Assembly: GCF_003063355.1 (NCBI RefSeq)
Contig: NZ_NESH01000006.1
Span: 186,001 to 250,000, forward strand
DNA length: 64,000 bases
DNA from: Limnohabitans sp. Bal53
GTDB taxonomy: Bacteria > Pseudomonadota > Gammaproteobacteria > Burkholderiales > Burkholderiaceae_C
Reading direction: 5' to 3'
The first letter of the stretch is position 1, and each line of letters begins with the position of its first letter. The notes under the pieces were generated by a model. That model was not told where the DNA came from. It saw only the letters and a program-made list of their open reading frames with translations, and did not search any database. Both the position numbers and the translations under genes were made by a program. Below are positions 1 through 64,000 of the stretch, piece after piece.

Positions 1-1
1 A

Positions 2-1189
2 GTGTTTGTGCCCGTGGTGCTGCTGATTGCCCTGCTCACCTTGGGTGCGTGGATGGCGGTGGGCGCAGATTTTGAAACGGCGCTCATCCACGCGGTGGCT
101 GTGCTCGTCATTGCCTGCCCTTGCGCCCTGGGCCTGGCCACGCCCGTGGCCATCATGGCGGGCACGGGTGTGGCGGCCAAACACGGCATCTTGATCAAAG
201 ACGTGCAGGCGCTGGAATTGGCGCACCGTGTGCAAACCGTGGCCTTTGACAAAACCGGCACGCTCACCGTGGGCCAACCGCGCTTGCTGGCCCAAGTGCC
301 CGCGCCCGGGCACGATGCAACAACGGCGTTGGCCTTGGCCGCACGCGTGCAAAGCGGCAGTGAACACCCCTTGGCGCGTGCGGTGGTCAGCGCCGCACAA
401 CAGCAGGGCCTGACTGGCCCCACCGCACAAGACCTGCAGGCCGTGCCCGGCAAGGGCGTGTTGGCCAGGGTGGACGACAGGCAACTGATGCTGGGCAGCT
501 TGCGTTGGCTGCAAGAAGAAGGTTTGGACATCGGCATGTGGCAGCCAGACATCGACGCTTTGCAGGCGCAAGGCGCGAGCTTATCGGCCTTGGCCGAGCG
601 CACCGATGCTGGTTTGCAAGCCCTGCTACTCATGGGTTTTGGCGACGAGCCCAAACTGGGCGCTGCACAAGCATTGACCGCGCTGCGCGATCGTGGCCTG
701 AAACTGGTGATGATTTCAGGTGACAACCAAGCCGCCGCCGAAGCCATGGCGCGCCGCTTGGGCTTGCGCCCCGAAGCAGGAGAAGTGCTGGCCAATGTGC
801 TGCCTGGCGACAAATCAGCGCAGGTCCAGAAACTGCGCGCAGGTGGGCAGGTGGTCGCCATGGTGGGCGATGGGGTGAACGACGCACCTGCCTTGGCTGC
901 CGCCGATGTGGGCATGGCCATGGGCAACGGCACCGATGTGGCCATGCACGCTGCGGGCATCACCCTCATGCGGGGCGAAGTCGCCTTGGTGGGCGCGGCG
1001 CTCGACATCTCCGCACGCACGGTGGCCAAGATCCGGCAAAACCTGTTTTGGGCCTTTGCCTACAACGTGGCCGGCATCCCTTTGGCCGCGCTGGGCTACC
1101 TCAACCCCATGATGGCGGGCGCGGCCATGGCGCTCAGCTCGGTCAGTGTCATGGCCAATGCCTTGTTGCTCAAGCGTTGGAAACCCTGA
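2..1189 (+). CDS. Heavy-metal (Cu+-type) translocating P1B ATPase, C-terminal part, cut by the window edge
   Basis: Inner-membrane pump that exports a soft metal cation, most likely Cu+ or Ag+, at the cost of ATP. The 395 visible residues begin inside the membrane domain. They show the ion-binding CPC motif ([11 protein letters not shown], visible residues 39-41), the phosphorylation motif DKTGTLT (Asp near 83), the hinge [12 protein letters not shown] and a last pair of membrane helices near the C-terminus. The CPC motif is typical of Cu+/Ag+ pumps but is shared with Cd/Zn/Pb pumps, so the substrate is inferred. The true start, any N-terminal metal-binding domain and the first helices lie outside the window. 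The gene converges with the next one, 13 bp apart, with no clear terminator between them. Confidence 0.93.
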
Positions 1190-1202
1190 ACGCTAGCCTG
1201 CT

Positions 1203-2327
1203 TCAAGCTTGCGTCAAGAAGGGGTAGTCGGTGTACCCCGCATCGCCACCGCCGTAAAAAGTGGCGCGGTCGGGCGTGTTGAAGGGGCCGCCTTGGCGCA
1301 GGCGTGCGCCCAGGTCGGGGTTGGCAATGAAGGGGCGGCCGAAGGCGATCAGGTCTGCACCGCTGGCCAGAGACTGATCGGCCAAGCTCAGGTCGTAGCC
1401 GTTGTTCAGCATCCATGCGCCGCGCCCGCCCGCTTGGGTGTAGGCCTGGCGCAAAGCGGCGTAGTCAAACGGCAACTCGCCTTGCTGGTGGTCGCGTGCC
1501 GCGCCCGTCGAGCCTTCAATCACATGCAAGAAGGCCAAGTCCATCGGTGCCAACAAACGCGCCACATGCTCAAACAGCGGCTGGGGCTGGTCGTCGCTCA
1601 CCCCGTTGGCGGGTGTGACGGGCGACAGGCGGATGCCCGTGAGCGGGCCACCAATCTCGGCCACGATGCCTTGCATCACCTCTTGCAAAAAGCGGGCGCG
1701 GTTCTCGATCGAGCCGCCATACGCATCGCTGCGGTGGTTGCTGCTGCTGCGCAAAAACTGGTCGATCAGGTAGCCATTGGCCGCGTGCACCTCCACGCCG
1801 TCAAACCCGGCGGCGATGGCGTTGCCCGCTGCGCGGCGGTAATCCTGCACGATGCTTGGCAGCTCGGCAGCGTCGAGCGCACGCGGCGAAGACACAGGCA
1901 CAAACTTGGCTTGGCCGTCCACCAGCAGCACGGTTTTGGTTTGGGCCGTTATGGCCGATGGCGCCACAGGCGCAGCGCCATCGGGCTGCAAGCTGGTGTG
2001 CGACACGCGACCCACGTGCCAAAGCTGCATCACGATCTTGCCGCCTTCGGCGTGCACCCCATCGGTGACCTGCTTCCATGAAGAGACTTGGCTTGCGCTC
2101 CAAATGCCGGGCACATCGGCGTAGCCCTGGCCTTGGTGGCTGATGGCCGTGGCCTCGGTGACGATCAGGCCAGCCCCCGTGACCGGGTTGGCGCGTTGGC
2201 GGTAATAGGTGGCCATGCGGGCGTTGGCCAGCGAGCCGGGTGCACGGTTGCGCGTGAGCGGGGCCATCACGATGCGTGAGGCCAAAGCGATGCTGCCGAC
2301 CTGGCAGGGTTCAAACAAAGAGCGCAT
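1203..2327 (-). CDS. Old-yellow-enzyme family alkene reductase (NemA-like)
   Basis: FMN-dependent, NAD(P)H-using reductase of activated alkenes, quinones or nitro compounds. The 374-residue TIM-barrel protein has the family start MRSLFEPCQVG, a flavin-contact PLT near residue 25, and the active-site run VHAANGYLIDQF. That run places His181, Asn184 and Tyr186 where pentaerythritol tetranitrate reductase and NemA have theirs. I chose the ATG at 2327 because upstream in-frame codons read into the neighbouring gene and carry no family sequence. It lies 7 bp behind the class II aldolase gene, so the two are probably co-transcribed. The physiological substrate is unknown; a role in detoxifying reactive carbonyls is an inference. 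Confidence 0.92.
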   Translation of the reverse strand: MRSLFEPCQVGSIALASRIVMAPLTRNRAPGSLANARMATYYRQRANPVTGAGLIVTEATAISHQGQGYADVPGIWSASQVSSWKQVTDGVHAEGGKIVMQLWHVGRVSHTSLQPDGAAPVAPSAITAQTKTVLLVDGQAKFVPVSSPRALDAAELPSIVQDYRRAAGNAIAAGFDGVEVHAANGYLIDQFLRSSSNHRSDAYGGSIENRARFLQEVMQGIVAEIGGPLTGIRLSPVTPANGVSDDQPQPLFEHVARLLAPMDLAFLHVIEGSTGAARDHQQGELPFDYAALRQAYTQAGGRGAWMLNNGYDLSLADQSLASGADLIAFGRPFIANPDLGARLRQGGPFNTPDRATFYGGGDAGYTDYPFLTQA

Positions 2328-2334
2328 GGGGTCC

Positions 2335-3120
2335 TCAATGGGTGTAATCGGGGCTTTCGCGCTGCAGCTTGCGCAGCAGTGAAGGCCAAACAAACGCGCC
2401 GCCCAAACCACCGGTTTGCACCCGCATGGCATGCGCCACGCCGGTCAAAATTTGCGGGTCCACTGCCGTAAGGTCTTTGGGCCCAGCTTGGCCGGCCAGC
2501 GCATCCACTTGAATGCGGCAGGTGTTCTCAAAGGTGTACATCGACAAAAACGCGTCGGCAATGGTTTTGCCCACCGTGAGCAAGCCGTGGTTGCGCAGCA
2601 TCAGGAAATTGGCCGAGCCCAAGTCGGCCTGCAGGCGAAGCTTTTCTTCGTCGTGAATGGCCACACCCTCGTAGCCATGGTAGGCCAGCGAAGCCAGCAC
2701 AAACGTGCTTTGCTGGCTGATGGGCAGCACGCCGTGCGCCTGCGCGCTCACGGCCACCCCGGCGCGGGTGTGGGTGTGCAGCACGCAGCCGGCATCGGGC
2801 CGCGCCTCGTGCACCGCGCTGTGGATCACAAAGCCCGCCGGGTTGACCGGAAAGGGGCTGTCTTGCAGCTTGTTGCACTGCATGTCCACCTTCACCAGGC
2901 TCGACGCGGTGATTTCGTCAAACATCAGGCCGTAAGGGTTGATCAAAAACTGATGGTCCTGACCCGCCACCGACTCGGGCAGCTTGGCGCTGATGTGGGT
3001 GAACACCAGATCGCTCCAGCCGTACAGCGCCACCAACCGGTAACACGCGGCCAAGTCCAGCCGCAGCTGCCATTCATCGGGGTGAACGTTGTCTTTTAAG
3101 GAAGGAATCTCAAATGCCAT
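2335..3120 (-). CDS. Class II aldolase/adducin family protein
   Basis: Zinc-dependent class II aldolase/adducin domain covering the whole 261-residue protein. The metal-binding HTHT pair is at His115/His117 and a third ligand lies in MLRNHGLL near residue 180. The family includes L-fuculose-phosphate aldolase, ribulose-phosphate epimerase and decarboxylase-like members; the sequence read here does not identify the substrate. It is the first gene of a two-gene minus-strand unit with the OYE reductase. The ATG is followed at once by the typical N-terminal helix, and the region upstream separates it from the divergent brnTA operon. Confidence 0.88.
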   Translation of the reverse strand: MAFEIPSLKDNVHPDEWQLRLDLAACYRLVALYGWSDLVFTHISAKLPESVAGQDHQFLINPYGLMFDEITASSLVKVDMQCNKLQDSPFPVNPAGFVIHSAVHEARPDAGCVLHTHTRAGVAVSAQAHGVLPISQQSTFVLASLAYHGYEGVAIHDEEKLRLQADLGSANFLMLRNHGLLTVGKTIADAFLSMYTFENTCRIQVDALAGQAGPKDLTAVDPQILTGVAHAMRVQTGGLGGAFVWPSLLRKLQRESPDYTH

Positions 3121-3226
3121 GGCTGTGCTCCGCAGATCAGCAAAAGGGATTCAGCTTAGCGGCAAGCGGGGTGGGGGGATGACTTGTTGGTGACTGAATC
3201 CCCTTTGAGTCATGGACAAGACCAAC

Positions 3227-3254
3227 TTGACGCGGAATAAACATTAAATACAAT
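3227..3254 (+). promoter_or_regulatory. Predicted sigma70 promoter of brnTA
   Basis: A -35 box TTGACG (3227-3232) and a -10 box TACAAT (3249-3254) are separated by 16 bp. Only 6 bp lie between the -10 box and the brnT ATG at 3261, which places the transcription start at or next to the start codon. ATAC and GTAT half-sites flank the -10 region and could be part of a BrnA operator, since this family is usually autoregulated; that part is inference. Confidence 0.6.
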
Positions 3255-3260
3255 GTACGT

Positions 3261-3542
3261 ATGATTAAGTTCGAATGGGACGAACCCAAAGCCGTTGCAA
3301 ATCTTAAAAAGCATCAGGTGTCTTTTGAGGAAGCAAAAACGATTTTTTTCGATGAATTCGGCGTGCAATTTTTTGATGAAGAACACTCATCCGACGAAGA
3401 GCGTTTCTTGATGCTGGGGATGAGCACAGGCGCAAAGCTTCTCATCGTCTGTCATTGCGAACGGGCGCATGGTGCAGTCATTCGCATCATCTCAGCACGC
3501 AAGGCGACCAAGCGCGAAAGCGCGTTTTATCGAGGTGGATAA
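3261..3542 (+). CDS. brnT: BrnT-family ribonuclease toxin
   Basis: Type II toxin of the BrnT/RelE-like fold, which cleaves RNA and blocks translation when free. The 93-residue protein opens with the family signature IKFEWDEPKAVANLKKHQVSFEEA and keeps the C-terminal IRIISARKATKRE stretch with its Arg and Lys catalytic candidates. It sits directly before brnA with the usual toxin-first order and a 2-bp gap. No Shine-Dalgarno is visible and the promoter almost touches the ATG. The pair stands alone between metabolic genes, consistent with acquisition by transfer. Confidence 0.92.
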   Translation: MIKFEWDEPKAVANLKKHQVSFEEAKTIFFDEFGVQFFDEEHSSDEERFLMLGMSTGAKLLIVCHCERAHGAVIRIISARKATKRESAFYRGG

Positions 3543-3544
3543 GC

Positions 3545-3778
3545 ATGAAAAAAGAGTACGACCTTTCCAAATTAAAGTCTCGCAGGAACCCCTACGCGTC
3601 TAAGTTGAAGAAGCCTGTGACCATGCGCCTTTCGGAGGATGTGGTGGACTATTTCAAGGGCATGGCCGATGAATCCGGCGTTCCCTATCAGAGCCTGATC
3701 AATTTGTACCTGCGAGATTGCCTTGCCAACAGTCGAAAAGTACAAATCAACTGGCCAAATGCATCAACAGCGGCCTGA
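3545..3778 (+). CDS. brnA: BrnA-family antitoxin
   Basis: Antitoxin that neutralises BrnT and represses the operon through a ribbon-helix-helix domain. The 77-residue protein has a basic N-terminus (MKKEYDLSKLKSRRNPY), the conserved KKPVTMRLSEDVVDYFK strand-helix and a final INLYLRDCL helix. The ATG at 3545, 2 bp after the brnT stop, is preferred to upstream in-frame codons that lie inside brnT. Its stop is 3 bp from that of the convergent YkgJ-like gene. Confidence 0.92.
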   Translation: MKKEYDLSKLKSRRNPYASKLKKPVTMRLSEDVVDYFKGMADESGVPYQSLINLYLRDCLANSRKVQINWPNASTAA

Positions 3779-3781
3779 TCT

Positions 3782-4054
3782 TCACCCCGGCCGCGTCATC
3801 TCCTCCAACCGCATCAGCCAAGCCCGGGCGTGCACCCCACCATCTTCTACAGCCCCACACATCTCCACCGATGCCTGCAGTTGCCCGCACACCGCAGGCC
3901 GTTCTGGTTGACCAAAAATTTTGCAGCGCAGCTGTTCGTCAAGTTGCACGCAGGGCACGCCTGCGGGTTTGCCGCTGGGCATGCCGGGGATGGGCGAGGA
4001 GATGGAGGGTGCGGTGCAGCAAGCGGCGCAGCCGGGGCGGCAGGTCAAAGTCAT
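3782..4054 (-). CDS. YkgJ-family cysteine cluster protein
   Basis: Small 90-residue protein of the YkgJ/UPF0153 type. It shows the expected cysteine arrangement: CRPGCAACC near the N-terminus, then [16 protein letters not shown], then RPAVCGQL and a last Cys at EMCG. The family is thought to bind zinc or an iron-sulphur cluster; no precise role is known. It starts 19 bp after the mltA stop and is probably in the same transcript. The antisense frames over this stretch have no family features. Confidence 0.85.
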
Positions 4055-4073
4055 CCGGTTTTGGGCATCCGGT

Positions 4074-5252
4074 TCAGCGTGGCCACAGGGCCCACATTTG
4101 CAGGGGCTGCTTGAGGCGTCCGGCCAGTTCGCCCGCTGCCGGGCCGGAGCCTGCGTAATAGTCGGCCCGCACGGCGCCCACGATGGCGCTGCCGGTGTCT
4201 TGGGCCAGAACCAGGCGGTCCAAATTGGTTTGGGGTCCGGTGGACTTCATCCACACCGGGGTACCGTAGGGGATGCTGCGGCGGTCTACTGCGATGGATC
4301 GCTCGGCTGTGAGCGGCACACCTTGTGCGCCTTTGGGGCCGGGAGGTGTGGTACCTACAGGCAGTGCTTCTTCGCGGAAAAACACCACACGCGGGTTTTG
4401 CCACAGCAGCTCGTTCACCCGCGAGGGGTTGCGGTCAATCCAAGCTTTGATGCCAGGCCAGCTCGCGTCGGTGATGAGGCGGCGGTCCAGCAGCCAGCGG
4501 CCAATGCTTTTGTAGGGCTGGTCGTTGGTGGCGGCGTAGGCCATGCGCACCCAGCGCTGGCGGCCGTCGGGCTCGGTCACGTTCACCAGGCCCGAGCCCT
4601 GGATGTGCAGCACCATGGCGTCCACCGGGTCGGCCAAATACAGCAGTTCTTTGCCGCGCAGGGCGGCGCGGGCGGCCGAGACCGTTTCCATTTCTTGGCG
4701 GCTGAACCAGGGTTTGCGCTGGGCCAGTTGGGCGGGCGGCGCGTACAGCGGCACTTGGAACGCGCCTTGTGCCCTGCGCGAGCCGGTCAGGGCCGGTTCG
4801 TAATAACCGGTCAGCAGGCCTTCGCTGCGTTGGTCCAGCGCCTCGACGCGGTAGGGCTGGAGTTTTTCGCGCATCCAGCGGCGCTGCACTTCGGCGCTGG
4901 CGTTGGCCAGTTGGGCCACTTCGGGGCACAGCGCCCGCCAGTCGAGGGCCGGGCGTTGGCAGCTTTGCAGCCAGGCGGGCCAGGCTTCGTTGACGGCGTC
5001 GCGGTCCATGCCGGGCAGCTCGGCCCAGCGCACGGGCACCCAGCGGCTTTGTTCGCGCACCAGGGTGGGTGGCAGCGGCCGGGTGTCTTCTCTGGGCAAG
5101 ATGTCTGTGATGTCGGGCCGGGGCGATGGGCTTGAGGTGGGCAGGTCTTGCACCACGGGCGCGACCGAGCAGGCGGCCAGCATGCCTACAATCGCGGCCA
5201 TCAAGAAGCCGACCCGCAACGGGCGGCGGGTCAAGAAACGGGGTTTTTGCAT
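4074..5252 (-). CDS. mltA: Membrane-bound lytic murein transglycosylase A (lipoprotein)
   Basis: Cleaves peptidoglycan glycan strands to 1,6-anhydromuropeptides at the inner face of the outer membrane. The 392-residue protein has a lipoprotein signal ([14 protein letters not shown], lipidated Cys28), the MltA domain, and the C-terminal 3D domain with [20 protein letters not shown], which contains the catalytic Asp. It ends in the usual [11 protein letters not shown]. The ATG at 5252 gives a clean lipoprotein signal; earlier in-frame codons add a 28-residue non-signal extension. The start codon overlaps by 2 bp the divergent start of the small membrane protein. Confidence 0.93.
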
Positions 5253-5466
5253 GGGTCTGATTTTGCTGGAAGCGTTGCTGGCCTTGTTCATTTTCATCGT
5301 GATTGTCTGGTGGACCATGTTTTCCGGCCGCAGCAAAGGTGAATTGCGCCAGGCCCAGCCGCCGTCTGATCAGCCCTCGAACGAGGCCAGCGGGCAGGTG
5401 CCGGGCCATGCCGTGAGCGAAGCTGCCCCAACAACATCACCAACTTCCGACGAAACACGCCGCTGA
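5251..5466 (+). CDS. Small single-span membrane protein, divergent from mltA
   Basis: A 71-residue frame with one strong hydrophobic segment at residues 2-24 (LILLEALLALFIFIVIVWW), then TMFSGRSKGE and a Ser/Pro/Thr-rich polar tail, probably cytoplasmic. I do not recognise a characterised family, although WWTMFSGRK-like small proteins beside mltA are familiar to me from related Burkholderiales. Codon use resembles the neighbours. It ends 5 bp before the stop of the convergent NlpC/P60 gene. It could be a chance frame opposite the mltA 5' region, but only its first 2 bp overlap mltA, so the coding signal is not a shadow. Confidence 0.6.
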   Translation: MGLILLEALLALFIFIVIVWWTMFSGRSKGELRQAQPPSDQPSNEASGQVPGHAVSEAAPTTSPTSDETRR

Positions 5467-5471
5467 GGGGT

Positions 5472-6089
5472 TCAGTCGAGCAAGGTGTGTGCGCCTTCAA
5501 AGCGTTGGGCGTAATAGCGGTTGCTGAGCGCGTCGATGCGCACCCCGGTGCGGGGGTTGCTGGCGTGCACAAAGCGGCCGTCACCCACGTACACGCCCAC
5601 ATGTGAGTGGCGTGCGCCCAAGGTGTTGAAGAACACCAGATCGCCCGGCAGCAAGTCGGCCGCGTCGATGGGGCGCGACATGCGGCCCAGGTCGGCGGCT
5701 GAGCCCTGCACCCGCAAGCCCCCTCCTTCGCGCAGCACATGGGTCACCAGGCCCGAGCAGTCAAAGCCCGTGGCTGGGCCGCGCCCGCCCCAAGCGTAGG
5801 GCGTGTCGAGCAAGGACAGCGCCGCCATGGCCACGTCGTTGCGCACGCTGTTGTAAGGGCCTGAAGGCCGAGGGCGTGATGCTGCAGGGTTGGTGTGCAC
5901 AGAGCTTGCGGGCACACCACTTGTGGGCGCAGGGCGCCTGACCTGGGGCGATGAGCAGCCTGCCAGCAAGACGGCAGCGCCCAGTCCCAGGCCACTGAGC
6001 AGCCAGCTGCGGCGTTGCGCGCCAGTCGCCGTGGGCGCTGGCTTGGGCGTGGTCAGCGTTGGGCGCCAAGAAGTTCCTGCGTCGTTCAT
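5472..6089 (-). CDS. NlpC/P60 family peptidoglycan endopeptidase, lipoprotein
   Basis: Cell-wall cysteine peptidase of the NlpC/P60 type, probably cutting stem peptides. The 205-residue protein has a lipobox (VLLAGCSS, Cys45), a Pro/Ser-rich linker and a catalytic domain with Cys111 in FDCSGLV, His163 in HSHVGVYVG and His175 in FVHAS. The ATG at 6089 overlaps the response regulator stop in an ATGA, so translation is likely coupled. A longer frame upstream is antisense-like and lacks a signal peptide. Confidence 0.9.
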   Translation of the reverse strand: MNDAGTSWRPTLTTPKPAPTATGAQRRSWLLSGLGLGAAVLLAGCSSPQVRRPAPTSGVPASSVHTNPAASRPRPSGPYNSVRNDVAMAALSLLDTPYAWGGRGPATGFDCSGLVTHVLREGGGLRVQGSAADLGRMSRPIDAADLLPGDLVFFNTLGARHSHVGVYVGDGRFVHASNPRTGVRIDALSNRYYAQRFEGAHTLLD

Positions 6090-6739
6090 GCCAGTTGCCG
6101 CATCAGGTTGGCCAGCTCGACGGCTGACTTCACTTCCATCTTGTCGAACACCCGGGCGCGGTGCACCTCGACCGTGCGCACGCTGATGTCGAGTTGGTCG
6201 GCGATGAGTTTGTTGGGCAGGCCCTCCACCACCAAGCGCATCACGTCGCGTTCGCGCTCGGTCAGCTCCAGCAGGCGCGATTGCAGGCGCTGCTGGGTTT
6301 GCCGGGCCAGCAAGCGCTCTTGTGAGAGGGCCAAGGCCTGCTCCACCCGGTCGACCAGAGCGTTGTCCGAAAAAGGCTTTTCGCAAAAATCAAAGGCCCC
6401 GCGTTTAACGCTGTCCACCGCGGTGGGCACATCGGCGTGGCCGGTCAAAAAAATCACGGGCCAGGCCTGGGCCATGTCCTTGGCCAGCAGTTGCTCGAAC
6501 AGGGCCAGGCCACTCATGCCAGGCATGCGCACGTCCAGCAAGATGCAGCCCGATTGCTGCAGCCGGGCTGGGTCTGGCTGCCAAGCCGCACCATTGTGGG
6601 TGCCTTGGCCTTGCAGCATGGCCAAAAAAGCTTCGGCGCTGTCAAAAGACTCGCTGAGCAAGCGCCGCGTGCGCAGCAACCAGGCCATGCCCTCGCGCAC
6701 GCTGGCGTCGTCATCCACAATGAAAACGGTGGGCGTCAT
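6086..6739 (-). CDS. FixJ/TtrR-type two-component response regulator
   Basis: Cytoplasmic transcription factor of 217 residues: receiver domain with acidic pocket DDD (10-12), phospho-acceptor Asp69 in CILLDVRMPG, the Thr in LTGH and the Lys in CEKPF, then a LuxR-type helix-turn-helix (LTERERDVMRLVVEGLPNK, SVRTVEVHRARVFDKM). It overlaps the kinase gene upstream and the NlpC/P60 gene downstream, each by an ATGA. The pairing with a PAS kinase resembles DctSR or TtrSR. The regulon is unknown. One target could be its own operon, which would tie a signal to cell-wall hydrolysis. Confidence 0.92.
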   Translation of the reverse strand: MTPTVFIVDDDASVREGMAWLLRTRRLLSESFDSAEAFLAMLQGQGTHNGAAWQPDPARLQQSGCILLDVRMPGMSGLALFEQLLAKDMAQAWPVIFLTGHADVPTAVDSVKRGAFDFCEKPFSDNALVDRVEQALALSQERLLARQTQQRLQSRLLELTERERDVMRLVVEGLPNKLIADQLDISVRTVEVHRARVFDKMEVKSAVELANLMRQLA

Positions 6740-8826
6740 GCGGTGATCTTATCCAAAAGCACGGCGGGCAAGGTGAAGCGGAAAACCGTGCCCCGGGGGT
6801 CCAGGGGTTCAAAATTGAGATGCCCGCCGTGCTGCTCGACCACGGTGCGGCACAGGCTCAGGCCCAGGCCCATGCCTTCGGCCTTGGTCGTGAAAAAGGG
6901 GGTGAACAGCTGGCTGGCCACGTCTTCCCCAATGCCTACGCCCACATCGCTGACTGAAAACTCCACCCAGCCGTGTTCGGCATTCAATGTGGCGTTGTGG
7001 CCAGCGCGCCTCGCCTGCAACACCAGCACCCGCTCGGTGCTGCCGGGTTGGTCCATGGCTTGCATGCCGTTGCGCGCCAGGTTCAACAGCACTTGCTCGA
7101 CCATGGTGCGGTCGCACAGGACTTGGGGCAGTTTGGGCTCGATGCGGGTGTGCACCTTGACCTGCAGCTTGCGCGCTTGCAGGTTGACCAGCGGGGCAAT
7201 GGCGTCGAGCAAGGCCTGGGGTGCCACGGCTTCGCGCGCCTGGTCGCGGCGGCGCACAAAGTCGTGCACGCTGTTGATGACCTTGCCCGCCCGCCCGGCT
7301 TGCTCGGCAATGCGGCGCAGGGCCATGTGCACATCGTCCAGGGTTTGCGGCACGGCAGCCGGGTCTTTGAGCAGGTTGAGTGAGCCATTGGCATAACTGG
7401 CGATGGCGGCCAGTGGTTGGTTCAGCTCGTGGCTGAGCAAGGAGGCCATCTCGCCCACGGTGGCCAGTCGGGCTGTCGCCTGCAGGCGCTCTTGGCTGGC
7501 CCGCGAGAGTTCTTCGATGCGTCGCTGCTCGCTGATGTCGATCACCGCGCCCATCCAGCCGGTTTGTTGCCCTTGGACGCTGATCAGCGGCGCTTCGATG
7601 ATGAGCACTTCAAACCGCGTGCCATCGGCGCGCATGAAGACCGATTCGAAGCCTTCGCGCGGTGGCGCGTTGCCGGCCAGCCGGATAGCCTGGCGCTGCT
7701 TGTATTCGTCCACCATTTCCGGGGGCCAATAGGGCATGGGTGCCAGCTTGCCGGTGAGCTGTTCGGCGGTCAGCCCCACCATTTCGCAAAAGGCCGGGTT
7801 CACATAGGTGATGCGCCCTTCCAGGTCGCGTGCACGCAGGCCGGTCACCAGCGAGTCTTCCATGGCCTTGCGAAAGGCCAGGGCCTCGGCCAGGTCGTTT
7901 TCAGCTTTCAGGCGACGGCGCGAGTCTTTGGCCAGCAAGACCATCACCGTGACCAGCGCGATCGACATGGCGGTGACCAGCGCCGTGAGCACGTTGGGGA
8001 ACAGGTCGGGCTCGCCCCGGCGACCGTCCATGCGCAAGACCAGGGTGTTGCCCGGCAAGTCCACCAGCTGCTGGGCGGTGAACACGCGCAAGCCCCGGCT
8101 TTGGGTGCCCGCAATGGCCAGCCGCGTGCCGTCGGGTTCGGTGAATGAAATTTCGTTGCGCCGGCCGTAACCCACGCTCAAGCGTTCGCTGATGAGCTCC
8201 TGCAGCCCATAGGTCACCACCGTGAAGCCGATCAGCACACCGCCTTGGGTGTTGGGCAAGCACATGTCCATGACTTCCATGCCCAAGCCGTCGGTTTGTG
8301 GCAGAAAGTAAGAGCGCGAATAACTCGCGCCACTGCTGCGCTGTGCTCGCAGGCAGGTTTGCTGAGCTTCGCTCAGGGTTTCGGAGCGGGGCACCCGTTC
8401 AAACACCGGACTGCGCAGGGCCGAGTCAGCCGACCGCTTCAGGTTCAGTGCGGTGTCGCGCCACTCGATGCGCAGCATTTCGCGGTTTTCGCGCAACAAC
8501 GCTTGCGCTTCCAGGCTCCAAAAGGCTTCGGAGGGGTGGCTCGATTGCAGGCCTTGCAGGGCTTGCACATGGCGCGTGAGTTGGGTGCGCAGGTCACTGA
8601 CCGCATTGGCGGTGTCGCGCTCGAGCTCGGCCTGCAGCTGGCTGGCTTCGTAACGACCGGCCAGCCACACCAGGGTCACCAGCACCGCCATGACCAGCGC
8701 AATCAAGGCGCTCCAGAGGCTGCGGCGCCCTCGACCTCCGGGCAAGGCGTCTTCTACCGCTTGCCACCAGGCCAAGCTGCGTGCTTTGAATGTGGGGATC
8801 AGGCGCTGCAGCGCTTGGCTTGTCAT
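6736..8826 (-). CDS. PAS-domain sensor histidine kinase (DctS/TtrS-like)
   Basis: Inner-membrane sensor kinase of 696 residues from the chosen ATG. It has a membrane helix near 37-56, a periplasmic sensor region of about 220 residues, a second helix near 279-299, and a PAS domain near 325-435 (RITYVNPAFCEMVGL). A HisKA domain follows with His466 in SLLSHELNQPLAAI, then a HATPase domain with the N-box LLNLARNGMQAM and the G-boxes DVGVGIG and GMGLGLSLC. HELNQPL marks the subfamily of DctB/DctS/FixL-like kinases. A GTG at 8844 would add six residues; the ATG has AGGA upstream. Ligand unknown; no dicarboxylate transporter is adjacent. Confidence 0.9.
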   Translation of the reverse strand: MTSQALQRLIPTFKARSLAWWQAVEDALPGGRGRRSLWSALIALVMAVLVTLVWLAGRYEASQLQAELERDTANAVSDLRTQLTRHVQALQGLQSSHPSEAFWSLEAQALLRENREMLRIEWRDTALNLKRSADSALRSPVFERVPRSETLSEAQQTCLRAQRSSGASYSRSYFLPQTDGLGMEVMDMCLPNTQGGVLIGFTVVTYGLQELISERLSVGYGRRNEISFTEPDGTRLAIAGTQSRGLRVFTAQQLVDLPGNTLVLRMDGRRGEPDLFPNVLTALVTAMSIALVTVMVLLAKDSRRRLKAENDLAEALAFRKAMEDSLVTGLRARDLEGRITYVNPAFCEMVGLTAEQLTGKLAPMPYWPPEMVDEYKQRQAIRLAGNAPPREGFESVFMRADGTRFEVLIIEAPLISVQGQQTGWMGAVIDISEQRRIEELSRASQERLQATARLATVGEMASLLSHELNQPLAAIASYANGSLNLLKDPAAVPQTLDDVHMALRRIAEQAGRAGKVINSVHDFVRRRDQAREAVAPQALLDAIAPLVNLQARKLQVKVHTRIEPKLPQVLCDRTMVEQVLLNLARNGMQAMDQPGSTERVLVLQARRAGHNATLNAEHGWVEFSVSDVGVGIGEDVASQLFTPFFTTKAEGMGLGLSLCRTVVEQHGGHLNFEPLDPRGTVFRFTLPAVLLDKITA

Positions 8827-8874
8827 GCCCGCATTGTCCTGCACCCATGGGTCCGTTGCTGGATGCCGGGGGGA

Positions 8875-11800
8875 TCAGTTCGGGGGGGTGGGCGCAGGGA
8901 GCGTGCTTGGGCGCGTTTCCACGCGGGTGACTTGCGGATGGGCCCAGCTGCCGTCCACCAAAAACGTTTGGGCTGAGGCGCGTGACAAGGGGTTTTGGAG
9001 GAGCCATTGGGCCAAGAAAGCGGTCAAGCCCACTGCGGGGTTGACTGTCAGACCTGCGACCAAAGAGGTGGTGCCCGTGTCCACGGCGGGCAGGATCTGC
9101 ACACGAAGTTGCTGAGTCTCTTGGGCGATGTCGGCCGAGCCTTCCAACTGGACCATCGCATTGACACCCTTGATTTGCAAGTTGCGGGTGGTGGCCATGC
9201 CGTGCAGGATGGTCACGTCGCCTTGTACCGAGTCAAATGCAAAGCCCTGTGCAAAGACATCCCTGAAATCGAGCAGCAGGCGCCGGGGCAAGGCCTGCAG
9301 GCTCAACACGCCCAGCAGTTTGGCCACCCCGGGGTCGGCCTTGAGAAACTGGCCGCGGCCCATGCGCACATCCAGGTGGCCGTTCATGCTGGGGTAATGC
9401 AAGCCCAGCGGCGAACCCTGCCAACTGACCATGCCTTCGAGCTGGCCTGCGCCGCCGCGCAAGGCTTCGGGCGTGCCCAGCCGGCTCAATAAGGCCCCAG
9501 CATCTCGCACGTCCAGCACAAAGCGCATCTCGCTCTTGCGCAGGGGGCTGCCTTCGCGGGCCGCGAGCCAGCGACCTGTGCTGCGCAATGTGCCTTCGGG
9601 GACTTCGATGTTGAATTTATTCAGTTGCCACTCGCGTGCCGCCGGGGTTTGGGTGAGGTTCTTGTCGGTGTTGATGGCTTCGATTTCGATGCGCCCAAGT
9701 TGTTTACCGCGCAGCTCCAGCGCCTCCACCACGATGTCCAAAGCGGGCAGGCTGACGGGGGGCGCTTCGAGCAGACTTTCAACGGCGCGTGCGCTGGCGG
9801 GCGGTAAATTCAGGCGGCTCAGACGAGCAAACAATTTGCCAGCTTGGTCGGTTTGGCCGGGCATGGCTTGCTCAAAGAGGACGTGGCCGCTGAGCTCGGC
9901 TGCGTCGATGTTGACCCGCCAGCGCCCCGCCTCATGCGTGCCACCCGCTTGCACTTGGTGCAGCTGGCGATCCATAGCGATCAGGCTGTTGGCTTTGAGG
10001 CTCAACCGCGTGGGCAGGTAGGCTTGCCAAGCTGCGGGCTGCTGCGGCGCACCGGGTGTGGACGCAGGAGTGGGCTCAGGTGCTGGTTTGGGCAGCAAGG
10101 CCAGCCAGTCGTCCACCACCAAGCGGTCCACAGCCACGCTGGCCGTGACACCGGTATCGGGCAGTGTGGGCAGGTTGTCGGGCAGCACGCCCAAACCCAG
10201 ACGCCCGCGCAGCACGCGGGGTGTGTCAGCGCTCAAATCGCGCACGTACATCAGCCGCATGGAGTCGCCCAAAGCGAGCGCGATTTCGTCTTGTGGCCCC
10301 GTGGCGGTGCGTTTCGTGCGGATCTGCAGGGTCAGGGGTTTTTCGGCGGAGGTGGGTTTGCCCAAAGGGGTTGGCAGCTGCAAGCCCAGGCCAGCCAGGC
10401 GGCTGTTCACCGTGAGTTCGGGCAGGCCTTGGTACCAGGCCAAGCGAGCGGTGTACTCGGTGGTGCCGCTGGCGTGCTGGGCCAGCTGGTTCAGCGGGGC
10501 CACATCGTGTGCCGCTTGCAGGCCTGCTGCGCTCACGCGGCCTTGGGCCGTGAAGGCCATTGGGGCGGTTGTTGGAGCAGGCGTGCCGGCGACCGGGTCG
10601 GGTGTCTGCATGCCGCCGTCGATCAGGGTGGGCCCCCCCAACAACGTGGCTTGCAGTTGGCGTACGTTAAAACCGCGCTCGTGGAATTGCAGCGAGCCGT
10701 GCAGCTTGTTGAGCCAAGGCGTGCCGGGCAGCATGCGAAGGTCATTGCCATCGAATTGCACGCTGCCTTGCACACGTGTGCGGGCCAGGTCCAGCAGTGG
10801 GAGTTGCAAGGCAAAGCGGGTAAGCAGCGGGCCGCTGGCTTGGGCGGGTTGCAGCGCGCCAGAGAGCATCGCGTTCAGTGGTGACTGCCGCACCACGCCC
10901 AGCACCAGGGGGGCATCGGCCAGGCTTTGTGCCTGCACACGCAGCACCGGTTCGTGCGCCATGTCGGCGATGTCCACCGAGGCGGCTTTCAACTCGATGG
11001 CCTGTGCACCCTCGCCCACCCGGGCGCTGGCCTCGCGCAGTTGCATGCCCAATCGGTCAAAAACCAGCTGACCTTGCAGCGCGCGCAGGCGCGGCCAAGG
11101 CAATTTTCCTGGGCTCATCAGGGAGGGGGGCACCATGTCGAATTCGGCGTTTTTCAATTGCCCGGAAAACAAGAATGTGCCGTCTTCCGGCCGGGCAAAG
11201 GGCAGTTTGTCCAGTTCCCCCTGGATGTGGACCTGCACATTCTCATAACGGCCCTGCACCAACGCATCGCGCAAGTAGTGGCGCACATTGGTTGGCAAAT
11301 TCAGCGGCAGGTAACGGTGTGCGGCTGCGGCTTGCGCGCGTTGAATGCGCCCTTTCAGACTCAGTATGCCGGGGCCTTGGCCATGAGGAGAGGGGCGCCA
11401 ATCGCCCTGCCATTGGCCTTGCAAATCGGCGTTGGCCAGACTCAGCGACCAGTGGGGCACATGCCAGTGAGTGCCGTTGCCCGCGTCGCGTGCCCAGCGC
11501 ACGCTCGCCTGCATCTGTTGCAAGGGCACTTGCGCTGGCTCTAAAACACCGGGCAGCCACAGGGCGCTGCCTGCGCCGGTTTGCACATCCAGTCGGCCGC
11601 CGCTGGCGTTCAGATCCAGCGTCAACTGGCCGCCGCGCAGGCCGGGCACGTCGGCGCCGGGCAGCGTGCCCCAGGCGGCAACGGCCTGGGATCCGGGCTG
11701 CCAGCTCAGGCCCTCCACCGTGGCCCGCGCTTGTTGGATGTCAGGTTGCGTCCAGTCGCCTTGCCAGCGCAAGTCCAAGGAGGTGACCCGGCCTGACACG

Positions 11801-13050
11801 TCTCTCGCCTGCAATGCGGCGTGCAGACGAGGCGTCAGCCCCGTCCCTGATGGCAATCGCAGTACCAAGGCTTGCAAGGCCTGCAAGTCCAACTGTGCCG
11901 CTTGCAGTTGGCCCTTGGCGGGGCGTGCGCCTTGGGCGTGTGTGTAATCCAGCGACAACTGCCCGCCAGGCCAGCGTACGCCTTGTTCGCTCACGACGAC
12001 CAGATCTTGGGTCTGGGCCACAAAGCCTTCGGCATGTAACTGCAGCCCCAATCGGCCGGTCAGGCTTTGCAAGGCCAATGGAGGTTGCTGCGGCCTGAAC
12101 CCGGCGTGCAGGTTTTTCAGGTCCACATCGGCCAGACCGCCGCGCCATTGGCCTTGCTGCAAGTCGGCCCACAGGTGCAAGCGTCCTTGACCTTGTAGCC
12201 ATCCGCTTTCAGGCGGCAAGCTGCCAGGCGACAACAGACCTTGGGCCGACCAGGGGGCCATGTTCAGTTGCGGAAAATGGGCAAAAGCTTGGCCCGACCA
12301 ATCGAACAGCCGTCCTGGGTGCAGGGACAGCAGGCTGCGCTTGAACTGGCCCATCAGCACAAAGCGCTCGCCCCAGTGGGGCGGCGGTGTGGCGTCCAGG
12401 CGCACAGCGTGTTGCCGAGCCGAGTTGCGTAGCACCAGGTCCACATCGCGCAGGGTCAAGGGCTCTGGGTTGGCGTTTGGTTTGCCGGGCACAGCGTTCA
12501 AGTCGTGGTTGGGCCCATGCCAGTGCACTTGTGCGCCCCGCACCACCACTTCGCGCTGGCGCAGCAGCCAGTCGGCGGCGGGCGAGTCTTCGCTGGTGCT
12601 GGCACGCCAATCGAGCCCGGCGATCTGCCAACGGCCATCGGCCAACAAGCGCAGCGTCAGCTCGGGCGCATCCAGTACCAGTTGGTCCAGCTGCCCCAGC
12701 ATGGCTGAGCGCAGGCTGAGCGCCACCAGCACTTTGGGCAGCTGCAGCGCGGGGCGCCCTTGCGCGTCCTGCAGTTCGATGTCGCGCAGCTCAAAAGAAG
12801 GCACCCAGCCCGTGCTTTGGGCCGATATGCCGCCGATGCGCACCGGTACACCCAGCGATTGGCGGGCCAGGCTTTCCAGCGCAGGGCGAAATTCGCCGAT
12901 TCGCGGCACAATCCAAAAATGCAAGGTTGCCCAGGCCAGACCCAACACCAGCCCGGCGACCAACATGCCCCATAAGACAAACCGAACAACCCGCGCCAGC
13001 CAAGGGCGCAGTGGGGCTTTGGATGAGGGCCAGGTGGGTGAAGACGACAC
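8875..13050 (-). CDS. YhdP family AsmA-like envelope protein
   Basis: Very large single-pass inner-membrane protein (about 1391 residues) of the YhdP/TIGR02099 type. AsmA-like proteins form long hydrophobic grooves that carry phospholipids from the inner to the outer membrane. One N-terminal helix is visible (FVLWGMLVAGLVLGLAWATLHF-like, split here for brevity), then repeated beta-rich segments and the AsmA-like C-terminal region ending near LVDGSWAHPQV. I place the start at GTG 13050 because the frame further upstream overlaps glnE and the next ATG would cut the membrane helix. It is divergent from glnE with about 31 bp between starts. Confidence 0.88.
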   Translation of the reverse strand: MSSSPTWPSSKAPLRPWLARVVRFVLWGMLVAGLVLGLAWATLHFWIVPRIGEFRPALESLARQSLGVPVRIGGISAQSTGWVPSFELRDIELQDAQGRPALQLPKVLVALSLRSAMLGQLDQLVLDAPELTLRLLADGRWQIAGLDWRASTSEDSPAADWLLRQREVVVRGAQVHWHGPNHDLNAVPGKPNANPEPLTLRDVDLVLRNSARQHAVRLDATPPPHWGERFVLMGQFKRSLLSLHPGRLFDWSGQAFAHFPQLNMAPWSAQGLLSPGSLPPESGWLQGQGRLHLWADLQQGQWRGGLADVDLKNLHAGFRPQQPPLALQSLTGRLGLQLHAEGFVAQTQDLVVVSEQGVRWPGGQLSLDYTHAQGARPAKGQLQAAQLDLQALQALVLRLPSGTGLTPRLHAALQARDVSGRVTSLDLRWQGDWTQPDIQQARATVEGLSWQPGSQAVAAWGTLPGADVPGLRGGQLTLDLNASGGRLDVQTGAGSALWLPGVLEPAQVPLQQMQASVRWARDAGNGTHWHVPHWSLSLANADLQGQWQGDWRPSPHGQGPGILSLKGRIQRAQAAAAHRYLPLNLPTNVRHYLRDALVQGRYENVQVHIQGELDKLPFARPEDGTFLFSGQLKNAEFDMVPPSLMSPGKLPWPRLRALQGQLVFDRLGMQLREASARVGEGAQAIELKAASVDIADMAHEPVLRVQAQSLADAPLVLGVVRQSPLNAMLSGALQPAQASGPLLTRFALQLPLLDLARTRVQGSVQFDGNDLRMLPGTPWLNKLHGSLQFHERGFNVRQLQATLLGGPTLIDGGMQTPDPVAGTPAPTTAPMAFTAQGRVSAAGLQAAHDVAPLNQLAQHASGTTEYTARLAWYQGLPELTVNSRLAGLGLQLPTPLGKPTSAEKPLTLQIRTKRTATGPQDEIALALGDSMRLMYVRDLSADTPRVLRGRLGLGVLPDNLPTLPDTGVTASVAVDRLVVDDWLALLPKPAPEPTPASTPGAPQQPAAWQAYLPTRLSLKANSLIAMDRQLHQVQAGGTHEAGRWRVNIDAAELSGHVLFEQAMPGQTDQAGKLFARLSRLNLPPASARAVESLLEAPPVSLPALDIVVEALELRGKQLGRIEIEAINTDKNLTQTPAAREWQLNKFNIEVPEGTLRSTGRWLAAREGSPLRKSEMRFVLDVRDAGALLSRLGTPEALRGGAGQLEGMVSWQGSPLGLHYPSMNGHLDVRMGRGQFLKADPGVAKLLGVLSLQALPRRLLLDFRDVFAQGFAFDSVQGDVTILHGMATTRNLQIKGVNAMVQLEGSADIAQETQQLRVQILPAVDTGTTSLVAGLTVNPAVGLTAFLAQWLLQNPLSRASAQTFLVDGSWAHPQVTRVETRPSTLPAPTPPN

Positions 13051-13081
13051 AAACGTATGAATTAGAAAGTCAGCAGGAATT

Positions 13082-15862
13082 ATGACCCGCAGCCAGTCCA
13101 AGGATGACCGTTCTGACCTTGTCTCTCCAATTGTTTTGGCCCCCGGCGCACCCGACACCTTGGATCTGCCCCATGGTTTGCCCTCGTATTCGCGCTTTGT
13201 TCAGCGCTTGCACCGTCGCTACGCCGATGAGTTGCCACTCTTGCCGCCCGGCCCCCCAACCCGCGACAGCCTGAACGCAGCCTATGCCGCCTTGCAAGCC
13301 AAGGAACTGGACACCAGCGCTGCCTTGCGCGTGCTGCGTCAGCTGACACTTGAGCGGTTGGCTCAACTCGACTGCAGCCGTCAAGCCGACTTGGTGGTGG
13401 TCACGCACGGCATGACTTGGCTGGCCGAAGTCACGCTTGACATCGCTTGGCAGCAAGTGGTGGCCGATTTGGATGGCCTGCACGGCGCGCCCACCAAGGC
13501 CAGCGGCGAGCGGGCCGAGATGTGGATCATCGGCATGGGCAAGCTGGGTGCTCGCGAGCTGAACGTGTCGAGCGACATCGACCTGATTTATGTCTACGAC
13601 GAAGACGGCCAGACTCTGGGCAACAGCGAAGGCCGCAACAAGGTCTCGTGCCAGGAGTACTTCACCCGCGCCGTCAAGCGCATGTATGCCCTGATCGGCG
13701 ACACCACCGAGCACGGCTTTGTGTTCCGGGTGGACTTGGCCTTGCGCCCCAACGGCAACTCCGGCCCCAGCGTGGTCTCGCTCGATGCACTTGAAGAGTA
13801 TTTGTTGGTGCAAGGCCGCGAGTGGGAGCGCTTTGCGTGGATGAAAAGCCGCGTGGTCGCCCCCCGCAGTGCGGTGGTCAACGGTTCGGCCCAAGCGCTG
13901 CGGGCCGTGGTGCTGCCCTTTGTGTTTCGCCGCTACCTCGACTACAACGTGTTCGAGTCGCTGCGCACCTTGCACCAGCAAATTCGCGATCACGCGGCCA
14001 AGCGCAGCGCAGGCCACCCTGAACGCGCCAACGATGTGAAGTTGTCGCGTGGCGGCATCCGCGAGATCGAGTTCACGGTGCAGCTGTTACAGGTGGTGCG
14101 CGGCGGGCAGTTTCCCGAGTTGCGCACCCGCTCCACGCTGGACGCCTTACAGCGCGTGGCCAAGGCCGGGCTCATGCCGCAGGCCACGGCCGACGCGCTG
14201 GGCGCGGCTTATGTGTTTTTGCGCCAAGTCGAGCACCGCATCCAGTATCTGGACGACCAGCAAACCCATGTGCTGCCCACCCGAGATGACGATCTGGCCT
14301 GGATGGCTCAGACCCTGGGACACGCCAATGCCTGCGCCTTCTTGAGTGAACTGGACGCGCACCGCGAGGTGGTGGCACAAGAGTTTGACACCTTGCTCGG
14401 CGGCGACCGTGAATGCAAAACCTGCAACGGCAAGAACGGTAAAACCAACCGTGAGCATGCCGATCTGGACGCTGTGCTGAGTGACTTCAGTGGCTCGGTG
14501 CGCGAGCGACTGGCGCAGTGGGCGGACAACCCGCGGGTGCAGTCCCTGCGCGACGATGCCCGGGGCCGCTTGATGCGCCTGCTGCAGCGCACCGCCCAGT
14601 GGCTGGACGCTGGGCGCGTGAGCGAAGTCGCCGTGCTGCGCATGGTCGATTGGATTGAGCCTCTGCTGCGCCGCGAAAGCTATCTGGCCCTCATGCTTGA
14701 GCGTCCCTCGGTTCACGAACGCTTGCTGCGCTTGTTGGGTGCCGCCAAGTGGCCTGCGCGTTATTTGCTGCAACACCCGGGCGTGATTGACGAGCTGGCT
14801 GGCGGCAACCTGTTTGACAGCCGTTTTGATGCCGCCGAGTTTGAAGGCGAGTTGCAGGCACGCCTGGTGGCCCTGCAGCGCACAGGCGAAGACGATGAAG
14901 AAAGCCTGATGAACCTGCTGCGCCGCGCCCACCACGCCGAGCAGTTCCGCACGCTCGCGCGTGATGTGGAAGGCGTGCTCACGGTGGAGCAAGTGGCCGA
15001 TGACCTGAGCGCCTTGGCCGATGCCGTGCTGCGTGTGACGGCCCGCTGGTGCTGGGACCGCCTGAAAAACCGCCACCGCGAAGAACCGGCCATTGCCATC
15101 GTTGGCTACGGCAAGCTCGGCGGTAAGGAGCTGGGTTATGGCAGCGATCTGGACATCGTGTTTGTCTACGAAGACGAGGACGAACGGGCACAGGAAATCT
15201 ACGCCGCCTATGTGCGCAAACTCATCAACTGGATGACGGTGAAAACTGCGGAAGGCGATTTGTACGAAATCGACACGGCGCTGCGTCCCAATGGCAATTC
15301 GGGCCTGCTGGTCACCCGCTTTGAGGCCTATGCCGATTACCAGCAGCAGCGCGGCAGCAACACCGCCTGGACCTGGGAGCACCAGGCCATGACCCGTGCC
15401 CGTTTTGTCATGGGCTGGCCCAGTTTGGCGCCCCGATTTGACGCTGTGCGCCACGCCGTCATCTGCGCCCCTCGCGATGCGGCCAGCCTGAAAGCTGAAA
15501 TCGTGGCCATGCGCGAACGCGTGCGACAAGGCCACCCCGTCAAGGCGGACCACTTTGATGTGAAACACAGCCCCGGCGGCATGGTGGACGCCGAGTTTGC
15601 GGTGCAGTATCTGGTGCTGCTGCACACCGCCGCGCATCCTGAACTGGCCGACAACGTGGGCAACATCGCCTTGCTCATTCGCGCCGAAGTGGTCGGCTTG
15701 CTACCCATGGGCATGGGCCAAGCAGCGGCCAATGCTTACCGCGAAATGCGCAAGGTGCAGCACCGCGCACGCTTGAACGAAGAACCCACCGATGTGCCCT
15801 TGGCCACCTTGGCGCCAGAGCGGGATGCGGTGCTCGCGCTGTGGCGCTTTGTGATGGTTTAA
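13082..15862 (+). CDS. glnE: Bifunctional glutamine synthetase adenylyltransferase/deadenylylase
   Basis: Adds AMP to, and removes it from, glutamine synthetase in response to PII, setting ammonia assimilation. The 926-residue protein (E. coli: 946) has two nucleotidyltransferase domains. The N-terminal deadenylylase has its acidic pair in NVSSDIDLIYVYDEDG near residue 165, and the C-terminal adenylyltransferase has GYGSDLDIVFVYEDED near residue 685. Both are followed by the RPNGNSG signature. The first ATG fits. Its stop codon overlaps the stop of the convergent TonB receptor gene. Confidence 0.96.
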   Translation: MTRSQSKDDRSDLVSPIVLAPGAPDTLDLPHGLPSYSRFVQRLHRRYADELPLLPPGPPTRDSLNAAYAALQAKELDTSAALRVLRQLTLERLAQLDCSRQADLVVVTHGMTWLAEVTLDIAWQQVVADLDGLHGAPTKASGERAEMWIIGMGKLGARELNVSSDIDLIYVYDEDGQTLGNSEGRNKVSCQEYFTRAVKRMYALIGDTTEHGFVFRVDLALRPNGNSGPSVVSLDALEEYLLVQGREWERFAWMKSRVVAPRSAVVNGSAQALRAVVLPFVFRRYLDYNVFESLRTLHQQIRDHAAKRSAGHPERANDVKLSRGGIREIEFTVQLLQVVRGGQFPELRTRSTLDALQRVAKAGLMPQATADALGAAYVFLRQVEHRIQYLDDQQTHVLPTRDDDLAWMAQTLGHANACAFLSELDAHREVVAQEFDTLLGGDRECKTCNGKNGKTNREHADLDAVLSDFSGSVRERLAQWADNPRVQSLRDDARGRLMRLLQRTAQWLDAGRVSEVAVLRMVDWIEPLLRRESYLALMLERPSVHERLLRLLGAAKWPARYLLQHPGVIDELAGGNLFDSRFDAAEFEGELQARLVALQRTGEDDEESLMNLLRRAHHAEQFRTLARDVEGVLTVEQVADDLSALADAVLRVTARWCWDRLKNRHREEPAIAIVGYGKLGGKELGYGSDLDIVFVYEDEDERAQEIYAAYVRKLINWMTVKTAEGDLYEIDTALRPNGNSGLLVTRFEAYADYQQQRGSNTAWTWEHQAMTRARFVMGWPSLAPRFDAVRHAVICAPRDAASLKAEIVAMRERVRQGHPVKADHFDVKHSPGGMVDAEFAVQYLVLLHTAAHPELADNVGNIALLIRAEVVGLLPMGMGQAAANAYREMRKVQHRARLNEEPTDVPLATLAPERDAVLALWRFVMV

Positions 15863-18462
15863 AACTTGTATTCGGCCTTGAGCTTGAGGGTGCGGCCGTA
15901 GTAGTTGGCGTAGCGGGTGTCCACGCCATTGAAGACGCCCGTGGAGTCCAGCCGCAGCGGTGGGGTTTTGTCGGTCAGGTTGGCCATGTGAGCGCTCAAT
16001 GTCCATTGGCGTTGGGGTTGCCAGCGGGCGCCCAAATCAATTGTCCAAAACGAAGGAACATGCCGCTCAATGTCGGTGTACTCGCCCGTCACCAGATTCA
16101 GAAGACTTGCAGTTTCCTGGTTGCCAGACCGGTAATTCACGGTGCTGACGACGCTCCAATTCGATTGCTCCAGCCCCAAGGACATCATGAATTGATGCTT
16201 TGGCGTGACGGTGTAAGTGTTTGTATTGAATTGCCCCAAGTTAGATTGGTAATCGCCTTGGGGCGCAGATTGTGATTTGGACGCCAGGTTCCAAGTGCCC
16301 TTGAGGGTCAAGCGCAAGCGGCCAAAGTCGGTGGGGTGTCGCCATTGGGCGTCGTAATCAATGCCTTGATAAAAAGCGCGGCCAAGGTTTTTGTTCAGTG
16401 ATTTGAGGTAGCCGTCAGGACCCTCGACCAAATATTGCGCACGGAGCACGGGGTCGCTGAGGATGGAGTCAGCTGCCATGATTCCAAAGGTGTCTTTGAG
16501 TTGCAATTGCCACAAATCAGCGCCTAAGGTCCAGGTGGGATGGGGCTCCCATCGCATGCCCACGCTGGACTGGATCGAACGCTCGGGTTTCAAATCGGGG
16601 TTGCCGTAGTAGTTCACGGGAATATAACTGCCACTGATCGGGTCAAGCGTATAGCTCAGACTTGTGGTGAGCGGCAACATTTGGGCCAAGGTCGGCGCCC
16701 TGAAACCGGTGCCGACCGATGCCCGCAGCATGAAATCCGAATCAGGTCGCCACCGCCAGCCCAGTTTCCCCGTTTGTACTTGCCCAAAATCAGAGTACCG
16801 GTCTTGACGAAGTGAGGCGGTCAGTTCACTGCGTGTGCTCACAGGGATTTGGAGCTCTCCATAAAGTGCGGTGTTGCTGCGATCCGCTTTGAAGTCTGGC
16901 CGAGCTGTCGTGTTGATCAGTGGATTGACGAAATTGTTGATGCTTTCATGGCGCCAGCTCAAGCCAAGACCCAAGGCAATGGGGCCATGGTCGGTATGGG
17001 TCAATTCTTTAGAGGCCAGCAAGTCCAGTGCGTTCAAGTGGGTGTTGGCGTCATCCAGTAACAAATTTTCTTTTTGAAGATAAGGGCTGAACTTGGCCCA
17101 GGTGGAAGCAGAAAGCTGGCGGTAATCTTGTGCCAACTCTTCAAGGGTCAAACCTGATTTTTGAATGGCTCGCCGTTGTGCTGATCGAATAATCCCACCG
17201 GTGTATTCACGAACGACACGGTGCTCACCACTGGACAGTGATGCCACGACATCCCAGTCTTCAATTTGCCCCCGCAAGCCCAAGGTGGCTTGGTATGACT
17301 TGTTGGTGTAGGCCTGAGTGATGGGGCCCAAGGGCTGAGAGGTGAACAAGGCATAGCTGCCATCATCGAGTGGGATCCCCAGGTCATACGAGTCTTTGGA
17401 GACGAAAGATTGAACATGTTCGCCCAGCAGCAGTTGGCCAAAGGCACGCCAGTTGCTGTCAAGTTGCACTTCACCACTGGCAAAAACTTGTTTTTTATCC
17501 AGGCCGGGGTAAAGCGACAACGCGGTTTGTGCATTGCGATAGCACTCCACATATTGTCCATTGGACAGTCCGTACCACTGATCGGGGCATCGGCCTGTTT
17601 GGTTCAGAACAGGGTGGGAGTTGATGCCTCCAAGCGACTGTATGCTCGCCGGCCAGCCGTGCAAAGTGAGGTTGTAACCCAGTGACCAAAGCTTTTGACC
17701 GTTCACATCCAAGGCATAAGCAGCCTCTTTGGATGCGGTGCGATCGCCTGCATAAAGTGGTTTTTGCTTTTCCAGGGAAAGGTGCACTTGCACATTGAAA
17801 CCGTCAATTTCAGTTTTGCCTTTTCCCCAAGACAAGTTCATTTGCTCGCCAACGGCTTTGCCGCCTGCTGGACGGGTCAGTTGGGTGCTGATGGTCGCGC
17901 CTTGAACGGTGGATTTGGTGATGATGTTGACCACGCCAGCCATGGCGTCTGAACCGTACCGTGTCGATGCGCCATCGGTGAGCATTTCAATGCGCTCGAT
18001 GGCTGACAAAGGCAGGATGTTGAGATCGACATAGGCGCGTTCTCCGCCAATGGTGTTGTTGCCGTAATACGGCAGACGCCTGCCGTTGAGCAAAACCAGG
18101 GTGCCGCTCGCATAGCCATGTATGGCGGCAGATTGTGGACCACCACTGGTCGCGAGCGTACCGTTTTCCGCGAAGTTGTTCATCACGGGCAGTTGTTGCA
18201 ACAATTCGGCCAAGTTGGTGCTGCCGCTGCGTTCTATCTCGCGTCGGGTGATGACTTGAACGGGCAAGGCTTCTTTGGCTTCTTTCGCCAAAATCGCCGA
18301 CCCCGTGATCTCTACTTTTTCAAATTGCCGGTATTCCAGTGGCGCGTCCTTGACTTCGACGGCGGGGTATTTTTGCTCGGGGACAGAGCTGTTGGCCATG
18401 GCTGGCACGGCTGCCAAGGCCAGGCATGTGGCTGCGAAGCTCCAGTGAATGAACTTGTTCAT
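15859..18462 (-). CDS. TonB-dependent outer-membrane receptor
   Basis: Outer-membrane active transporter of 867 residues with a Sec signal peptide (FAATCLALAAVPAMANSS). The plug domain (VQVITRREIERSGSTNLAELLQQLP, then GASTRYGSDAMAGVVNIITK) is followed by a 22-strand-type barrel ending in the outer-membrane signature RTLKLKAEYKF with terminal Phe. The VEITGS start of the mature part resembles receptors for vitamin B12-like or plant-derived compounds, but the substrate cannot be read. No TonB/ExbBD or uptake genes are adjacent. It has an AT-rich upstream region of about 200 bp and codes somewhat less GC-rich than its neighbours. Confidence 0.93.
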   Translation of the reverse strand: MNKFIHWSFAATCLALAAVPAMANSSVPEQKYPAVEVKDAPLEYRQFEKVEITGSAILAKEAKEALPVQVITRREIERSGSTNLAELLQQLPVMNNFAENGTLATSGGPQSAAIHGYASGTLVLLNGRRLPYYGNNTIGGERAYVDLNILPLSAIERIEMLTDGASTRYGSDAMAGVVNIITKSTVQGATISTQLTRPAGGKAVGEQMNLSWGKGKTEIDGFNVQVHLSLEKQKPLYAGDRTASKEAAYALDVNGQKLWSLGYNLTLHGWPASIQSLGGINSHPVLNQTGRCPDQWYGLSNGQYVECYRNAQTALSLYPGLDKKQVFASGEVQLDSNWRAFGQLLLGEHVQSFVSKDSYDLGIPLDDGSYALFTSQPLGPITQAYTNKSYQATLGLRGQIEDWDVVASLSSGEHRVVREYTGGIIRSAQRRAIQKSGLTLEELAQDYRQLSASTWAKFSPYLQKENLLLDDANTHLNALDLLASKELTHTDHGPIALGLGLSWRHESINNFVNPLINTTARPDFKADRSNTALYGELQIPVSTRSELTASLRQDRYSDFGQVQTGKLGWRWRPDSDFMLRASVGTGFRAPTLAQMLPLTTSLSYTLDPISGSYIPVNYYGNPDLKPERSIQSSVGMRWEPHPTWTLGADLWQLQLKDTFGIMAADSILSDPVLRAQYLVEGPDGYLKSLNKNLGRAFYQGIDYDAQWRHPTDFGRLRLTLKGTWNLASKSQSAPQGDYQSNLGQFNTNTYTVTPKHQFMMSLGLEQSNWSVVSTVNYRSGNQETASLLNLVTGEYTDIERHVPSFWTIDLGARWQPQRQWTLSAHMANLTDKTPPLRLDSTGVFNGVDTRYANYYGRTLKLKAEYKF

Positions 18463-18667
18463 GGTGTTCTTCCTGACCCGTCATGCGCTTGCGCTTTCAG
18501 CGCTTTATGCATTTAAGTGGATAAATTTGTATTCACAAATTAGATCACAAATCATTGTTTATGTTTCTCAAAGTGTTCTTCTTTAATTCATGATTCGCTA
18601 AGCCCCGTGTGTGCGTCAGCCATCTAATGGTTCAGTAAACTCAGGGGCAATCTCAGGAAGCGATGAC

Positions 18668-19786
18668 ATGATGAATCTCCCGAAATGGATGCTGGCCACT
18701 TTGGCCTTGGCCTTGGCGATCCCTGTGTGGGCCGCAGACGATAAGAAGGCCCCTGCCGCCGCCAAGCCCAGCCTCACGGTCACCACGGCCCAACCGCTCA
18801 AGGTCGATTGGACGCACAAAATCAGTGCCAACGGCAACTTGGCCGCATGGCAAGAGGCCATTGTTGGAGCCGAGGCCAATGGCCTGAAGATCACCGAGGT
18901 GCGTGTGAACGTGGGCGATCGGGTGCAGCGCGGCGATGTGCTGGCCACTTTGCAGGCCGACAGCTTGCGGGCCGAGTTGGCGCATGCCGAAGCCATGCTC
19001 GCTGAAGCCACCGCCAGCGCCCAAGAAGCCAAGGCCCAGGCCGATCGCGCCCGCAGCCTGCAGCAGCAGGGGTTTTTCAGCAACGCGCAATTGAGCCAAG
19101 CGCTGGCGGCTGAGGCCTCGTCAGTGGCCCGCGTGCAGTCCGCCCGCGCGGTGGTGCAGTTGCAAAACGTGCGCTTGACCCAAACCCAGGTGCGTGCGCC
19201 CGATGCGGGCGTGATCTCGGCGCGGCAAGCCACAGTGGGTAGTGTGGTGGGTGCGGGCACCGAACTGTTCCGCCTGATTCGCCAAGGCCGCATCGAGTGG
19301 CGCGCTGAAGTCACGGCTGCCGAGATTGGCCGCATCCAGGTGGGCGCACCCGTGCAAGTCAAAGCCGCCAGTGGCCAGTTGCTGCAGGGCAAAGTGCGCA
19401 TGGTTGCGCCCTCGGTCGATGCACAAACCCGCAACGCACTGGTTTATGTCGACTTGCCCGCCGCCACTGGCAGCGCCCGAGCAGGCATGTTCGCCCAAGG
19501 CGAAATCGCGCTGGGCCAAAGTCAAGCACTCACCGTGCCACAAACGGCGGTGGTGGTGCGCGACGGTTTCAGTTATGTCTACACCGTGGGGTCTGATCAG
19601 AAAGTCAGCCAGCTCAAGGTGCAAACCGGACGCCAAAGCGGCGATCGGGTCGAGGTGACCAGTGGCTTGAAAGCCGATGCCCGTGTGGTGGCCAGCGGCG
19701 GCGCGTTTTTGAACCATGGCGACACGGTGCGTGTGGTCGATGCACCCGCCGTTACGGCAGCCCCGTCAGCTTCTGCCAACCAATAA
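18668..19786 (+). CDS. RND efflux periplasmic adaptor (membrane fusion protein)
   Basis: Links an inner-membrane RND pump to an outer-membrane channel. The 372-residue protein has a signal peptide ending LALAIPVWAAD, a lipoyl half (KISANGNLAAWQEAIVGAE), a helical hairpin near residues 90-150 and the second lipoyl half (VRAPDAGVISARQATVGSVV), then beta-barrel and membrane-proximal domains. The start at 18668 has AGGAAG 7 bp upstream; the longer frame has no signal. The RND gene follows after 9 bp. No outer-membrane factor is nearby, so a shared TolC-like channel is likely. Confidence 0.93.
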   Translation: MMNLPKWMLATLALALAIPVWAADDKKAPAAAKPSLTVTTAQPLKVDWTHKISANGNLAAWQEAIVGAEANGLKITEVRVNVGDRVQRGDVLATLQADSLRAELAHAEAMLAEATASAQEAKAQADRARSLQQQGFFSNAQLSQALAAEASSVARVQSARAVVQLQNVRLTQTQVRAPDAGVISARQATVGSVVGAGTELFRLIRQGRIEWRAEVTAAEIGRIQVGAPVQVKAASGQLLQGKVRMVAPSVDAQTRNALVYVDLPAATGSARAGMFAQGEIALGQSQALTVPQTAVVVRDGFSYVYTVGSDQKVSQLKVQTGRQSGDRVEVTSGLKADARVVASGGAFLNHGDTVRVVDAPAVTAAPSASANQ

Positions 19787-19795
19787 AGGGACGTC

Positions 19796-22700
19796 ATGAT
19801 CAACGTCTCTTCTTGGTCGATCCGCAACCCGATTCCGGCCGTCATGCTGTTTGTGCTGCTGACGCTGGCGGGCTTCATCGCCTTTGGGTCCATGAAAGTG
19901 CAAAACTTTCCGGACCTGGATGTGCCCACGATTTCCATCACGGCCAGCTTACCGGGCACCGCGCCTTCGCAGCTCGAAACCGATGTGGCCCGCAAGCTCG
20001 AAAACGCGCTGGCGCCGCTGCAAGGCCTCAAACACATCACCACGAAGGTGCAAGACGGATCGGTATCGATCACCGCCGAGTTCCGCATGGAAAAACCCAG
20101 CCAAGAAGCGGTGGACGATGTGCGCTCGGCCATCCAGGGTGTGCGGGCCGATTTGCCCGGCGACCTGCGCGACCCGGTGGTGCAAAAGCTCAACTTGGCC
20201 GGCTCGCCCGTGCTGGCGTATACCGTGCGCTCTTCGCGCATGGACGATGAGGCCCTGTCGTGGTTGGTGGACAAAGACATCACCCGCAAGCTCTTGTCGC
20301 TGCGCGGCGTGGGTGCCGTTAACCGCGTGGGTGGCGTGACGCGTGAGGTGCGCGTGGCGCTCGATGTGAACCGTTTGCAGGCGCTGGGCATCACGGCGGC
20401 CGAAGTGTCGCGTCAACTCAAGCAGGTGCAGCAAGAAGGCTCGGGCGGGCGCATGGATTTGGGCGTGGGCGAGCAGCCTGTGCGCACGCTGGCCACCGTC
20501 AAAACCGCGCAAGAGGTGGGCCAGATCGAGTTGGCCACCTCGCGTGGTGGCAGCGTTCGCCTGGACCAAGTGGCCACGGTGAGTGACACCCTGGCCGATG
20601 CGCGTTCAGCCGCCACCTTGGACGGTGTGCCTGTGGTCGGTTTTGAGGTGGTGCGCAGCAAAGGCGAGAGCGAGGTGGCCGTGGGCCGCTTGGTGCGTCA
20701 GGCGCTGGCCGAATACCGCTTGCAAAACCCGGACATCGAGATCACCGAATCCTTCGACTTCGTGACCCCGGTGGAAGAGGAATACGACGGCTCTTTGGTG
20801 CTCTTGTACGAAGGGGCCATTTTGGCGGTGCTGGTGGTGTGGCTTTTCTTGCGTGACTGGCGCGCCACTTTTGTCACCGCAGTGGCGCTGCCACTGTCGG
20901 TCATCCCGGCCTTCATTGGTATGGCGTATTTGGGTTTTTCCATCAACGTGGTGACTTTGCTGGCACTGTCTTTGGTGATCGGCGTGTTGGTGGACGACGC
21001 GATCGTCGAGGTGGAAAACATCGTGCGCCATCTGCGCATGGGCAAGTCGCCGTACCAGGCGGCCATGGAGGCGGCCGATGAAATTGGTCTGGCCGTGATT
21101 GCCACCACCTTCACCCTGATCGCGGTGTTTTTGCCCACGGCCTTCATGAGCGGCATCCCGGGTAAGTTCTTCAAGCAGTTTGGCTGGACGGCGTCGCTGG
21201 CGGTGTTCGCCTCGTTGGTGGTGGCGCGGGTGCTCACGCCCATGATGGCAGCGTACATCTTGAAGCCCATTGTCACGGCCGCGCACGAGCCGGGCTGGCT
21301 CAAGCGCTACATGGTCTGGGCCACTTGGTGCATGCGGCACCGCTTGGTCACCATGGTGTTGGCCACGTTGTTTTTCATCGGCTCCATCATGCTGGTGCCT
21401 TTGCTGCCCAAGGGCTTCATTCCGCCAGACGATAACTCACAAACCCAGGTTTATGTGGAGCTGCCACCGGGCTCGACCTTGGCGCAAACCCAGGCCAGCG
21501 CCGAGCACGCCCGCAAACTGCTCATGACGGTGAACGATGTGAAGAGCGTTTACACCACGATTGGCGGCGGCAGCGCGGGCTCTGACCCGTTTGCAGGCGG
21601 CGGCGCGGCCGAGGTGCGCAAGGCCACACTCACCATCCAGTTGACCGAGCGCGGTACACGTCCGCGCAAACAAGCGATTGAAAACGACATCCGAGTGGCT
21701 TTGCAGCAACTGCCTGGGGTGCGCACCAAGGTGGGCCTGGGCGGCTCGGGCGAGAAATACGTGCTGGTGCTCACGGGTGAAGACCCGCAGGCTCTGCAAA
21801 CCGCGGCCATGGCGGTGGAGCGCGACCTGCGCACCATCCAAGGCTTGGGGTCGATCGCGTCCACCGCCAGCTTGGTTCGCCCCGAGATCGCAGTGCGCCC
21901 CGACTTTGCCAAGGCCGCCGATTTGGGCGTGACCAGCTCGGCCATCAGCGACACCTTGCGTGTGGCCACCTTGGGTGATTACGACGCGGCCCTGCCCAAG
22001 CTCAATTTGTCGGAGCGCCAGGTCCCCATCGTTGTGAAGTTGGGCGACGAGTCCCGGCAAGACCTGACCACGCTCGAGCGCCTCATGGTGCCCGGCAGCC
22101 GTGGCCCCGTCATGCTGGGCCAGGTGGCCAGCATCGAGGTGGCGGGCGGCCCGGCGGTCATTGACCGCTACGACCGCCAGCGCAACATCAACTTCGAGAT
22201 CGAACTGTCGGGCATGCCGCTGGGTGATGTGACAGCGGCGGTGCAAAAGCTGCCTGCTCTGCAAAGCTTGCCGCCGGGCGTGAAGGTCGTCGAAGTGGGT
22301 GACGCTGAAGTCATGGGCGAACTCTTTGCCAGCTTTGGTCTGGCCATGATGATTGGCGTGCTGTGCATCTACATCGTGCTGGTGCTGTTGTTCAAGGGCT
22401 TCTTGCACCCCATCACGATTTTGGCAGCGCTGCCGTTGTCGTTGGGGGGCGCCTTTGTGGGTCTGCTGATCGCGCAAAAGAGCTTCTCCATGCCCTCGCT
22501 CATTGGCCTGATCATGCTCATGGGCATCGCCACCAAAAACTCCATCTTGTTGGTGGAGTACGCGATCGAAGCGCGGCGCGGCAAACCCGCCGAGGGCGAT
22601 CATCCCGCTGTGCCGCCGATGAGCCGCTGGGATGCCTTGCTCGACGCGTGCCACAAACGTGCCCGGCCCATCGTCATGACGACGATTGCCATGGGCGCAG

Positions 22701-22903
22701 GCATGCTGCCCATTGCCGTGGGTTGGGGCGCGGCCGACGCGAGCTTCCGCTCGCCCATGGCCATTGCCGTGATCGGCGGCTTGCTCACCAGCACGGTGCT
22801 GAGCTTGCTGGTGGTGCCGGTGGTGTTCACGTATCTGGATGATTTGGGGCAGTGGTCAGGCCGCATGTTTCGAAAAATCACACAAACAAGGGGCAAAGCA
22901 TGA
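19796..22903 (+). CDS. RND efflux permease (HAE-1 type)
   Basis: Proton-driven trimeric inner-membrane exporter of 1035 residues, the usual length. It begins INVSSWSIRNPIPAVML with the first helix, then the porter domain. The central helix 4 contains the proton-relay Asp pair (VIGVLVDDAIVEVENIVRH), and a second half repeats the layout with GIATKNSILLVEYAIEA. The absence of a heavy-metal CzcA-type signature suggests export of hydrophobic compounds, but the substrate is unknown. Its stop overlaps the start of the SDR gene in an ATGA. Confidence 0.94.
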   Translation: MINVSSWSIRNPIPAVMLFVLLTLAGFIAFGSMKVQNFPDLDVPTISITASLPGTAPSQLETDVARKLENALAPLQGLKHITTKVQDGSVSITAEFRMEKPSQEAVDDVRSAIQGVRADLPGDLRDPVVQKLNLAGSPVLAYTVRSSRMDDEALSWLVDKDITRKLLSLRGVGAVNRVGGVTREVRVALDVNRLQALGITAAEVSRQLKQVQQEGSGGRMDLGVGEQPVRTLATVKTAQEVGQIELATSRGGSVRLDQVATVSDTLADARSAATLDGVPVVGFEVVRSKGESEVAVGRLVRQALAEYRLQNPDIEITESFDFVTPVEEEYDGSLVLLYEGAILAVLVVWLFLRDWRATFVTAVALPLSVIPAFIGMAYLGFSINVVTLLALSLVIGVLVDDAIVEVENIVRHLRMGKSPYQAAMEAADEIGLAVIATTFTLIAVFLPTAFMSGIPGKFFKQFGWTASLAVFASLVVARVLTPMMAAYILKPIVTAAHEPGWLKRYMVWATWCMRHRLVTMVLATLFFIGSIMLVPLLPKGFIPPDDNSQTQVYVELPPGSTLAQTQASAEHARKLLMTVNDVKSVYTTIGGGSAGSDPFAGGGAAEVRKATLTIQLTERGTRPRKQAIENDIRVALQQLPGVRTKVGLGGSGEKYVLVLTGEDPQALQTAAMAVERDLRTIQGLGSIASTASLVRPEIAVRPDFAKAADLGVTSSAISDTLRVATLGDYDAALPKLNLSERQVPIVVKLGDESRQDLTTLERLMVPGSRGPVMLGQVASIEVAGGPAVIDRYDRQRNINFEIELSGMPLGDVTAAVQKLPALQSLPPGVKVVEVGDAEVMGELFASFGLAMMIGVLCIYIVLVLLFKGFLHPITILAALPLSLGGAFVGLLIAQKSFSMPSLIGLIMLMGIATKNSILLVEYAIEARRGKPAEGDHPAVPPMSRWDALLDACHKRARPIVMTTIAMGAGMLPIAVGWGAADASFRSPMAIAVIGGLLTSTVLSLLVVPVVFTYLDDLGQWSGRMFRKITQTRGKA

Positions 22904-23601
22904 GCAACAAGGTGGCCTTGGTGGTGGGCGGCGGCACGGGGATGGGTGCAGCTGCGGCTCGCAAACTGGCGCAAGATGGTTTTCAGGTGGCGGTCTTGTC
23001 CTCGTCCGGCAAGGGCGAGGTGCTGGGGCGGGAGTTGGGTGGCATTGGCCTGACCGGCTCGAACCAATCGAGTGAAGACCTGCAAAAGCTGGTCGACCAA
23101 ACCATGGCGCGTTGGGGCCGCATCGATGTGCTGGTCAACAGTGCAGGCCACGGCCCCAAGGGCCCGGTGCTGGAGCTGACCGATGCGCAGTGGCATTTGG
23201 GGCTCGACATGTATTTCTTGAACGTGGTGCGTGCCGTGCGTTGTGTGGCGCCCATCATGGTCCAGCAAAAAGCGGGGGCCATTGTCAACATCTCTAGCGC
23301 CTGGGTGGTCGAGCCCAGCGCCATGTTCCCGACGTCTGCGGTGGCGCGCGCAGGTCTCGCCGCTTTCACCAAACTGTTTGCCGACGAGCACGCTGCGCAC
23401 AACGTGCGCATGAACAATGTCTTGCCCGGCTGGATCGACAGTTTGCCCGCCAAAGAAGAGCGCCGCGAAAGCGTGCCCATGCAGCGTTATGGCACCAGCG
23501 AAGAAGTGGCCGCGACCATCGCTTTTTTGGCCTCAGAAGGCGCGGCCTACATTACGGGTCAGAACATCCGTGTTGACGGCGGCTTGATGCGCTCGGTCTA
23601 A
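22900..23601 (+). CDS. Short-chain dehydrogenase/reductase-like protein with altered catalytic pair
   Basis: Rossmann-fold SDR of 233 residues with the dinucleotide motif VVGGGTGMGAAAARKLA, the NSAG strand end and the catalytic-Ser region NISSAWVVEPS. Where classical SDRs have YxxxK, this protein reads TSAVARAGLAAF, so Tyr is replaced by Ser and Lys by Arg. A class of such SDRs exists in Burkholderiales as far as I recall, so this is probably a real subfamily and not a damaged gene. The start overlaps the RND permease stop (ATGA), which suggests a common transcript with the efflux pump. Confidence 0.85.
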   Translation: MSNKVALVVGGGTGMGAAAARKLAQDGFQVAVLSSSGKGEVLGRELGGIGLTGSNQSSEDLQKLVDQTMARWGRIDVLVNSAGHGPKGPVLELTDAQWHLGLDMYFLNVVRAVRCVAPIMVQQKAGAIVNISSAWVVEPSAMFPTSAVARAGLAAFTKLFADEHAAHNVRMNNVLPGWIDSLPAKEERRESVPMQRYGTSEEVAATIAFLASEGAAYITGQNIRVDGGLMRSV

Positions 23602-23625
23602 GAAACGACAGACAACCCGTCACTG

Positions 23626-24633
23626 TCAGGCCAGAACGGCTTGGGCTACTGCTAAATAAACCGGGATGCCCAGCACGATGTTCAGCGGAAAGGTCAGTCC
23701 CAGGCTGAGCCCGAAATACAGCGCGGGTTTGGCTTCGGGCAAGGCGGTGCGCAGCACGGCGGGCACGGCGATGTAGGACGCGCTGGCGGCAAGCACCATG
23801 AGCAAGGCCCCGTCGCCTGCGTTGAGGTTCAAGACATACGCCAGACCCAAGGCCAGGCCCGCGTGCACCAAGGGGCCAATCACCGCATAAGCGATCAGCA
23901 CGGGCGACTGGCCTTTGACTTGCGGCAGGTTGCGCGACGCCATCAAGCCCATGTCGAGCAGGAAGAAGGCCAGCATGCCTTTGAACAGGTCCACCGAAAA
24001 GGGCGCCATCGCTTCTTGACCTGCTTCGCCCGTGACCAGGCCGATGACCATGGCCCCCAAGAGCAGCAATTGCGCACCATCGGTGAAGGACTCGTGCAGG
24101 ATCTTGCCCACCGACGCGCCATGGGGTGCGGCAGGCCCACCCAGTGCGGCCGCACCGCCCGCTTGCAGCACCAAGCCCGAGGCCTGCTTTTGCCGCAATG
24201 AATTGGCCAACACCACCGCCAAGATGATGGCGGGCGACTCCATCAAGGCCATGGCCGCCGCCATGTGTCCGCCGTAGGGCACGCCCTGGTTTTCCAGCGT
24301 CTGCACCGCCGTGACAAACGTCACCGCACTCACCGAGCCATACGTGGCGGCCACGGCGGCTGCGTCAAAACCTGAAACAAAGCGCCGCAGCACGGTGTAA
24401 CCGATGAGCGGGATAACGATGGCCAGCAATACCGCAGCAGCCAAGCTGATGCCCACGCTGGCCGTCAGGCCAGATTGCGACAGCGCAAAGCCACCTTTGA
24501 GGCCCAAGGCCATCAGCAGGTAAAGGGACAAGAAGCGGGAGATGGCGGGCGGAATTTCGAGGTTGGATTTGACGGTGCCCGCCAGCACGCCGAAGATGAA
24601 AAAGAGAATGGCCGGGTCGATCAGATTTTGCAT
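23626..24633 (-). CDS. SbtA-family sodium-dependent bicarbonate permease
   Basis: Inner-membrane permease of 335 residues with about ten hydrophobic segments and the family start MQNLIDPAILFFIFGVLAG. It also shows the SVSAVTFVTA and GHMAAAMALMESPAI stretches known from cyanobacterial SbtA. SbtA imports HCO3- with Na+; here it may feed anaplerotic carboxylases. AAGGAA lies 7 bp before the ATG at 24633; an ATG 24 bp upstream is less well placed. It is divergent from a LysR regulator, as in known inorganic-carbon uptake loci. Confidence 0.85.
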   Translation of the reverse strand: MQNLIDPAILFFIFGVLAGTVKSNLEIPPAISRFLSLYLLMALGLKGGFALSQSGLTASVGISLAAAVLLAIVIPLIGYTVLRRFVSGFDAAAVAATYGSVSAVTFVTAVQTLENQGVPYGGHMAAAMALMESPAIILAVVLANSLRQKQASGLVLQAGGAAALGGPAAPHGASVGKILHESFTDGAQLLLLGAMVIGLVTGEAGQEAMAPFSVDLFKGMLAFFLLDMGLMASRNLPQVKGQSPVLIAYAVIGPLVHAGLALGLAYVLNLNAGDGALLMVLAASASYIAVPAVLRTALPEAKPALYFGLSLGLTFPLNIVLGIPVYLAVAQAVLA

Positions 24634-24657
24634 GAGGGTGTTCCTTGCGCCGATCAT

Positions 24658-24690
24658 AGAAATCGACGGGCCACTTGTAAAATCGATTCT
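24658..24690. promoter_or_regulatory. Candidate LysR operator between the bicarbonate permease and its regulator
   Basis: An inverted repeat AGAAATCGA (24658-24666) and TCGATTCT (24683-24690) with a 16-bp spacer lies in the 84-bp divergent intergenic region. The right arm forms part of the 8-bp palindrome AATCGATT (24681-24688). The position fits a LysR recognition site controlling both genes. The assignment is inference from symmetry and location. Confidence 0.4.
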
Positions 24691-24717
24691 TCGACCTTTG
24701 AATATAGATAAAATCCT

Positions 24718-25614
24718 ATGAATGTCAGCTTCCGCCAATTGCGCTTGTTTTTGGCTTTGGCCGAAACTGGCAGCGTGAGCGCTGCGGCCAAGGTGATGCA
24801 CGTCACCCAGCCCACGGCTTCGATGCAGCTCAAGGACATCAGCGAATCCGTGGGTTTGCCGCTGTACGAGTTGGTGGGCAAAAAGCTCTACCTGACTGAG
24901 GTGGGTCAAGAGCTGGCGCAAACCGCCCGTGCCGTGGCCCAGACTTGGGACGCGTTTGAGCAAAACGTGGACGCCGCCAAGGGCTTGTCGCGTGGCAAGC
25001 TGCGGGTGGCGGTGGTGAGCACCGCGAAGTACTTCATGCCGCACCTGATTGGCAGCTTTTGCAAGCGGCATCCAGCCATCGACGTGTCGCTCGAAATCCT
25101 GAACCGCGACGGCGTGGTGCAGCGCCTGCAGGGCAACCTCGATGACCTCTACATCATGTCCATGCCGCCCAAAGACATGGACTTGGGCGACGAGGCCTTC
25201 ATGCCCAACCCCATCGTGGTGATCGCGCCCACGTCCGACCCGCTGGCCAAACGCAGCGCCGTGCCTTTGCACGAGTTGGCGCAGCGCCGCTTCATCTTGC
25301 GTGAGAAGGGCTCAGGCACACGCATGGCCGCTGACCAGTTTTTCCGGTCCATGAAGTTTCGACCTGATGTGCGGCTGGAGCTGGGCAGCAACGAGGCGAT
25401 CAAGGAGTCCGTGGCCGGAGGCTTGGGCGTGGGCCTGGTCTCGCGCCATGCCTTGCATGGCCACCAGAAAGAAAACGGTGTGAGCGTGATCGACGTGGCT
25501 GGCTTTCCCCTGCCCTCGGCCTGGCACATCGTCTACCCAGCGGGCAAAAAATTGTCACCGCTGGCGCTGGCCTTCAAGCAGCATGTGCTCAAGCAGATCA
25601 GTCGGCGCAAATGA
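24718..25614 (+). CDS. LysR-family regulator, CbbR/CmpR-like
   Basis: DNA-binding regulator of 298 residues: N-terminal winged helix-turn-helix (FRQLRLFLALAETGSVSAAAKVMHVTQPTASMQLKDI) and a periplasmic-binding-like effector domain from residue 90. The wording (LREKGSGTRMAADQFF, ELGSNEAIKESVAGGLGVGLVS) is close to CbbR and CmpR, which sense carbon metabolites. Together with the divergent SbtA-type gene this suggests control of bicarbonate uptake. No RuBisCO or carbon-fixation genes are in the window. It converges with the photolyase gene, 10 bp apart. Confidence 0.9.
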   Translation: MNVSFRQLRLFLALAETGSVSAAAKVMHVTQPTASMQLKDISESVGLPLYELVGKKLYLTEVGQELAQTARAVAQTWDAFEQNVDAAKGLSRGKLRVAVVSTAKYFMPHLIGSFCKRHPAIDVSLEILNRDGVVQRLQGNLDDLYIMSMPPKDMDLGDEAFMPNPIVVIAPTSDPLAKRSAVPLHELAQRRFILREKGSGTRMAADQFFRSMKFRPDVRLELGSNEAIKESVAGGLGVGLVSRHALHGHQKENGVSVIDVAGFPLPSAWHIVYPAGKKLSPLALAFKQHVLKQISRRK

Positions 25615-25624
25615 CGCAGGCTTC

Positions 25625-27163
25625 TTAGACGCTGTCCAGCCCCGCCCTGGTTGCATGGGCTTGCTGCCCGATCTGCGCCTTGTCCTCGGCGCTCATCTTG
25701 CCCACATGCTTGACCATGAGCGCGGTGCGCGGGTTGCCGGAAAAGTCGCTCTCGTGGCGGATCAAAAAATCCCAGTACAGCGTGGTCATGGGGCAAGCAC
25801 TGGGGCCGGTGCGCACCTCGGGTTGGTAGCGGCAGCCTTTGCAGTAGTTGCTCATGCGGCTGATGTACTGGCCGCTGGCCACATAGGGCTTGCTGGTGAA
25901 GCGCCCGCCGTTGGCGTGCAGGGCCATGCCCAAGGTGTTGGGCGTTTCCACCCATTCCACCGCGTCGACATACATGGCGCGGTACCAGGCGCTCACTTGT
26001 TGGGGTGACAGGCCCGCCAGCACCGCAAACTGCCCGGTGACCATGAGCCGCTGGATGTGGTGCGCGTAGCTGTGTTGCAGTGTTTGGCCAATGGTGGCCT
26101 GCATGCAGGCCATGTGAGTGTCGCCCGTCCAGTACCACTTGGGCAAATCGCGGGTGTGGCCGTAGTGGTTGGCCTCGGCCATTTGTGGCATGTCTTGCCA
26201 GTACACACCACGAATGAACTCGCGCCAGCCCAGCACTTGCCGAATAAAGCCCTCGACACTCGCCAGGGGCAAGCCGCGTGCGTGGTAAGCCTGCTCGGCC
26301 GCCAGGATCACCTCGCGCGGGTTGAGCAAATGCAAATTCAGGCTGCTGCCCACCAGCGCGTGCCAGCCGAAAGGCAGCGTGGTCCACATGGCGTCTTGCC
26401 AAGCGCCAAAGTTTTCAAGCCGCTGGTCGATGAAATGCTGCAAAGCCACCAGCGCGTCTTCGCGGGTGACGGGCCAGGCAAAGTGGTCCAGCGTCCCCGG
26501 GTGATGGGCAAAGCGTGTTTGCACCAATGTGATCACGTCTTGTGTGACGCGGTCAGGTGCAAAGCGGGCGGGCGGGGGCACGGTGCCCGGACCTTTGGCG
26601 CCAAAGCCTTTGCGGTTTTCAGCGTCGTAGTTCCATTGGCCGCCGATCGGCTCTTTGCCTTCCATCAGGATGCCGTGGCGTTTGCGCATCTCGCGGTAAA
26701 AGAACTCCATGCGCAGCTCTTTTTTGTCGCCCGCCCATTTGGCAAACTCAGCTCGGCTGCACAAAAAGTGCGTATCGCCCACCCAGCGCAGCAGCACCTG
26801 GGCCTGCGCTGCAGCGTCTTCGATGAGCCGTTCCATGCGCCATGCCCCAGCTTCCATTGCCACCAGCGCTTGGGGGCGATGCTCTTGCAGTGCGCGGGCC
26901 AAGCGACCGGAAAAGTCAAAAGGCAAGGCCTGGTCGTCGACCTTCATATAGGTGAAGGGCATCTTGCGGCGGTGCGCTTCATTGGCGAAGTGCCGCATGC
27001 CCGACAGGAAAATGGCAATTCGCGCTTTGTGGTTCCAGACTTCGTCGGCTTCGCTGTCGGCCTCGATCATCAACAGACGGTCTTGGGCCGGGTCAAAGTC
27101 AGCCAAGGCCGGGTTGTCCCAGCCCAGCTGGTCGCCCAAAACCAAAATCAGGTGGCGTGTCAT
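25625..27163 (-). CDS. Iron-sulphur photolyase (PhrB / FeS-BCP type, cryptochrome/photolyase-related)
   Basis: Flavoprotein of 512 residues in the bacterial cryptochrome / (6-4) photolyase group. It begins MTRHLILVLGDQL and has the C-terminal FAD domain with LGWREFIRGVYW, HHIQRLMVTGQF and EWVETPNTLGMA. Near the C-terminus NYCKGCRYQPEVRTGPSACPM supplies three of the four cysteines expected for the 4Fe-4S cluster; an upstream Cys (HMACMQATIG) could be the fourth. The start at 27163 follows the DUF2256 stop by 2 bp. Role: light-driven repair of UV photoproducts. The divergent cluster next to it also suggests a light or singlet-oxygen response. Confidence 0.92.
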   Translation of the reverse strand: MTRHLILVLGDQLGWDNPALADFDPAQDRLLMIEADSEADEVWNHKARIAIFLSGMRHFANEAHRRKMPFTYMKVDDQALPFDFSGRLARALQEHRPQALVAMEAGAWRMERLIEDAAAQAQVLLRWVGDTHFLCSRAEFAKWAGDKKELRMEFFYREMRKRHGILMEGKEPIGGQWNYDAENRKGFGAKGPGTVPPPARFAPDRVTQDVITLVQTRFAHHPGTLDHFAWPVTREDALVALQHFIDQRLENFGAWQDAMWTTLPFGWHALVGSSLNLHLLNPREVILAAEQAYHARGLPLASVEGFIRQVLGWREFIRGVYWQDMPQMAEANHYGHTRDLPKWYWTGDTHMACMQATIGQTLQHSYAHHIQRLMVTGQFAVLAGLSPQQVSAWYRAMYVDAVEWVETPNTLGMALHANGGRFTSKPYVASGQYISRMSNYCKGCRYQPEVRTGPSACPMTTLYWDFLIRHESDFSGNPRTALMVKHVGKMSAEDKAQIGQQAHATRAGLDSV

Positions 27164-27165
27164 GT

Positions 27166-27345
27166 TCAACCCCGGGTGCCGATGGGGCTTTTGGCCTTGT
27201 CGGCCCGGCAGCGGTCGCTGCAATAGAGCACGTTGTCCCAGTTTTTGGCCCAGCTTTTGCGCCAGGTCATGGCTCTGCCACAAACCGTGCAAGGTTTCTG
27301 GGGCAAATCCTGTTTGTTCCCTTTAAAACCCGAGGTTTTGGGCAT
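27166..27345 (-). CDS. DUF2256 small zinc-finger-like protein
   Basis: A 59-residue protein with the DUF2256 pattern: LPQKPCTVCGRAMTWRKSW, then NWDNVLYCSDRCRADK. Four cysteines in two CxxC-type pairs suggest a zinc site. DUF2256 genes are often found beside photolyase-related genes, as here (2-bp gap). The ATG at 27345 has GGAG 6 bp upstream; an ATG and a TTG further upstream are in frame but poorly spaced. Function unknown. Confidence 0.85.
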   Translation of the reverse strand: MPKTSGFKGNKQDLPQKPCTVCGRAMTWRKSWAKNWDNVLYCSDRCRADKAKSPIGTRG

Positions 27346-27432
27346 GTGCATCTCCAATGAAAAGGGGCTGGCGTGACAATGTGGTTAAACGAGTTTAAAC
27401 TGATCAGTCACAAAATGAATTTTGAAGTGCAA
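27346..27432. promoter_or_regulatory. Divergent promoter region of the photolyase and gpx operons with a palindromic cluster
   Basis: The 87-bp space between DUF2256 and the glutathione peroxidase gene is AT-rich. It holds TTAAAC-GA-GTTTAA (27385-27398), the overlapping palindrome GTTTAAAC (27393-27400) and TGATCA (27401-27406). TGATC-type -35 boxes are known for the sigmaE/ChrR singlet-oxygen regulon, but I see no convincing matching -10 box in either direction. The symmetry suggests a regulator site that controls both operons. Confidence 0.4.
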
Positions 27433-28038
27433 ATGAACCACTCATGGGTAAAACAATGGGGTCCGAGCCTGCTTTTGGCCGTGGTAGCTGCCGTGCTGGG
27501 CTTGGGGCTTGAAGCTGCGCAAGCCAGCCCGCAAAAGGCCGGCAATGTGGTGGCCTGCCCTGCCATCCTGAACCACACGGTTGAGCGGTTGCAGGACGAA
27601 AAGCCTCAGTCGCTGTGCCAATATGCAGGCAAAGTGGTGCTGGTGGTCAACACCGCCAGTTTTTGCGGTTTCACCTCCCAGTACAAGGGCCTTGAAAACC
27701 TGAACACCCAATACAAAGACCAAGGTTTGGTGGTGCTTGGCTTTCCTTCGAATGACTTTTCACAAGAAAAAGGCAGCAACAAAGAAATAGCAGCCTTTTG
27801 CGAAAGCACCTTCGGTGTGAAGTTCCCGATGTTCACCAAAACCCAAGTCACGGGCAATGGCGCGTCCCCTTTGTTCAAACAGCTGACCGCACAAACCGGC
27901 CAAAAACCCCGCTGGAATTTTCACAAATACCTGATCGGCCGCGACGGCAAAGTCATTGACCAATACAGCAGCATGACCGGACCCGAAAGCAAAACCCTGT
28001 TGTCGGCCATCGACAAAGCCCTGAAGGCCCAGCCATGA
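27433..28038 (+). CDS. Glutathione peroxidase family protein, exported
   Basis: Thiol peroxidase of 201 residues with a signal peptide (LLLAVVAAVLGLGLEAAQA) and the catalytic motif VVNTASFCGFT (Cys78, not selenocysteine). LGFPSNDFSQEKGSN contains the catalytic Gln, and WNFHKYLIGRDGK contains the Trp and Asn. It reduces peroxides, here apparently in the periplasm. The ATG at 27433 starts the signal sequence directly; in-frame upstream codons are possible. It heads an eight-gene chain of overlapping genes, which fits protection of lipids against photo-oxidation. Confidence 0.9.
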   Translation: MNHSWVKQWGPSLLLAVVAAVLGLGLEAAQASPQKAGNVVACPAILNHTVERLQDEKPQSLCQYAGKVVLVVNTASFCGFTSQYKGLENLNTQYKDQGLVVLGFPSNDFSQEKGSNKEIAAFCESTFGVKFPMFTKTQVTGNGASPLFKQLTAQTGQKPRWNFHKYLIGRDGKVIDQYSSMTGPESKTLLSAIDKALKAQP

Positions 28039-29378
28039 GCACCACGATGAAGCCGCGCATGAAACTGGCCATCGTCGGCTCGGGCATTTCGGGCCTGGCC
28101 GTGGCCCACACCTTGAAAGACCATGCCGACATCACTGTCTTCGAGGCGGGCGACTATTTTGGCGGTCACACCCACACGGTGGACGTGACCCTGCCCACGC
28201 CGCAAGGCATGGTCACGCACGGCGTGGACACCGGCTTTTTGGTGTTCAACGAACGCACTTACCCGAACCTGATCAACCTGTTTGCCGAGCTTCAGGTGGA
28301 GACCGCGCCGTCCGACATGTCGTTTTCAGTGAAGGTGCCGGGCGCTCTGAACGGCAAAACGCTGGAGTGGAGCGGCACCGACTTGAACAGCGTGTTCGCG
28401 CAGCGCAGCAATTTGGTCAACCCACGCTTTTGGCGCATGTTGGCCGATGTGATGCGCTTTAACGCCCTGTGCACCCGCATCGCCAAAGAGCAGCGCGAAA
28501 AAGAGCTGCAACAGCCCCTGTCAGACTTTTTGCGCACGCACAAGTTCAGCGAGCCATTTCGCGATTGGTATTTCTTGCCCATGCTGGGCTGCATCTGGAG
28601 TTGCCCGACCGATCAGATGCTGCAGTTCCCGGTGGCGACCATGATCCGGTTTTGCCACAACCATGGCTTGATCCAGGTGACGAATCGACCACAGTGGTTC
28701 AGCGTGGTCGGCGGCGCCCGAAACTATGTCGAGAAAATTCTGACGGGTGTGCACGACAAACGCCTGAACTCCCCGGTGCGCTTGATCGAGCGCGATGCAC
28801 AAGGCGTGCGTGTCATCACCGACGGGCATGCCGAGCGCTTTGACCAGGTGGTCATCGCCACCCACACCGACCAAGCTCTGGGAATGCTGCGCGAGCCCAG
28901 CACTTATGAGCGCAGCTTGCTGGGGGCCATTCGCTACCAAGACAACCGCGCCGTGCTGCACACCGATGCCAGCGTTCTGCCCGCCAACCCCAAGACCTGG
29001 GCCGCGTGGAATTACGAACGCGCCGCCAGCAGCGAGCGCGAGTCCTCGCGCGTGTGCCTGCACTACCTGCTCAACCGTTTGCAACGCATCCCGTTTGCGC
29101 AGCCCGTGGTGGTCTCGCTCAACCCCTTGCACGAGATCGATCCGGCCACCATCGTGGGCGAGTACGACTATGCCCACCCGGTGTTTGATCTGGCTGCCAT
29201 TGAGGCGCAAAAGCGTTTGCCTTTGCTGCAAGGCCAACAGCACACCTGGTATGCCGGCGCCTGGACGGGTTATGGCTTCCACGAAGACGGCTTGAAATCG
29301 GGCCTGCAAGTGGGCCGCGCTTTGCTCAAACTGATCCATGAACAGGCCAGCCCAGTTCAGGACAGACTGGCCGCATGA
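28035..29378 (+). CDS. FAD-dependent amine-oxidase-like flavoprotein
   Basis: Flavoprotein of 447 residues with the FAD dinucleotide motif LAIVGSGISGLAVAHTL and the following FEAGDYFGGHTHTV. It has an amine-oxidase-type body and the C-terminal FAD contact TWYAGAWTGYGFHEDGLKSG. Proteins of this type sit beside DUF1365 and a CFA-synthase-like gene in many proteobacteria. In Rhodobacter sphaeroides and Pseudomonas putida, as I recall, such neighbours are induced by singlet oxygen or light and take part in fatty-acid modification. It overlaps gpx and DUF1365 by ATGA at each end. Confidence 0.9.
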   Translation: MSTTMKPRMKLAIVGSGISGLAVAHTLKDHADITVFEAGDYFGGHTHTVDVTLPTPQGMVTHGVDTGFLVFNERTYPNLINLFAELQVETAPSDMSFSVKVPGALNGKTLEWSGTDLNSVFAQRSNLVNPRFWRMLADVMRFNALCTRIAKEQREKELQQPLSDFLRTHKFSEPFRDWYFLPMLGCIWSCPTDQMLQFPVATMIRFCHNHGLIQVTNRPQWFSVVGGARNYVEKILTGVHDKRLNSPVRLIERDAQGVRVITDGHAERFDQVVIATHTDQALGMLREPSTYERSLLGAIRYQDNRAVLHTDASVLPANPKTWAAWNYERAASSERESSRVCLHYLLNRLQRIPFAQPVVVSLNPLHEIDPATIVGEYDYAHPVFDLAAIEAQKRLPLLQGQQHTWYAGAWTGYGFHEDGLKSGLQVGRALLKLIHEQASPVQDRLAA

Positions 29379-30292
29379 CACCCACCCCGGTCCATGCCCA
29401 CACCGCCCTGATCGGTTGGGGCCAGGTGCGCCACACGCGCCACCGCCCGGCGCACCATGCTTTCGCCTACCCGACCGCGTTTTTGATGCTGCCGATGCGC
29501 AGTGTGCAGGCCTTGCAAGTGAACCAGGGGGAGGGATCGCCGCGCTTCGCTCGCGATGACGAAGGGGGTGGGGTGACAGCGCCCTATTCAAATCCCGTCA
29601 CTGCGCGTGCAGCGCGGCAGTCCATGCCGAAGGTGTCTGGCCCTCCGGCGTTGGCACTGGCCATCAACCGCCGCGCCTGGTTCGCATTCCACGATGCCGA
29701 CCATGGCGACGGCCGCAGCGCCGAGCGGGGTGGCGCGTTGGCCTGGCTGGACGAGCTGCTGCAGCGTGAGGGCATCCAGGACGCCACGGGCGAGGTCTGG
29801 CTGCAGGCATTCCCGCGTGTGTTGGGCCATGCTTTCAAGCCCGTGAGTTTTTGGTACGCGCACCACGCCGACGGCAGCTTGGCCGCCATCGTGGCGGAGG
29901 TGAACAACACCTTTGGCGAACGCCACTGCTACCTGTTGCCCGAGCCGCAATACGGCCAAACCATGCTGGCCCACAAGGTGTTCCATGTCTCGCCCTTTTG
30001 TGATGTGCAAGGCGAGTACCGCTTTCGATTCATGCGCACACAGCACAACGGGCAAGACCGCATCGTGGCGCGAGTGGACCATGGCGACGCCGATGGCCCT
30101 TTGATCGACACCAGTTGGAGCGGCGTGCTGGAGCCCGCAACGGCAGCCGCGCTGCGCCGCGTGATGTGGCGCTTTCCGCTGCTGACCTTGGGTGTGGTGG
30201 CCCGCATCCACTGGCATGCCCTCTTGCTGTGGCTGAAAAAAGTACCGTTTTGGCGCAAGCCCGAACCGCCCCGCGATTTTGTGACCCGATGA
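29375..30292 (+). CDS. DUF1365 family protein with an in-frame repeat insertion
   Basis: Protein of 305 residues with the DUF1365 layout: QVRHTRHRPAHHAFAYPTAFLMLP at the start, then INRRAWFAFHDADHGDGR, LQAFPRVLGHAFKPVSFWY and KVFHVSPFCDVQGEYRFRF. Family function is not established; it accompanies the FAD protein and the CFA-like methyltransferase. Between LMLPMRSVQALQ and LALAINRR there are about 40 extra residues (about 50-87) that are low-complexity and match no part of the family. They are encoded by a palindromic repeat element. The reading frame is kept, so the protein may still fold, with the insert as a loop. Confidence 0.88.
   Translation: MTPTPVHAHTALIGWGQVRHTRHRPAHHAFAYPTAFLMLPMRSVQALQVNQGEGSPRFARDDEGGGVTAPYSNPVTARAARQSMPKVSGPPALALAINRRAWFAFHDADHGDGRSAERGGALAWLDELLQREGIQDATGEVWLQAFPRVLGHAFKPVSFWYAHHADGSLAAIVAEVNNTFGERHCYLLPEPQYGQTMLAHKVFHVSPFCDVQGEYRFRFMRTQHNGQDRIVARVDHGDADGPLIDTSWSGVLEPATAAALRRVMWRFPLLTLGVVARIHWHALLLWLKKVPFWRKPEPPRDFVTR
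29534..29626. repeat. Palindromic short interspersed repeat, copy A, inside DUF1365
   Basis: Two modules lie about 33 bp apart. The first (29534-29561) runs GGATCGCC-GCGCTTCGCTCG-CGATGACG. The second (about 29596-29626) begins CGTCACTGCG and ends GCAGTCCATG. The same modules occur in copy B at 59365-59418, joined in the other order, with nearly identical bases. Each module is itself a hairpin. Elements of this kind are dispersed in Comamonadaceae genomes; an origin as a mobile palindromic unit is inference. Confidence 0.75.
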
Positions 30293-31563
30293 ACACTGGA
30301 CCCCACCGGATGCCGACCTCGATGAAGACTGCAGACCACACCCAAGCCTTGGGTAACCGCGCCACCACCATTGCGCACGCCAGCTTGCCCAAAGCCGCTG
30401 CACGCTTGCTGAGCTTGTTGACGCGCCTGAAAATTGGAACACTGACGGTGCACGCGCCCGATGGCAACCTGCAGGTCTTTGGCACACACGAGGCCCCGTT
30501 TGCGGCTTTGCACATCCACCGCTGGGACATGTGTGCCGAGGTGCTGAAATCGGGTGACATCGGTTTTGCTGAGGGCTACATGGCCGGCGACTGGACCACG
30601 CCCGATTTGGCCGCTCTGCTGCGCTTGACCATTGCCAACCGGGACCACATTGAAAGCGCGATCTATGGCCACTGGCTGGGGCGTTTGTTTTACCGCGTCA
30701 AGCACTTGCTCAACCGCAACAACCGCAGCAACAGCCGCAAGAACATCCACGCGCACTATGACCTGGGCAATGCTTTTTACGAGCTGTGGCTGGACGGCAC
30801 GATGAACTATTCGTCGGCCTGGTTTGAGGGCGACCACACCAAAGACATGGCCGAAGCCCAAAAGGCCAAGGTGCGCCGAGCCTTGCGCATGGTGAACGCC
30901 CAGCCGGGTGACCGCGTGCTGGAGATCGGCTGCGGCTGGGGTGCTTTGGCCGAGGCCGCTACCACCGAGTTTGGTGCGCGCATCACGGGCGTGACTTTGT
31001 CGACCGAGCAGCTGGCCTTTGCCAATGCCCGCATGCAATCGCACGGCGTGCAGCAAAGCGCCGACTTGCGCTTGCAAGACTACCGGGACATCGACGACGG
31101 CCCTTACGACGCGGTTTGCTCGATCGAGATGATCGAGGCGGTGGGGCAAGAATATTGGCCCATTTACTTCCAGACCATCAGCCGCATGCTCAAGCCCGGT
31201 GGCCGTGCCTGCGTGCAAAGCATCACGATCGACGACCGCTTTTTTGAGCGCTACTTGCAATCGACAGATTTCATCCAGCAGTACATCTTTCCAGGCGGCT
31301 GCTTGCCCAGCCCCAGCGAATTTCGCAAGCAAGCGCAAGCGGCCGGGCTGCAGGTGGTGGACGAGCTGAACTTCGGCCCTGATTACGCCGAGACCCTGCG
31401 CCGCTGGCGCGAGGCCTTCATGGCGCAACTCGACACCGTACGGACCCTGAAATTTGATGACCGTTTCATTCGCCTGTGGTCGTTTTATCTGGCGTACTGC
31501 GAAGCGGCTTTTGACGAGGCCAACATCGACGTGATCCAGTTCACTTTGGTTAAACCCGCTTGA
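30289..31563 (+). CDS. Cyclopropane-fatty-acid-synthase-family SAM methyltransferase
   Basis: SAM-dependent methyltransferase of 424 residues acting on unsaturated acyl chains of phospholipids. It shows the N-terminal lipid-binding region (LKSGDIGFAEGYMAGDW) and then NIHAHYDLGNAFYELWLD. The SAM motif VLEIGCGWGALAE lies near residue 210, followed by GVTLSTEQLAFA, SIEMIEAVGQEYW and FIQQYIFPGGCLPS. This is the CFA/UfaM/mycolic-acid type; cyclopropanation and plain methylation cannot be told apart by eye. The ATG overlaps the DUF1365 stop (ATGA). Its place in the photo-oxidative cluster favours a protective lipid modification. Confidence 0.92.
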   Translation: MNTGPHRMPTSMKTADHTQALGNRATTIAHASLPKAAARLLSLLTRLKIGTLTVHAPDGNLQVFGTHEAPFAALHIHRWDMCAEVLKSGDIGFAEGYMAGDWTTPDLAALLRLTIANRDHIESAIYGHWLGRLFYRVKHLLNRNNRSNSRKNIHAHYDLGNAFYELWLDGTMNYSSAWFEGDHTKDMAEAQKAKVRRALRMVNAQPGDRVLEIGCGWGALAEAATTEFGARITGVTLSTEQLAFANARMQSHGVQQSADLRLQDYRDIDDGPYDAVCSIEMIEAVGQEYWPIYFQTISRMLKPGGRACVQSITIDDRFFERYLQSTDFIQQYIFPGGCLPSPSEFRKQAQAAGLQVVDELNFGPDYAETLRRWREAFMAQLDTVRTLKFDDRFIRLWSFYLAYCEAAFDEANIDVIQFTLVKPA

Positions 31564-32183
31564 TGCACATGGAACGCCCGCACCCACCCACCCGCACCCA
31601 CCGCCTGCACCCATGGGGCTTGCAGGTGCTGGGGTGCGCGCTGTTGTGCGGTGCGCTTGCGGGACAAACGTGGGCGCAAAGCACGACCGTGACCAGCCCG
31701 AATGCGGCTTTTTCGCGCCCTGAAATGACGGGCTTGGGCGGCGTGGTGCCGACCGCGCCTGTGCGTTTGCGGGTCTGGGGTTTTGAGGTGTACGACGCCC
31801 GTTTGTGGACCCCTGTAGGTTTTCGACATGGCGCATACACGCAGTTTTCGTTTGCGCTGGAATTGCAGTATTTGCGCAAACTCGAAGGTGCGGCCATTGC
31901 CAGCCGCTCAATCGATGAGATGCGGCGCGTGGGCGCGTTCAGCGAGGCCCAGTCGCAAAGCTGGCTGGCCGCCATGCGCGAGCTGTTTCCCGATGTGCGC
32001 CAAGGCGAGCGCATCACGGGCATCAACCTGCCGGGCGTGGGGGCTGAATTCTGGGTCAATGGCCAACGTGTGGGCGTGGTGAAAGACCCGGCTTTTGCGC
32101 GATTGTTTTTTGGCATCTGGCTTGACGAGCGCACGTCCGAACCCAAAATGCGCGCCCAGTTGCTGCAAGGCTTGCAGCCATGA
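31563..32183 (+). CDS. Chalcone isomerase-like exported protein
   Basis: A 206-residue protein with a signal peptide (LQVLGCALLCGALAGQTWAQS) and the bacterial chalcone-isomerase-like domain: LRVWGFEVYDARLW, ELQYLRKLEGAAIASRSIDEMRR and FFGIWLDERTSEPKMRAQLL. Bacterial members are not shown to be isomerases; some bind fatty acids. The start is the ATG in TGATG at the end of the methyltransferase; an ATG 6 bp later is equally possible. Its stop overlaps the MFS gene. Its location suggests a periplasmic lipid-related role. Confidence 0.85.
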   Translation: MHMERPHPPTRTHRLHPWGLQVLGCALLCGALAGQTWAQSTTVTSPNAAFSRPEMTGLGGVVPTAPVRLRVWGFEVYDARLWTPVGFRHGAYTQFSFALELQYLRKLEGAAIASRSIDEMRRVGAFSEAQSQSWLAAMRELFPDVRQGERITGINLPGVGAEFWVNGQRVGVVKDPAFARLFFGIWLDERTSEPKMRAQLLQGLQP

Positions 32184-33532
32184 ACGACCAGGCCCAGTCA
32201 GCGCCTGCGAACCTGCCGCGCCAGGCCTCGGCCGCTTATGGTTTGCTGGGTTTGCCACTGGCCTTTGTGGCTTTGCCTGTGTATGTGCATTTGCCCAATT
32301 TGTATGCCCAGCAATACGGCGTGACGTTGGCCGCGTTGGGTGCGGTCCTTTTGCTCAGCCGCAGTGTGGATGCGGTGGTGGACCCGTGGCTTGGGCGTTG
32401 GGGCGACAAGCTTTACCGCCACTCATGGCAGGCTGTTTGGGTGGCTGCGGTGTTGTTGGCGTTGGCCGTGGCGCTGGGGTTTGCCGCTTTGTTTTTCCCG
32501 CCCGCAGCGGCCTTGTCGGCCACGGGTTTGCTGGTGTGGGTGGGTTGCGCGCTCACGCTCAGCCACTTGGCCTACAGCGGGCTGGGCATCTTGCACCAGG
32601 CCTGGGCGGCGCGCCAAGGCGGCGGAGGCATTGCGCAAAGTCGTTGGGTCGCTTGGCGCGAGGGCTTTGCCTTGGTGGGGGTGTTGCTGGCGTCTGCTCT
32701 GCCTGCGCTGTGGGGCTGGGGGGCCACGACGGCCTTGCTGGTGCTCATGCTGGGGCTGGGTTTGTTGTCTTGGCGGCGGGTGGCGCGCAGCGCCTCGGCA
32801 TCCAAGCTGGAGGCGGTTCCCGGTCATGCCGTGGGCAGCCTTTGGCAGCCGTGGCAGCATGCGGGCTTTCGTCGCTTGTTGATGGTCTTTATGCTCAACG
32901 GACTGGCCAGCGCCGTGCCTGCTACGCTGGTGCTGTTTTTTGTGCAAGACCTGCTGCAAGCGCCCAAGGCCATGGAGCCGTTGTTTCTGGGTTTGTATTT
33001 CGCCGCCGGGGCGCTGTCGTTTCCGCTCTGGCTCAAGGTGATCGACCGCATCGGTTTGCTGCGCACTTGGGCCACAGGCATGGCTTTGTCGGTGCTGGCT
33101 TTTGTGAGTGTGGTCACGTTGGGCGCGGGCGATACGACGGGCTTTTTGATCGTGTGTGCCCTGTCGGGTATGGCGCTGGGCGCGGACCTCACGGTGCCTG
33201 GCGCCCTGCTCAACCAGCTGATTGACCGCTGTGGCGAGCGGGGCCGCACAGAAGGCGCGTTCATGGGCTGGTGGAATCTGGCCACCAAACTCAATCTGGC
33301 TTTGGCCGCCGTGCTGTCTTTGCCATTGCTCGGCCTGTGGGGTTATGCCCCAGGCCAGCAAGGTGACGATGCCGTGCTGGCGCTGGGCTTGGCTTACGGC
33401 CTGCTGCCTTGTGTGCTCAAGCTCTTGGCCGGACTGGCTTTGTATGCGGGCCTGATGCGTCGCCCCGATTTGATCGCGGGACCTGAATTGGCGCACCCTT
33501 TGGCCCATCCTTCGGCTCACCCTTCGGCATGA
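32180..33532 (+). CDS. MFS transporter of the glycoside-pentoside-hexuronide-like type
   Basis: Twelve-helix inner-membrane carrier of 450 residues. The N-terminal half shows LPLAFVALPVYVHLPNLYAQQYG and the motif SRSVDAVVDPWLGRWGDK, typical of the GPH/MFS_2 group related to MelB and LplT-like carriers. The C-terminus carries a short duplication (HPLAHPSAHPSA). Substrate unknown; among lipid genes, transport of a lipid or lysolipid is a reasonable guess. It overlaps both neighbours by 4 bp (ATGA). Confidence 0.88.
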   Translation: MNDQAQSAPANLPRQASAAYGLLGLPLAFVALPVYVHLPNLYAQQYGVTLAALGAVLLLSRSVDAVVDPWLGRWGDKLYRHSWQAVWVAAVLLALAVALGFAALFFPPAAALSATGLLVWVGCALTLSHLAYSGLGILHQAWAARQGGGGIAQSRWVAWREGFALVGVLLASALPALWGWGATTALLVLMLGLGLLSWRRVARSASASKLEAVPGHAVGSLWQPWQHAGFRRLLMVFMLNGLASAVPATLVLFFVQDLLQAPKAMEPLFLGLYFAAGALSFPLWLKVIDRIGLLRTWATGMALSVLAFVSVVTLGAGDTTGFLIVCALSGMALGADLTVPGALLNQLIDRCGERGRTEGAFMGWWNLATKLNLALAAVLSLPLLGLWGYAPGQQGDDAVLALGLAYGLLPCVLKLLAGLALYAGLMRRPDLIAGPELAHPLAHPSAHPSA

Positions 33533-34161
33533 GCCGCTTTGAACAGACAACACGGGAGCCTTCCATGCAACAACCTCACCCCGCCATGATCCAACGCCGC
33601 ACCGCCCTGAGCCGCTTGGGCGCTTTGTCCGTGGTCGCGGCCACGCCCTTTGTGGCCAGCTGCGCCGGGCCTCAGGTGCAAAACTATGCACAAGAAAAAC
33701 CGCTGCTGGATTTGCGCACCTACTTCACCGGCACCATCGACGCCTGGGGCGTGTTCACCGACCGCAGCGGCCAGGTGGTCAAACGTTTCACCGTGGTGAT
33801 GGACTGCAGCTGGAACGGCGACGAAGGCGTGTTGGACGAGGCCTTTGTTTACTCGGACGGCACGAAGCAGCGCCGCGTCTGGAAGCTCAAAGCCGGACCC
33901 AACGGCACTTACACAGGCCGCGCCGACGATGTGGTGGGCGAGGCCTCGGGCCAAGTCAGTGGCAACGCCTTTCGCTGGGGCTATACCTTGGCTTTGCCGG
34001 TCGATGGCCGGGTTTGGAACGTCGATTTTGACGACTGGATGTACCTGATGGACGACCGCGTCATGCTCAACAAAGCCACCATGAGCAAATGGGGCGTGAA
34101 GCTGGGCGAAGTCACCTTGTCCTTCACACGCCGCACGCCTTTGGCGGCCAAGCCGGGTTGA
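33529..34161 (+). CDS. DUF3833 family lipoprotein
   Basis: A 210-residue protein with an N-terminal signal that has a lipobox (ATPFVASCAG) and the DUF3833 body: LDLRTYFTGTIDAWGVFTDRSGQVVKRF, then DEAFVYSDG and VDFDDWMYLMDDRVMLNKATMSKWGVKLGEV. The family is a lipocalin-like fold of unknown function. The ATG at 33529 overlaps the MFS stop. A second ATG at 33565 has GGGAG upstream and gives a more usual signal-peptide length, so it may be the real start. Part of the same chain of coupled genes. Confidence 0.88.
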   Translation: MSRFEQTTREPSMQQPHPAMIQRRTALSRLGALSVVAATPFVASCAGPQVQNYAQEKPLLDLRTYFTGTIDAWGVFTDRSGQVVKRFTVVMDCSWNGDEGVLDEAFVYSDGTKQRRVWKLKAGPNGTYTGRADDVVGEASGQVSGNAFRWGYTLALPVDGRVWNVDFDDWMYLMDDRVMLNKATMSKWGVKLGEVTLSFTRRTPLAAKPG

Positions 34162-35054
34162 TGCGCATGAATCCTCACTCCTCTGGCGCGGCTGCACTGG
34201 CCACCGAATCGGCCGACATGGCCATGCCCAAAGTTGGCCCACAAACGGCGGCAACCGCCCCGCAGGTGCCAGCCAGAAGCTGGCTGCAATTGAACACGCC
34301 AATGACCGACTGGCAAGGCCGTCGGGTTTGGCTGGTGGGTGCTTCCACCGGCATTGGCCTGGCCTGTGCACAAGCGCTGCGCTCAGCTGGGGCGCAGGTG
34401 GTGGTGTCGGCCCGCAACCCTCAAGGCGTGTTGGACTGGGCCGAGAAGGATTCGGGCGTGCAGTGGCGTGCACTGGATGTGAGCGATGCTTCCCAAGTGC
34501 AGGCCATGACCCGCGATCTGTTGGCCGAAGGCCCACTCGACATGGTCGTGTATGCGGCAGGCTACTACCGTGCCCAACGCGCCACGGCCATGGACATGGA
34601 CGACTTGCTGCAGCATGACAAGGTCAATTACCAAGGTGCTTTGCAGGTGATTCACGCGGTGCTGCCCGGCATGCTGGCGCGAGGCAGTGGTCACATCAGC
34701 CTGCTCAGCAGCGTGGCCGGTTGGCGTGGCCTGCCCAATGGTCTGGCTTACGGCCCAACCAAGGCTGCCCTGACCCACTTGGCCGAGACGCTGTACATCG
34801 ACCTGCAAGACCAAGGCATTGGCGTGAGTGTGGTCAACCCCGGTTTTGTGGCCACCCCGCTCACGGCGCAAAACGAGTTCACCATGCCCGCCCTGATCAG
34901 CCCCGAAGAGGCCGCCCGCCAAATGCTCAAAGGCTGGGCAGCAGGTCAGTTCGACATCCATTTCCCCAAGCGCTTCACGCTTTGGCTCAAACTGCTGCGC
35001 TTGCTGCCTTATCGCCTGTACTTCCCGCTGGTGCGCAAGTTCACGGGGCTCTAA
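34161..35054 (+). CDS. Short-chain dehydrogenase/reductase
   Basis: A 297-residue SDR with an N-terminal extension of about 45 residues. The Rossmann motif GRRVWLVGASTGIGLACAQAL, YAAG, the catalytic Ser in LLSSVAGW and an intact YxxxK in LAYGPTKAAL follow. The C-terminal LWLKLLRLLPYRLYFPLVRK is hydrophobic and basic and could bind the membrane. It starts in a TGATG overlap with DUF3833. Likely an NAD(P)-dependent oxidoreductase of a lipid or carbonyl compound in the cluster. Confidence 0.9.
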   Translation: MRMNPHSSGAAALATESADMAMPKVGPQTAATAPQVPARSWLQLNTPMTDWQGRRVWLVGASTGIGLACAQALRSAGAQVVVSARNPQGVLDWAEKDSGVQWRALDVSDASQVQAMTRDLLAEGPLDMVVYAAGYYRAQRATAMDMDDLLQHDKVNYQGALQVIHAVLPGMLARGSGHISLLSSVAGWRGLPNGLAYGPTKAALTHLAETLYIDLQDQGIGVSVVNPGFVATPLTAQNEFTMPALISPEEAARQMLKGWAAGQFDIHFPKRFTLWLKLLRLLPYRLYFPLVRKFTGL

Positions 35055-35074
35055 GTCTGAATTGAAAGCCGAAC

Positions 35075-35509
35075 ATGGACAAGCGACAAGCCACACAAAA
35101 ACTGGCCACGTTTTTTGAAACCCTGTCACCGCAAAGCGTGACCCAGCTGCACACGGTCTACGACGCACAAGCCCGCTTCAAGGACCCTTTCAACGAGGTG
35201 CAGGGCTTGCCCGAAATCGAGAAGATTTTCCGCCACATGTACGTGGCGCTGGAGCAACCGCACTTTGTGGTGACCGGTCAGGTGGTGGACGGCGCACAGG
35301 CCTTCCTGACTTGGGAGTTTCGCTTCCGCTTCAAGCGCTTTGACACCACCACGCTGCAAGCCGTTCGTGGTGCCAGCCATGTGGTGTTCAACGAGCAGGG
35401 CTTGGTGACAATGCACCGCGATTACTGGGATGCGGCCGAAGAGCTGTACGAAAAACTGCCCGTCGTGGGCGGCGTGATGCGCTGGCTCAAAAAACGCGCC
35501 AACACCTGA
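35075..35509 (+). CDS. NTF2/SnoaL-like protein
   Basis: A 144-residue protein of the NTF2-like fold: N-terminal helix (MDKRQATQKLATFFETL), QARFKDPFNEVQGLPEIEKIFRHMY and HRDYWDAAEELYEKLPVVGGVMRWLKKR. Small cavity proteins like this often follow the SDR in light- or singlet-oxygen-induced clusters. It starts 20 bp after the SDR and ends the operon. No catalytic residue can be named from sequence alone. Confidence 0.85.
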   Translation: MDKRQATQKLATFFETLSPQSVTQLHTVYDAQARFKDPFNEVQGLPEIEKIFRHMYVALEQPHFVVTGQVVDGAQAFLTWEFRFRFKRFDTTTLQAVRGASHVVFNEQGLVTMHRDYWDAAEELYEKLPVVGGVMRWLKKRANT

Positions 35510-35547
35510 AGTCAAACGACGTGCCGGACATTGCGCCCGCCAAGGGT

Positions 35548-36162
35548 TTAGTTCGGCAGACTCTCCGCAAAGCTGGTCCGCTGCGCCAATTTGTCGTGCA
35601 GTTTGTGCAAGTTGGGGTAAGGCGTGCGCCAGTCGATTTGCGGGAAGCGGAAATCCAGATAGCCTAAGGCGCAGCCTACGGCGATATCGGACAGGCTCAG
35701 GTGGATGCCGGAACAAAATGCTTTATCGCCCAAACCGGTGCTCATGGCCCGCAGTGCGTGCTGGATCTTGTCGAGTTGGCGATCAATCCAGGCCTGACTG
35801 CGCTGGCTGTCTTCGCGTTCGGTCCAGACGGCCTCCATGCGAGCGAGCAGGGCCGCATCGAGCAGGCCGTCGGCCAAGGCTTCCCAGGTTTTGACTTCAG
35901 CACGTTCGCGCCCTGCCGATGGAATCAGCTTGCCCACAGGCGACAAGGTGTCCAGGTACTCCACGATCACGCGCGAGTCAAAAACTGCTTCACCGCCCTC
36001 CATCACCAAACAGGGCACCTTGCCCAAGGGGTTTGACACATGAATCTGGGTCTGGGCAGACCACACGTCTTCAGTGACGAATTGGTAGTCCAGCTTTTTC
36101 TCGGCCATGACAACACGCACCTTGCGAACATAGGGACTGGTGACCGAGCCGATGAGTTTCAT
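35548..36162 (-). CDS. Glutathione S-transferase family protein
   Basis: Cytosolic 204-residue GST. The N-terminal thioredoxin-like domain has MKLIGSVTSPYVRKVRVVMAEK with Ser/Thr near residue 9 as the usual active-site position, NPLGKVPCLV (cis-Pro) and FDSRVIVEYLD. The C-terminal helical domain has LSLSDIAVGCALGYLDFR. It converges with the NTF2-like gene and is divergent from purB. Substrate unknown; it could support detoxification of oxidised lipids, but nothing in the sequence shows this. Confidence 0.92.
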   Translation of the reverse strand: MKLIGSVTSPYVRKVRVVMAEKKLDYQFVTEDVWSAQTQIHVSNPLGKVPCLVMEGGEAVFDSRVIVEYLDTLSPVGKLIPSAGRERAEVKTWEALADGLLDAALLARMEAVWTEREDSQRSQAWIDRQLDKIQHALRAMSTGLGDKAFCSGIHLSLSDIAVGCALGYLDFRFPQIDWRTPYPNLHKLHDKLAQRTSFAESLPN

Positions 36163-36308
36163 AAATCAGAAGAAGTAACAAATAAATGGATAACGGATTC
36201 TAGGTGAAGCATAAGCATGTTTTTGGTGTCTTGCGCAATGTGTTGCAGGCATGGGGTCATGTCTGGGTGCAGACAAACCGCGCCATCGTGCTGCCGAAAT
36301 GCGGCACT

Positions 36309-36314
36309 TACAAT
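36309..36314 (+). promoter_or_regulatory. Candidate -10 box close to the purB start
   Basis: TACAAT lies 6 bp before the purB ATG, with a small hairpin (TGCCG-AAATG-CGGCA, 36292-36306) just upstream and no Shine-Dalgarno in between. The -35 region is poor. If it is used, the purB mRNA would have almost no leader. Confidence 0.3.
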
Positions 36315-36320
36315 CCACGC

Positions 36321-37721
36321 ATGAATTTCACCCCCATTTCCGCCTTGTCGCCGCTGGATGGCCGTTATGCCAGCAAACTCAATGCCTTGCGCCCGCTCAT
36401 GAGCGAGCAGGGCTATATGCACCGCCGCGTTCAGGTCGAAATTGCCTGGTTCATCGCTTTGTCCGATGCCAGTTTCGCCGAGTTCAAGCCCCTGTCGCCC
36501 GGGGCGCGCTCTTATCTGACCGGCTTGGTCAAAAACTTCAGCGAAGCCGATGCCGTGGCCATCAAGGACTTTGAAAAGACCACCAACCACGATGTCAAAG
36601 CGGTGGAGTACTGGATCAAGTCCAAGTTCAAGGACCGCCCTGAGCTGGAAAAAGCGGCCGAGTTTGTGCACTTTGCCTGCACGAGCGAGGACATCAACAA
36701 CACCAGCCATGCCTTGCAGCTCAAGGGGGCACGCGCCCAGGTGCTCTTGCCGGGTCTGGATGGCTTGATCGCCAAACTGCGCGAGATGGCGCACACCTTT
36801 GCCGAAGTGCCCATGCTCAGCCGCACCCATGGCCAGACCGCCAGCCCCACCACCGTGGGCAAGGAAATGGCCAACGTGGTCATGCGCCTGAAGGGGTGCC
36901 GCGACAAAATCGCGGCCGTTGAGCTCATGGGCAAGATGAACGGTGCAGTGGGCAACTACAACGCCCACCTGTCAGCTTGGCCCGACTTTGACTGGGAAGC
37001 CTTTGCACGGAAAGTGGTCGAGACGCCTGAGCTGGGTGAAACGCAGGCCAGCCAATGGGGCCTGGGCCTGAAGTTCCAGCCTTACAGCATCCAGATTGAG
37101 CCGCACGACTACATGGCCGAGCTCTTTGACGCCGTGGCCCGCAGCAACACCATCTTGATCGACCTGTCACGTGACATCTGGGGCTATGTGAGCTTGGGCT
37201 ACTTCAAGCAACGCCTCAAAGCCGGCGAGATTGGCTCTTCCACCATGCCGCACAAGGTCAACCCCATCGACTTTGAAAACGCCGAAGGTAACCTGGGCTT
37301 GGCCAATGCCGTGCTCAAGCACCTGAGCGAAAAGCTGCCGATCAGCCGCTGGCAGCGTGACCTGACCGATTCCACCGTGTTGCGCAACATGGGTGTGGGC
37401 TTGGGCTACACCGCGCTGGCCCATGCTTCGCTCATGACCGGACTGAACAAACTGGAGCTCAACGAAGAAGCGCTGGCCGCCGATTTGGACGCCGCTTGGG
37501 AAGTGTTGGCCGAACCGATCCAGACGGTGATGCGCCGCTATGGCGTGCAGGGTGCGTATGAAAAGCTCAAGGAAGTCACCCGAGGCAAGACCGTGACGGC
37601 TGCTGATCTGCACGGCCTGATTGCCGCGCTGGAGATTCCTCAAGCCGACAAGGAGAGGCTGCTGGCCATGACGCCGGGCAGCTACATCGGCAAGGCCGCC
37701 GAGCTGGCCCGCCGGGTCTGA
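36321..37721 (+). CDS. purB: Adenylosuccinate lyase
   Basis: Catalyses two fumarate-releasing steps in purine synthesis: SAICAR to AICAR, and adenylosuccinate to AMP. The 466-residue protein has the family signature SSTMPHKVNPIDFENAEGN, the catalytic region SRTHGQTASPTTVGKEM and the substrate contact TNHDVKAVEYW. I chose the ATG at 36321 because MNFTPISALSPLDGRYASKL is the classical start; 39 in-frame upstream residues have no family likeness. yaeQ follows after 9 bp. Confidence 0.97.
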   Translation: MNFTPISALSPLDGRYASKLNALRPLMSEQGYMHRRVQVEIAWFIALSDASFAEFKPLSPGARSYLTGLVKNFSEADAVAIKDFEKTTNHDVKAVEYWIKSKFKDRPELEKAAEFVHFACTSEDINNTSHALQLKGARAQVLLPGLDGLIAKLREMAHTFAEVPMLSRTHGQTASPTTVGKEMANVVMRLKGCRDKIAAVELMGKMNGAVGNYNAHLSAWPDFDWEAFARKVVETPELGETQASQWGLGLKFQPYSIQIEPHDYMAELFDAVARSNTILIDLSRDIWGYVSLGYFKQRLKAGEIGSSTMPHKVNPIDFENAEGNLGLANAVLKHLSEKLPISRWQRDLTDSTVLRNMGVGLGYTALAHASLMTGLNKLELNEEALAADLDAAWEVLAEPIQTVMRRYGVQGAYEKLKEVTRGKTVTAADLHGLIAALEIPQADKERLLAMTPGSYIGKAAELARRV

Positions 37722-37730
37722 TGGGTGGAT

Positions 37731-38291
37731 ATGGCCCTCAAATCCACCATCTACAAAGCCAACCTGTCGATTGCTGACATCGATCACAGCTACTACGAAG
37801 ACCACCAGCTCACACTGGCGCGTCACCCCAGCGAGACCGACGAGCGCATGATGATCCGTCTGCTCGGTTTGGCCATCAATGCCTACAAGCTGCAAGCCGT
37901 GTGCAAAGGCGACGGCAAGTTGGCTTTTGGCGCAGGCCTGTCGGACCCGGACGATCCGGACGTGAGCCTGCGTGACTTCACCGGTCAGACCCGCATGTGG
38001 ATCGAAGTCGGTCAGCCCGAAGACAAGCCCATCATGAAAGCTTGTCAAAAGGCCGATGAGGTGTTGTTGTATTGCTTCAACCACGCAGCCGAAGTCTGGT
38101 GGAAAGGCATTGAGACCAAACTGACGCGACTGGACAAGCTGCAGGTCTGGCGCGTGCCCACCGAAGGCTCACAAGAGTTGGCCAAACTGGCTGAACGCAG
38201 CATGCAGCTGCAAGCCACGGTGCAAGAAGGCGAGGTCACCTTCAGCAGCGACAAGGGCAGCGTCCACATTGAGCTGGTGCGCTGGAAATAA
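37731..38291 (+). CDS. yaeQ: YaeQ family protein
   Basis: A 186-residue protein with the complete YaeQ pattern: MALKSTIYKANLSIADIDHSYY, LARHPSETDERMMIRLLGL, WIEVGQPEDKPIMKACQKAD and LQATVQEGEVTFSS. The fold is PD-(D/E)XK-nuclease-like, but its role is unsettled; older links to RfaH suppression are weak. The start at 37731 matches the family; a GTG 6 bp earlier is less likely. It lies directly behind purB and converges with argC. Confidence 0.93.
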   Translation: MALKSTIYKANLSIADIDHSYYEDHQLTLARHPSETDERMMIRLLGLAINAYKLQAVCKGDGKLAFGAGLSDPDDPDVSLRDFTGQTRMWIEVGQPEDKPIMKACQKADEVLLYCFNHAAEVWWKGIETKLTRLDKLQVWRVPTEGSQELAKLAERSMQLQATVQEGEVTFSSDKGSVHIELVRWK

Positions 38292-38363
38292 GGGGCCGCT
38301 TTGGCGGGTGGACAGCGGTCACACCGCCGCCCAGCCCTGCTGAGCCTCTCTGGCTGAGGATTT

Positions 38364-39287
38364 TTACAGGCCCAGCATCAAAGAGATGTTCTGCACCGCC
38401 GCACCACTGGCACCTTTGCCCAGGTTGTCCAGGCGGGCGATCACGACGGCATGGCGGGCCTCTTCGTTGGCAAATACCCGGATTTCCAGCTGGTTGGTGT
38501 TGTTCAGGGCGGTGGCGTCCAGCTTGGCATCGGCCGTGGCGGGCAACACGCTCACCCAGCCGCCAGCGGCTTGGCTGGCTGCGTAGTGCGCTTGTAAAGC
38601 CGCGTTCAGATCTGCACCCGAGGGCTTGCCCGGCAGGCTGTCCAAGTGCAGTGGCAGTTGCACCAGCATGCCTTGCCGGAAATTGCCCACGGCTGGCACA
38701 AACAACGGGCGGCAAGTCAAGCCGGTGTAACGCATGATTTCAGGGATGTGCTTGTGCTTCAGGCCCAAGGCATAGGCTTCAAAGAGAGGTGCCCGGCCGT
38801 CATCAAAATCTTCGATCATGGTGCGGCCGCCACCGGAGTAACCACTCACTGATGGCAAACACACCGGAAAATCACGTGGCAGCAGACCGGCATCGATCAA
38901 GGGCCGCAAGATGGCAATCGCTCCGGTCGCGTAGCAACCCGGGTTGGCCACACGCTGGGCTTGGCGCACGGCCACCAGCTGGCCTGCGGCCAGCTCGGGA
39001 AAACCAAAGACCCAATCGGGATGGCAGCGGTGCGCGGTGGAGGCATCCACAATGTGCGGTTTTTGACCTGGCAGGCCATCGATCATGGCCACAGACTCGA
39101 TGGCGGCATCGTCGTGCAGGCACAACACCACCAAATCGGCGCCCGCCATCAGCTCGCGCTTGGCTTCGGGGTCCTTGCGGCGGGCCGGGTCGATGCTGAG
39201 CACCTCGACCTGCGGCATCAGTGCCAGGCGCTCACGGATTTGCAAACCTGTGGTGCCGGCTTCCCCGTCGATAAAAATTTTGGCCAT
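38364..39287 (-). CDS. argC: N-acetyl-gamma-glutamyl-phosphate reductase, short type
   Basis: Third step of arginine synthesis: NADPH-dependent reduction of N-acetylglutamyl phosphate. The 307-residue protein is the short (type 2) form, with [18 protein letters not shown] at the N-terminus, the active-site Cys in [25 protein letters not shown] and the C-terminal [13 protein letters not shown]. The ATG at 39287 fits the family; 13 upstream in-frame residues do not. Confidence 0.94.
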
Positions 39288-39462
39288 GGGTATTACTTTC
39301 TCAAAATTTCGCGTCCCCAGCGTCAAGCCAATGTAAGACGCAGAGCTCAGGATTGGTGCGTTGCAGCATGATACAGTCGCACGCTGCAGTGTCCAGAGCC
39401 TGCTGACGGGTGAATCACCGCGGCAGACCGGTCAAATCAACCACCCTCTGAGAGAAGACCTC

Positions 39463-40623
<1,161 letters not shown>

Positions 40624-40676
40624 TGACTTTGCAGGATGGCGCTGCAGGCGCTGTCCGCAACTGATTAGGAACAAAC

Positions 40677-41573
40677 ATGTCCATCTACATCAACAAAGAC
40701 ACCAAAGTCATCACCCAAGGCATCACCGGCAAAACCGGTCAGTTCCACACTGAGAAGTGCCAGGAATACGCGAACGGCAAAAACTGCTTCGTCGCGGGTG
40801 TGAACCCCAAGAAGGCTGGCGAGTCCATCTTCAACATCCCAATTTACGCATCCGTCAAGGAAGCCGCCACACAAACTGGCGCGACCGTGTCCGTGATTTA
40901 TGTGCCACCAGCAGGTGCTGCCGCTGCGATCTGGGAAGCTGTTGAAGCCGACCTGGACCTGGCGATCTGTATCACCGAAGGCATTCCAGTGCGTGACATG
41001 CTCGAAGTGCGCAACAAGATGAAGGCCAAGGAAGCCGCTGGCGGCAAGCGCACGCTGCTGCTGGGCCCCAACTGCCCAGGTCTGATCACTCCCGATGAAA
41101 TCAAGATCGGCATCATGCCCGGTCACATTCACCGCAAAGGCCGCATTGGCGTGGTGTCCCGTTCGGGCACTTTGACCTATGAAGCCGTGGCGATGTTGAC
41201 CGAAGTGGGTCTGGGCCAGTCCAGCGCCGTCGGTATCGGTGGTGACCCGATCAACGGTTTGAAGCACATCGATGTGATGAAGGCTTTCAACGACGATCCA
41301 GACACCGACGCCGTGATCATGATCGGTGAAATCGGCGGTCCCGACGAAGCCGAAGCCGCTCAGTGGTGCAAGGCCAACATGAAAAAGCCTGTGGTGGGCT
41401 TCATCGCCGGTGTGACTGCCCCTCCCGGCAAGCGCATGGGCCACGCCGGTGCCTTGATCTCTGGCGGTGCCGACACGGCCGATGCCAAGCTGGCCATCAT
41501 GGAAGAGTGCGGCTTCATCGTCACACGCAACCCGTCTGAACTGGGCAAATTGCTCAAGGCTCAGCTGAAGTAA
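40677..41573 (+). CDS. sucD: Succinyl-CoA ligase (ADP-forming) subunit alpha
   Basis: Alpha subunit, which binds CoA and carries the phospho-histidine. The 298-residue protein has the CoA-binding start [17 protein letters not shown], the [10 protein letters not shown] signature and the active-site His in [12 protein letters not shown] near residue 256. AGGAACAA stands just before the ATG. A strong terminator follows at 41638, so sucCD looks like a closed unit. Confidence 0.97.
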
Positions 41574-41637
41574 ACAGCGTCATTCGCGATAGTGACAAGA
41601 CCCAGCCCAGATCAGGGCTGTGGTTTGCCACAATACA

Positions 41638-41676
41638 AAAGCCGGATTTCCCGAGGGAAAATCCGGCTTTGTTTTT
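41638..41676 (+). terminator. Rho-independent terminator of sucCD
   Basis: A long stem: AAAGCCGGATTTCCC on the left, GGGAAAATCCGGCTTT on the right, with a GA tip and one extra A, followed by GTTTTT. It lies 65 bp after the sucD stop and before the terC start. This is the clearest intrinsic terminator in the window. Confidence 0.88.
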
Positions 41677-41722
41677 GCAAATTGATCAAAAAGGCCCGCC
41701 TTGGCGGGTGAAAGGCATCCCT

Positions 41723-42433
41723 GTGGAAGAATTTCTGACCGCTCATTTCTGGTTCGCCGTCGGCCAGATCATCATGATCGACATTTTGCTGGGCGGTGAC
41801 AACGCCGTGGTGATTGCGCTGGCCTGCCGCCAGTTGCCCGACCACCAGCGCACCAAAGGCATCATGTGGGGTACAGCCGGTGCCATCGTGTTGCGTGTCA
41901 TCCTGATCTTTTTCGCACTCACCCTGCTGGCGATTCCTTTCCTCAAGTTCGTGGGCGCCCTCTTGCTCATCTGGATCGGCGTGAAACTGCTCACCCCCGA
42001 TGAAGACGACGACCACAGCAACATCCAAGGCAGCGACAAGCTCTGGGGCGCGGTCAAAACCGTCATCATTGCCGACTTGGTGATGAGCGTGGACAACGTG
42101 ATCGCCATCGCCGGTGCGGCCCAGACTTCTGGTAACGCTGACCATCAAATGCCTTTGGTCATCTTTGGCCTGTTGGTCAGCATTCCGATCATTGTCTGGG
42201 GCAGCCAGCTGGTCCTCAAATTGATGGACCGCTTTCCGATCATCATCACCGCAGGCGGCATGCTGCTGGGCTGGATCGCGGGCACCATGATGCAAACAGA
42301 CCCCGGCCTGGTGGCCTATTTGCCGCAAGACAAGGTGTGGGGCTATGGCATGGGCTTGGCCGGTGCCTTGCTGGTGTTGGCTTTGGGCAAATTCATCATG
42401 GCGCGACGCGCGGGAACTGAAAACGCCGCCTGA
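41723..42433 (+). CDS. TerC family membrane protein
   Basis: Inner-membrane protein of 236 residues with seven or more hydrophobic segments and the TerC signatures GGDNAVVIALACRQLP and DLVMSVDNVIAIAGAA, whose Asp/Asn pairs are conserved metal-binding candidates. TerC members are linked to Mn2+ export during protein secretion and to tellurite resistance. The start is a GTG at 41723 (VEEFLTAHFWFAVGQI), with AAAGG upstream; a longer TTG-started frame would begin inside the sucCD terminator. Confidence 0.88.
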   Translation: MEEFLTAHFWFAVGQIIMIDILLGGDNAVVIALACRQLPDHQRTKGIMWGTAGAIVLRVILIFFALTLLAIPFLKFVGALLLIWIGVKLLTPDEDDDHSNIQGSDKLWGAVKTVIIADLVMSVDNVIAIAGAAQTSGNADHQMPLVIFGLLVSIPIIVWGSQLVLKLMDRFPIIITAGGMLLGWIAGTMMQTDPGLVAYLPQDKVWGYGMGLAGALLVLALGKFIMARRAGTENAA

Positions 42434-42449
42434 TTCTGACCCCTTACAG

Positions 42450-42493
42450 CAGCCGCAAGTTGTCGCCTGACATCTTGCGGCTGTTTGTATTTT
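42450..42493 (+). terminator. Rho-independent terminator of terC
   Basis: Perfect 10-bp stem CAGCCGCAAG (42450-42459) / CTTGCGGCTG (42474-42483) with a 14-nt loop, followed by TTTGTATTTT. It sits 17 bp after the terC stop. Confidence 0.85.
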
Positions 42494-42579
42494 GAGGGTC
42501 AAAAAATTGAGCTCCATCACTGGAGTTCACCAGGGGGATGAATTACCATCAACACCCATTTACAGGGGGGAAACATGCC

Positions 42580-43062
42580 ATGCAAAAAAGGCAACAAGGT
42601 CTGACATTGATCGAGTTAATGATCGTCATTGCGATCATTGGTATCTTGGGCGCTCTGGCCTTGCCGGCCTATCAGGACTACAGCATCCGTGCCCGAGTGT
42701 CCGAAATGCTCTTGGCGGCAGGCGGTTGCAAAACAGCGGTGAACGAAGCCATCAGCTCTGCCTCACAACCCGATGTCTCCAGCGCATTGCCCAAGGCCTG
42801 TGAAAATCAGAGCAGCAAATACGTCAGCAGCATCAGCGCTGATGCAAATGGCGTGATCACCGTGGTGGGCAACCACGAAGCCTTGCGTGGCAGCACCAGC
42901 GCAACGGCCAACAGCATCAGCTTGACGCCTGTTCAAACGGGCAGCACCGCCGTCAACGGCAGCACCGACGGCGGCAAGACCATCGCCAGCTGGCGATGCG
43001 GACCGGCGGCCACCCATGGTTTGCCACTTAAATACTTGCCCGCTTCGTGCAAGGCATCTTGA
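42580..43062 (+). CDS. Type IV major pilin-like protein
   Basis: Prepilin of 160 residues. A short basic leader ends QKRQQG and is cut before [33 protein letters not shown], with Glu5 present. The mature N-terminal residue would be Leu, not the usual Phe or Met. The globular part ends with a disulphide loop ([18 protein letters not shown]), then KAS. AGGGGGG lies 10 bp before the ATG at 42580. The next gene is an oligosaccharyltransferase-like protein, so the C-terminal Ser is a possible glycosylation site. Confidence 0.93.
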
Positions 43063-43124
43063 TTTTGGTGATTTCACGTGAATGCCTGGCGCGAGCCGGG
43101 CGTTTGTTGGTGGACTGAGTTCAC

Positions 43125-44591
43125 ATGCCGGAGTTCCGCTCACCAGCGCAGGGCACTGGCCGCCTCCAGCATGCCTTGCTGGTGTTGTTGCTGGCCTGGC
43201 CCTGGGTGCAGCCTTTTTCCAGCACCCCTTTGCCCAATGTGTGGCCGTGGTTGACCAGCTGGACTTGCCTGGCATTGGCTTTGTTGATGTGGCAACGCCT
43301 GAGTTTGACCATCCTTGTTCAAGGCTGGGCTTGGGCAGCTTTGCTCAGCAGCGCCATGGGTCTGGTGCAGTTTTTGGGTCAGGCTGAGCTTTTGGCACCG
43401 GCTTTGCATGTGCCCGCCTATCTGGGCGACGCCATGGGCAATTTGCGCCAGCGCAACCAGTTGGCGAGTTTGCTCGCACTGGGCATCTTGGCGGTCTTGA
43501 TCTGGCGTGCCCTGGCGCTGTCCATGATCCACACCCTCTGGATGCTGGCCCTGTTGGCCATGGGCATGGCCGCAACAGCCTCGCGCACAGGGTTGCTTCA
43601 ACTGCTGTTCATCGCTGTGTGGATGCTGCTGCACCGCGCAGCCCCCAAAGGACGCGAGGCTTTGGTGCTCACCGGGCTGGTGTTGGGCGTGTATGCCCTG
43701 GCGTCTTGGCTTTTGCCGGAGCTGCTGCTGCACCTGAGTGGCCAGGCCACGGACAGCGCCATGGTGCGCATGGGATCCTTGGGTGGCTGCGGCAGTCGCC
43801 AGGCGCTTTGGGCCAATGTGCTGCACTTGGTGGCACAGCATCCGCTTGGCGGCTGGGGCTGGGACCAGTTGCGTTACGCGCACTACATCACCGAGTTCCC
43901 CTCGTTGCGTTTTTGTGACATGTTGGGCAATGCCCACAACCTGCCCTTGCACATCGCATTTGTGTGGGGTGTGCCCGTGGCCGTGTTGGCGAGCTTGGGT
44001 GTGTTGGTGTGGGTGGTTCGCGCCAGGCCATGGCGTCACCAAGGAGCCGGACTACAGCTGGCTTGGGGGGGGCTTGGTGTTCTGGCTTTGCACAGTTTGC
44101 TCGAATACCCGCTGTGGTACGGCCCCTTCCAGGTGGCCCTGTTGCTGTGCCTGTGGCTCATGCGGGGCTGGGTCTGGCAAGTCTTGCAAGTGCGGGCCCG
44201 CGCGACGGGGCTGGCCGTGGTTTTGTTGGGCATTTTGGGCTTTGTGGCTTATGACCATGAGCAAGTGCGACAAATCTATATGCCAGCAGCGCAGCGCCTC
44301 AAGCTTTGGAGCGACCCCGCGCTGCAACTGGCGCAACGCACCTGGCTGTTCCGTGGCACGGCCGTGTTCGCGCTGGTCACCACCACGCCGGTCCACGAAG
44401 GCAATGCCCGCGCCATGCTGGAGGCCAGTTTGGTGGCCATGCGCACCTCCCCCGAGCCGCGTGTGATCGAAAAGCTCCTGGACAGTGCAAAGCTGCTGGG
44501 TGAAGACGCGCTGTATGAGGCGCATAAAAAACATTTCCAGCGGGTCTACCCACAGGCCTATCTGGCGTGGGCTTACCATCGTCAACCTTGA
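43125..44591 (+). CDS. O-antigen ligase/PglL-like O-oligosaccharyltransferase
   Basis: Polytopic inner-membrane protein of 488 residues with about eleven hydrophobic segments and a Wzy_C-type centre. GNLRQRNQLASLLALG, TASRTGLLQ and the large periplasmic loop HPLGGWGWDQLRYAHY...GNAHNLPLHIAFVWG carry the conserved His/Asn. A periplasmic C-terminal tail of about 100 residues follows, as in PglL/TfpO enzymes that move a lipid-linked glycan to pilin. It lies 62 bp behind the pilin gene, the arrangement known for pilA-tfpO. O-antigen ligase WaaL is the alternative, but the neighbour favours pilin glycosylation. Confidence 0.85.
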   Translation: MPEFRSPAQGTGRLQHALLVLLLAWPWVQPFSSTPLPNVWPWLTSWTCLALALLMWQRLSLTILVQGWAWAALLSSAMGLVQFLGQAELLAPALHVPAYLGDAMGNLRQRNQLASLLALGILAVLIWRALALSMIHTLWMLALLAMGMAATASRTGLLQLLFIAVWMLLHRAAPKGREALVLTGLVLGVYALASWLLPELLLHLSGQATDSAMVRMGSLGGCGSRQALWANVLHLVAQHPLGGWGWDQLRYAHYITEFPSLRFCDMLGNAHNLPLHIAFVWGVPVAVLASLGVLVWVVRARPWRHQGAGLQLAWGGLGVLALHSLLEYPLWYGPFQVALLLCLWLMRGWVWQVLQVRARATGLAVVLLGILGFVAYDHEQVRQIYMPAAQRLKLWSDPALQLAQRTWLFRGTAVFALVTTTPVHEGNARAMLEASLVAMRTSPEPRVIEKLLDSAKLLGEDALYEAHKKHFQRVYPQAYLAWAYHRQP

Positions 44592-44624
44592 AAAAAATCA
44601 ACGGGATATGGCGAAATTTTGCGA

Positions 44625-44644
44625 AATTACCCAATTGGGTAATT
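44625..44644. promoter_or_regulatory. Perfect 20-bp palindrome before an orphan response regulator
   Basis: AATTACCCAA followed by its exact reverse complement TTGGGTAATT. Just upstream, GCGAAATT occurs twice 10 bp apart (44621 and 44611 region). The site is in an AT-rich 107-bp gap and ends 54 bp before the regulator ATG, a normal place for an operator. It lacks a U-tract and is therefore not a terminator of the ligase gene. Confidence 0.55.
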
Positions 44645-44698
44645 ATATAAATCGACATATTTGATAAATTAGTTGCCAAATTCGGTATTGATATTTTT

Positions 44699-45322
44699 AT
44701 GAAAAAACGACTTGGGCACATTTTTTTGGTGGACGACAACCATGACATTCGGTTTTATCTGAGTGACATGTTGACCCTGCTTGGCTATACGGTGGATACC
44801 TTTGACAATGCCACCGCATTTCTTGAGAGGTCACTGGACATATCGCCTGCTGTGGTCTTGTTGGACATGCGCATGCCCGGTCTAAACGGACTGGAGTTGC
44901 AATCGCAGATGGAAACTTTGGGGCGCAAAACCCCCATTATTTTCATCAGTGGTGAAAGTGACAAAGACGAAATCATTGAGGCCTTCCGATTGGGTGCAGT
45001 CGACTTCTTGCTCAAACCCTTCAATCGGGAAAAGCTGTGCCAAGTCGTAGACAAAGCCCTTGAAATGGACAGACAGCGCAACCAGGAGTTCATCAACACC
45101 GACGCGCTGAGGCGTTCCTTTGACACACTGTCAGCCCGCGAGCAGGAAATCTTCATGCTGATCGTGCAGGGTTTGACCAACAAAGGGATCGCCGAAGTCA
45201 CAGGCATCCAGCCGGGCACGGCCAAGAAACACCGCGCCACCATCTACCAAAAGTTCGAAGTCAACACCAGTGCTGAACTGATTGGCCAATGCAAGGGCGT
45301 CGACTTGAGCAAACTCACCTAA
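44699..45322 (+). CDS. FixJ-family response regulator, orphan
   Basis: A 207-residue regulator: receiver domain with Asp12/Asp13, phospho-acceptor Asp56 in VVLLDMRMPG, Ser in FISGES and Lys in LLKPFN; then a LuxR helix-turn-helix (LSAREQEIFMLIVQGLTNK, QPGTAKKHRATIYQKFEV). No kinase gene is adjacent. The upstream AT-rich region holds a perfect palindrome. It follows the pilin glycosylation gene but with its own promoter region, so a link to pili is only a possibility. Confidence 0.9.
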   Translation: MKKRLGHIFLVDDNHDIRFYLSDMLTLLGYTVDTFDNATAFLERSLDISPAVVLLDMRMPGLNGLELQSQMETLGRKTPIIFISGESDKDEIIEAFRLGAVDFLLKPFNREKLCQVVDKALEMDRQRNQEFINTDALRRSFDTLSAREQEIFMLIVQGLTNKGIAEVTGIQPGTAKKHRATIYQKFEVNTSAELIGQCKGVDLSKLT

Positions 45323-45327
45323 AGTGA

Positions 45328-45360
45328 AGCCGTGAGGCAGCCGTGAGGCAGCCGTGATCG
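45328..45360 (+). repeat. Short 11-bp tandem repeat
   Basis: AGCCGTGAGGC occurs twice in direct succession (45328-45338 and 45339-45349), followed by a partial third copy AGCCGTGA. It lies in the gap between the response regulator stop and the SAH riboswitch. No function can be assigned. Confidence 0.6.
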
Positions 45361-45383
45361 GCCCCGGCTAAAATCGAGTGCTT

Positions 45384-45476
45384 CCCAAGGAGCGTTGCAG
45401 CCCGCCGCCGTCAAGGCGCAGCAGGTCAGGCTTGGGACCGTTCAATGTCTGAATGATTTTGCACAACGACGCTCAC
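45384..45476 (+). promoter_or_regulatory. S-adenosylhomocysteine (SAH) riboswitch upstream of metH
   Basis: The leader matches the SAH riboswitch plan. P1 is CCCAAG (45384-45389) with CTTGGG (45431-45436). The conserved GAGCG (45390-45394) follows P1, and the TTGCAGCCC / GTCAGGCTTGGG core is present. After a linker, CAACGACGCTC supplies the strand (CGCTC, 45470-45474) that pairs back to GAGCG as the pseudoknot. SAH riboswitches switch genes on when SAH accumulates and occur before ahcY and metH in beta- and gammaproteobacteria. Raising methionine synthase removes homocysteine derived from SAH. Confidence 0.88.
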
Positions 45477-45496
45477 CTGAATGCCCCAAGGTGAGC
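45471..45496 (+). promoter_or_regulatory. Competing hairpin that masks the metH ribosome binding site
   Basis: GCTCACC (45471-45477) and GGTGAGC (45490-45496) form a perfect 7-bp stem. The left arm contains part of the riboswitch pseudoknot strand; the right arm contains AAGGTGAG, a good Shine-Dalgarno 7 nt before GTG 45499. Ligand binding would hold GCTC in the pseudoknot and free the ribosome site. The model is inferred from pairing and not tested. Confidence 0.65.
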
Positions 45497-45498
45497 CT

Positions 45499-48249
45499 GT
45501 GTCTGTTGTCGCGTCTGAAATCCTGTCTGTTCCCCCCATGAAGTTGTCCGGTCTGGAGCCTGTCTCCATCGGCACCGGGTCATTGTTTGTCAACGTGGGT
45601 GAACGCACCAACGTGACCGGCTCCAAGGCTTTTGCCCGCATGATTTTGAATGGCGAGTACGAGCAGGCTTTGGCCGTGGCGCGTCAGCAGGTCGAAAACG
45701 GTGCGCAGGTCATCGACGTGAACATGGACGAAGCCATGCTCGACAGCCAGGCGGCCATGGTGCGGTTCTTGAACCTGATGGCCGGTGAGCCCGACATCGC
45801 CCGCGTGCCGGTGATGGTGGATTCGAGCAAGTGGTCGGTGATCGAAGCCGGTTTGCGCTGCATCCAGGGCAAGGGCATCGTGAACTCGATCAGCATGAAA
45901 GAGGGCTTGGAAGAGTTCAAGCGCCAGGCCAAGCTGGTCAAGCGCTACGGCGCGGCAGCTGTGGTGATGGCATTTGACGAAAAAGGCCAGGCTGACACTT
46001 ACGAGCGCAAGATCGAGATTTGCGAACGCGCTTACCGCGTGCTGGTCGATGAAGTCGGCTTCCCGCCCGAAGACATCATTTTTGACCCGAACATCTTTGC
46101 AATCGCCACCGGCATCGAAGAGCACAACAACTACGCGGTGGACTTCATCGAAGCCACGCGCTGGATCAAGCAGAACCTGCCGGGCGCCAAGGTGTCGGGT
46201 GGTGTGTCCAACGTCAGTTTTTCATTCCGCGGCAACGACCCGGTGCGCGAAGCGATTCATACCGTTTTTCTGTACCACGCGATCCAAGCCGGCATGGACA
46301 TGGGCATCGTGAACGCGGGCATGGTCGGCGTGTACGACGACCTGGAGCCCACGCTGCGCGAGCGTGTGGAAGACGTGGTGCTGAATCGTCGCCCCGATGC
46401 GGGCGAGCGTTTGATCGAAGTGGCCGACAGCGCCAAAGGCGCGGCCAAAGACGAGAGCACGAAGTTGGCTTGGCGCGGCACGCCCGATGCGCCCGTGAGC
46501 GTGGCGCAGCGCTTGAGCCACTCGCTGGTGCACGGCATCACCGACTTTATCAGCGACGACACCGAAGAGGCTTACCGCGAGATTCTGGCCAAGGGCGGTC
46601 GCCCCTTGCATGTGATCGAAGGCCCGCTGATGGACGGCATGAACGTGGTCGGTGACCTGTTTGGCCAGGGCAAGATGTTCTTGCCGCAAGTGGTCAAAAG
46701 CGCCCGTGTGATGAAGCAGGCCGTGGCGCATTTGCTGCCCTACATCGAAGCCGAAAAATTGGCGCAAGAAGCCGCAGGCGAAGATGTGAAAGCCAAAGGC
46801 AAGATCGTGATCGCCACGGTCAAGGGCGATGTGCACGACATCGGCAAAAACATCGTCACCGTGGTCTTGCAGTGCAACAACTTCGAAGTGGTCAATATGG
46901 GCGTGATGGTGCCCTGCCACGAAATTTTGGCCAAAGCCAAAGAAGAAAACGCCGACATCATTGGCCTGTCGGGTCTCATCACGCCGAGCTTGGAAGAGAT
47001 GCAGTACGTGGCGGCCGAGATGGAAAAAGACCCGTACTTCCGCGACCGCCAAATGCCGCTGCTGATTGGTGGCGCCACCTGCAGCCGCGTGCACACCGCC
47101 GTGAAGATCGCGCCCAATTATTCAGGCCCCGTGGTCTATGTGCCCGATGCGTCGCGCAGTGTGGGCGTCGCGCAAGGCTTGTTGTCTGAGCAAGCGGCCA
47201 AGTTCATCGCTGACCTGAACACCGACTACGACAAGGTGCGCGAGCAGCACGCGGGCAAAAAGCAAACGCCGATTTGGACGCTGGCGCAGGCCCGCGCCAA
47301 CAAGACGCCGATCGACTGGTCGCAAGGCGTGCCCGCCGCGCCCAAGTTCATTGGCCGGCGCGTGTTCAAAAACTACGATTTGGGCGAGATCGCCCAATAC
47401 ATCGACTGGGGTCCGTTCTTTCAAACTTGGGACTTGGCCGGCCCATTCCCGGCCATCTTGGATGATGAGATCGTGGGCGAGCAAGCCCGCAAGGTGTATG
47501 CCGATGGCCAGGCCATGCTGCAAAAAATCATCGACGGCCGCTGGGTCACGGCCAACGCCGTGCTGGGCCTTTACCCCGCCAACAGCGTGAACGATGACGA
47601 CATCGCGATGTACACCGACGAGTCCCGCAATCAAGTCGCCATGACTTGGCGCGGCCTGCGGCAACAGACCGAGAAACACCTGATCGATGGCGTGATGCGC
47701 CCCAGCCGTTGCCTGGCCGACTTCGTCGCGCCGCAAGGTACAGCCCCTGACCACGTTGGCGTCTTCGCCGTCACGGCAGGCATTGGGGCCGACAAACGCG
47801 CCGCCGCCTTTGAAGCCGCGCACGACGATTACAGCGCCATCATGCTCAAGTCATTGGCCGACCGCTTGGCCGAAGCATTGGCCGAGTGTCTGCACAAAAA
47901 AGTGCGCACCGACCTGTGGGGTTACGCCGCCGCTGAGGCGCTGAGCAACGAAGAACTCATTGCAGAAAAATACCAAGGCATCCGCCCCGCGCCCGGCTAC
48001 CCTGCCTGCCCCGACCACAGCGCCAAAAAGGCGATGTTCGACTTGCTGCAATGTGAGGACATCGGCATGGGCCTGACCGAGAGCCTGGCCATGACGCCCG
48101 CGGCCAGCGTGAGTGGTTTTTACATGGCCCACCCCGAGGCGCAGTACTTCAGCGTGGGCAAAGTCGGCGACGACCAGGTGAATGATCTGGCCCAGCGCAG
48201 TGGCGTGGAGGCCAAAGCCCTGCAGCGCTTGCTCGCGCCCAACCTCTGA
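45499..48249 (+). CDS. metH: Cobalamin-dependent methionine synthase, folate/B12/reactivation part (split MetH)
   Basis: About 916 residues holding three of the four MetH modules. The methyltetrahydrofolate-binding domain has [18 protein letters not shown] and [13 protein letters not shown]. The cobalamin cap and B12 domain has [11 protein letters not shown], with the base-off His near residue 446. The SAM-binding reactivation domain contains [15 protein letters not shown] near 830. The N-terminal homocysteine/zinc domain is absent; in Burkholderiales it is commonly a separate gene, not found in this window. I prefer the GTG at 45499; ATG 45481 falls in the riboswitch hairpin, and ATG 45538 is also possible. 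SAH riboswitch control. Confidence 0.93.
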
Positions 48250-48380
48250 AGTGGCGGTCGGGCGCTCAGACACAGGCGGTTTGACGGGGAATTGAGCGGG
48301 TTGTTGATCGGGGTGTGCATTTGGCCGCGATCACATGGGGTAAGCTTTTCGTTTGTCACACCGCTTGGGAGAAAAGACCT

Positions 48381-48986
48381 ATGAACCGTATTGCTACGCG
48401 AGCCAGCGCCTGGATGGCCACAGCGGCCTTGGTGCTCAGCCTGACCGGCTGCGGCTACAACGACTTCCAGCGCCTGGAAGAGCAGACCACGTCTGCGTGG
48501 TCCGAGGTGCTCAACCAGTACCAGCGCCGTGCCGATCTGGTGCCCAACATCGTGGCCACCGTGAAGGGCGAGGCCAATTTCGAGCAGGAAACCCTGACCC
48601 AAGTGATTGAAGCGCGGGCCAAGGCCACGAGTTTCCAGATCACGCCCGAGGTGCTGACCAACCCGCAGGCTTTGCAGCAATTTCAGGCCATGCAGGGGCA
48701 ACTCTCCAGTGCCCTGTCGCGCTTGATGGTGGTGTCCGAGCAATACCCCAACCTCAAGGCCAACCAGGGTTTTGCCGATTTGCGCGTGCAGCTCGAAGGC
48801 ACCGAAAACCGCATCACCGTGGCGCGCAACCGCTACATCGCTGCCGTGCAGGAATACAACGTTCTCGCGCGCAGTTTTCCGAGCAACCTGACGGCCAAGG
48901 TGTTCGGCTACGCGCCCAAGGCCAATTTCACGGTGGCCAACGAAGCCGCCATCAGTGCGCCGCCCAAGGTGGATTTCGGTAAGTGA
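48381..48986 (+). CDS. LemA family lipoprotein
   Basis: A 201-residue LemA protein with a lipobox (LVLSLTGCGYND, Cys24), then the helical LemA domain: WSEVLNQYQRRADLVPNIVATVKGEANFEQETL, with the VPN motif, and RNRYIAAVQEYNVLARSFPSNL. The ATG at 48381 follows GGGAGAAAAGA. It overlaps the TPM-domain gene by GTGA, the common lemA-TPM pairing. LemA/TPM pairs are associated with envelope quality control in some bacteria, but the function is unsettled. Confidence 0.92.
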   Translation: MNRIATRASAWMATAALVLSLTGCGYNDFQRLEEQTTSAWSEVLNQYQRRADLVPNIVATVKGEANFEQETLTQVIEARAKATSFQITPEVLTNPQALQQFQAMQGQLSSALSRLMVVSEQYPNLKANQGFADLRVQLEGTENRITVARNRYIAAVQEYNVLARSFPSNLTAKVFGYAPKANFTVANEAAISAPPKVDFGK

Positions 48987-49978
48987 TTCACTTCCACATG
49001 CCCCAACCTGGGCCAATGGGCGGGTTCAGCGCTCAGCGCTTGGGCAAGGGCTTGACCCGGCTGCTGTTGGCGGTTTTGGCCTGGGTCACATTGAGCCTGT
49101 CGCCCGCGTGGGCCCAAGCACTCGTGCCCGTGCCGCCCCTCACCGCTCGGGTGATGGACCAGACCGGCACCTTGGCCGCTGGTGATGTGGCGGCTCTCGA
49201 GCAGCAACTCAAGCGCTTTGAGCAGCAGCGCGGCACCCAGATCGTGGTGCTGGTGTTGCCCAGCACCGCGCCCGAGGACATCGCCGACTTCACCCAGCGT
49301 CTGGGCGACGCTTGGAAGATCGGTCGGCGCGAAGTGGGCGATGGCCTGCTGTTGGTGGTGGCTCTGAACGATCGCCGTTTGCGCATAGCGCCCGCCAAGT
49401 CGCTGGAAGGCGCAGTGCCCGACTTGGCGGCCCAACGCATCATCGACCAAGTCATCACGCCCGCATTTCGCCAGGGCGATGTGGCCGGCGGGCTGCGTGC
49501 TGGACTCAGCCACCTGCAAGCCCGCATTGAGGGCGAGGCCTTGCCGCTGCCCAAAGCCGGCGCACAAGCTGGCCAGCCCACTGGAGCGGCCGAGGTCGAT
49601 GGGCTGAACTTGGCGGTTTTGTTGATGGTGGTTTTGCCCTCTGTAGCGGGCGTGTTGCGCCGGGTGTTGGGGCAGCGCTGGGGCGCATTGGGGACCGGGG
49701 GCGTGGTCGGTGTGGTGGTTTGGAGCATGACCGGTCTGCTTTGGCTGGCGGGCATCGCCGCCATGTTGGGCCTGATGTCGGCACTGTTCATGCAGGCCCT
49801 GCCCAGTGCCGCAGTGCGGCGCAGTCAGGGCAGCCACCGTGGGCGTGGCGGTGACTTTAACGGCTGGGGTGGTGGCGGACGAGGTCGCTCCGGTGGCTGG
49901 GGTGGCTCCAGCGGCGGTGGGTTTTCGTCCGGTGGCGGTGGCAATTTTGGGGGCGGTGGTGCCTCCGGGAGATGGTGA
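48983..49978 (+). CDS. TPM-domain (YgcG-like) membrane protein
   Basis: A 331-residue protein: signal peptide (LLLAVLAWVTLSLSPAWAQA), periplasmic TPM domain (VMDQTGTLAAGDVAALEQQL, GTQIVVLVLPSTAPEDIADF, GDGLLLVVALNDRRLRI), a hydrophobic pair near residues 210-270, and a Gly-rich tail (GGGFSSGGGGNFGGGGASGRW). The start is GTG 48983, overlapping the lemA stop; an internal ATG at 48998 is also possible. The tail is typical of YgcG/Psb32-like proteins. Confidence 0.9.
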   Translation: MIHFHMPQPGPMGGFSAQRLGKGLTRLLLAVLAWVTLSLSPAWAQALVPVPPLTARVMDQTGTLAAGDVAALEQQLKRFEQQRGTQIVVLVLPSTAPEDIADFTQRLGDAWKIGRREVGDGLLLVVALNDRRLRIAPAKSLEGAVPDLAAQRIIDQVITPAFRQGDVAGGLRAGLSHLQARIEGEALPLPKAGAQAGQPTGAAEVDGLNLAVLLMVVLPSVAGVLRRVLGQRWGALGTGGVVGVVVWSMTGLLWLAGIAAMLGLMSALFMQALPSAAVRRSQGSHRGRGGDFNGWGGGGRGRSGGWGGSSGGGFSSGGGGNFGGGGASGRW

Positions 49979-49979
49979 T

Positions 49980-50522
49980 ATGCACGAGTCGCTCCTGACC
50001 CAGGTCGTGCGATGGTGGCGACACCGCTGGATGGACGAGCGTGCTGCCGAGCGGGCGGTGCCGCCGGCCTTGGCCGAGCAGCTGCAGGCCCGAGTGAGCG
50101 CCAGCGAAGCGCGACACAGCGGAGAGATCGTGCTGTGCGTCGAAGCCGCTTTGCCCAACAGCTACCTGTGGCGTGCGGGGCGCGAAACGCCTTTGCCGGT
50201 GGTGATACGTGAGCGCGCACTGTCGTGGTTCGGCAAGCAACGCGTGTGGGACACCGAGCACAACAATGGCGTGCTCATCTACTTGTTGCTGGCCGAGCGC
50301 CGGGTCGAAATCGTGGCCGACCGGGGCATCAGCCGCCATGTGCCCGATGCCCATTGGCAAGTCGTGGTTCAAAAATTAAGTGAGTACTTGCAAGCCGGGG
50401 ACTTCGACAGCGGTTTAACTCAGGCGTTGCAGGAAGTCTCGGCATTGCTGGTTCAGAACTTCCCGCTGCAGTCGGGCGAAGCGAACCCGAACGAGCTGTG
50501 CAACCGCGTGGTTTGGGCCTGA
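49980..50522 (+). CDS. Second TPM-domain protein, soluble form
   Basis: A 180-residue protein with a TPM domain (SASEARHSGEIVLCVEAAL, HNNGVLIYLLLAERRVEIVADRGI, DFDSGLTQALQEVSALL) and no obvious signal peptide or membrane helix after the start MHESLLTQVVRWW. It starts 1 bp after the first TPM gene stop, giving lemA-TPM-TPM, a conserved order in Burkholderiales. Upstream in-frame sequence is antisense-like Gly/Ala/Val coding and was left out. Confidence 0.88.
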   Translation: MHESLLTQVVRWWRHRWMDERAAERAVPPALAEQLQARVSASEARHSGEIVLCVEAALPNSYLWRAGRETPLPVVIRERALSWFGKQRVWDTEHNNGVLIYLLLAERRVEIVADRGISRHVPDAHWQVVVQKLSEYLQAGDFDSGLTQALQEVSALLVQNFPLQSGEANPNELCNRVVWA

Positions 50523-50593
50523 GCCAGCGGTCTTGTCAAAACAAGCACAATCGGCATCGACACACCGCTGGGTGGCAAGACAATAGAACCAAC

Positions 50594-50830
50594 ATGCACA
50601 ACTTCTGGACCGCTTTGCTCAATGACTTGTACCAAGGCATTGAGCTGGACGCCAAGCGTCAGCAGCAGCTCATCAGCTTGTTCAAGTTGCATTTTGACAA
50701 CCCGCAAGACATGCGTGCCGACGTGCAGGGCAAGCCGGTTTATTTGGGTTTGGCCATGAACGAGCAAGGTTTGCTGAAGCTCAAACCGCAATACCTTTTG
50801 CTCAATTTGCCCTTGTCTCAAGAGGTTTGA
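50594..50830 (+). CDS. Hypothetical 78-residue protein
   Basis: Small polar protein, MHNFWTALLNDLYQGIELD at the N-terminus, then a helix with QQQLISLFKLHF and a final LKPQYLLLNLPLSQEV. No membrane segment, signal or cysteine. I do not recognise a family. It stands between the TPM gene and the ABC-transporter binding protein, 38 bp before the latter, in the same direction. Codon use and frame length support coding, but no ribosome site is clear. Confidence 0.55.
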   Translation: MHNFWTALLNDLYQGIELDAKRQQQLISLFKLHFDNPQDMRADVQGKPVYLGLAMNEQGLLKLKPQYLLLNLPLSQEV

Positions 50831-50868
50831 ACCTTGAGGGATCAGGCGATTCAACTGAGGAGTTATCG

Positions 50869-52074
50869 ATGAGCCCATCAATTTTGCTCACACGCCGACA
50901 CGCCATGGGCCTCTTTGCAGCAGTGCTGGCGGACCCCGTTCTGGCCAACACAGCTTGGGCAGATACCTTGAATGCAGCCCGTGGCCAGACGGTGTACTTC
51001 AACGCCTGGGCTGGCAGTGAGCGCATCAACGCCTACGTGCAATGGGCCGCGGCTGAGTTGCAGCGCAACTTTGGCGTCAAGCTGCAGCACGTCAAGATCA
51101 GCGACGCGGCCGATGTGGTCAAGCGCGTGCGCGCCGAGAAGCAAGCCGGGCGCAAAGACACCGAAGGCACAGTCGACCTCATCTGGGTCAACGGCGAAAA
51201 CTTCGCGGCCATGAAGCGCGATGGATTATTGTCTGCGCCCTTCGCACAAGCTTTGCCCAATTTCCAGTGGGTAGATACCGTGGGCAAGCCCACCACGCTG
51301 GTGGATTTTTCGGTGCCCACCGATGGTCTCGAATCGCCCTGGGGCATGGCCCAGCTCACGTTTTTTGCCGATGCCCAGCGTCTGCCTAAACCGCCGCAAA
51401 ACATGGCCGAGTTGCTGGCCTTGGCCCGCACCCAACCTGGGCGCATCACCTACCCCCGCCCGCCCAACTTTCATGGCACCACCTTCGTCAAGCAGGCCTT
51501 GATCGAGCACGCGCCGGACGTGAAAGCGCTGGCCCAGCCCGTGACGCCTGAGGCTTTGGCATCGCAGGCTGCGCCGCTGTGGCGGTTTTTGGATGCGCTG
51601 CACCCGCACCTGTGGCGCGGCGGCAAACAGTTCCCGCAAAACTCGGCCGCCGTGCGCCAGATGATGGCCGACGGTGAGTTGGTGATGGCGCTGACGTTCA
51701 ACCCCAATGAAGCGGCCAACGAGATCGCTGCCAAACGCCTGCCCGCCACGGTGCAAAGCTGGCAGTTCGCCAAGGGCACGATTGGCAACACGCACTTTGT
51801 GGCCATTCCTTACAACGCACCCAGCAAAGCGGGTGCGCAGGTGGTCGCCAACTTCTTGTTGTCACCCGCTGCGCAAGCACGCAAGGCCGACATCGACGTC
51901 TGGGGCGACCCGACGGTGCTGGATGTGGCCCGCTTGCCTGCGGCTGAGCGTGCGCGTTTTCAATCGGCCTCACGTCCCGGGCAAGTGGCCGTGACCGCCC
52001 CTGTGCTGCCCGAGCCGCATGCGTCCTGGGTGGATGCACTCGAAAAAGAGTGGACCCGCCGTTACGGCGTGTGA
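50869..52074 (+). CDS. YnjB-type ABC transporter substrate-binding protein
   Basis: Periplasmic solute-binding protein of 401 residues with a signal region starting LTRRHAMGLFAAVLADPVLA (twin-Arg, possibly Tat) and the body pattern VYFNAWAGSERINAYVQWAAAEL, DLIWVNGENFAAMK and WGDPTVLDVARLP. This is the YnjB relative of thiamine/spermidine-type binding proteins; the ligand is not established. GAGGAG stands 7 bp before the ATG at 50869. It overlaps the permease gene. Confidence 0.88.
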   Translation: MSPSILLTRRHAMGLFAAVLADPVLANTAWADTLNAARGQTVYFNAWAGSERINAYVQWAAAELQRNFGVKLQHVKISDAADVVKRVRAEKQAGRKDTEGTVDLIWVNGENFAAMKRDGLLSAPFAQALPNFQWVDTVGKPTTLVDFSVPTDGLESPWGMAQLTFFADAQRLPKPPQNMAELLALARTQPGRITYPRPPNFHGTTFVKQALIEHAPDVKALAQPVTPEALASQAAPLWRFLDALHPHLWRGGKQFPQNSAAVRQMMADGELVMALTFNPNEAANEIAAKRLPATVQSWQFAKGTIGNTHFVAIPYNAPSKAGAQVVANFLLSPAAQARKADIDVWGDPTVLDVARLPAAERARFQSASRPGQVAVTAPVLPEPHASWVDALEKEWTRRYGV

Positions 52075-53702
52075 GCTTCTTGCCCGTCTTTTTGCTGGCC
52101 TTGATCGCTGCCGTGCCCATGGGCTGGGCGCTGTGGGCGGCCGCTTCGCAAGCGCTGGATGTCAGCGCTTGGCAGGCCTTGTGGGCCGATCCGCAAACGC
52201 TGCGCGCTTGGGGCATGACGCTGTGGACCGGGCTGGCCTCCACGGTGCTGGTGTGGTGGACCGTGGCACGTTTGTTGGCCCATGGTTTCATTCGGCAGCA
52301 ATTGGCCCGCTGGCTCACCCATGTGCCAGCCTTGCTGGCCACGCCGCACGCGGCCATGGCCATTGGCTTGGTGTTGTGGCTTTCGCCCAGCGGCTGGGCT
52401 CTGCGCTTGGTGTCGCCGGGCATCACCGGTTTTGATGCGCCGCCGCCTTGGTTGACCACACAAGACCCGTGGGGTCTGGGTTTGATTTTGGCCCTGTGGC
52501 TCAAGGAAGTGCCGTTTTTGCTCTGGGTGGCGGCCACGCAATTGCAACGCGAAGACCTGCGCCGAAGATGGCAGGCCGAATTTGCACTGGCCCAAACTTT
52601 GGGCCACACGCCCACACAAGCTTTTGCCCAAGTGGTCTGGCCACAGCTGGCACCGCGCTTACGCTGGCCGCTGCTGGCGGTGTTGGCCTATGGCCTCACG
52701 GTGGTGGACATGGCGCTCATCATTGGCCCTGCGACGCCACCTACTTTGGCGGTGCTGGCCTGGCAATGGTTGGGTGATGCCGATGCGGCCATGCAGGCGC
52801 AAGGGGCGGCAGCGGCAGGGTGTCTCACGGTCAGTGTGGCGATGTTGGCAGGGGTGACCGTCATGGTGCTGCGTGCTTGGGCGCGTCTGCGCAGAATCGT
52901 GAGCAGCCCCCTGTTGTTCCAGGGTCAGGCGCCCTGGATGGGCTGGGCCATCGGTGGGGCATATCTGGCCGTTTGGTGGGCCTTGGCGGTGGGCAGTGTG
53001 TCGGGCGTCTGGCCTTTTCCGCTGCTTTGGCCATCGCTGTGGACGGGTGATGCCTGGGCGCAAGTGATCGCCAGTGCCCCCACGGTGTGGACCACCTTGG
53101 GTTTGGCTGCGGCTTCGGCCAGTGTGTGCCTGGTTTGGTCGGTGGCCTGGCTGGAGCTGACACCGCGCCGCTGGCAACAGGCTTTGCGGCCCTGGTGGTT
53201 GCTGCCGCTGGTGTTGCCCTCGGTGCTGTGGGTGGTGGGCCTCTACAGCGTGGCGCTGCAGTGGCGACTGGAAGGTCAGTGGCTGGGCCTGCTTTTGGCG
53301 CATGCGGTCATGGTGCTGCCGTATGTGCTGTTGGCCTTGGAGCCCGCCTATTTGGCGGTCGATCCGCGCCAATCAGCCCTGGTGGCCAGCTTGGGGCAGA
53401 GCCGATGGACTGATTTGCTGCGCATCAAATGGCCGCTGCTCCAACGCGCCATCGCCTCGGCTTGGGCGGTGGGTTTTGCGGTCAGTGTGGCGCAGTATTT
53501 GCCCACCTTGTATGTGGGGGCGGGGCGCTTTGCGACGGTCACCACCGAGGCCGTGACGCTGGCGTCTGGCGCGCAGCGCTCGCTCATGAGCGCTTATGCC
53601 GCTTTGCAGATGCTCTTGCCCGTGTTGGCCTTTGCTTTGGCCGCCTACTGGGGCAGGCCACGCCAATTTGAGAAGATCGGGTCGATGAAAGACAACACAT
53701 GA
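52071..53702 (+). CDS. YnjC-type ABC transporter permease (fused double permease)
   Basis: Inner-membrane permease of 543 residues with two BPD-type halves. The first EAA-like loop is near ARTLGHTPTQAFAQVVWPQLAPRL-type sequence (QTLGHTPTQAFAQVVWP) and the second is VASLGQSRWTDLLRIKWP. Twelve or so hydrophobic segments. The start is GTG 52071, overlapping the binding-protein stop as GTGA; a GTG 21 bp upstream is in frame. It overlaps the ATPase gene by ATGA. Confidence 0.88.
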   Translation: MSFLPVFLLALIAAVPMGWALWAAASQALDVSAWQALWADPQTLRAWGMTLWTGLASTVLVWWTVARLLAHGFIRQQLARWLTHVPALLATPHAAMAIGLVLWLSPSGWALRLVSPGITGFDAPPPWLTTQDPWGLGLILALWLKEVPFLLWVAATQLQREDLRRRWQAEFALAQTLGHTPTQAFAQVVWPQLAPRLRWPLLAVLAYGLTVVDMALIIGPATPPTLAVLAWQWLGDADAAMQAQGAAAAGCLTVSVAMLAGVTVMVLRAWARLRRIVSSPLLFQGQAPWMGWAIGGAYLAVWWALAVGSVSGVWPFPLLWPSLWTGDAWAQVIASAPTVWTTLGLAAASASVCLVWSVAWLELTPRRWQQALRPWWLLPLVLPSVLWVVGLYSVALQWRLEGQWLGLLLAHAVMVLPYVLLALEPAYLAVDPRQSALVASLGQSRWTDLLRIKWPLLQRAIASAWAVGFAVSVAQYLPTLYVGAGRFATVTTEAVTLASGAQRSLMSAYAALQMLLPVLAFALAAYWGRPRQFEKIGSMKDNT

Positions 53703-54376
53703 ACGCGGGACTCCAGATCGACATCGAACGCTTGGGCACGGCGGCGCAGACCTTGGTGCAAGACCTGCACCTGCATGTGCCCGCAGGCGAGATCCTCACG
53801 CTCATGGGGCCGAGTGGTTGCGGCAAAAGCTCGGTGCTGGCGGCCACGGCGGGCACGCTGGCCAGTGTGTCCGAAGGTTTGCAGCCTTTGCAGTTTGACG
53901 GCCGCGTGCAGCTGAACGGCCGTGACCTCACCACTTTGCCCACGCACCTGCGCGGCGTCGGCTTGGTGTTTCAAGATGCTTTGCTGTTTGCCCACATGAC
54001 GGTGGCCGAAAACCTGCTGTTTGCAGTCCCCCGCGCCTTGCCGCTTGCACAGCGCCAGGCGCGTGTGCAGCAAGCGTTGCAAGAAGCCGAGCTGAGCGGC
54101 ATGGGCGAGCGTGATCCTTCTACCCTGTCGGGCGGGCAACGCGCCCGCGTCGCGCTCATGCGGGCGCTGCTGGCCGAGCCGCAAGCGCTGCTGCTCGATG
54201 AGCCGTTTTCCAAACTCGACGCTGCCTTACGCGCCCAGCTGCGCCCGTGGGTGTTTGCGCATGTGCGTGAGCGGCTCATCCCGGTGGTGCTGGTCACGCA
54301 CGACCAACAAGATGTGGCCGACCCGCAGCGCGTGGTGCACTTGCGCGCCACCGAAGAAAGCCCCCACCATGTTTGA
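53699..54376 (+). CDS. YnjD-type ABC transporter ATP-binding protein
   Basis: ATPase of 225 residues with Walker A GPSGCGKSS, Q-loop VFQDALLF, ABC signature LSGGQRARVALMRALL, Walker B ALLLDEPFSKLD and the switch His in VLVTHDQQD. Drives the ynjC permease. Starts in an ATGA overlap with the permease and its stop overlaps the start of the phosphatidyltransferase gene by 8 bp. Confidence 0.92.
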   Translation: MNAGLQIDIERLGTAAQTLVQDLHLHVPAGEILTLMGPSGCGKSSVLAATAGTLASVSEGLQPLQFDGRVQLNGRDLTTLPTHLRGVGLVFQDALLFAHMTVAENLLFAVPRALPLAQRQARVQQALQEAELSGMGERDPSTLSGGQRARVALMRALLAEPQALLLDEPFSKLDAALRAQLRPWVFAHVRERLIPVVLVTHDQQDVADPQRVVHLRATEESPHHV

Positions 54377-54974
54377 CCGCCACGCCCAAACCCTCTTGCG
54401 CCCCGCGCTGAACGCTGCCGCACGCGGCTTGGTGCGCGCAGGCATCAGCGCCGACACGCTGACCTGGCTGGGCTTTGCCATCGGCATGGCCGCCGCCGTG
54501 GCTATAACGCTGCAAGCGTGGTGGTGGGGCTTGGCGCTGCTGCTCGCCTCGCGCTTGCTCGACGGCCTGGACGGCAGCGTGGCCCGCCTGACCCAACCCA
54601 CCGACGCGGGCGGCTTCTTGGACATCGCGCTCGACTTCGTGTTTTACGCCGCCATTCCCCTGGCCTTTGCAGTGGCCAACCCCAGCGCCAACGCACTGCC
54701 CGCCGCAGCCCTGCTGGCCAGCTTCATCGGCACTGGCAGCAGCTTTTTGGCGTTTGCCGCACTGGCCGAAAAACGTGGCCTGACGGACACTGCCTTGCCG
54801 GGCAAAAGCTTTTACTTCTTGGGCGGCCTGACCGAAGCCACCGAGACCATCACGGTGTTTGCCGCCATGTGCATCTGGCCTGAACACTTTGCGGTGTTGG
54901 CTTATGGGTTTGCGGGCTTGTGTGCGGTGACGACGGGGATGCGGGTTTGGTGGGGGTATGGGCGGTTGGGGTGA
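54369..54974 (+). CDS. CDP-alcohol phosphatidyltransferase family protein (YnjF-like)
   Basis: Integral membrane enzyme of 201 residues with the family motif DG-x2-(D)G-x-AR-x8-G-x3-D-x3-D, visible as LDGLDGSVARL followed by DAGGFLDIALD, and about five hydrophobic segments. Such enzymes join a CDP-activated lipid to an alcohol. The same gene (ynjF) closes the ynjBCD cluster in E. coli. The product is unknown; a link between an imported alcohol and a phospholipid is a possibility raised by the operon. Confidence 0.87.
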   Translation: MFDRHAQTLLRPALNAAARGLVRAGISADTLTWLGFAIGMAAAVAITLQAWWWGLALLLASRLLDGLDGSVARLTQPTDAGGFLDIALDFVFYAAIPLAFAVANPSANALPAAALLASFIGTGSSFLAFAALAEKRGLTDTALPGKSFYFLGGLTEATETITVFAAMCIWPEHFAVLAYGFAGLCAVTTGMRVWWGYGRLG

Positions 54975-55110
54975 AGTTACGCCGTTACGCGATTAGCTTG
55001 AATGTTCGTGTCCTTAGTTTGCTATCCACTTTGCGGATTAACGTTTAGGCGGCAAGGGAACCGACGCCAATAGCCGTAATGCTGGGATCGGTCATTCGAA
55101 GACTCCTGAT
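54975..55110 (-). other. Possible remnant of a second gene cassette
   Basis: Right after the attC junction (on the minus strand) the sequence reads TTATGTATC, AGGAG, then an ATG at 55095 opening a 16-residue frame (MTDPSITAIGVGSLAA, 55045-55095) that stops inside CGCCTAAACG. Ribosome site, short leader and a stop near a GCCTAAA-like box are all features of integron cassettes. The repeat half-sites expected of a second attC are not clear, so this may be a truncated cassette. Nothing else is seen up to the ynjF stop. Confidence 0.35.
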
Positions 55111-55225
55111 ACATAACGCCAAAGTTAACCGGCGCCGGAGCCGAAGGCGGAAGGCACCAACACTGGCCATGAAAATGGCGAAGCCATTGCCAGTGTTGGC
55201 GTCCGCGTTGAACGCCCAGTTAGAC
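55111..55225 (-). repeat. attC recombination site
   Basis: On the minus strand: outer box GTCTAAC (55225-55219), a 5-base spacer, inner box GTTCAAC; a long hairpin with arms CCAACACTGGC and GCCAGTGTTGG (plus 55157-55167 and 55189-55199); then inner box GTTAAC, a spacer TTTGGC and outer box GTTATGT (55117-55111). The inner boxes pair except for one extra base, the extrahelical base that integrases use for polarity. All four boxes stand in the order expected for attC. Confidence 0.7.
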
Positions 55226-55839
55226 CTGGCTCCGAAGCGCGCAGCATTTAGAAACTCGAATGACGTCGAGCATTCAGCACATCTGCCATTTCATCGATGG
55301 AAAGACCTCGACCATCAAGCTTGGGGCGGATTTCGAGAAACTTTGCCAACATTCGCTGGTAGCCATCGATTACTTGGCAATGAGAGTTCAGGTCGCGATC
55401 AGCGAACCGAGTAAATCGATTCATCTCTTTGACCAAGAAGTTCGCAATGCTCATGTATTCCGATTCGTTATTTCCATCGAATCCGGAGAAGGCGACGTGC
55501 TTGCCGAACGGGTCAGCTTTTGCTTCAAGCGCAGATTTTTCGGTGGCATCGAACCGCTCATGGGCCTCTTCGATGAAGGACCACATGTCCAGAATGTCGA
55601 CTATCAAGCTGACTTCGGCTGGGGTTGGCTCCGGTGAATCACCGACGATTCCTGGAAGTTCCCAAGACAAAGCCCATGTGTTGTTCGAGTAGATGGCTTG
55701 CTTGATGAGCTTGGTGTTGACTTCGTCAATCTCAAGCTTTTCGTGCAAGTCCGCGAGCATCGTGACAATCAACTTCTCTGCATTTGTGAATTTCATGTGT
55801 TCTTTCTGGTTGAGTAAGTGGTGTGTCGGGAGGGTCTAA
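55117..55839 (-). mobile_element. Solitary integron gene cassette carrying a YfbU-family gene
   Basis: Read on the minus strand, the cassette would begin TTAGAC (55839-55834), 38 bp before the gene start, and end at the G of the GTTATGT box (55117). The attC 5' box is GTCTAAC, the exact reverse complement of G plus TTAGAC, as required when the cassette closes to a circle. Gene then attC is the normal cassette order. The unit is 723 bp and visibly less GC-rich than its surroundings. No integron integrase is present in the window, so it would be a CALIN-type or secondary-site insertion. Confidence 0.65.
55248..55796 (-). CDS. YfbU family protein, cassette-borne
   Basis: A 182-residue protein that resembles YfbU: KFTNAEKLIVTMLADLHEKL at the start, IVDILDMWSFIEEAHERF, HVAFSGFDGNNESEYMSIANFLV and QVIDGYQRMLAKFLEIRP. 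The E. coli protein has a TNAQRLIL start, a FLGFD core and a KYQRML end. Function is unknown; overproduction of YfbU has been linked to cell death in one report as I recall. Codon use is poorer in G/C than all neighbours, and the gene lies between an attC site and a matching cassette edge, which indicates horizontal transfer. Confidence 0.8.
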   Translation of the reverse strand: MKFTNAEKLIVTMLADLHEKLEIDEVNTKLIKQAIYSNNTWALSWELPGIVGDSPEPTPAEVSLIVDILDMWSFIEEAHERFDATEKSALEAKADPFGKHVAFSGFDGNNESEYMSIANFLVKEMNRFTRFADRDLNSHCQVIDGYQRMLAKFLEIRPKLDGRGLSIDEMADVLNARRHSSF

Positions 55840-56340
55840 TGTGATGTAGACCGCAAAACCCGGTTGATACACCCGGTCTGAGTCGATACATCCTTTTGTT
55901 GAAATCGTTGCAAGCGGCTTGTGCCATGGGGTTCAGGCCAAGCGCTGTATGTGCATGCAGGTATAAATTTCAAGACCAAACCCGGCATCCAATTCCTTGC
56001 AACTTCCCTCCCGCACCATCCAGCGCAGCAGGCATGAAGCACTCCACTATACCCAAATAAATACGAAAAATTAGCTACAAAAACTCTCTGTGTTCAATCA
56101 TCAGCAGTCCCCCAACCCACCCCAAGCACCAACTGGTACCCGCGATTGCGGCGAATATGCAGCTCATTCACCGCAATATTTGCGGTGAATGACGACGACT
56201 CAACGCCTTCACATACAGATTGCACGACACGATGACTCGCAAGCGCGACACATTGAGCGACATAATGGCGATCAATAGTGACGCTCTTGGAGGCCCTAAA
56301 TCCCCTGAGCGCGACAAATGACCCCTCAATAGGCCACCCC
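55840..56340. other. Non-coding, AT-richer gap before the Fic gene
   Basis: About 500 bp with no convincing gene. It contains paired GATACA words (about 55875 and 55892), an AT-rich stretch at 56045-56090, a perfect palindrome at 56165-56191, and the word AGCGCGACA twice (56242-56250 and 56308-56316) with a GAGCGACA between them. Short minus-strand frames here have unbiased composition and no family features. Confidence 0.6.
56165..56191. promoter_or_regulatory. Perfect hyphenated palindrome upstream of the Fic gene
   Basis: CATTCACCGCAA, then TAT, then TTGCGGTGAATG: 12-bp arms without mismatch. About 20 bp upstream an additional half-site TTGCGGCGAAT (56145-56155) repeats the right arm with one change. 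The site ends 149 bp before the Fic ATG. The Fic protein carries its own winged-helix domain, so an autoregulatory operator is plausible. Confidence 0.6.
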
Positions 56341-57792
56341 ATGCCCCGCATCACCCCCGCCGCCGAATTGCAACTGATCGAATCCATCGTGGCCGCGCAC
56401 CCCGGCGGGATCGGCATTGCCGAGATCGAGGCGACCATGGCGCAGCGTCATGGTGGGGCGCTGAACCGCCGCACTTTGCAGCGCCGCTTACTCAAACTGA
56501 TCGATGCGCAGCGGATCGCGTTTGAGGGGCAGAGCATTGCGCTGGTTTACAAGCCGGTGGCGTTGGCTTGGGCGCAGCTTGCGCGTGGGGACGTCAGTGC
56601 CCCTTTGAGCATGGGCGTCGGCGTGGCCGAGGCGGAACCCGATTTGCCGGTTTCGCCCGAAGGCGCCAGCATCCGTGATCGGGTCCGGCAACCGCTGATG
56701 CACCGGCGCCCGGTGGGTTATCGGCGTGAGTTTTTGGAGTCGTATCAGCCGGGTGTGACGTTTTACTTGCCAGCCGCGCTGCGAAGCCAGCTGCACGAGA
56801 TGGGCCGCACGCCCGCCCATGAGCGACCCGCAGGCACCTACGCCCGCGACATCTTGAGCCGTTTGTTGGTGGATTTGTCGTGGGCTTCATCGCGGCTGGA
56901 GGGCAACACCTACAGCCGCCTGGACACGCAAAACCTGATCGAGCATGGTCAGGCCGCGCAGGGCAAGGACGCCATCGAAACGCAGATGATCCTGAACCAC
57001 AAAGCCGCTATCGAGATGCTGATTGAGGACACGGACGAGGACATGAACGAGGTGGGCTTTGATGCCTTCACGTTCAAAAACTTGCATGCCGTGTTGTCGC
57101 AAGACCTGATGCGCGACCCGCAGGCCAGTGGAAGGCTGCGTCGGCGCGTGGTGGAGATTTCGGGCACGGCGTTTCACCCCGTCGCCATGCCTCAGGTGAT
57201 TGAGGACTGTTTTGAGCTGTTGCTGAGCAAAGCTGCCGCCATTCCCGATCCGTTTGAGCAGGTGTTTTTCCTCATGGTGCAGCTGCCGTATTTGCAGCCG
57301 TTTGAAGATGTGAACAAACGCGTGTCGCGCATTGCTGCCAACATGCCGCTGATCCAGCACAAGCTGTGCCCCTTGTCGTTCATCGACGTGCCCGAGCGGG
57401 CTTACATCGAAGGGACTTTGGGCGTGTATGAACTCAACGAGGTCGATTTGTTGCGCGACGTGTTTGTGTGGGCGTATGAGCGTTCGTGCCAGCGTTATCT
57501 GGCCATCACCCAAACCATGGTGGAGCCGAACCCTCTCAAAATCAAATACCGCGAAGCGCTGATTCAGGCCGTGCAGGCGGTGGTCAAAGGCCTGCAAGCG
57601 CCCAGCCCAGACGCGCTGGCTACTGTGGTGGCGGGTATGGGTCTGCCTGCAGCCGATCACGATGCGTTCACCCGCATGTTGGCCGAGGCGCTGCACCAGT
57701 TGCACGAAGGCAGCGTGGCCCGATACCGGCTGCGTCGCTCGGAATACCTGGCTTGGCAGTTGGCTTGCTCGGGTGGTGACGATCACTTGTAA
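56341..57792 (+). CDS. Fic family protein with N-terminal winged helix and altered Fic motif
   Basis: A 483-residue protein: an N-terminal winged-helix-like domain (ITPAAELQLIESIVAAHPG...NRRTLQRRLLKLID), then the Fic domain. SSRLEGNTYS near residue 185 fits the inhibitory (S/T)xxxE(G/N) helix. The catalytic loop reads LQPFEDVNKRVSRIAAN where AMP-transferring Fic proteins have HPFx(D/E)GN(G/K)R, so the catalytic His is Gln and the first Gly is Val. The Asp/Glu, Asn and Arg are kept. It may be inactive in AMPylation or do another reaction. The ATG at 56341 fits the domain start. Confidence 0.85.
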   Translation: MPRITPAAELQLIESIVAAHPGGIGIAEIEATMAQRHGGALNRRTLQRRLLKLIDAQRIAFEGQSIALVYKPVALAWAQLARGDVSAPLSMGVGVAEAEPDLPVSPEGASIRDRVRQPLMHRRPVGYRREFLESYQPGVTFYLPAALRSQLHEMGRTPAHERPAGTYARDILSRLLVDLSWASSRLEGNTYSRLDTQNLIEHGQAAQGKDAIETQMILNHKAAIEMLIEDTDEDMNEVGFDAFTFKNLHAVLSQDLMRDPQASGRLRRRVVEISGTAFHPVAMPQVIEDCFELLLSKAAAIPDPFEQVFFLMVQLPYLQPFEDVNKRVSRIAANMPLIQHKLCPLSFIDVPERAYIEGTLGVYELNEVDLLRDVFVWAYERSCQRYLAITQTMVEPNPLKIKYREALIQAVQAVVKGLQAPSPDALATVVAGMGLPAADHDAFTRMLAEALHQLHEGSVARYRLRRSEYLAWQLACSGGDDHL

Positions 57793-57907
57793 CTTTTTGC
57801 CCAGCCGCACCGAACTGTCAGTTCATCAGCGTTATCGTTCACAGTCTTGGGGAGTGCACATCTCGCACCATCCGCCAAGTGATCGCCCCATCAGGAGTTC
57901 CCCTTTC

Positions 57908-60220
57908 ATGCGTCTTAGACAATCTCTTTTGCTGCTGTTGTTGGGCTTGGTCATTGGCGCTTTTGTCGGCTTGGACCTGAGTCGCTACCTGAGCTTTGAG
58001 CAGCTCAAGGCCAGCCAGGCCAGTTTTGACCAGCTCTATGCACAGCAGCCCGTGATGGTGGCTGCCGTTTACTTTGGGGTTTACGTCTTGGCCACGGCGT
58101 TGTCGATTCCGGGTGCGGTCATCATCACTTTGGGCGGCGGTGCCGTGTTTGGCCTGTGGCAAGGCTTGCTGCTGGTGTCGTTTGCCTCCACCCTCGGTGC
58201 CACTTTGGCTTTTCTGGCTTCACGCTTTGTGCTGCGCGAGTGGGTCGAAGCACGTTTTGGTCAGCGCTTGGCCGACATCAATGCAGGCGTGGACAAAGAG
58301 GGCGCGTTTTACCTCTTCACTTTGCGCCTGATTCCGGTGGTGCCGTTTTTCCTGATCAACCTGCTCATGGGCCTGACGCGCATGAAGACCTGGACGTATT
58401 ACTGGGTGAGCCAGTTGGGCATGCTGGCGGGCACGGCGGTGTATGTGAATGCGGGCACGCAACTGGCGCAGCTGGACTCGGTGCGGGGCATTTTGAGCCC
58501 GGCGTTGTTGGGCAGCTTTGTGCTGCTGGGCATCTTTCCCTTGTTGGCGCGCCGCATCGTGGCGGCTGTGCAAAAGCGCAAGGTCTACGCCCGCTGGACC
58601 AGCGTGCGCCCCAAGAAATTTGACCGCAACCTGATCGTGATCGGCGGAGGCGCGGCAGGTTTGGTGTCGGCCTACATTGCGGCCGCCGTCAAAGCCAAAG
58701 TCACTTTGATCGAGGCGCACAAGATGGGTGGCGACTGCCTGAACTACGGCTGCGTGCCGAGCAAGGCCTTGATCAAGAGCGCCAAGCTGGCCCACCAAAT
58801 GCGGCACGGTGCACAGTACGGCCTGAGCGACACCGCGCCCAGCTTCAGTTTCAAGGCGGTGATGCAGCGTGTGCACGACGTGATCAAAGCCATCGAGCCG
58901 CACGACAGTGTGGAGCGCTACACCGGCTTGGGTGTGGAGGTGCTGCAGGGTTATGGCAAGTTGGTGAACCCCTGGACAGTGGAGGTGACGTTGAACGACG
59001 GCCAGGTGCAGCGCCTGACTGCGCGCAGCATCGTGATTGCGGCGGGCGCACGCCCTATGGTGCCGCCTTTGCCGGGCCTCGATGACGTGGGCTATGTCAC
59101 CAGCGACACGCTGTGGGACGAGTTTGCCAAGCTCGACGAGATTCCGAAGCGCATCGTGGTGCTGGGCGGCGGGCCAATTGGCTGCGAGCTGTCGCAAAGC
59201 TTCGCCCGCCTCGGTGCACAGGTCACGCAGGTCGAGATGGGCGAACGCATCATGGTGCGCGAGGACGAAGAGGTGTCTGCGTTGGCGCGCGACGCGCTGC
59301 AGGCCGACGGCGTGCTGGTGCTCACCGGACACAAGGCGCTGCGCTGCGAATGGCGGCCCACCCCCACTGCGAACGAAGCGAAGCAGTCCATGGATCGCCA
59401 CGCTTCGCTCGCGATGACAGGAGACATGTTGCTTGCGATGCAGGGAGGCAAGTTGCCTGTGATGACAGGAGACAAGTTGTCTGCGATGACAGAGGATGAG
59501 TCGCCCCCGATGACCAAATACCTGATCGTCGAGCACGGAGGTCAAGAGCGCGCCATTCCATTTGATGCGCTGGTCTGCGCTGTGGGCCGTGTGGCCCGTC
59601 TGCAAGGTTATGGCCTCGAAGACATTGGGGTGCCCACGCACCGCACCGTCGAGACCAATGAGTATTTGCAAACGCTCTACCCCAATATCTTCGCGGCAGG
59701 CGATGTGGCTGGGCCTTACCAGTTCACGCACACGGCCGCGCACCAAGCTTGGTATGCGGCAGTCAACGCGCTGTTTGGTGATTTCAAATCCTTCAAGGTC
59801 GACTACCGCGTGATCCCCTGGGCCACCTTCATCGACCCCGAGGTGGCGCGTGTGGGCCTGAACGAACAAGAGGCGCAAGCCCAAGGCATCGCTTACGAGG
59901 TGACGAAGTACGGCATCGACGACTTGGACCGGGCGATTGCCGACAGTGAGGCGCACGGCTTTGTGAAAGTGCTCACCGTGCCGGGCAAAGACCGCATTTT
60001 GGGTGTCACCATCGTGGGCTCGCACGCGGGCGATCTGCTGGCCGAATACGTGCTGGCCATGAAGCATGGCCTGGGCTTGAACAAGATTTTGGGCACCATC
60101 CACACTTACCCGACCATGGCCGAGGCCAACAAGTACGCCGCCGGTGAATGGAAGCGTGCCCATGCACCGCAAAAGTTGCTGGCTTGGGTGAAGAAGTTCC
60201 ACGATTGGCGGCGTGGATGA
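57908..60220 (+). CDS. VTT (TVP38/DedA-like) membrane domain fused to a pyridine nucleotide-disulphide oxidoreductase
   Basis: A 770-residue fusion. Residues 1-225 form a membrane domain of the TVP38/TMEM64 type (VIITLGGGAVFGLWQG, FTLRLIPVVPFFLINLLMGLTRM). From residue 238 follows a flavoprotein reductase: FAD motif LIVIGGGAAGLVSAYIA, redox pair GGDCLNYGCVPSK (Cys277, Cys282), NAD motif VVLGGGPIGCELSQSF, and FAAGDVAGPYQFTHTA. Such fusions are known in proteobacteria. Residues about 480-536 are extra, encoded by a palindromic repeat plus a 24-bp tandem repeat in frame. AGGAG lies 10 bp before the ATG. It overlaps DUF3047 by ATGA. Confidence 0.9.
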   Translation: MRLRQSLLLLLLGLVIGAFVGLDLSRYLSFEQLKASQASFDQLYAQQPVMVAAVYFGVYVLATALSIPGAVIITLGGGAVFGLWQGLLLVSFASTLGATLAFLASRFVLREWVEARFGQRLADINAGVDKEGAFYLFTLRLIPVVPFFLINLLMGLTRMKTWTYYWVSQLGMLAGTAVYVNAGTQLAQLDSVRGILSPALLGSFVLLGIFPLLARRIVAAVQKRKVYARWTSVRPKKFDRNLIVIGGGAAGLVSAYIAAAVKAKVTLIEAHKMGGDCLNYGCVPSKALIKSAKLAHQMRHGAQYGLSDTAPSFSFKAVMQRVHDVIKAIEPHDSVERYTGLGVEVLQGYGKLVNPWTVEVTLNDGQVQRLTARSIVIAAGARPMVPPLPGLDDVGYVTSDTLWDEFAKLDEIPKRIVVLGGGPIGCELSQSFARLGAQVTQVEMGERIMVREDEEVSALARDALQADGVLVLTGHKALRCEWRPTPTANEAKQSMDRHASLAMTGDMLLAMQGGKLPVMTGDKLSAMTEDESPPMTKYLIVEHGGQERAIPFDALVCAVGRVARLQGYGLEDIGVPTHRTVETNEYLQTLYPNIFAAGDVAGPYQFTHTAAHQAWYAAVNALFGDFKSFKVDYRVIPWATFIDPEVARVGLNEQEAQAQGIAYEVTKYGIDDLDRAIADSEAHGFVKVLTVPGKDRILGVTIVGSHAGDLLAEYVLAMKHGLGLNKILGTIHTYPTMAEANKYAAGEWKRAHAPQKLLAWVKKFHDWRRG
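59365..59418. repeat. Palindromic short interspersed repeat, copy B, inside the reductase gene
   Basis: The left half runs CACTGCG-AACGAAGCGAAGCAG-TCCATG and the right half GGATCGCCACGCTTCGCTCG-CGATGAC. CGAACGAAGCG pairs with CGCTTCGCTCG with one mismatch, so the whole unit folds as a long hairpin, and each half also folds alone. The right half differs from copy A at 29534 by a single base over about 26. It is in frame with the reductase. Confidence 0.8.
59411..59506 (+). repeat. 24-bp tandem repeat, four copies, coding for an 8-residue repeat
   Basis: Four units of exactly 24 bp at 59411, 59435, 59459 and 59483. The translation is AMTGDMLL / AMQGGKLP / VMTGDKLS / AMTEDESP, followed by PMT. 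The first unit starts within the CGATGAC end of palindromic copy B, so the array seems to have grown from the end of that element. The units are imperfect, which suggests it is not recent. Confidence 0.85.
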
Positions 60221-60972
60221 TTCATTTGTTGAAACCTGTTCCTGCGCTGCTGGCGCTGGGCATGGCCTGCGCTACAGCTTTCGCCACTGCGCAAAGCCTG
60301 TCGCCTTTGGTGCCCGCCGATGGTGCAGCCGCCAGTACTTGGCGCTTTGTGGGCTTTCCCAAGTCCAAGGCCGACATTCCCGCCACCCGCTTCGAGTTGG
60401 CCGAGGTGCAAGGCGAGCGGGCCCTTAAGGTCAGCACCCGCGCTTCGTATGGCACCTGGGTGCACGACCTGCCCAAAGCCGAGCCGGGTCGCCTGCAATG
60501 GCGCTGGCGTCTGGACCAGCCACTCACGGGTGGGCAAGTTGTGGCCGACATTTTGACCAAAGCCGGTGACGATGCGGCGCTCAAGGTTTGCGTGATGTTT
60601 GACCACCCGCTGGACCAGGTGCCTTTTGTAGAGCGCACCTTGTTGCGCATTGCCAGAAGCGTGAGCGGCGAAGACTTGCCTGCGGCTACGCTTTGTTATG
60701 TGTGGGACAGCGTGCATGCAGCGGGCCTGCAAGCGGCCAACCCCTACACAAAACGGGTGCGCTTCATCACTTTGCAAGGCAAGGGTGCGCCCCTGGCCCA
60801 ATGGCAAGCCGAAACCCGCGATGTGGCTGCTGACTTTGCGAAATGGTTTGCCGAGGAGTTGCCAGCAGGCGCTGCCGCGCCCAAAGTGCTTGCGGTGCTG
60901 ATTGGAGCGGACAGCGACAACACGGGTGCTCAGAGTGTGGGTTGGGTCAAAGGCATCGATTGGGTGCGCTGA
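60217..60972 (+). CDS. DUF3047 family exported protein
   Basis: A 251-residue protein with a signal peptide (ALLALGMACATAFATAQS) and the DUF3047 body: WRFVGFPKSKADIPATRFELAEVQGERALKV, LQWRWRLDQPLTGG, CYVWDSVHAAG, RDVAADFAKWF and AVLIGADSDNTG. Function unknown; the domain resembles carbohydrate- or wall-binding jelly-roll folds. It starts in an ATGA overlap with the reductase fusion and is probably co-expressed. Confidence 0.87.
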   Translation: MIHLLKPVPALLALGMACATAFATAQSLSPLVPADGAAASTWRFVGFPKSKADIPATRFELAEVQGERALKVSTRASYGTWVHDLPKAEPGRLQWRWRLDQPLTGGQVVADILTKAGDDAALKVCVMFDHPLDQVPFVERTLLRIARSVSGEDLPAATLCYVWDSVHAAGLQAANPYTKRVRFITLQGKGAPLAQWQAETRDVAADFAKWFAEELPAGAAAPKVLAVLIGADSDNTGAQSVGWVKGIDWVR

Positions 60973-61109
60973 AAACATGGCCCTCTTGGGGGGCTGGTCA
61001 TGCCGCTCGATCGCAATGGGTTCATTCATCTGGATGTGAAAAAGGCTGAGTCTGCAGCGATGTGTATGTTGCGGGCAGCAGCATAGGTCGTGAGACGGAT
61101 AATTCGGGG

Positions 61110-61961
61110 ATGATTGACCGACTCAAGCTTTACCTGGACCTGATTCGCTGGAACCGACCTGCCGGCTGGCTGTTGTTGTTGTGGCCCACTTTGTCGGCTT
61201 TGTGGGTGGCGGCTGACGGCTTCCCGGGCTGGCATTTGGTGGCGGTGTTCACGTTGGGCACCATCCTCATGCGCAGCGCGGGTTGTTGCGTCAACGATGT
61301 GGCCGATCGCGAGTTTGACAAACACGTCAAGCGCACGGCCCAGCGCCCTGTGACCAGCGGGCGTTTGGGCGTCAAAGAGGCCTTGCTTTTGGGGGTGGTC
61401 TTGGCGCTGTGGGCTTTTGTGTTGGTGCTCAGTACCAACCGCGTGACGGTCGCTTGGTCGTTTGCAGCTTTGGCCGTGACCTTGGCTTACCCCTATGCCA
61501 AACGTTTTGTGTCCATGCCCCAGGCGGTGTTGGGGGTGGCCTTCAGTTTTGGAATTCCGATGGCTTTTGCGGCGGTCCAAAGCGAAGTTCCACTGCTCGC
61601 TTGGGGTCTACTGATGGGCAATTTGTTTTGGGTGTTGGCGTATGACACCGAGTACGCGATGGTGGACCGCGACGATGATCTGAAGATCGGCATGAAAACC
61701 TCTGCCATTACGCTGGGTCAATGGGATGTGGCGGCCATTGCGGGTTTCTATGCGGCCTTTTTGACCATATGGGCGCTGCTGCTGGACGCGCCCGAGGGCA
61801 GCGCTTGGCTGTGGGTGGGTTTGGCTGGTGCGGCCGCCCAGGCGGTGTGGCATGTGTGGTTGATCAAGGACCGCAGCCGAGAGGGCTGCTTCAAAGCTTT
61901 CAGGTTGAACCACTGGGTAGGCTTTAGCGTGTTTCTGGGTTTGGTCCTGTCTCATACCTGA
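61110..61961 (+). CDS. ubiA: 4-hydroxybenzoate polyprenyltransferase
   Basis: Membrane prenyltransferase that attaches the polyprenyl chain to 4-hydroxybenzoate in ubiquinone synthesis. The 283-residue protein has eight or nine hydrophobic segments and both Asp-rich motifs: NDVADREFD near residue 68 and [12 protein letters not shown] near residue 182. [17 protein letters not shown] is the usual start. The ATG at 61110 is preceded by GGGG. It converges with proC; a small GCGGGT-gttg-ACCCGC hairpin lies between them (61977-61992) without a U-tract. Confidence 0.95.
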
Positions 61962-61994
61962 TGTCCAAAGCCCCTGGCGGGTGTTGACCCGCGT

Positions 61995-62819
61995 TCAGGC
62001 CTTGCCGAATTCGTCACCCAACTCGCGCGCCCGTCGCTCGGCCGCTTGCATGGCCGTGACAAAAGCGGGCTTGATACCGGCAGCCTCCATCGCGGTGAGG
62101 GCCGCATAGGTGGTGCCGCCTTTGGAGGTGACACGCTGGCGCAACACCGCAGGCGATTCGGTGGAAGCCGCAGCCAGGCTGGCTGCACCCGCAAACGTGG
62201 CCACCGCCAGCTGATAGGCCTGCTCGGCACTCAGGCCCATGCCCTGGCCCGCTTCGGTCATGGCTTCAAGGAAATAAAACACATAGGCCGGACCGGACCC
62301 CGACAAGGCGGTCACCGCGTCCAGCTGCGACTCCTGCTGCACCCAGATGAATTGTCCGGTGGTGCCAATGACTTGTTCTACCAGCGTCTGGTCTGCCGGA
62401 GTGACAGATGGGCAGGCAAACAAGCCGGTGATGCCTTGGCCCACAAGAGCCGGGGTGTTGGGCATGCAGCGCACCACCCGATCGGTGCCGACCCAGCGCG
62501 CAATGCTGTCGGTGCGTATGCCTGCGGCCACCGACAGGTGCAAGGCGGCGCGGGTGTGGGCCATGACCGGCGCAGCCGCTTCGCTGAAGATTTGTGGTTT
62601 GACCGCCCAGACCACCAAGTCAGCCCGGGCCAGGGCTGGGCCTGCGACGGGCAAGGCGGTGATGCCGAAGTCCTTGTGCAGTTTGGCGGCGGTATCGGCA
62701 AAGGGTTCGACCACGGTGAATTGATCGGGCCGCATACCTTGACGGATCAAACCGCCAATGATGGCGCTGGCCATGTTGCCGCCGCCGATGAAGGCCATGT
62801 GGTGTGCAAAAGTCGTCAT
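61995..62819 (-). CDS. proC: Pyrroline-5-carboxylate reductase
   Basis: Last step of proline synthesis: NADPH reduction of pyrroline-5-carboxylate. The 274-residue protein has the Rossmann start MAFIGGGNMASAIIGGL, VWAVKPQ, RCMPNTPALVGQG and the signature run LSGSGPAYVFYFLEAM...TSKGGTTYAAL. The start MTTFAHH at 62819 is the first in-frame codon with family sequence behind it. Divergent from glpK, with about 90 bp between. Confidence 0.96.
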   Translation of the reverse strand: MTTFAHHMAFIGGGNMASAIIGGLIRQGMRPDQFTVVEPFADTAAKLHKDFGITALPVAGPALARADLVVWAVKPQIFSEAAAPVMAHTRAALHLSVAAGIRTDSIARWVGTDRVVRCMPNTPALVGQGITGLFACPSVTPADQTLVEQVIGTTGQFIWVQQESQLDAVTALSGSGPAYVFYFLEAMTEAGQGMGLSAEQAYQLAVATFAGAASLAAASTESPAVLRQRVTSKGGTTYAALTAMEAAGIKPAFVTAMQAAERRARELGDEFGKA

Positions 62820-62908
62820 GGTGCCAAGTCTCGCTGGTGTCTTTGTACAAAGGTCAATCGGGGAATTGTCGCTGTTTGTACTGGCTGCTTTGAGCTAATC
62901 TTATGCAC

Positions 62909-64000
62909 ATGGACTTCATGCTTTCAATTGACCAAGGCACCACCAGCTCACGCGCCGTGGTGTTTGACCGAGCCGGCCAGGTGGTGGCCATGGCACATCG
63001 CGAATTTACCCAGCATTTCCCACGCCCGGGGTGGGTCGAACACGATGCCACCGAAATTTGGCAAACACAGCTGGCTGTGCTGCGCGAGGTGCTGGGACGG
63101 GCGTGCATCACCGCTCAACAGATTCGTGCCATGGGCATCACCAACCAGCGCGAAACCACCGTGCTGTGGGATCGCCAAACGGGGCAGCCCGTAGCCCCAG
63201 CCATCGTCTGGCAGGATAGGCGCACTGCCGGATTGTGCGAGCAATTGCGAGCGGCAGGCCACGCCGAAACCATCGCCGCCAAAACCGGATTGGTACTCGA
63301 TGCCTATTTTTCGGGCACCAAGCTGGCCTGGTTGCTGGACCATGTACCCGGCGTAAGAGCGCGGGCCGAACGGGGCGAATTGGCCTTTGGCACGGTGGAC
63401 AGTTGGTTGCTGTGGCAGTTGACAGGCGGACGGGTGCATGCCACCGAGCCCAGCAACGCCTCTCGGACCCTGCTTTTCAACCTGAAAACCGGGACCTGGG
63501 ACGACGACATGCTGGCGTTGCTGAACATTCCATCCGCTGTGTTGCCCCGAATCTTGCCCTCTTGCGGCCAAATGGCCGAGACGGATGCGCACCTGCTGGG
63601 CGCCAGTGTGCCGATTGCAGGGTGGGCAGGGGACCAACAGGCTGCCCTGTTCGGTCAGGCCTGCTTTGCTCCGGGAATGGCCAAAAACACCTATGGCACG
63701 GGCTGCTTCATGCTCATGAACACGGGCGACCAACCCGTAGCCAGTCAGCACCAATTGCTCAGCACCGTCGCCTGGCAAGGCCCGGGCGCAGCACAACGCC
63801 CCATGGCCTATGCCTTGGAAGGATCGGTTTTCATGGCCGGCGCCACAGTGCAGTGGTTGCGAGACGGATTGCAGATCATTGACAGCGCGGCCCAGGTTGA
63901 AGCTTTGGCTGGCAGCGTGCAGGACACCGGGGACGTGTTTTTGGTGCCCGCTTTTGCCGGTTTGGGCACGCCTGACTGGGATGCTCAGGCCAGAGGCACC
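62909..64000 (+). CDS. glpK: Glycerol kinase, 3' end beyond the window
   Basis: Phosphorylates glycerol to sn-glycerol 3-phosphate with ATP. The frame is open to the window edge with 364 residues visible of about 500. It begins [20 protein letters not shown] (ATP-binding start) and continues [73 protein letters not shown] and [11 protein letters not shown]-like sequence ([15 protein letters not shown]). An ATG 6 bp earlier (62903) is in frame. No glpF, glpD or regulator is visible before it. Confidence 0.95.

Follow-up and report, generated by a model that had tools for sequence, protein, structure and literature searches.

What product does the overlapping chain of genes at positions 25,625 to 35,509 of this DNA serve, and what controls it? 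Our window, the whole stretch of 64,000 nucleotides from Limnohabitans sp. Bal53, had been described in a first-pass annotation as carrying eight same-strand genes joined by seven ATGA or TGATG overlaps, with an NTF2-like gene behind them and genes for DUF2256 and an FeS-photolyase running divergently. The open reading frames and junction coordinates bear this layout out. From gpx to the SDR gene, all seven junctions are overlaps of 1–4 bases: ATGA at gpx/FAD protein (28035–28038), FAD protein/DUF1365 (29375–29378), DUF1365/CMAS (30289–30292), chalcone-isomerase (CHI)-like/MFS (32180–32183) and MFS/DUF3833 (33529–33532), and TGATG at CMAS/CHI-like (31563) and DUF3833/SDR (34161). The NTF2-like gene follows the SDR gene after a 20-base gap, and Pfam is consistent with the family assigned to every gene. 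Alternative starts for gpx are possible at ATG 27413 or GTG 27373. The features are:

25625–27163, minus strand: FeS-BCP (6-4) photolyase of the PhrB/CryB type (PF04244; DPRP; best PDB matches 5kcm and 4dja PhrB, E ~4e-142)
27166–27345, minus strand: small DUF2256 protein, encoded just ahead of the photolyase (PF10013, 8.5e-21)
27373–27401, plus strand: sigma-70-like promoter GTGACA-N17-TAAACT before gpx, predicted from sequence only
27398–27411, no strand assigned: TetR-type operator candidate AACTGATCAGTCAC, with the palindrome ACTGATCAGT at 27399–27408, over the −10
27433–28038, plus strand: gpx, glutathione peroxidase, signal peptide by reading (PF00255, 8.4e-32)
28035–29378, plus strand: ufaD, FAD acyl-chain desaturase homologue (PF01593 and NAD_binding_8)
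29375–30292, plus strand: ufaO, homologue of the DUF1365 furan-forming oxygenase (PF07103, 3.1e-73)
29513–29641, plus strand: in-frame insert of 129 bases in ufaO, UfaO residues 47–89, with dispersed repeat arms
30289–31563, plus strand: ufaM, CMAS-family acyl methyltransferase (PF02353; UfaM-type residues)
31563–32183, plus strand: chalcone-isomerase-like protein, signal peptide by reading (PF16036, 1.8e-10)
32180–33532, plus strand: GPH-type MFS carrier (PF13347, 6.6e-36; TIGR00792 below cut-off)
33529–34161, plus strand: DUF3833 lipoprotein, calycin-like beta barrel (PF12915, 7e-70; lipobox VASC by reading)
34161–35054, plus strand: SDR dehydrogenase (PF00106, 3.6e-35)
35075–35509, plus strand: NTF2/SnoaL-like protein, with which the conserved set ends (PF12680, 9e-13)

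This arrangement recurs in the family. We fetched 60 relative loci from the 111 DUF1365-positive genomes among 150 searched, a non-random sample weighted towards high scores and long contigs. A gene was counted as present at an HMM score above 100, and ORF starts are first-start guesses. Order and strand from ufaD to the SDR gene are kept in 43 of the 60 loci (21 of these with gpx upstream), which argues that the arrangement exceeds chance, and an NTF2/SnoaL-like gene is present in 44. The nearest named neighbours of the ChrR-type loci are Variovorax, Mitsuaria, Roseateles and Paracidovorax, at 76–80% DNA identity, and two other loci gave short-stretch matches to a Rhodocyclaceae locus. Because named neighbours were obtained for ChrR-type loci only, we infer the placement of the relatives in Burkholderiales.

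Three of the encoded proteins, the FAD protein, the DUF1365 protein and the "CFA" enzyme, are homologous to UfaD, UfaO and UfaM respectively, which make up the furan fatty acid (ufa) pathway established in Rhodobacter and Rhodopseudomonas (accessible text of PMC7380195). Compared with two Bradyrhizobium RpoE-ChrR-UfaD-UfaO-UfaM loci, the window proteins are 45% (UfaD), 38–39% (UfaO) and 41–43% (UfaM) identical. UfaD has the FAD/NAD-binding amine-oxidase fold expected of it, and UfaO shares 17 invariant columns across 43 sequences, the window included. The methyltransferase could be read differently. It belongs to the CMAS family, and NCBIfam ranks Cfa models first, all below their own cut-offs, as might be expected in a plain cyclopropane fatty acid operon, where this gene would encode Cfa synthase and the FAD protein and DUF1365 would serve something else. 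In Cfa, a Cys and a His are bicarbonate-site residues. Where Cfa has YSC, SVGMFEHVG and His, however, the window protein reads YSSAWF, SIEMIEAVG and VQSIT, and alignment to three solved Cfa chains (5z9o, 7qos and 6bqc) places Ser, Ala and Gln at the Cys and both His positions, so that Cys, EH and His become Ser, EA and Gln. The same departures mark UfaM matches above 250 bits from other proteobacteria (80 named loci), a count that leaves out 34 weaker matches of 100–250 bits to second CFA-like genes: the Cys place is Ser or Ala in 62 of 65, as in the window, S[IV]EMxEA[VI]G is found in 64, and the two His places are Ala and Gln in 64 each. This residue pattern is that of UfaM and lacks the bicarbonate-site Cys and His of Cfa cyclopropane synthase, and we consider a plain cyclopropane operon highly improbable.

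A feature missed by the first-pass annotation raises the question of whether the pathway runs to its end. The insert in UfaO adds 43 residues, is missing from all 60 relatives, and consists of a dispersed repeat for which a genome search gives 75 matches, its own copy included. If it had disabled UfaO, the end product would be a methylated diene, and its uniqueness to the window among the 60 other sequences compared is in keeping with such damage. The reading frame is nonetheless kept, the insert lies between a strand and the conserved block that comes next, it is modelled as largely disordered next to a confident barrel, and every downstream gene is open. The insert could impair the last step, but an early end to the pathway seems quite unlikely. 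As to the fold itself, Foldseek returned nothing with E < 0.001 in the PDB or viral models; in VIA-align the model reached at most Z 7.5 against the OlmO spirocyclase and Z 7.2 against nitrobindin, likenesses that may reflect a common barrel and nothing more.

By homology, then, UfaM would methylate cis-vaccenoyl chains of phospholipids, UfaD would desaturate the methylated chains, and UfaO would add O2-derived oxygen and close the furan ring. The resulting furan lipid would trap singlet oxygen, while exported Gpx would reduce peroxides and the divergent photolyase, whose residues 4–504 align to 4dja (E 4.4e-142) as a whole-chain PhrB/CryB homologue, would repair DNA. The photo-oxidative and furan-lipid part of the first-pass interpretation is supported by homology to the ufa pathway (as far as the accessible text of PMC7380195 describes it), the UfaM-type residues and the bacteriochlorophyll genes of the same genome, where Bch and PpsR models score above cut-off. 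An unusual gene mix, and induction through sigma-E/ChrR or a B12-dependent LitR in this genome, are not supported, as set out below.

Recurring alongside the ufa enzymes are gpx, the GPH carrier and a lipocalin-like lipoprotein. Binding or transport of hydrophobic products at the envelope is the probable task of the carrier, the CHI-like protein and the calycin-like DUF3833 lipoprotein. The match to the chalcone-isomerase family, though weak, is above cut-off (PF16036, 41.6 bits against 27). The DUF3833 model (pLDDT 86) resembles BFA1, DUF3598 and nitrobindins with Z of 13–16; a designed transmembrane barrel tops the structure search (Z 16.7), which leaves fold class, and no close relative, as the basis of the calycin reading. 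Neither protein has a solved relative by sequence up to E 1. Lipid export by this set is possible from the models, and it could even be the main job of the unit, given a lipoprotein with a calycin-like barrel, signal peptides by reading, a carrier on the same predicted transcript, and the presence of each of the three genes in 45–46 of 60 relatives. Such a main job is quite unlikely, however: UfaD-UfaO-UfaM occur without these three genes in ChrR-type loci, and R. sphaeroides mutants lacking RSP1087, RSP1088 or RSP1089 singly showed the same fatty acid profile as before, these genes being dispensable for synthesis there.

The less known part of the ufa operon is its control, as against its ordinary genes. 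The regulator beside ufa in the 60 relatives is LitR in 27, ChrR in 9, TetR in 5 and none in 19. The LitR genes are divergent, carry the B12-photoreceptor signature and share an operator, TTTGTC-N3-GACAAA, which was first spotted by eye in the same loci. Beside the window operon there is no LitR, ChrR or TetR regulator; the earlier remark that rpoE/chrR and a B12 photoreceptor do not adjoin it is upheld and extends genome-wide as searched (assembly 99.96% complete, 28 contigs). A profile search gave no chrR above cut-off, and TIGR02451 matched below cut-off only (positions 106–193), at a tandem cupin. Two Cupin_7 matches were rejected as ChrR on reading, one a 184-aa cupin next to a gene resembling those of amino-acid-binding proteins, the second being the tandem cupin, which adjoins selD-like and HAD-like genes. 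The genome has no LitR orthologue, the best LitR-profile match (39 bits) being a MerR protein without a B12 domain, and the search found no MerR protein with B12-binding such as a B12 LitR/CarH regulon calls for.

Light or singlet-oxygen control might persist through another sensor, such as that MerR protein (C24:163480), PpsR or an ECF sigma factor. The MerR and PpsR genes are present, as are three ECF-like sigma genes, by reading, among 10 region-4 matches. The upstream DNA, however, offers them little: there is no ECF promoter TGATC-N18-CGTA (on reading the spacer, the TGATC at 27401 lacks a CGTA partner), no TGTACA in the window spacer, and no TTTGTC-N3-GACAAA with up to two mismatches across the 2 kb that precede ufaD or window positions 17001–45000, and the promoter-like site before gpx is sigma-70-like. 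Such a sensor is an unlikely controller, if less so than a disabled UfaO or a unit built for export.

A different repressor, TetR, may instead have taken over. The genome holds an orthologue of the TetR found in relatives (320 bits, next match 44; TetR_N domain), encoded at C25:128850–129446, 84 kb from the operon. The TetR motif of the relatives, TGTGAACT-N4-AGTTCACA, was first spotted by eye in the same loci, after the fact. In the window, GTGACA-N17-TAAACT is the sole promoter-like site in 27250–27500 (shuffles, 0.1), and a TetR-like palindrome overlaps its −10. With a matrix built without the window, this candidate scores 15.1, as reached by ~0.23% of 3000 random 400-base stretches; its right half is one base short of the consensus, and a near-identical site occurs in a congener (L064). 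The sequence AACTGANNAGTYAC has only 2 exact sites in the genome, one being the candidate; the other lies inside a small ORF and was taken as chance. TetR is present in 83 of the 150 family genomes, some with LitR too, so it may have other targets. Among the best 30 of these 83, an upstream core site with at most one mismatch was found in 8 of 10 loci with TetR beside ufa versus 6 of 20 with TetR elsewhere. In one locus (L120) TetR is close by yet ufaD lacks a good site, and a similar TetR-type site occurs in L098, a LitR locus. At the TetR gene itself, a site with at most one mismatch was found in 14 of 30 loci examined, and none in the source genome (L124). A TetR-ufa regulon is proposed on an orthologous TetR and a palindrome at the predicted operon promoter, with no site at the repressor's own gene. 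TetR would most likely occupy the palindrome that covers the gpx promoter's −10 and be released by a ligand, perhaps a lipid or oxidised lipid.

From the sequence evidence, we judge the locus likely to be an operon for furan fatty acids and photo-oxidative defence, of a family-wide type and most likely controlled by TetR and not by ChrR or a B12 LitR. In 27 of the 60 relatives a one-copy structured RNA precedes ufaD; genome searches for it used stricter filters, with 39 candidates scored per genome, Rfam gave no match at gathering score for six leader-RNA loci, and it is not in the window. A broader view, which we put forward tentatively and at somewhat under even chances, is that the ufa operon has been rewired several times in one family, to a B12 light receptor, a singlet-oxygen sigma/anti-sigma pair or TetR; in this phototroph-like genome light input would have been lost and a chemical signal, perhaps the operon's own or a peroxidised lipid, would be answered, and in many relatives the RNA would add another layer. 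Furan lipids are a poorly charted singlet-oxygen defence, and the family-wide map gives testable regulators for one operon, LitR with its TTTGTC-N3-GACAAA operator and TetR with its own motif. A genome with bacteriochlorophyll genes seems to have dropped its light sensor, and the recurrent companion genes make an accessory-protein role easy to test. The open-licence literature searched yielded no account of how this operon is regulated, nor of CarH with cyclopropane and photolyase genes in Betaproteobacteria; Dufour, in 2008, reportedly predicted homologues.

Published systems are compared here as far as the accessible text of each paper goes. R. sphaeroides RSP1087-1091 with UfaM (RSP2144) and R. 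palustris RPA2569-2571 (PMC7380195, PMC7074977) have UfaD, UfaO, UfaM, GPH carrier and SDR in common with the window; RPA2571-2570-2569 is in D-O-M order and is enough for furan lipid in R. sphaeroides, RSP_1089 appears in PMC7074977 as a GPH symporter, and DUF3833 may correspond to RSP1088 (186 aa). Unlike them, the window has UfaM within the operon and extra gpx, CHI-like and NTF2 genes, in a genome where no ChrR was found. The Vibrio cholerae ChrR regulon (PMC5241685) includes a CFA-like gene, VC1122, whose induction involves blue light, ChrR and sigma-E; its promoter, TGATC-N18-CGTAT, was not found in the window. In Pseudomonas, a class II LitR cluster (PMC9758184) places a similar set (phrB, SDR, FAD oxidoreductase, ufaM) under light control through LitR and TGTACA operators, neither found in the window, whereas LitR in the window's relatives has B12 domains and a different operator. 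The Shewanella RpoE2-ChrR regulon, SO_3374-3386 and pgpD (PMC4336711), shares photolyase, a cfa-like gene and a periplasmic gpx that depends on RpoE2, but in separate operons with ECF promoters (TGATCC..CGTAAT) not found in the window. In R. capsulatus, where RSP_1087-1091 homologues are reported absent, the gpx bsaA1 adjoins the cryptochrome/photolyase gene cryB in an operon next to rpoE-chrR, near photosynthesis genes (PMC7074977). These R. sphaeroides, R. capsulatus and Shewanella examples give no support to the view that peroxidase, methyltransferase and GPH carrier are unusual together; the gene mix is not new, and GPH carrier, SDR and gpx all have counterparts in published singlet-oxygen regulons.

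The layout given by the first-pass annotation was borne out. Eight genes, gpx, ufaD (FAD protein), ufaO (DUF1365), ufaM (CFA-like methyltransferase) and those for a chalcone-isomerase-like (CHI-like) protein, an MFS carrier of the GPH type, a DUF3833 protein and an SDR, are joined by seven overlaps and trailed by an NTF2-like gene, with DUF2256 and photolyase genes divergent, all at the places it described. Window elements are as follows.

23626-25614: LysR-like gene (24718-25614) adjoining a membrane transporter that resembles an SbtA-type bicarbonate carrier, by reading only
27373-27401, toward gpx: GTGACA-N17-TAAACT, the sole promoter-like site in 27250-27500, where shuffles expect 0.1
29513-29641, in frame: 43 extra residues (47-89) of UfaO
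45381-45481: ordinary SAH riboswitch (Rfam RF01057 at 49.1 bits); a methionine-synthase-like B12 domain match follows some 1.3 kb downstream
59397: second occurrence of a 23-base arm of the UfaO insert, with 2 mismatches

We searched 150 family genomes and selected 60 relative loci out of 111 positive genomes. UfaD, UfaO and UfaM occur in all 60, accompanied by SDR in 47, CHI-like and DUF3833 proteins in 46 each, MFS in 45 and NTF2 in 44; gpx lies immediately upstream in 25. The seven genes from ufaD to the SDR gene keep identical order and strand at 43 loci, 21 of them with gpx. Because it recurs at 43 of 60 loci from other family genomes, the gene order is not a reading artefact. The unit with CHI, MFS, DUF3833, SDR and NTF2 was also found at four of 80 loci from named genomes (L249, L251, L254 and L257: an Oxalobacteraceae, a Rhodocyclaceae, a Thiobacillus and a Gallionella).

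Where three solved Cfa chains have YSC, SVGMFEHVG and a His, the window methyltransferase has YSS, SIEMIEAVG and Gln at the aligned places; the Cfa residues at these three places bind bicarbonate. The 80 named loci supplied 65 UfaM matches above 250 bits, and a census of these gave Ser 53, Ala 9, Cys 2 and one gap at the Cys place, Ala 64 and His 1 at the first His place, and Gln 64 and His 1 at the second. S[IV]EMxEA[VI]G is present in 64 of the 65, the exception being a second copy in L234. Because of this residue pattern, in the window and the 65 matches, we rejected a Cfa synthase identity and assign the enzyme by sequence to UfaM, its product being a prediction.

UfaO carries an insert, residues 47-89, that is missing from all 60 relatives. 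Its DNA holds arms of a dispersed repeat with 75 genome matches, the query included. The UfaO model (mean pLDDT 85.3) is confident except around residues 54-84, which are mostly below 50, and the insert would be likelier a tolerated loop than the mark of a dead enzyme.

A divergent MerR-type protein stands at the operon in 27 of the 60 relatives. A domain scan of one of them, from L096, gave MerR_1 and the two B12-binding domains above cut-off, as in the light regulator LitR, and W-x9-EH occurs in all 27. At 26 of these 27 loci TTTGTC-N3-GACAAA, with at most 2 mismatches, lies no more than 2 kb from ufaD, or at 25 near the spacer, since the L077 site falls outside it; the motif was found at the same tolerance in 2 of the 33 loci lacking the divergent protein and in 180 of 2000 random stretches from these loci, real sites counted in. 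ChrR, the anti-sigma factor of the singlet-oxygen RpoE, is present at nine loci (L065-L071, L073 and L074), RpoE being clustered likewise in eight. These form a second ufa type within the family, in which ChrR adjoins UfaD, UfaO and UfaM, the only members of the gene set present; CHI, MFS, DUF3833, SDR and gpx are lacking. The L070 UfaO shares 36-37% identity with four of the five other-type UfaOs set against it and 32% with the remaining one, but 50-56% with many alphaproteobacterial UfaOs.

LitR, ChrR and TetR are all absent from 19 of the 60 loci, and with these the window groups. No chrR or B12 photoreceptor gene adjoins the operon, as had been noted, and profile searches of the window's genome found no ChrR over cut-off and no LitR. 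Because the closest tree neighbour outside the genus, L077 (support 0.98), has LitR, loss in the window lineage is the simpler reading, even though LitR presence changes at least 16 times on the tree. Elsewhere in the genome, a 338-aa MerR-type regulator (L063:1468-2484; G000:C24:163480) lies, by reading, beside a coq7-like gene; its C-terminal part has no Pfam domain over cut-off, and it could be a B12-less LitR relative.

Contig C24 of this genome matches TIGR models for BchH, BchM, BchB, BchP, BchO and PpsR over cut-off, and on that ground bacteriochlorophyll-derived singlet oxygen would be an expected hazard. A defence reading becomes more natural in that light, and the lack of the usual sensors more curious. 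The bacteriochlorophyll cluster with PpsR falls in L051 (G000:C24:266001-286000), a region that also holds a B12-binding gene (C24:276840) resembling PpaA/AerR.

We propose a TetR protein as repressor. It lies upstream on the opposite strand at 5 of the 60 loci, and two listings read together place it no more than about 3 kb from DUF1365 in 13 of the 111 positive genomes. Allowing up to one mismatch, the core AACTGANNAGT was found in 8 of 10 promoters that separate TetR from ufa, frequently within TGTGAACT-N4-AGTTCACA, and at 6 of 20 TetR genes away from ufa. The window's genome encodes an orthologue (320 bits; next match 44), and the window spacer contains the candidate operator AACTGATCAGTCAC, scoring 15.1 with a matrix from which it was left out. 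In a set of 3000 random stretches 400 bases long, about 0.23% reach that score; the congener L064 has TTTAGACTGATCAGTCACAA at gpx. The putative site overlaps the -10 of the gpx promoter-like site, which would suit a repressor. Some findings speak against it: one half of the window candidate is a base short, L120 has TetR close by and no good site at ufaD, a similar site occurs in the LitR locus L098, and no own-gene site was seen at the TetR gene of the window's genome; what speaks against a specific ufa role is how common TetR is across the family, at 83 of 150 genomes. This regulatory swap is the part of the operon worth following.

At 27 of the 60 loci an RNA of about 105 nt lies before ufaD or in the gpx-ufaD gap; it fits a model of 104 positions that has a C-rich loop (CUCCUCCCUCCC). 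Examples, besides 24 further loci, are:

L086:11678-11787 (-): leader RNA
L107:11596-11699 (-): leader RNA
L078:8244-8350: leader RNA

Over the 26 model-building sequences the 24 pairs hold in 93% of cells, and 19 of them show double changes versus 11 in shuffles, a strong covariation. Under stricter filters the RNA is single-copy in each of 71 of 100 family genomes, and that search did not find it in the window's genome or its congener; at 7 of 30 returned loci, gpx and ufaD both went undetected within 1.5 kb. Rfam gave no match in the six loci tried. The window, whose gpx and ufaD overlap, lacks the RNA.

The DUF3833 protein has a lipobox (by reading), and its model is a ten-stranded barrel (pLDDT 85.6) with Foldseek matches to BFA1 (E 7e-5) and crustacyanin (2e-4). 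VIA-align gave Z 16.3 for BFA1, 15.1 for a DUF3598 protein and about 14 for nitrobindins, its best row (Z 16.7) being a designed transmembrane barrel. This agrees with the exported lipid-binding-like protein proposed earlier, although its ligand and role are inferred.

According to PMC7380195, UfaM, UfaD and UfaO convert cis-vaccenoyl chains to the 9M5 furan acid, RPA2569-2571 of R. palustris are enough for its production in R. sphaeroides, and exposure to singlet oxygen leads to its loss. The window has the D-O-M order of those locus tags. We judged homology through Bradyrhizobium and family loci, R. sphaeroides proteins being likened through published descriptions; identities to two Bradyrhizobium loci arranged RpoE-ChrR-UfaD-UfaO-UfaM (L199, L210) are 45% for UfaD, 38-39% for UfaO and 41-43% for UfaM. 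In PMC7074977, RSP_1087 is listed as an SDR and RSP_1089 as a GPH symporter, which makes the carrier a known partner of ufa genes; single deletions of RSP1087, 1088 and 1089 left the fatty acid profile unchanged (PMC7380195). Gpx and photolyase genes were already known to adjoin rpoE-chrR in R. capsulatus (PMC7074977), and a periplasmic Gpx depends on RpoE2 in Shewanella (PMC4336711). The first-pass annotation thus over-read the novelty of the gene mix, since the carrier, and gpx with photolyase, have published counterparts; it correctly spotted an operon of a known kind, with a predicted function.
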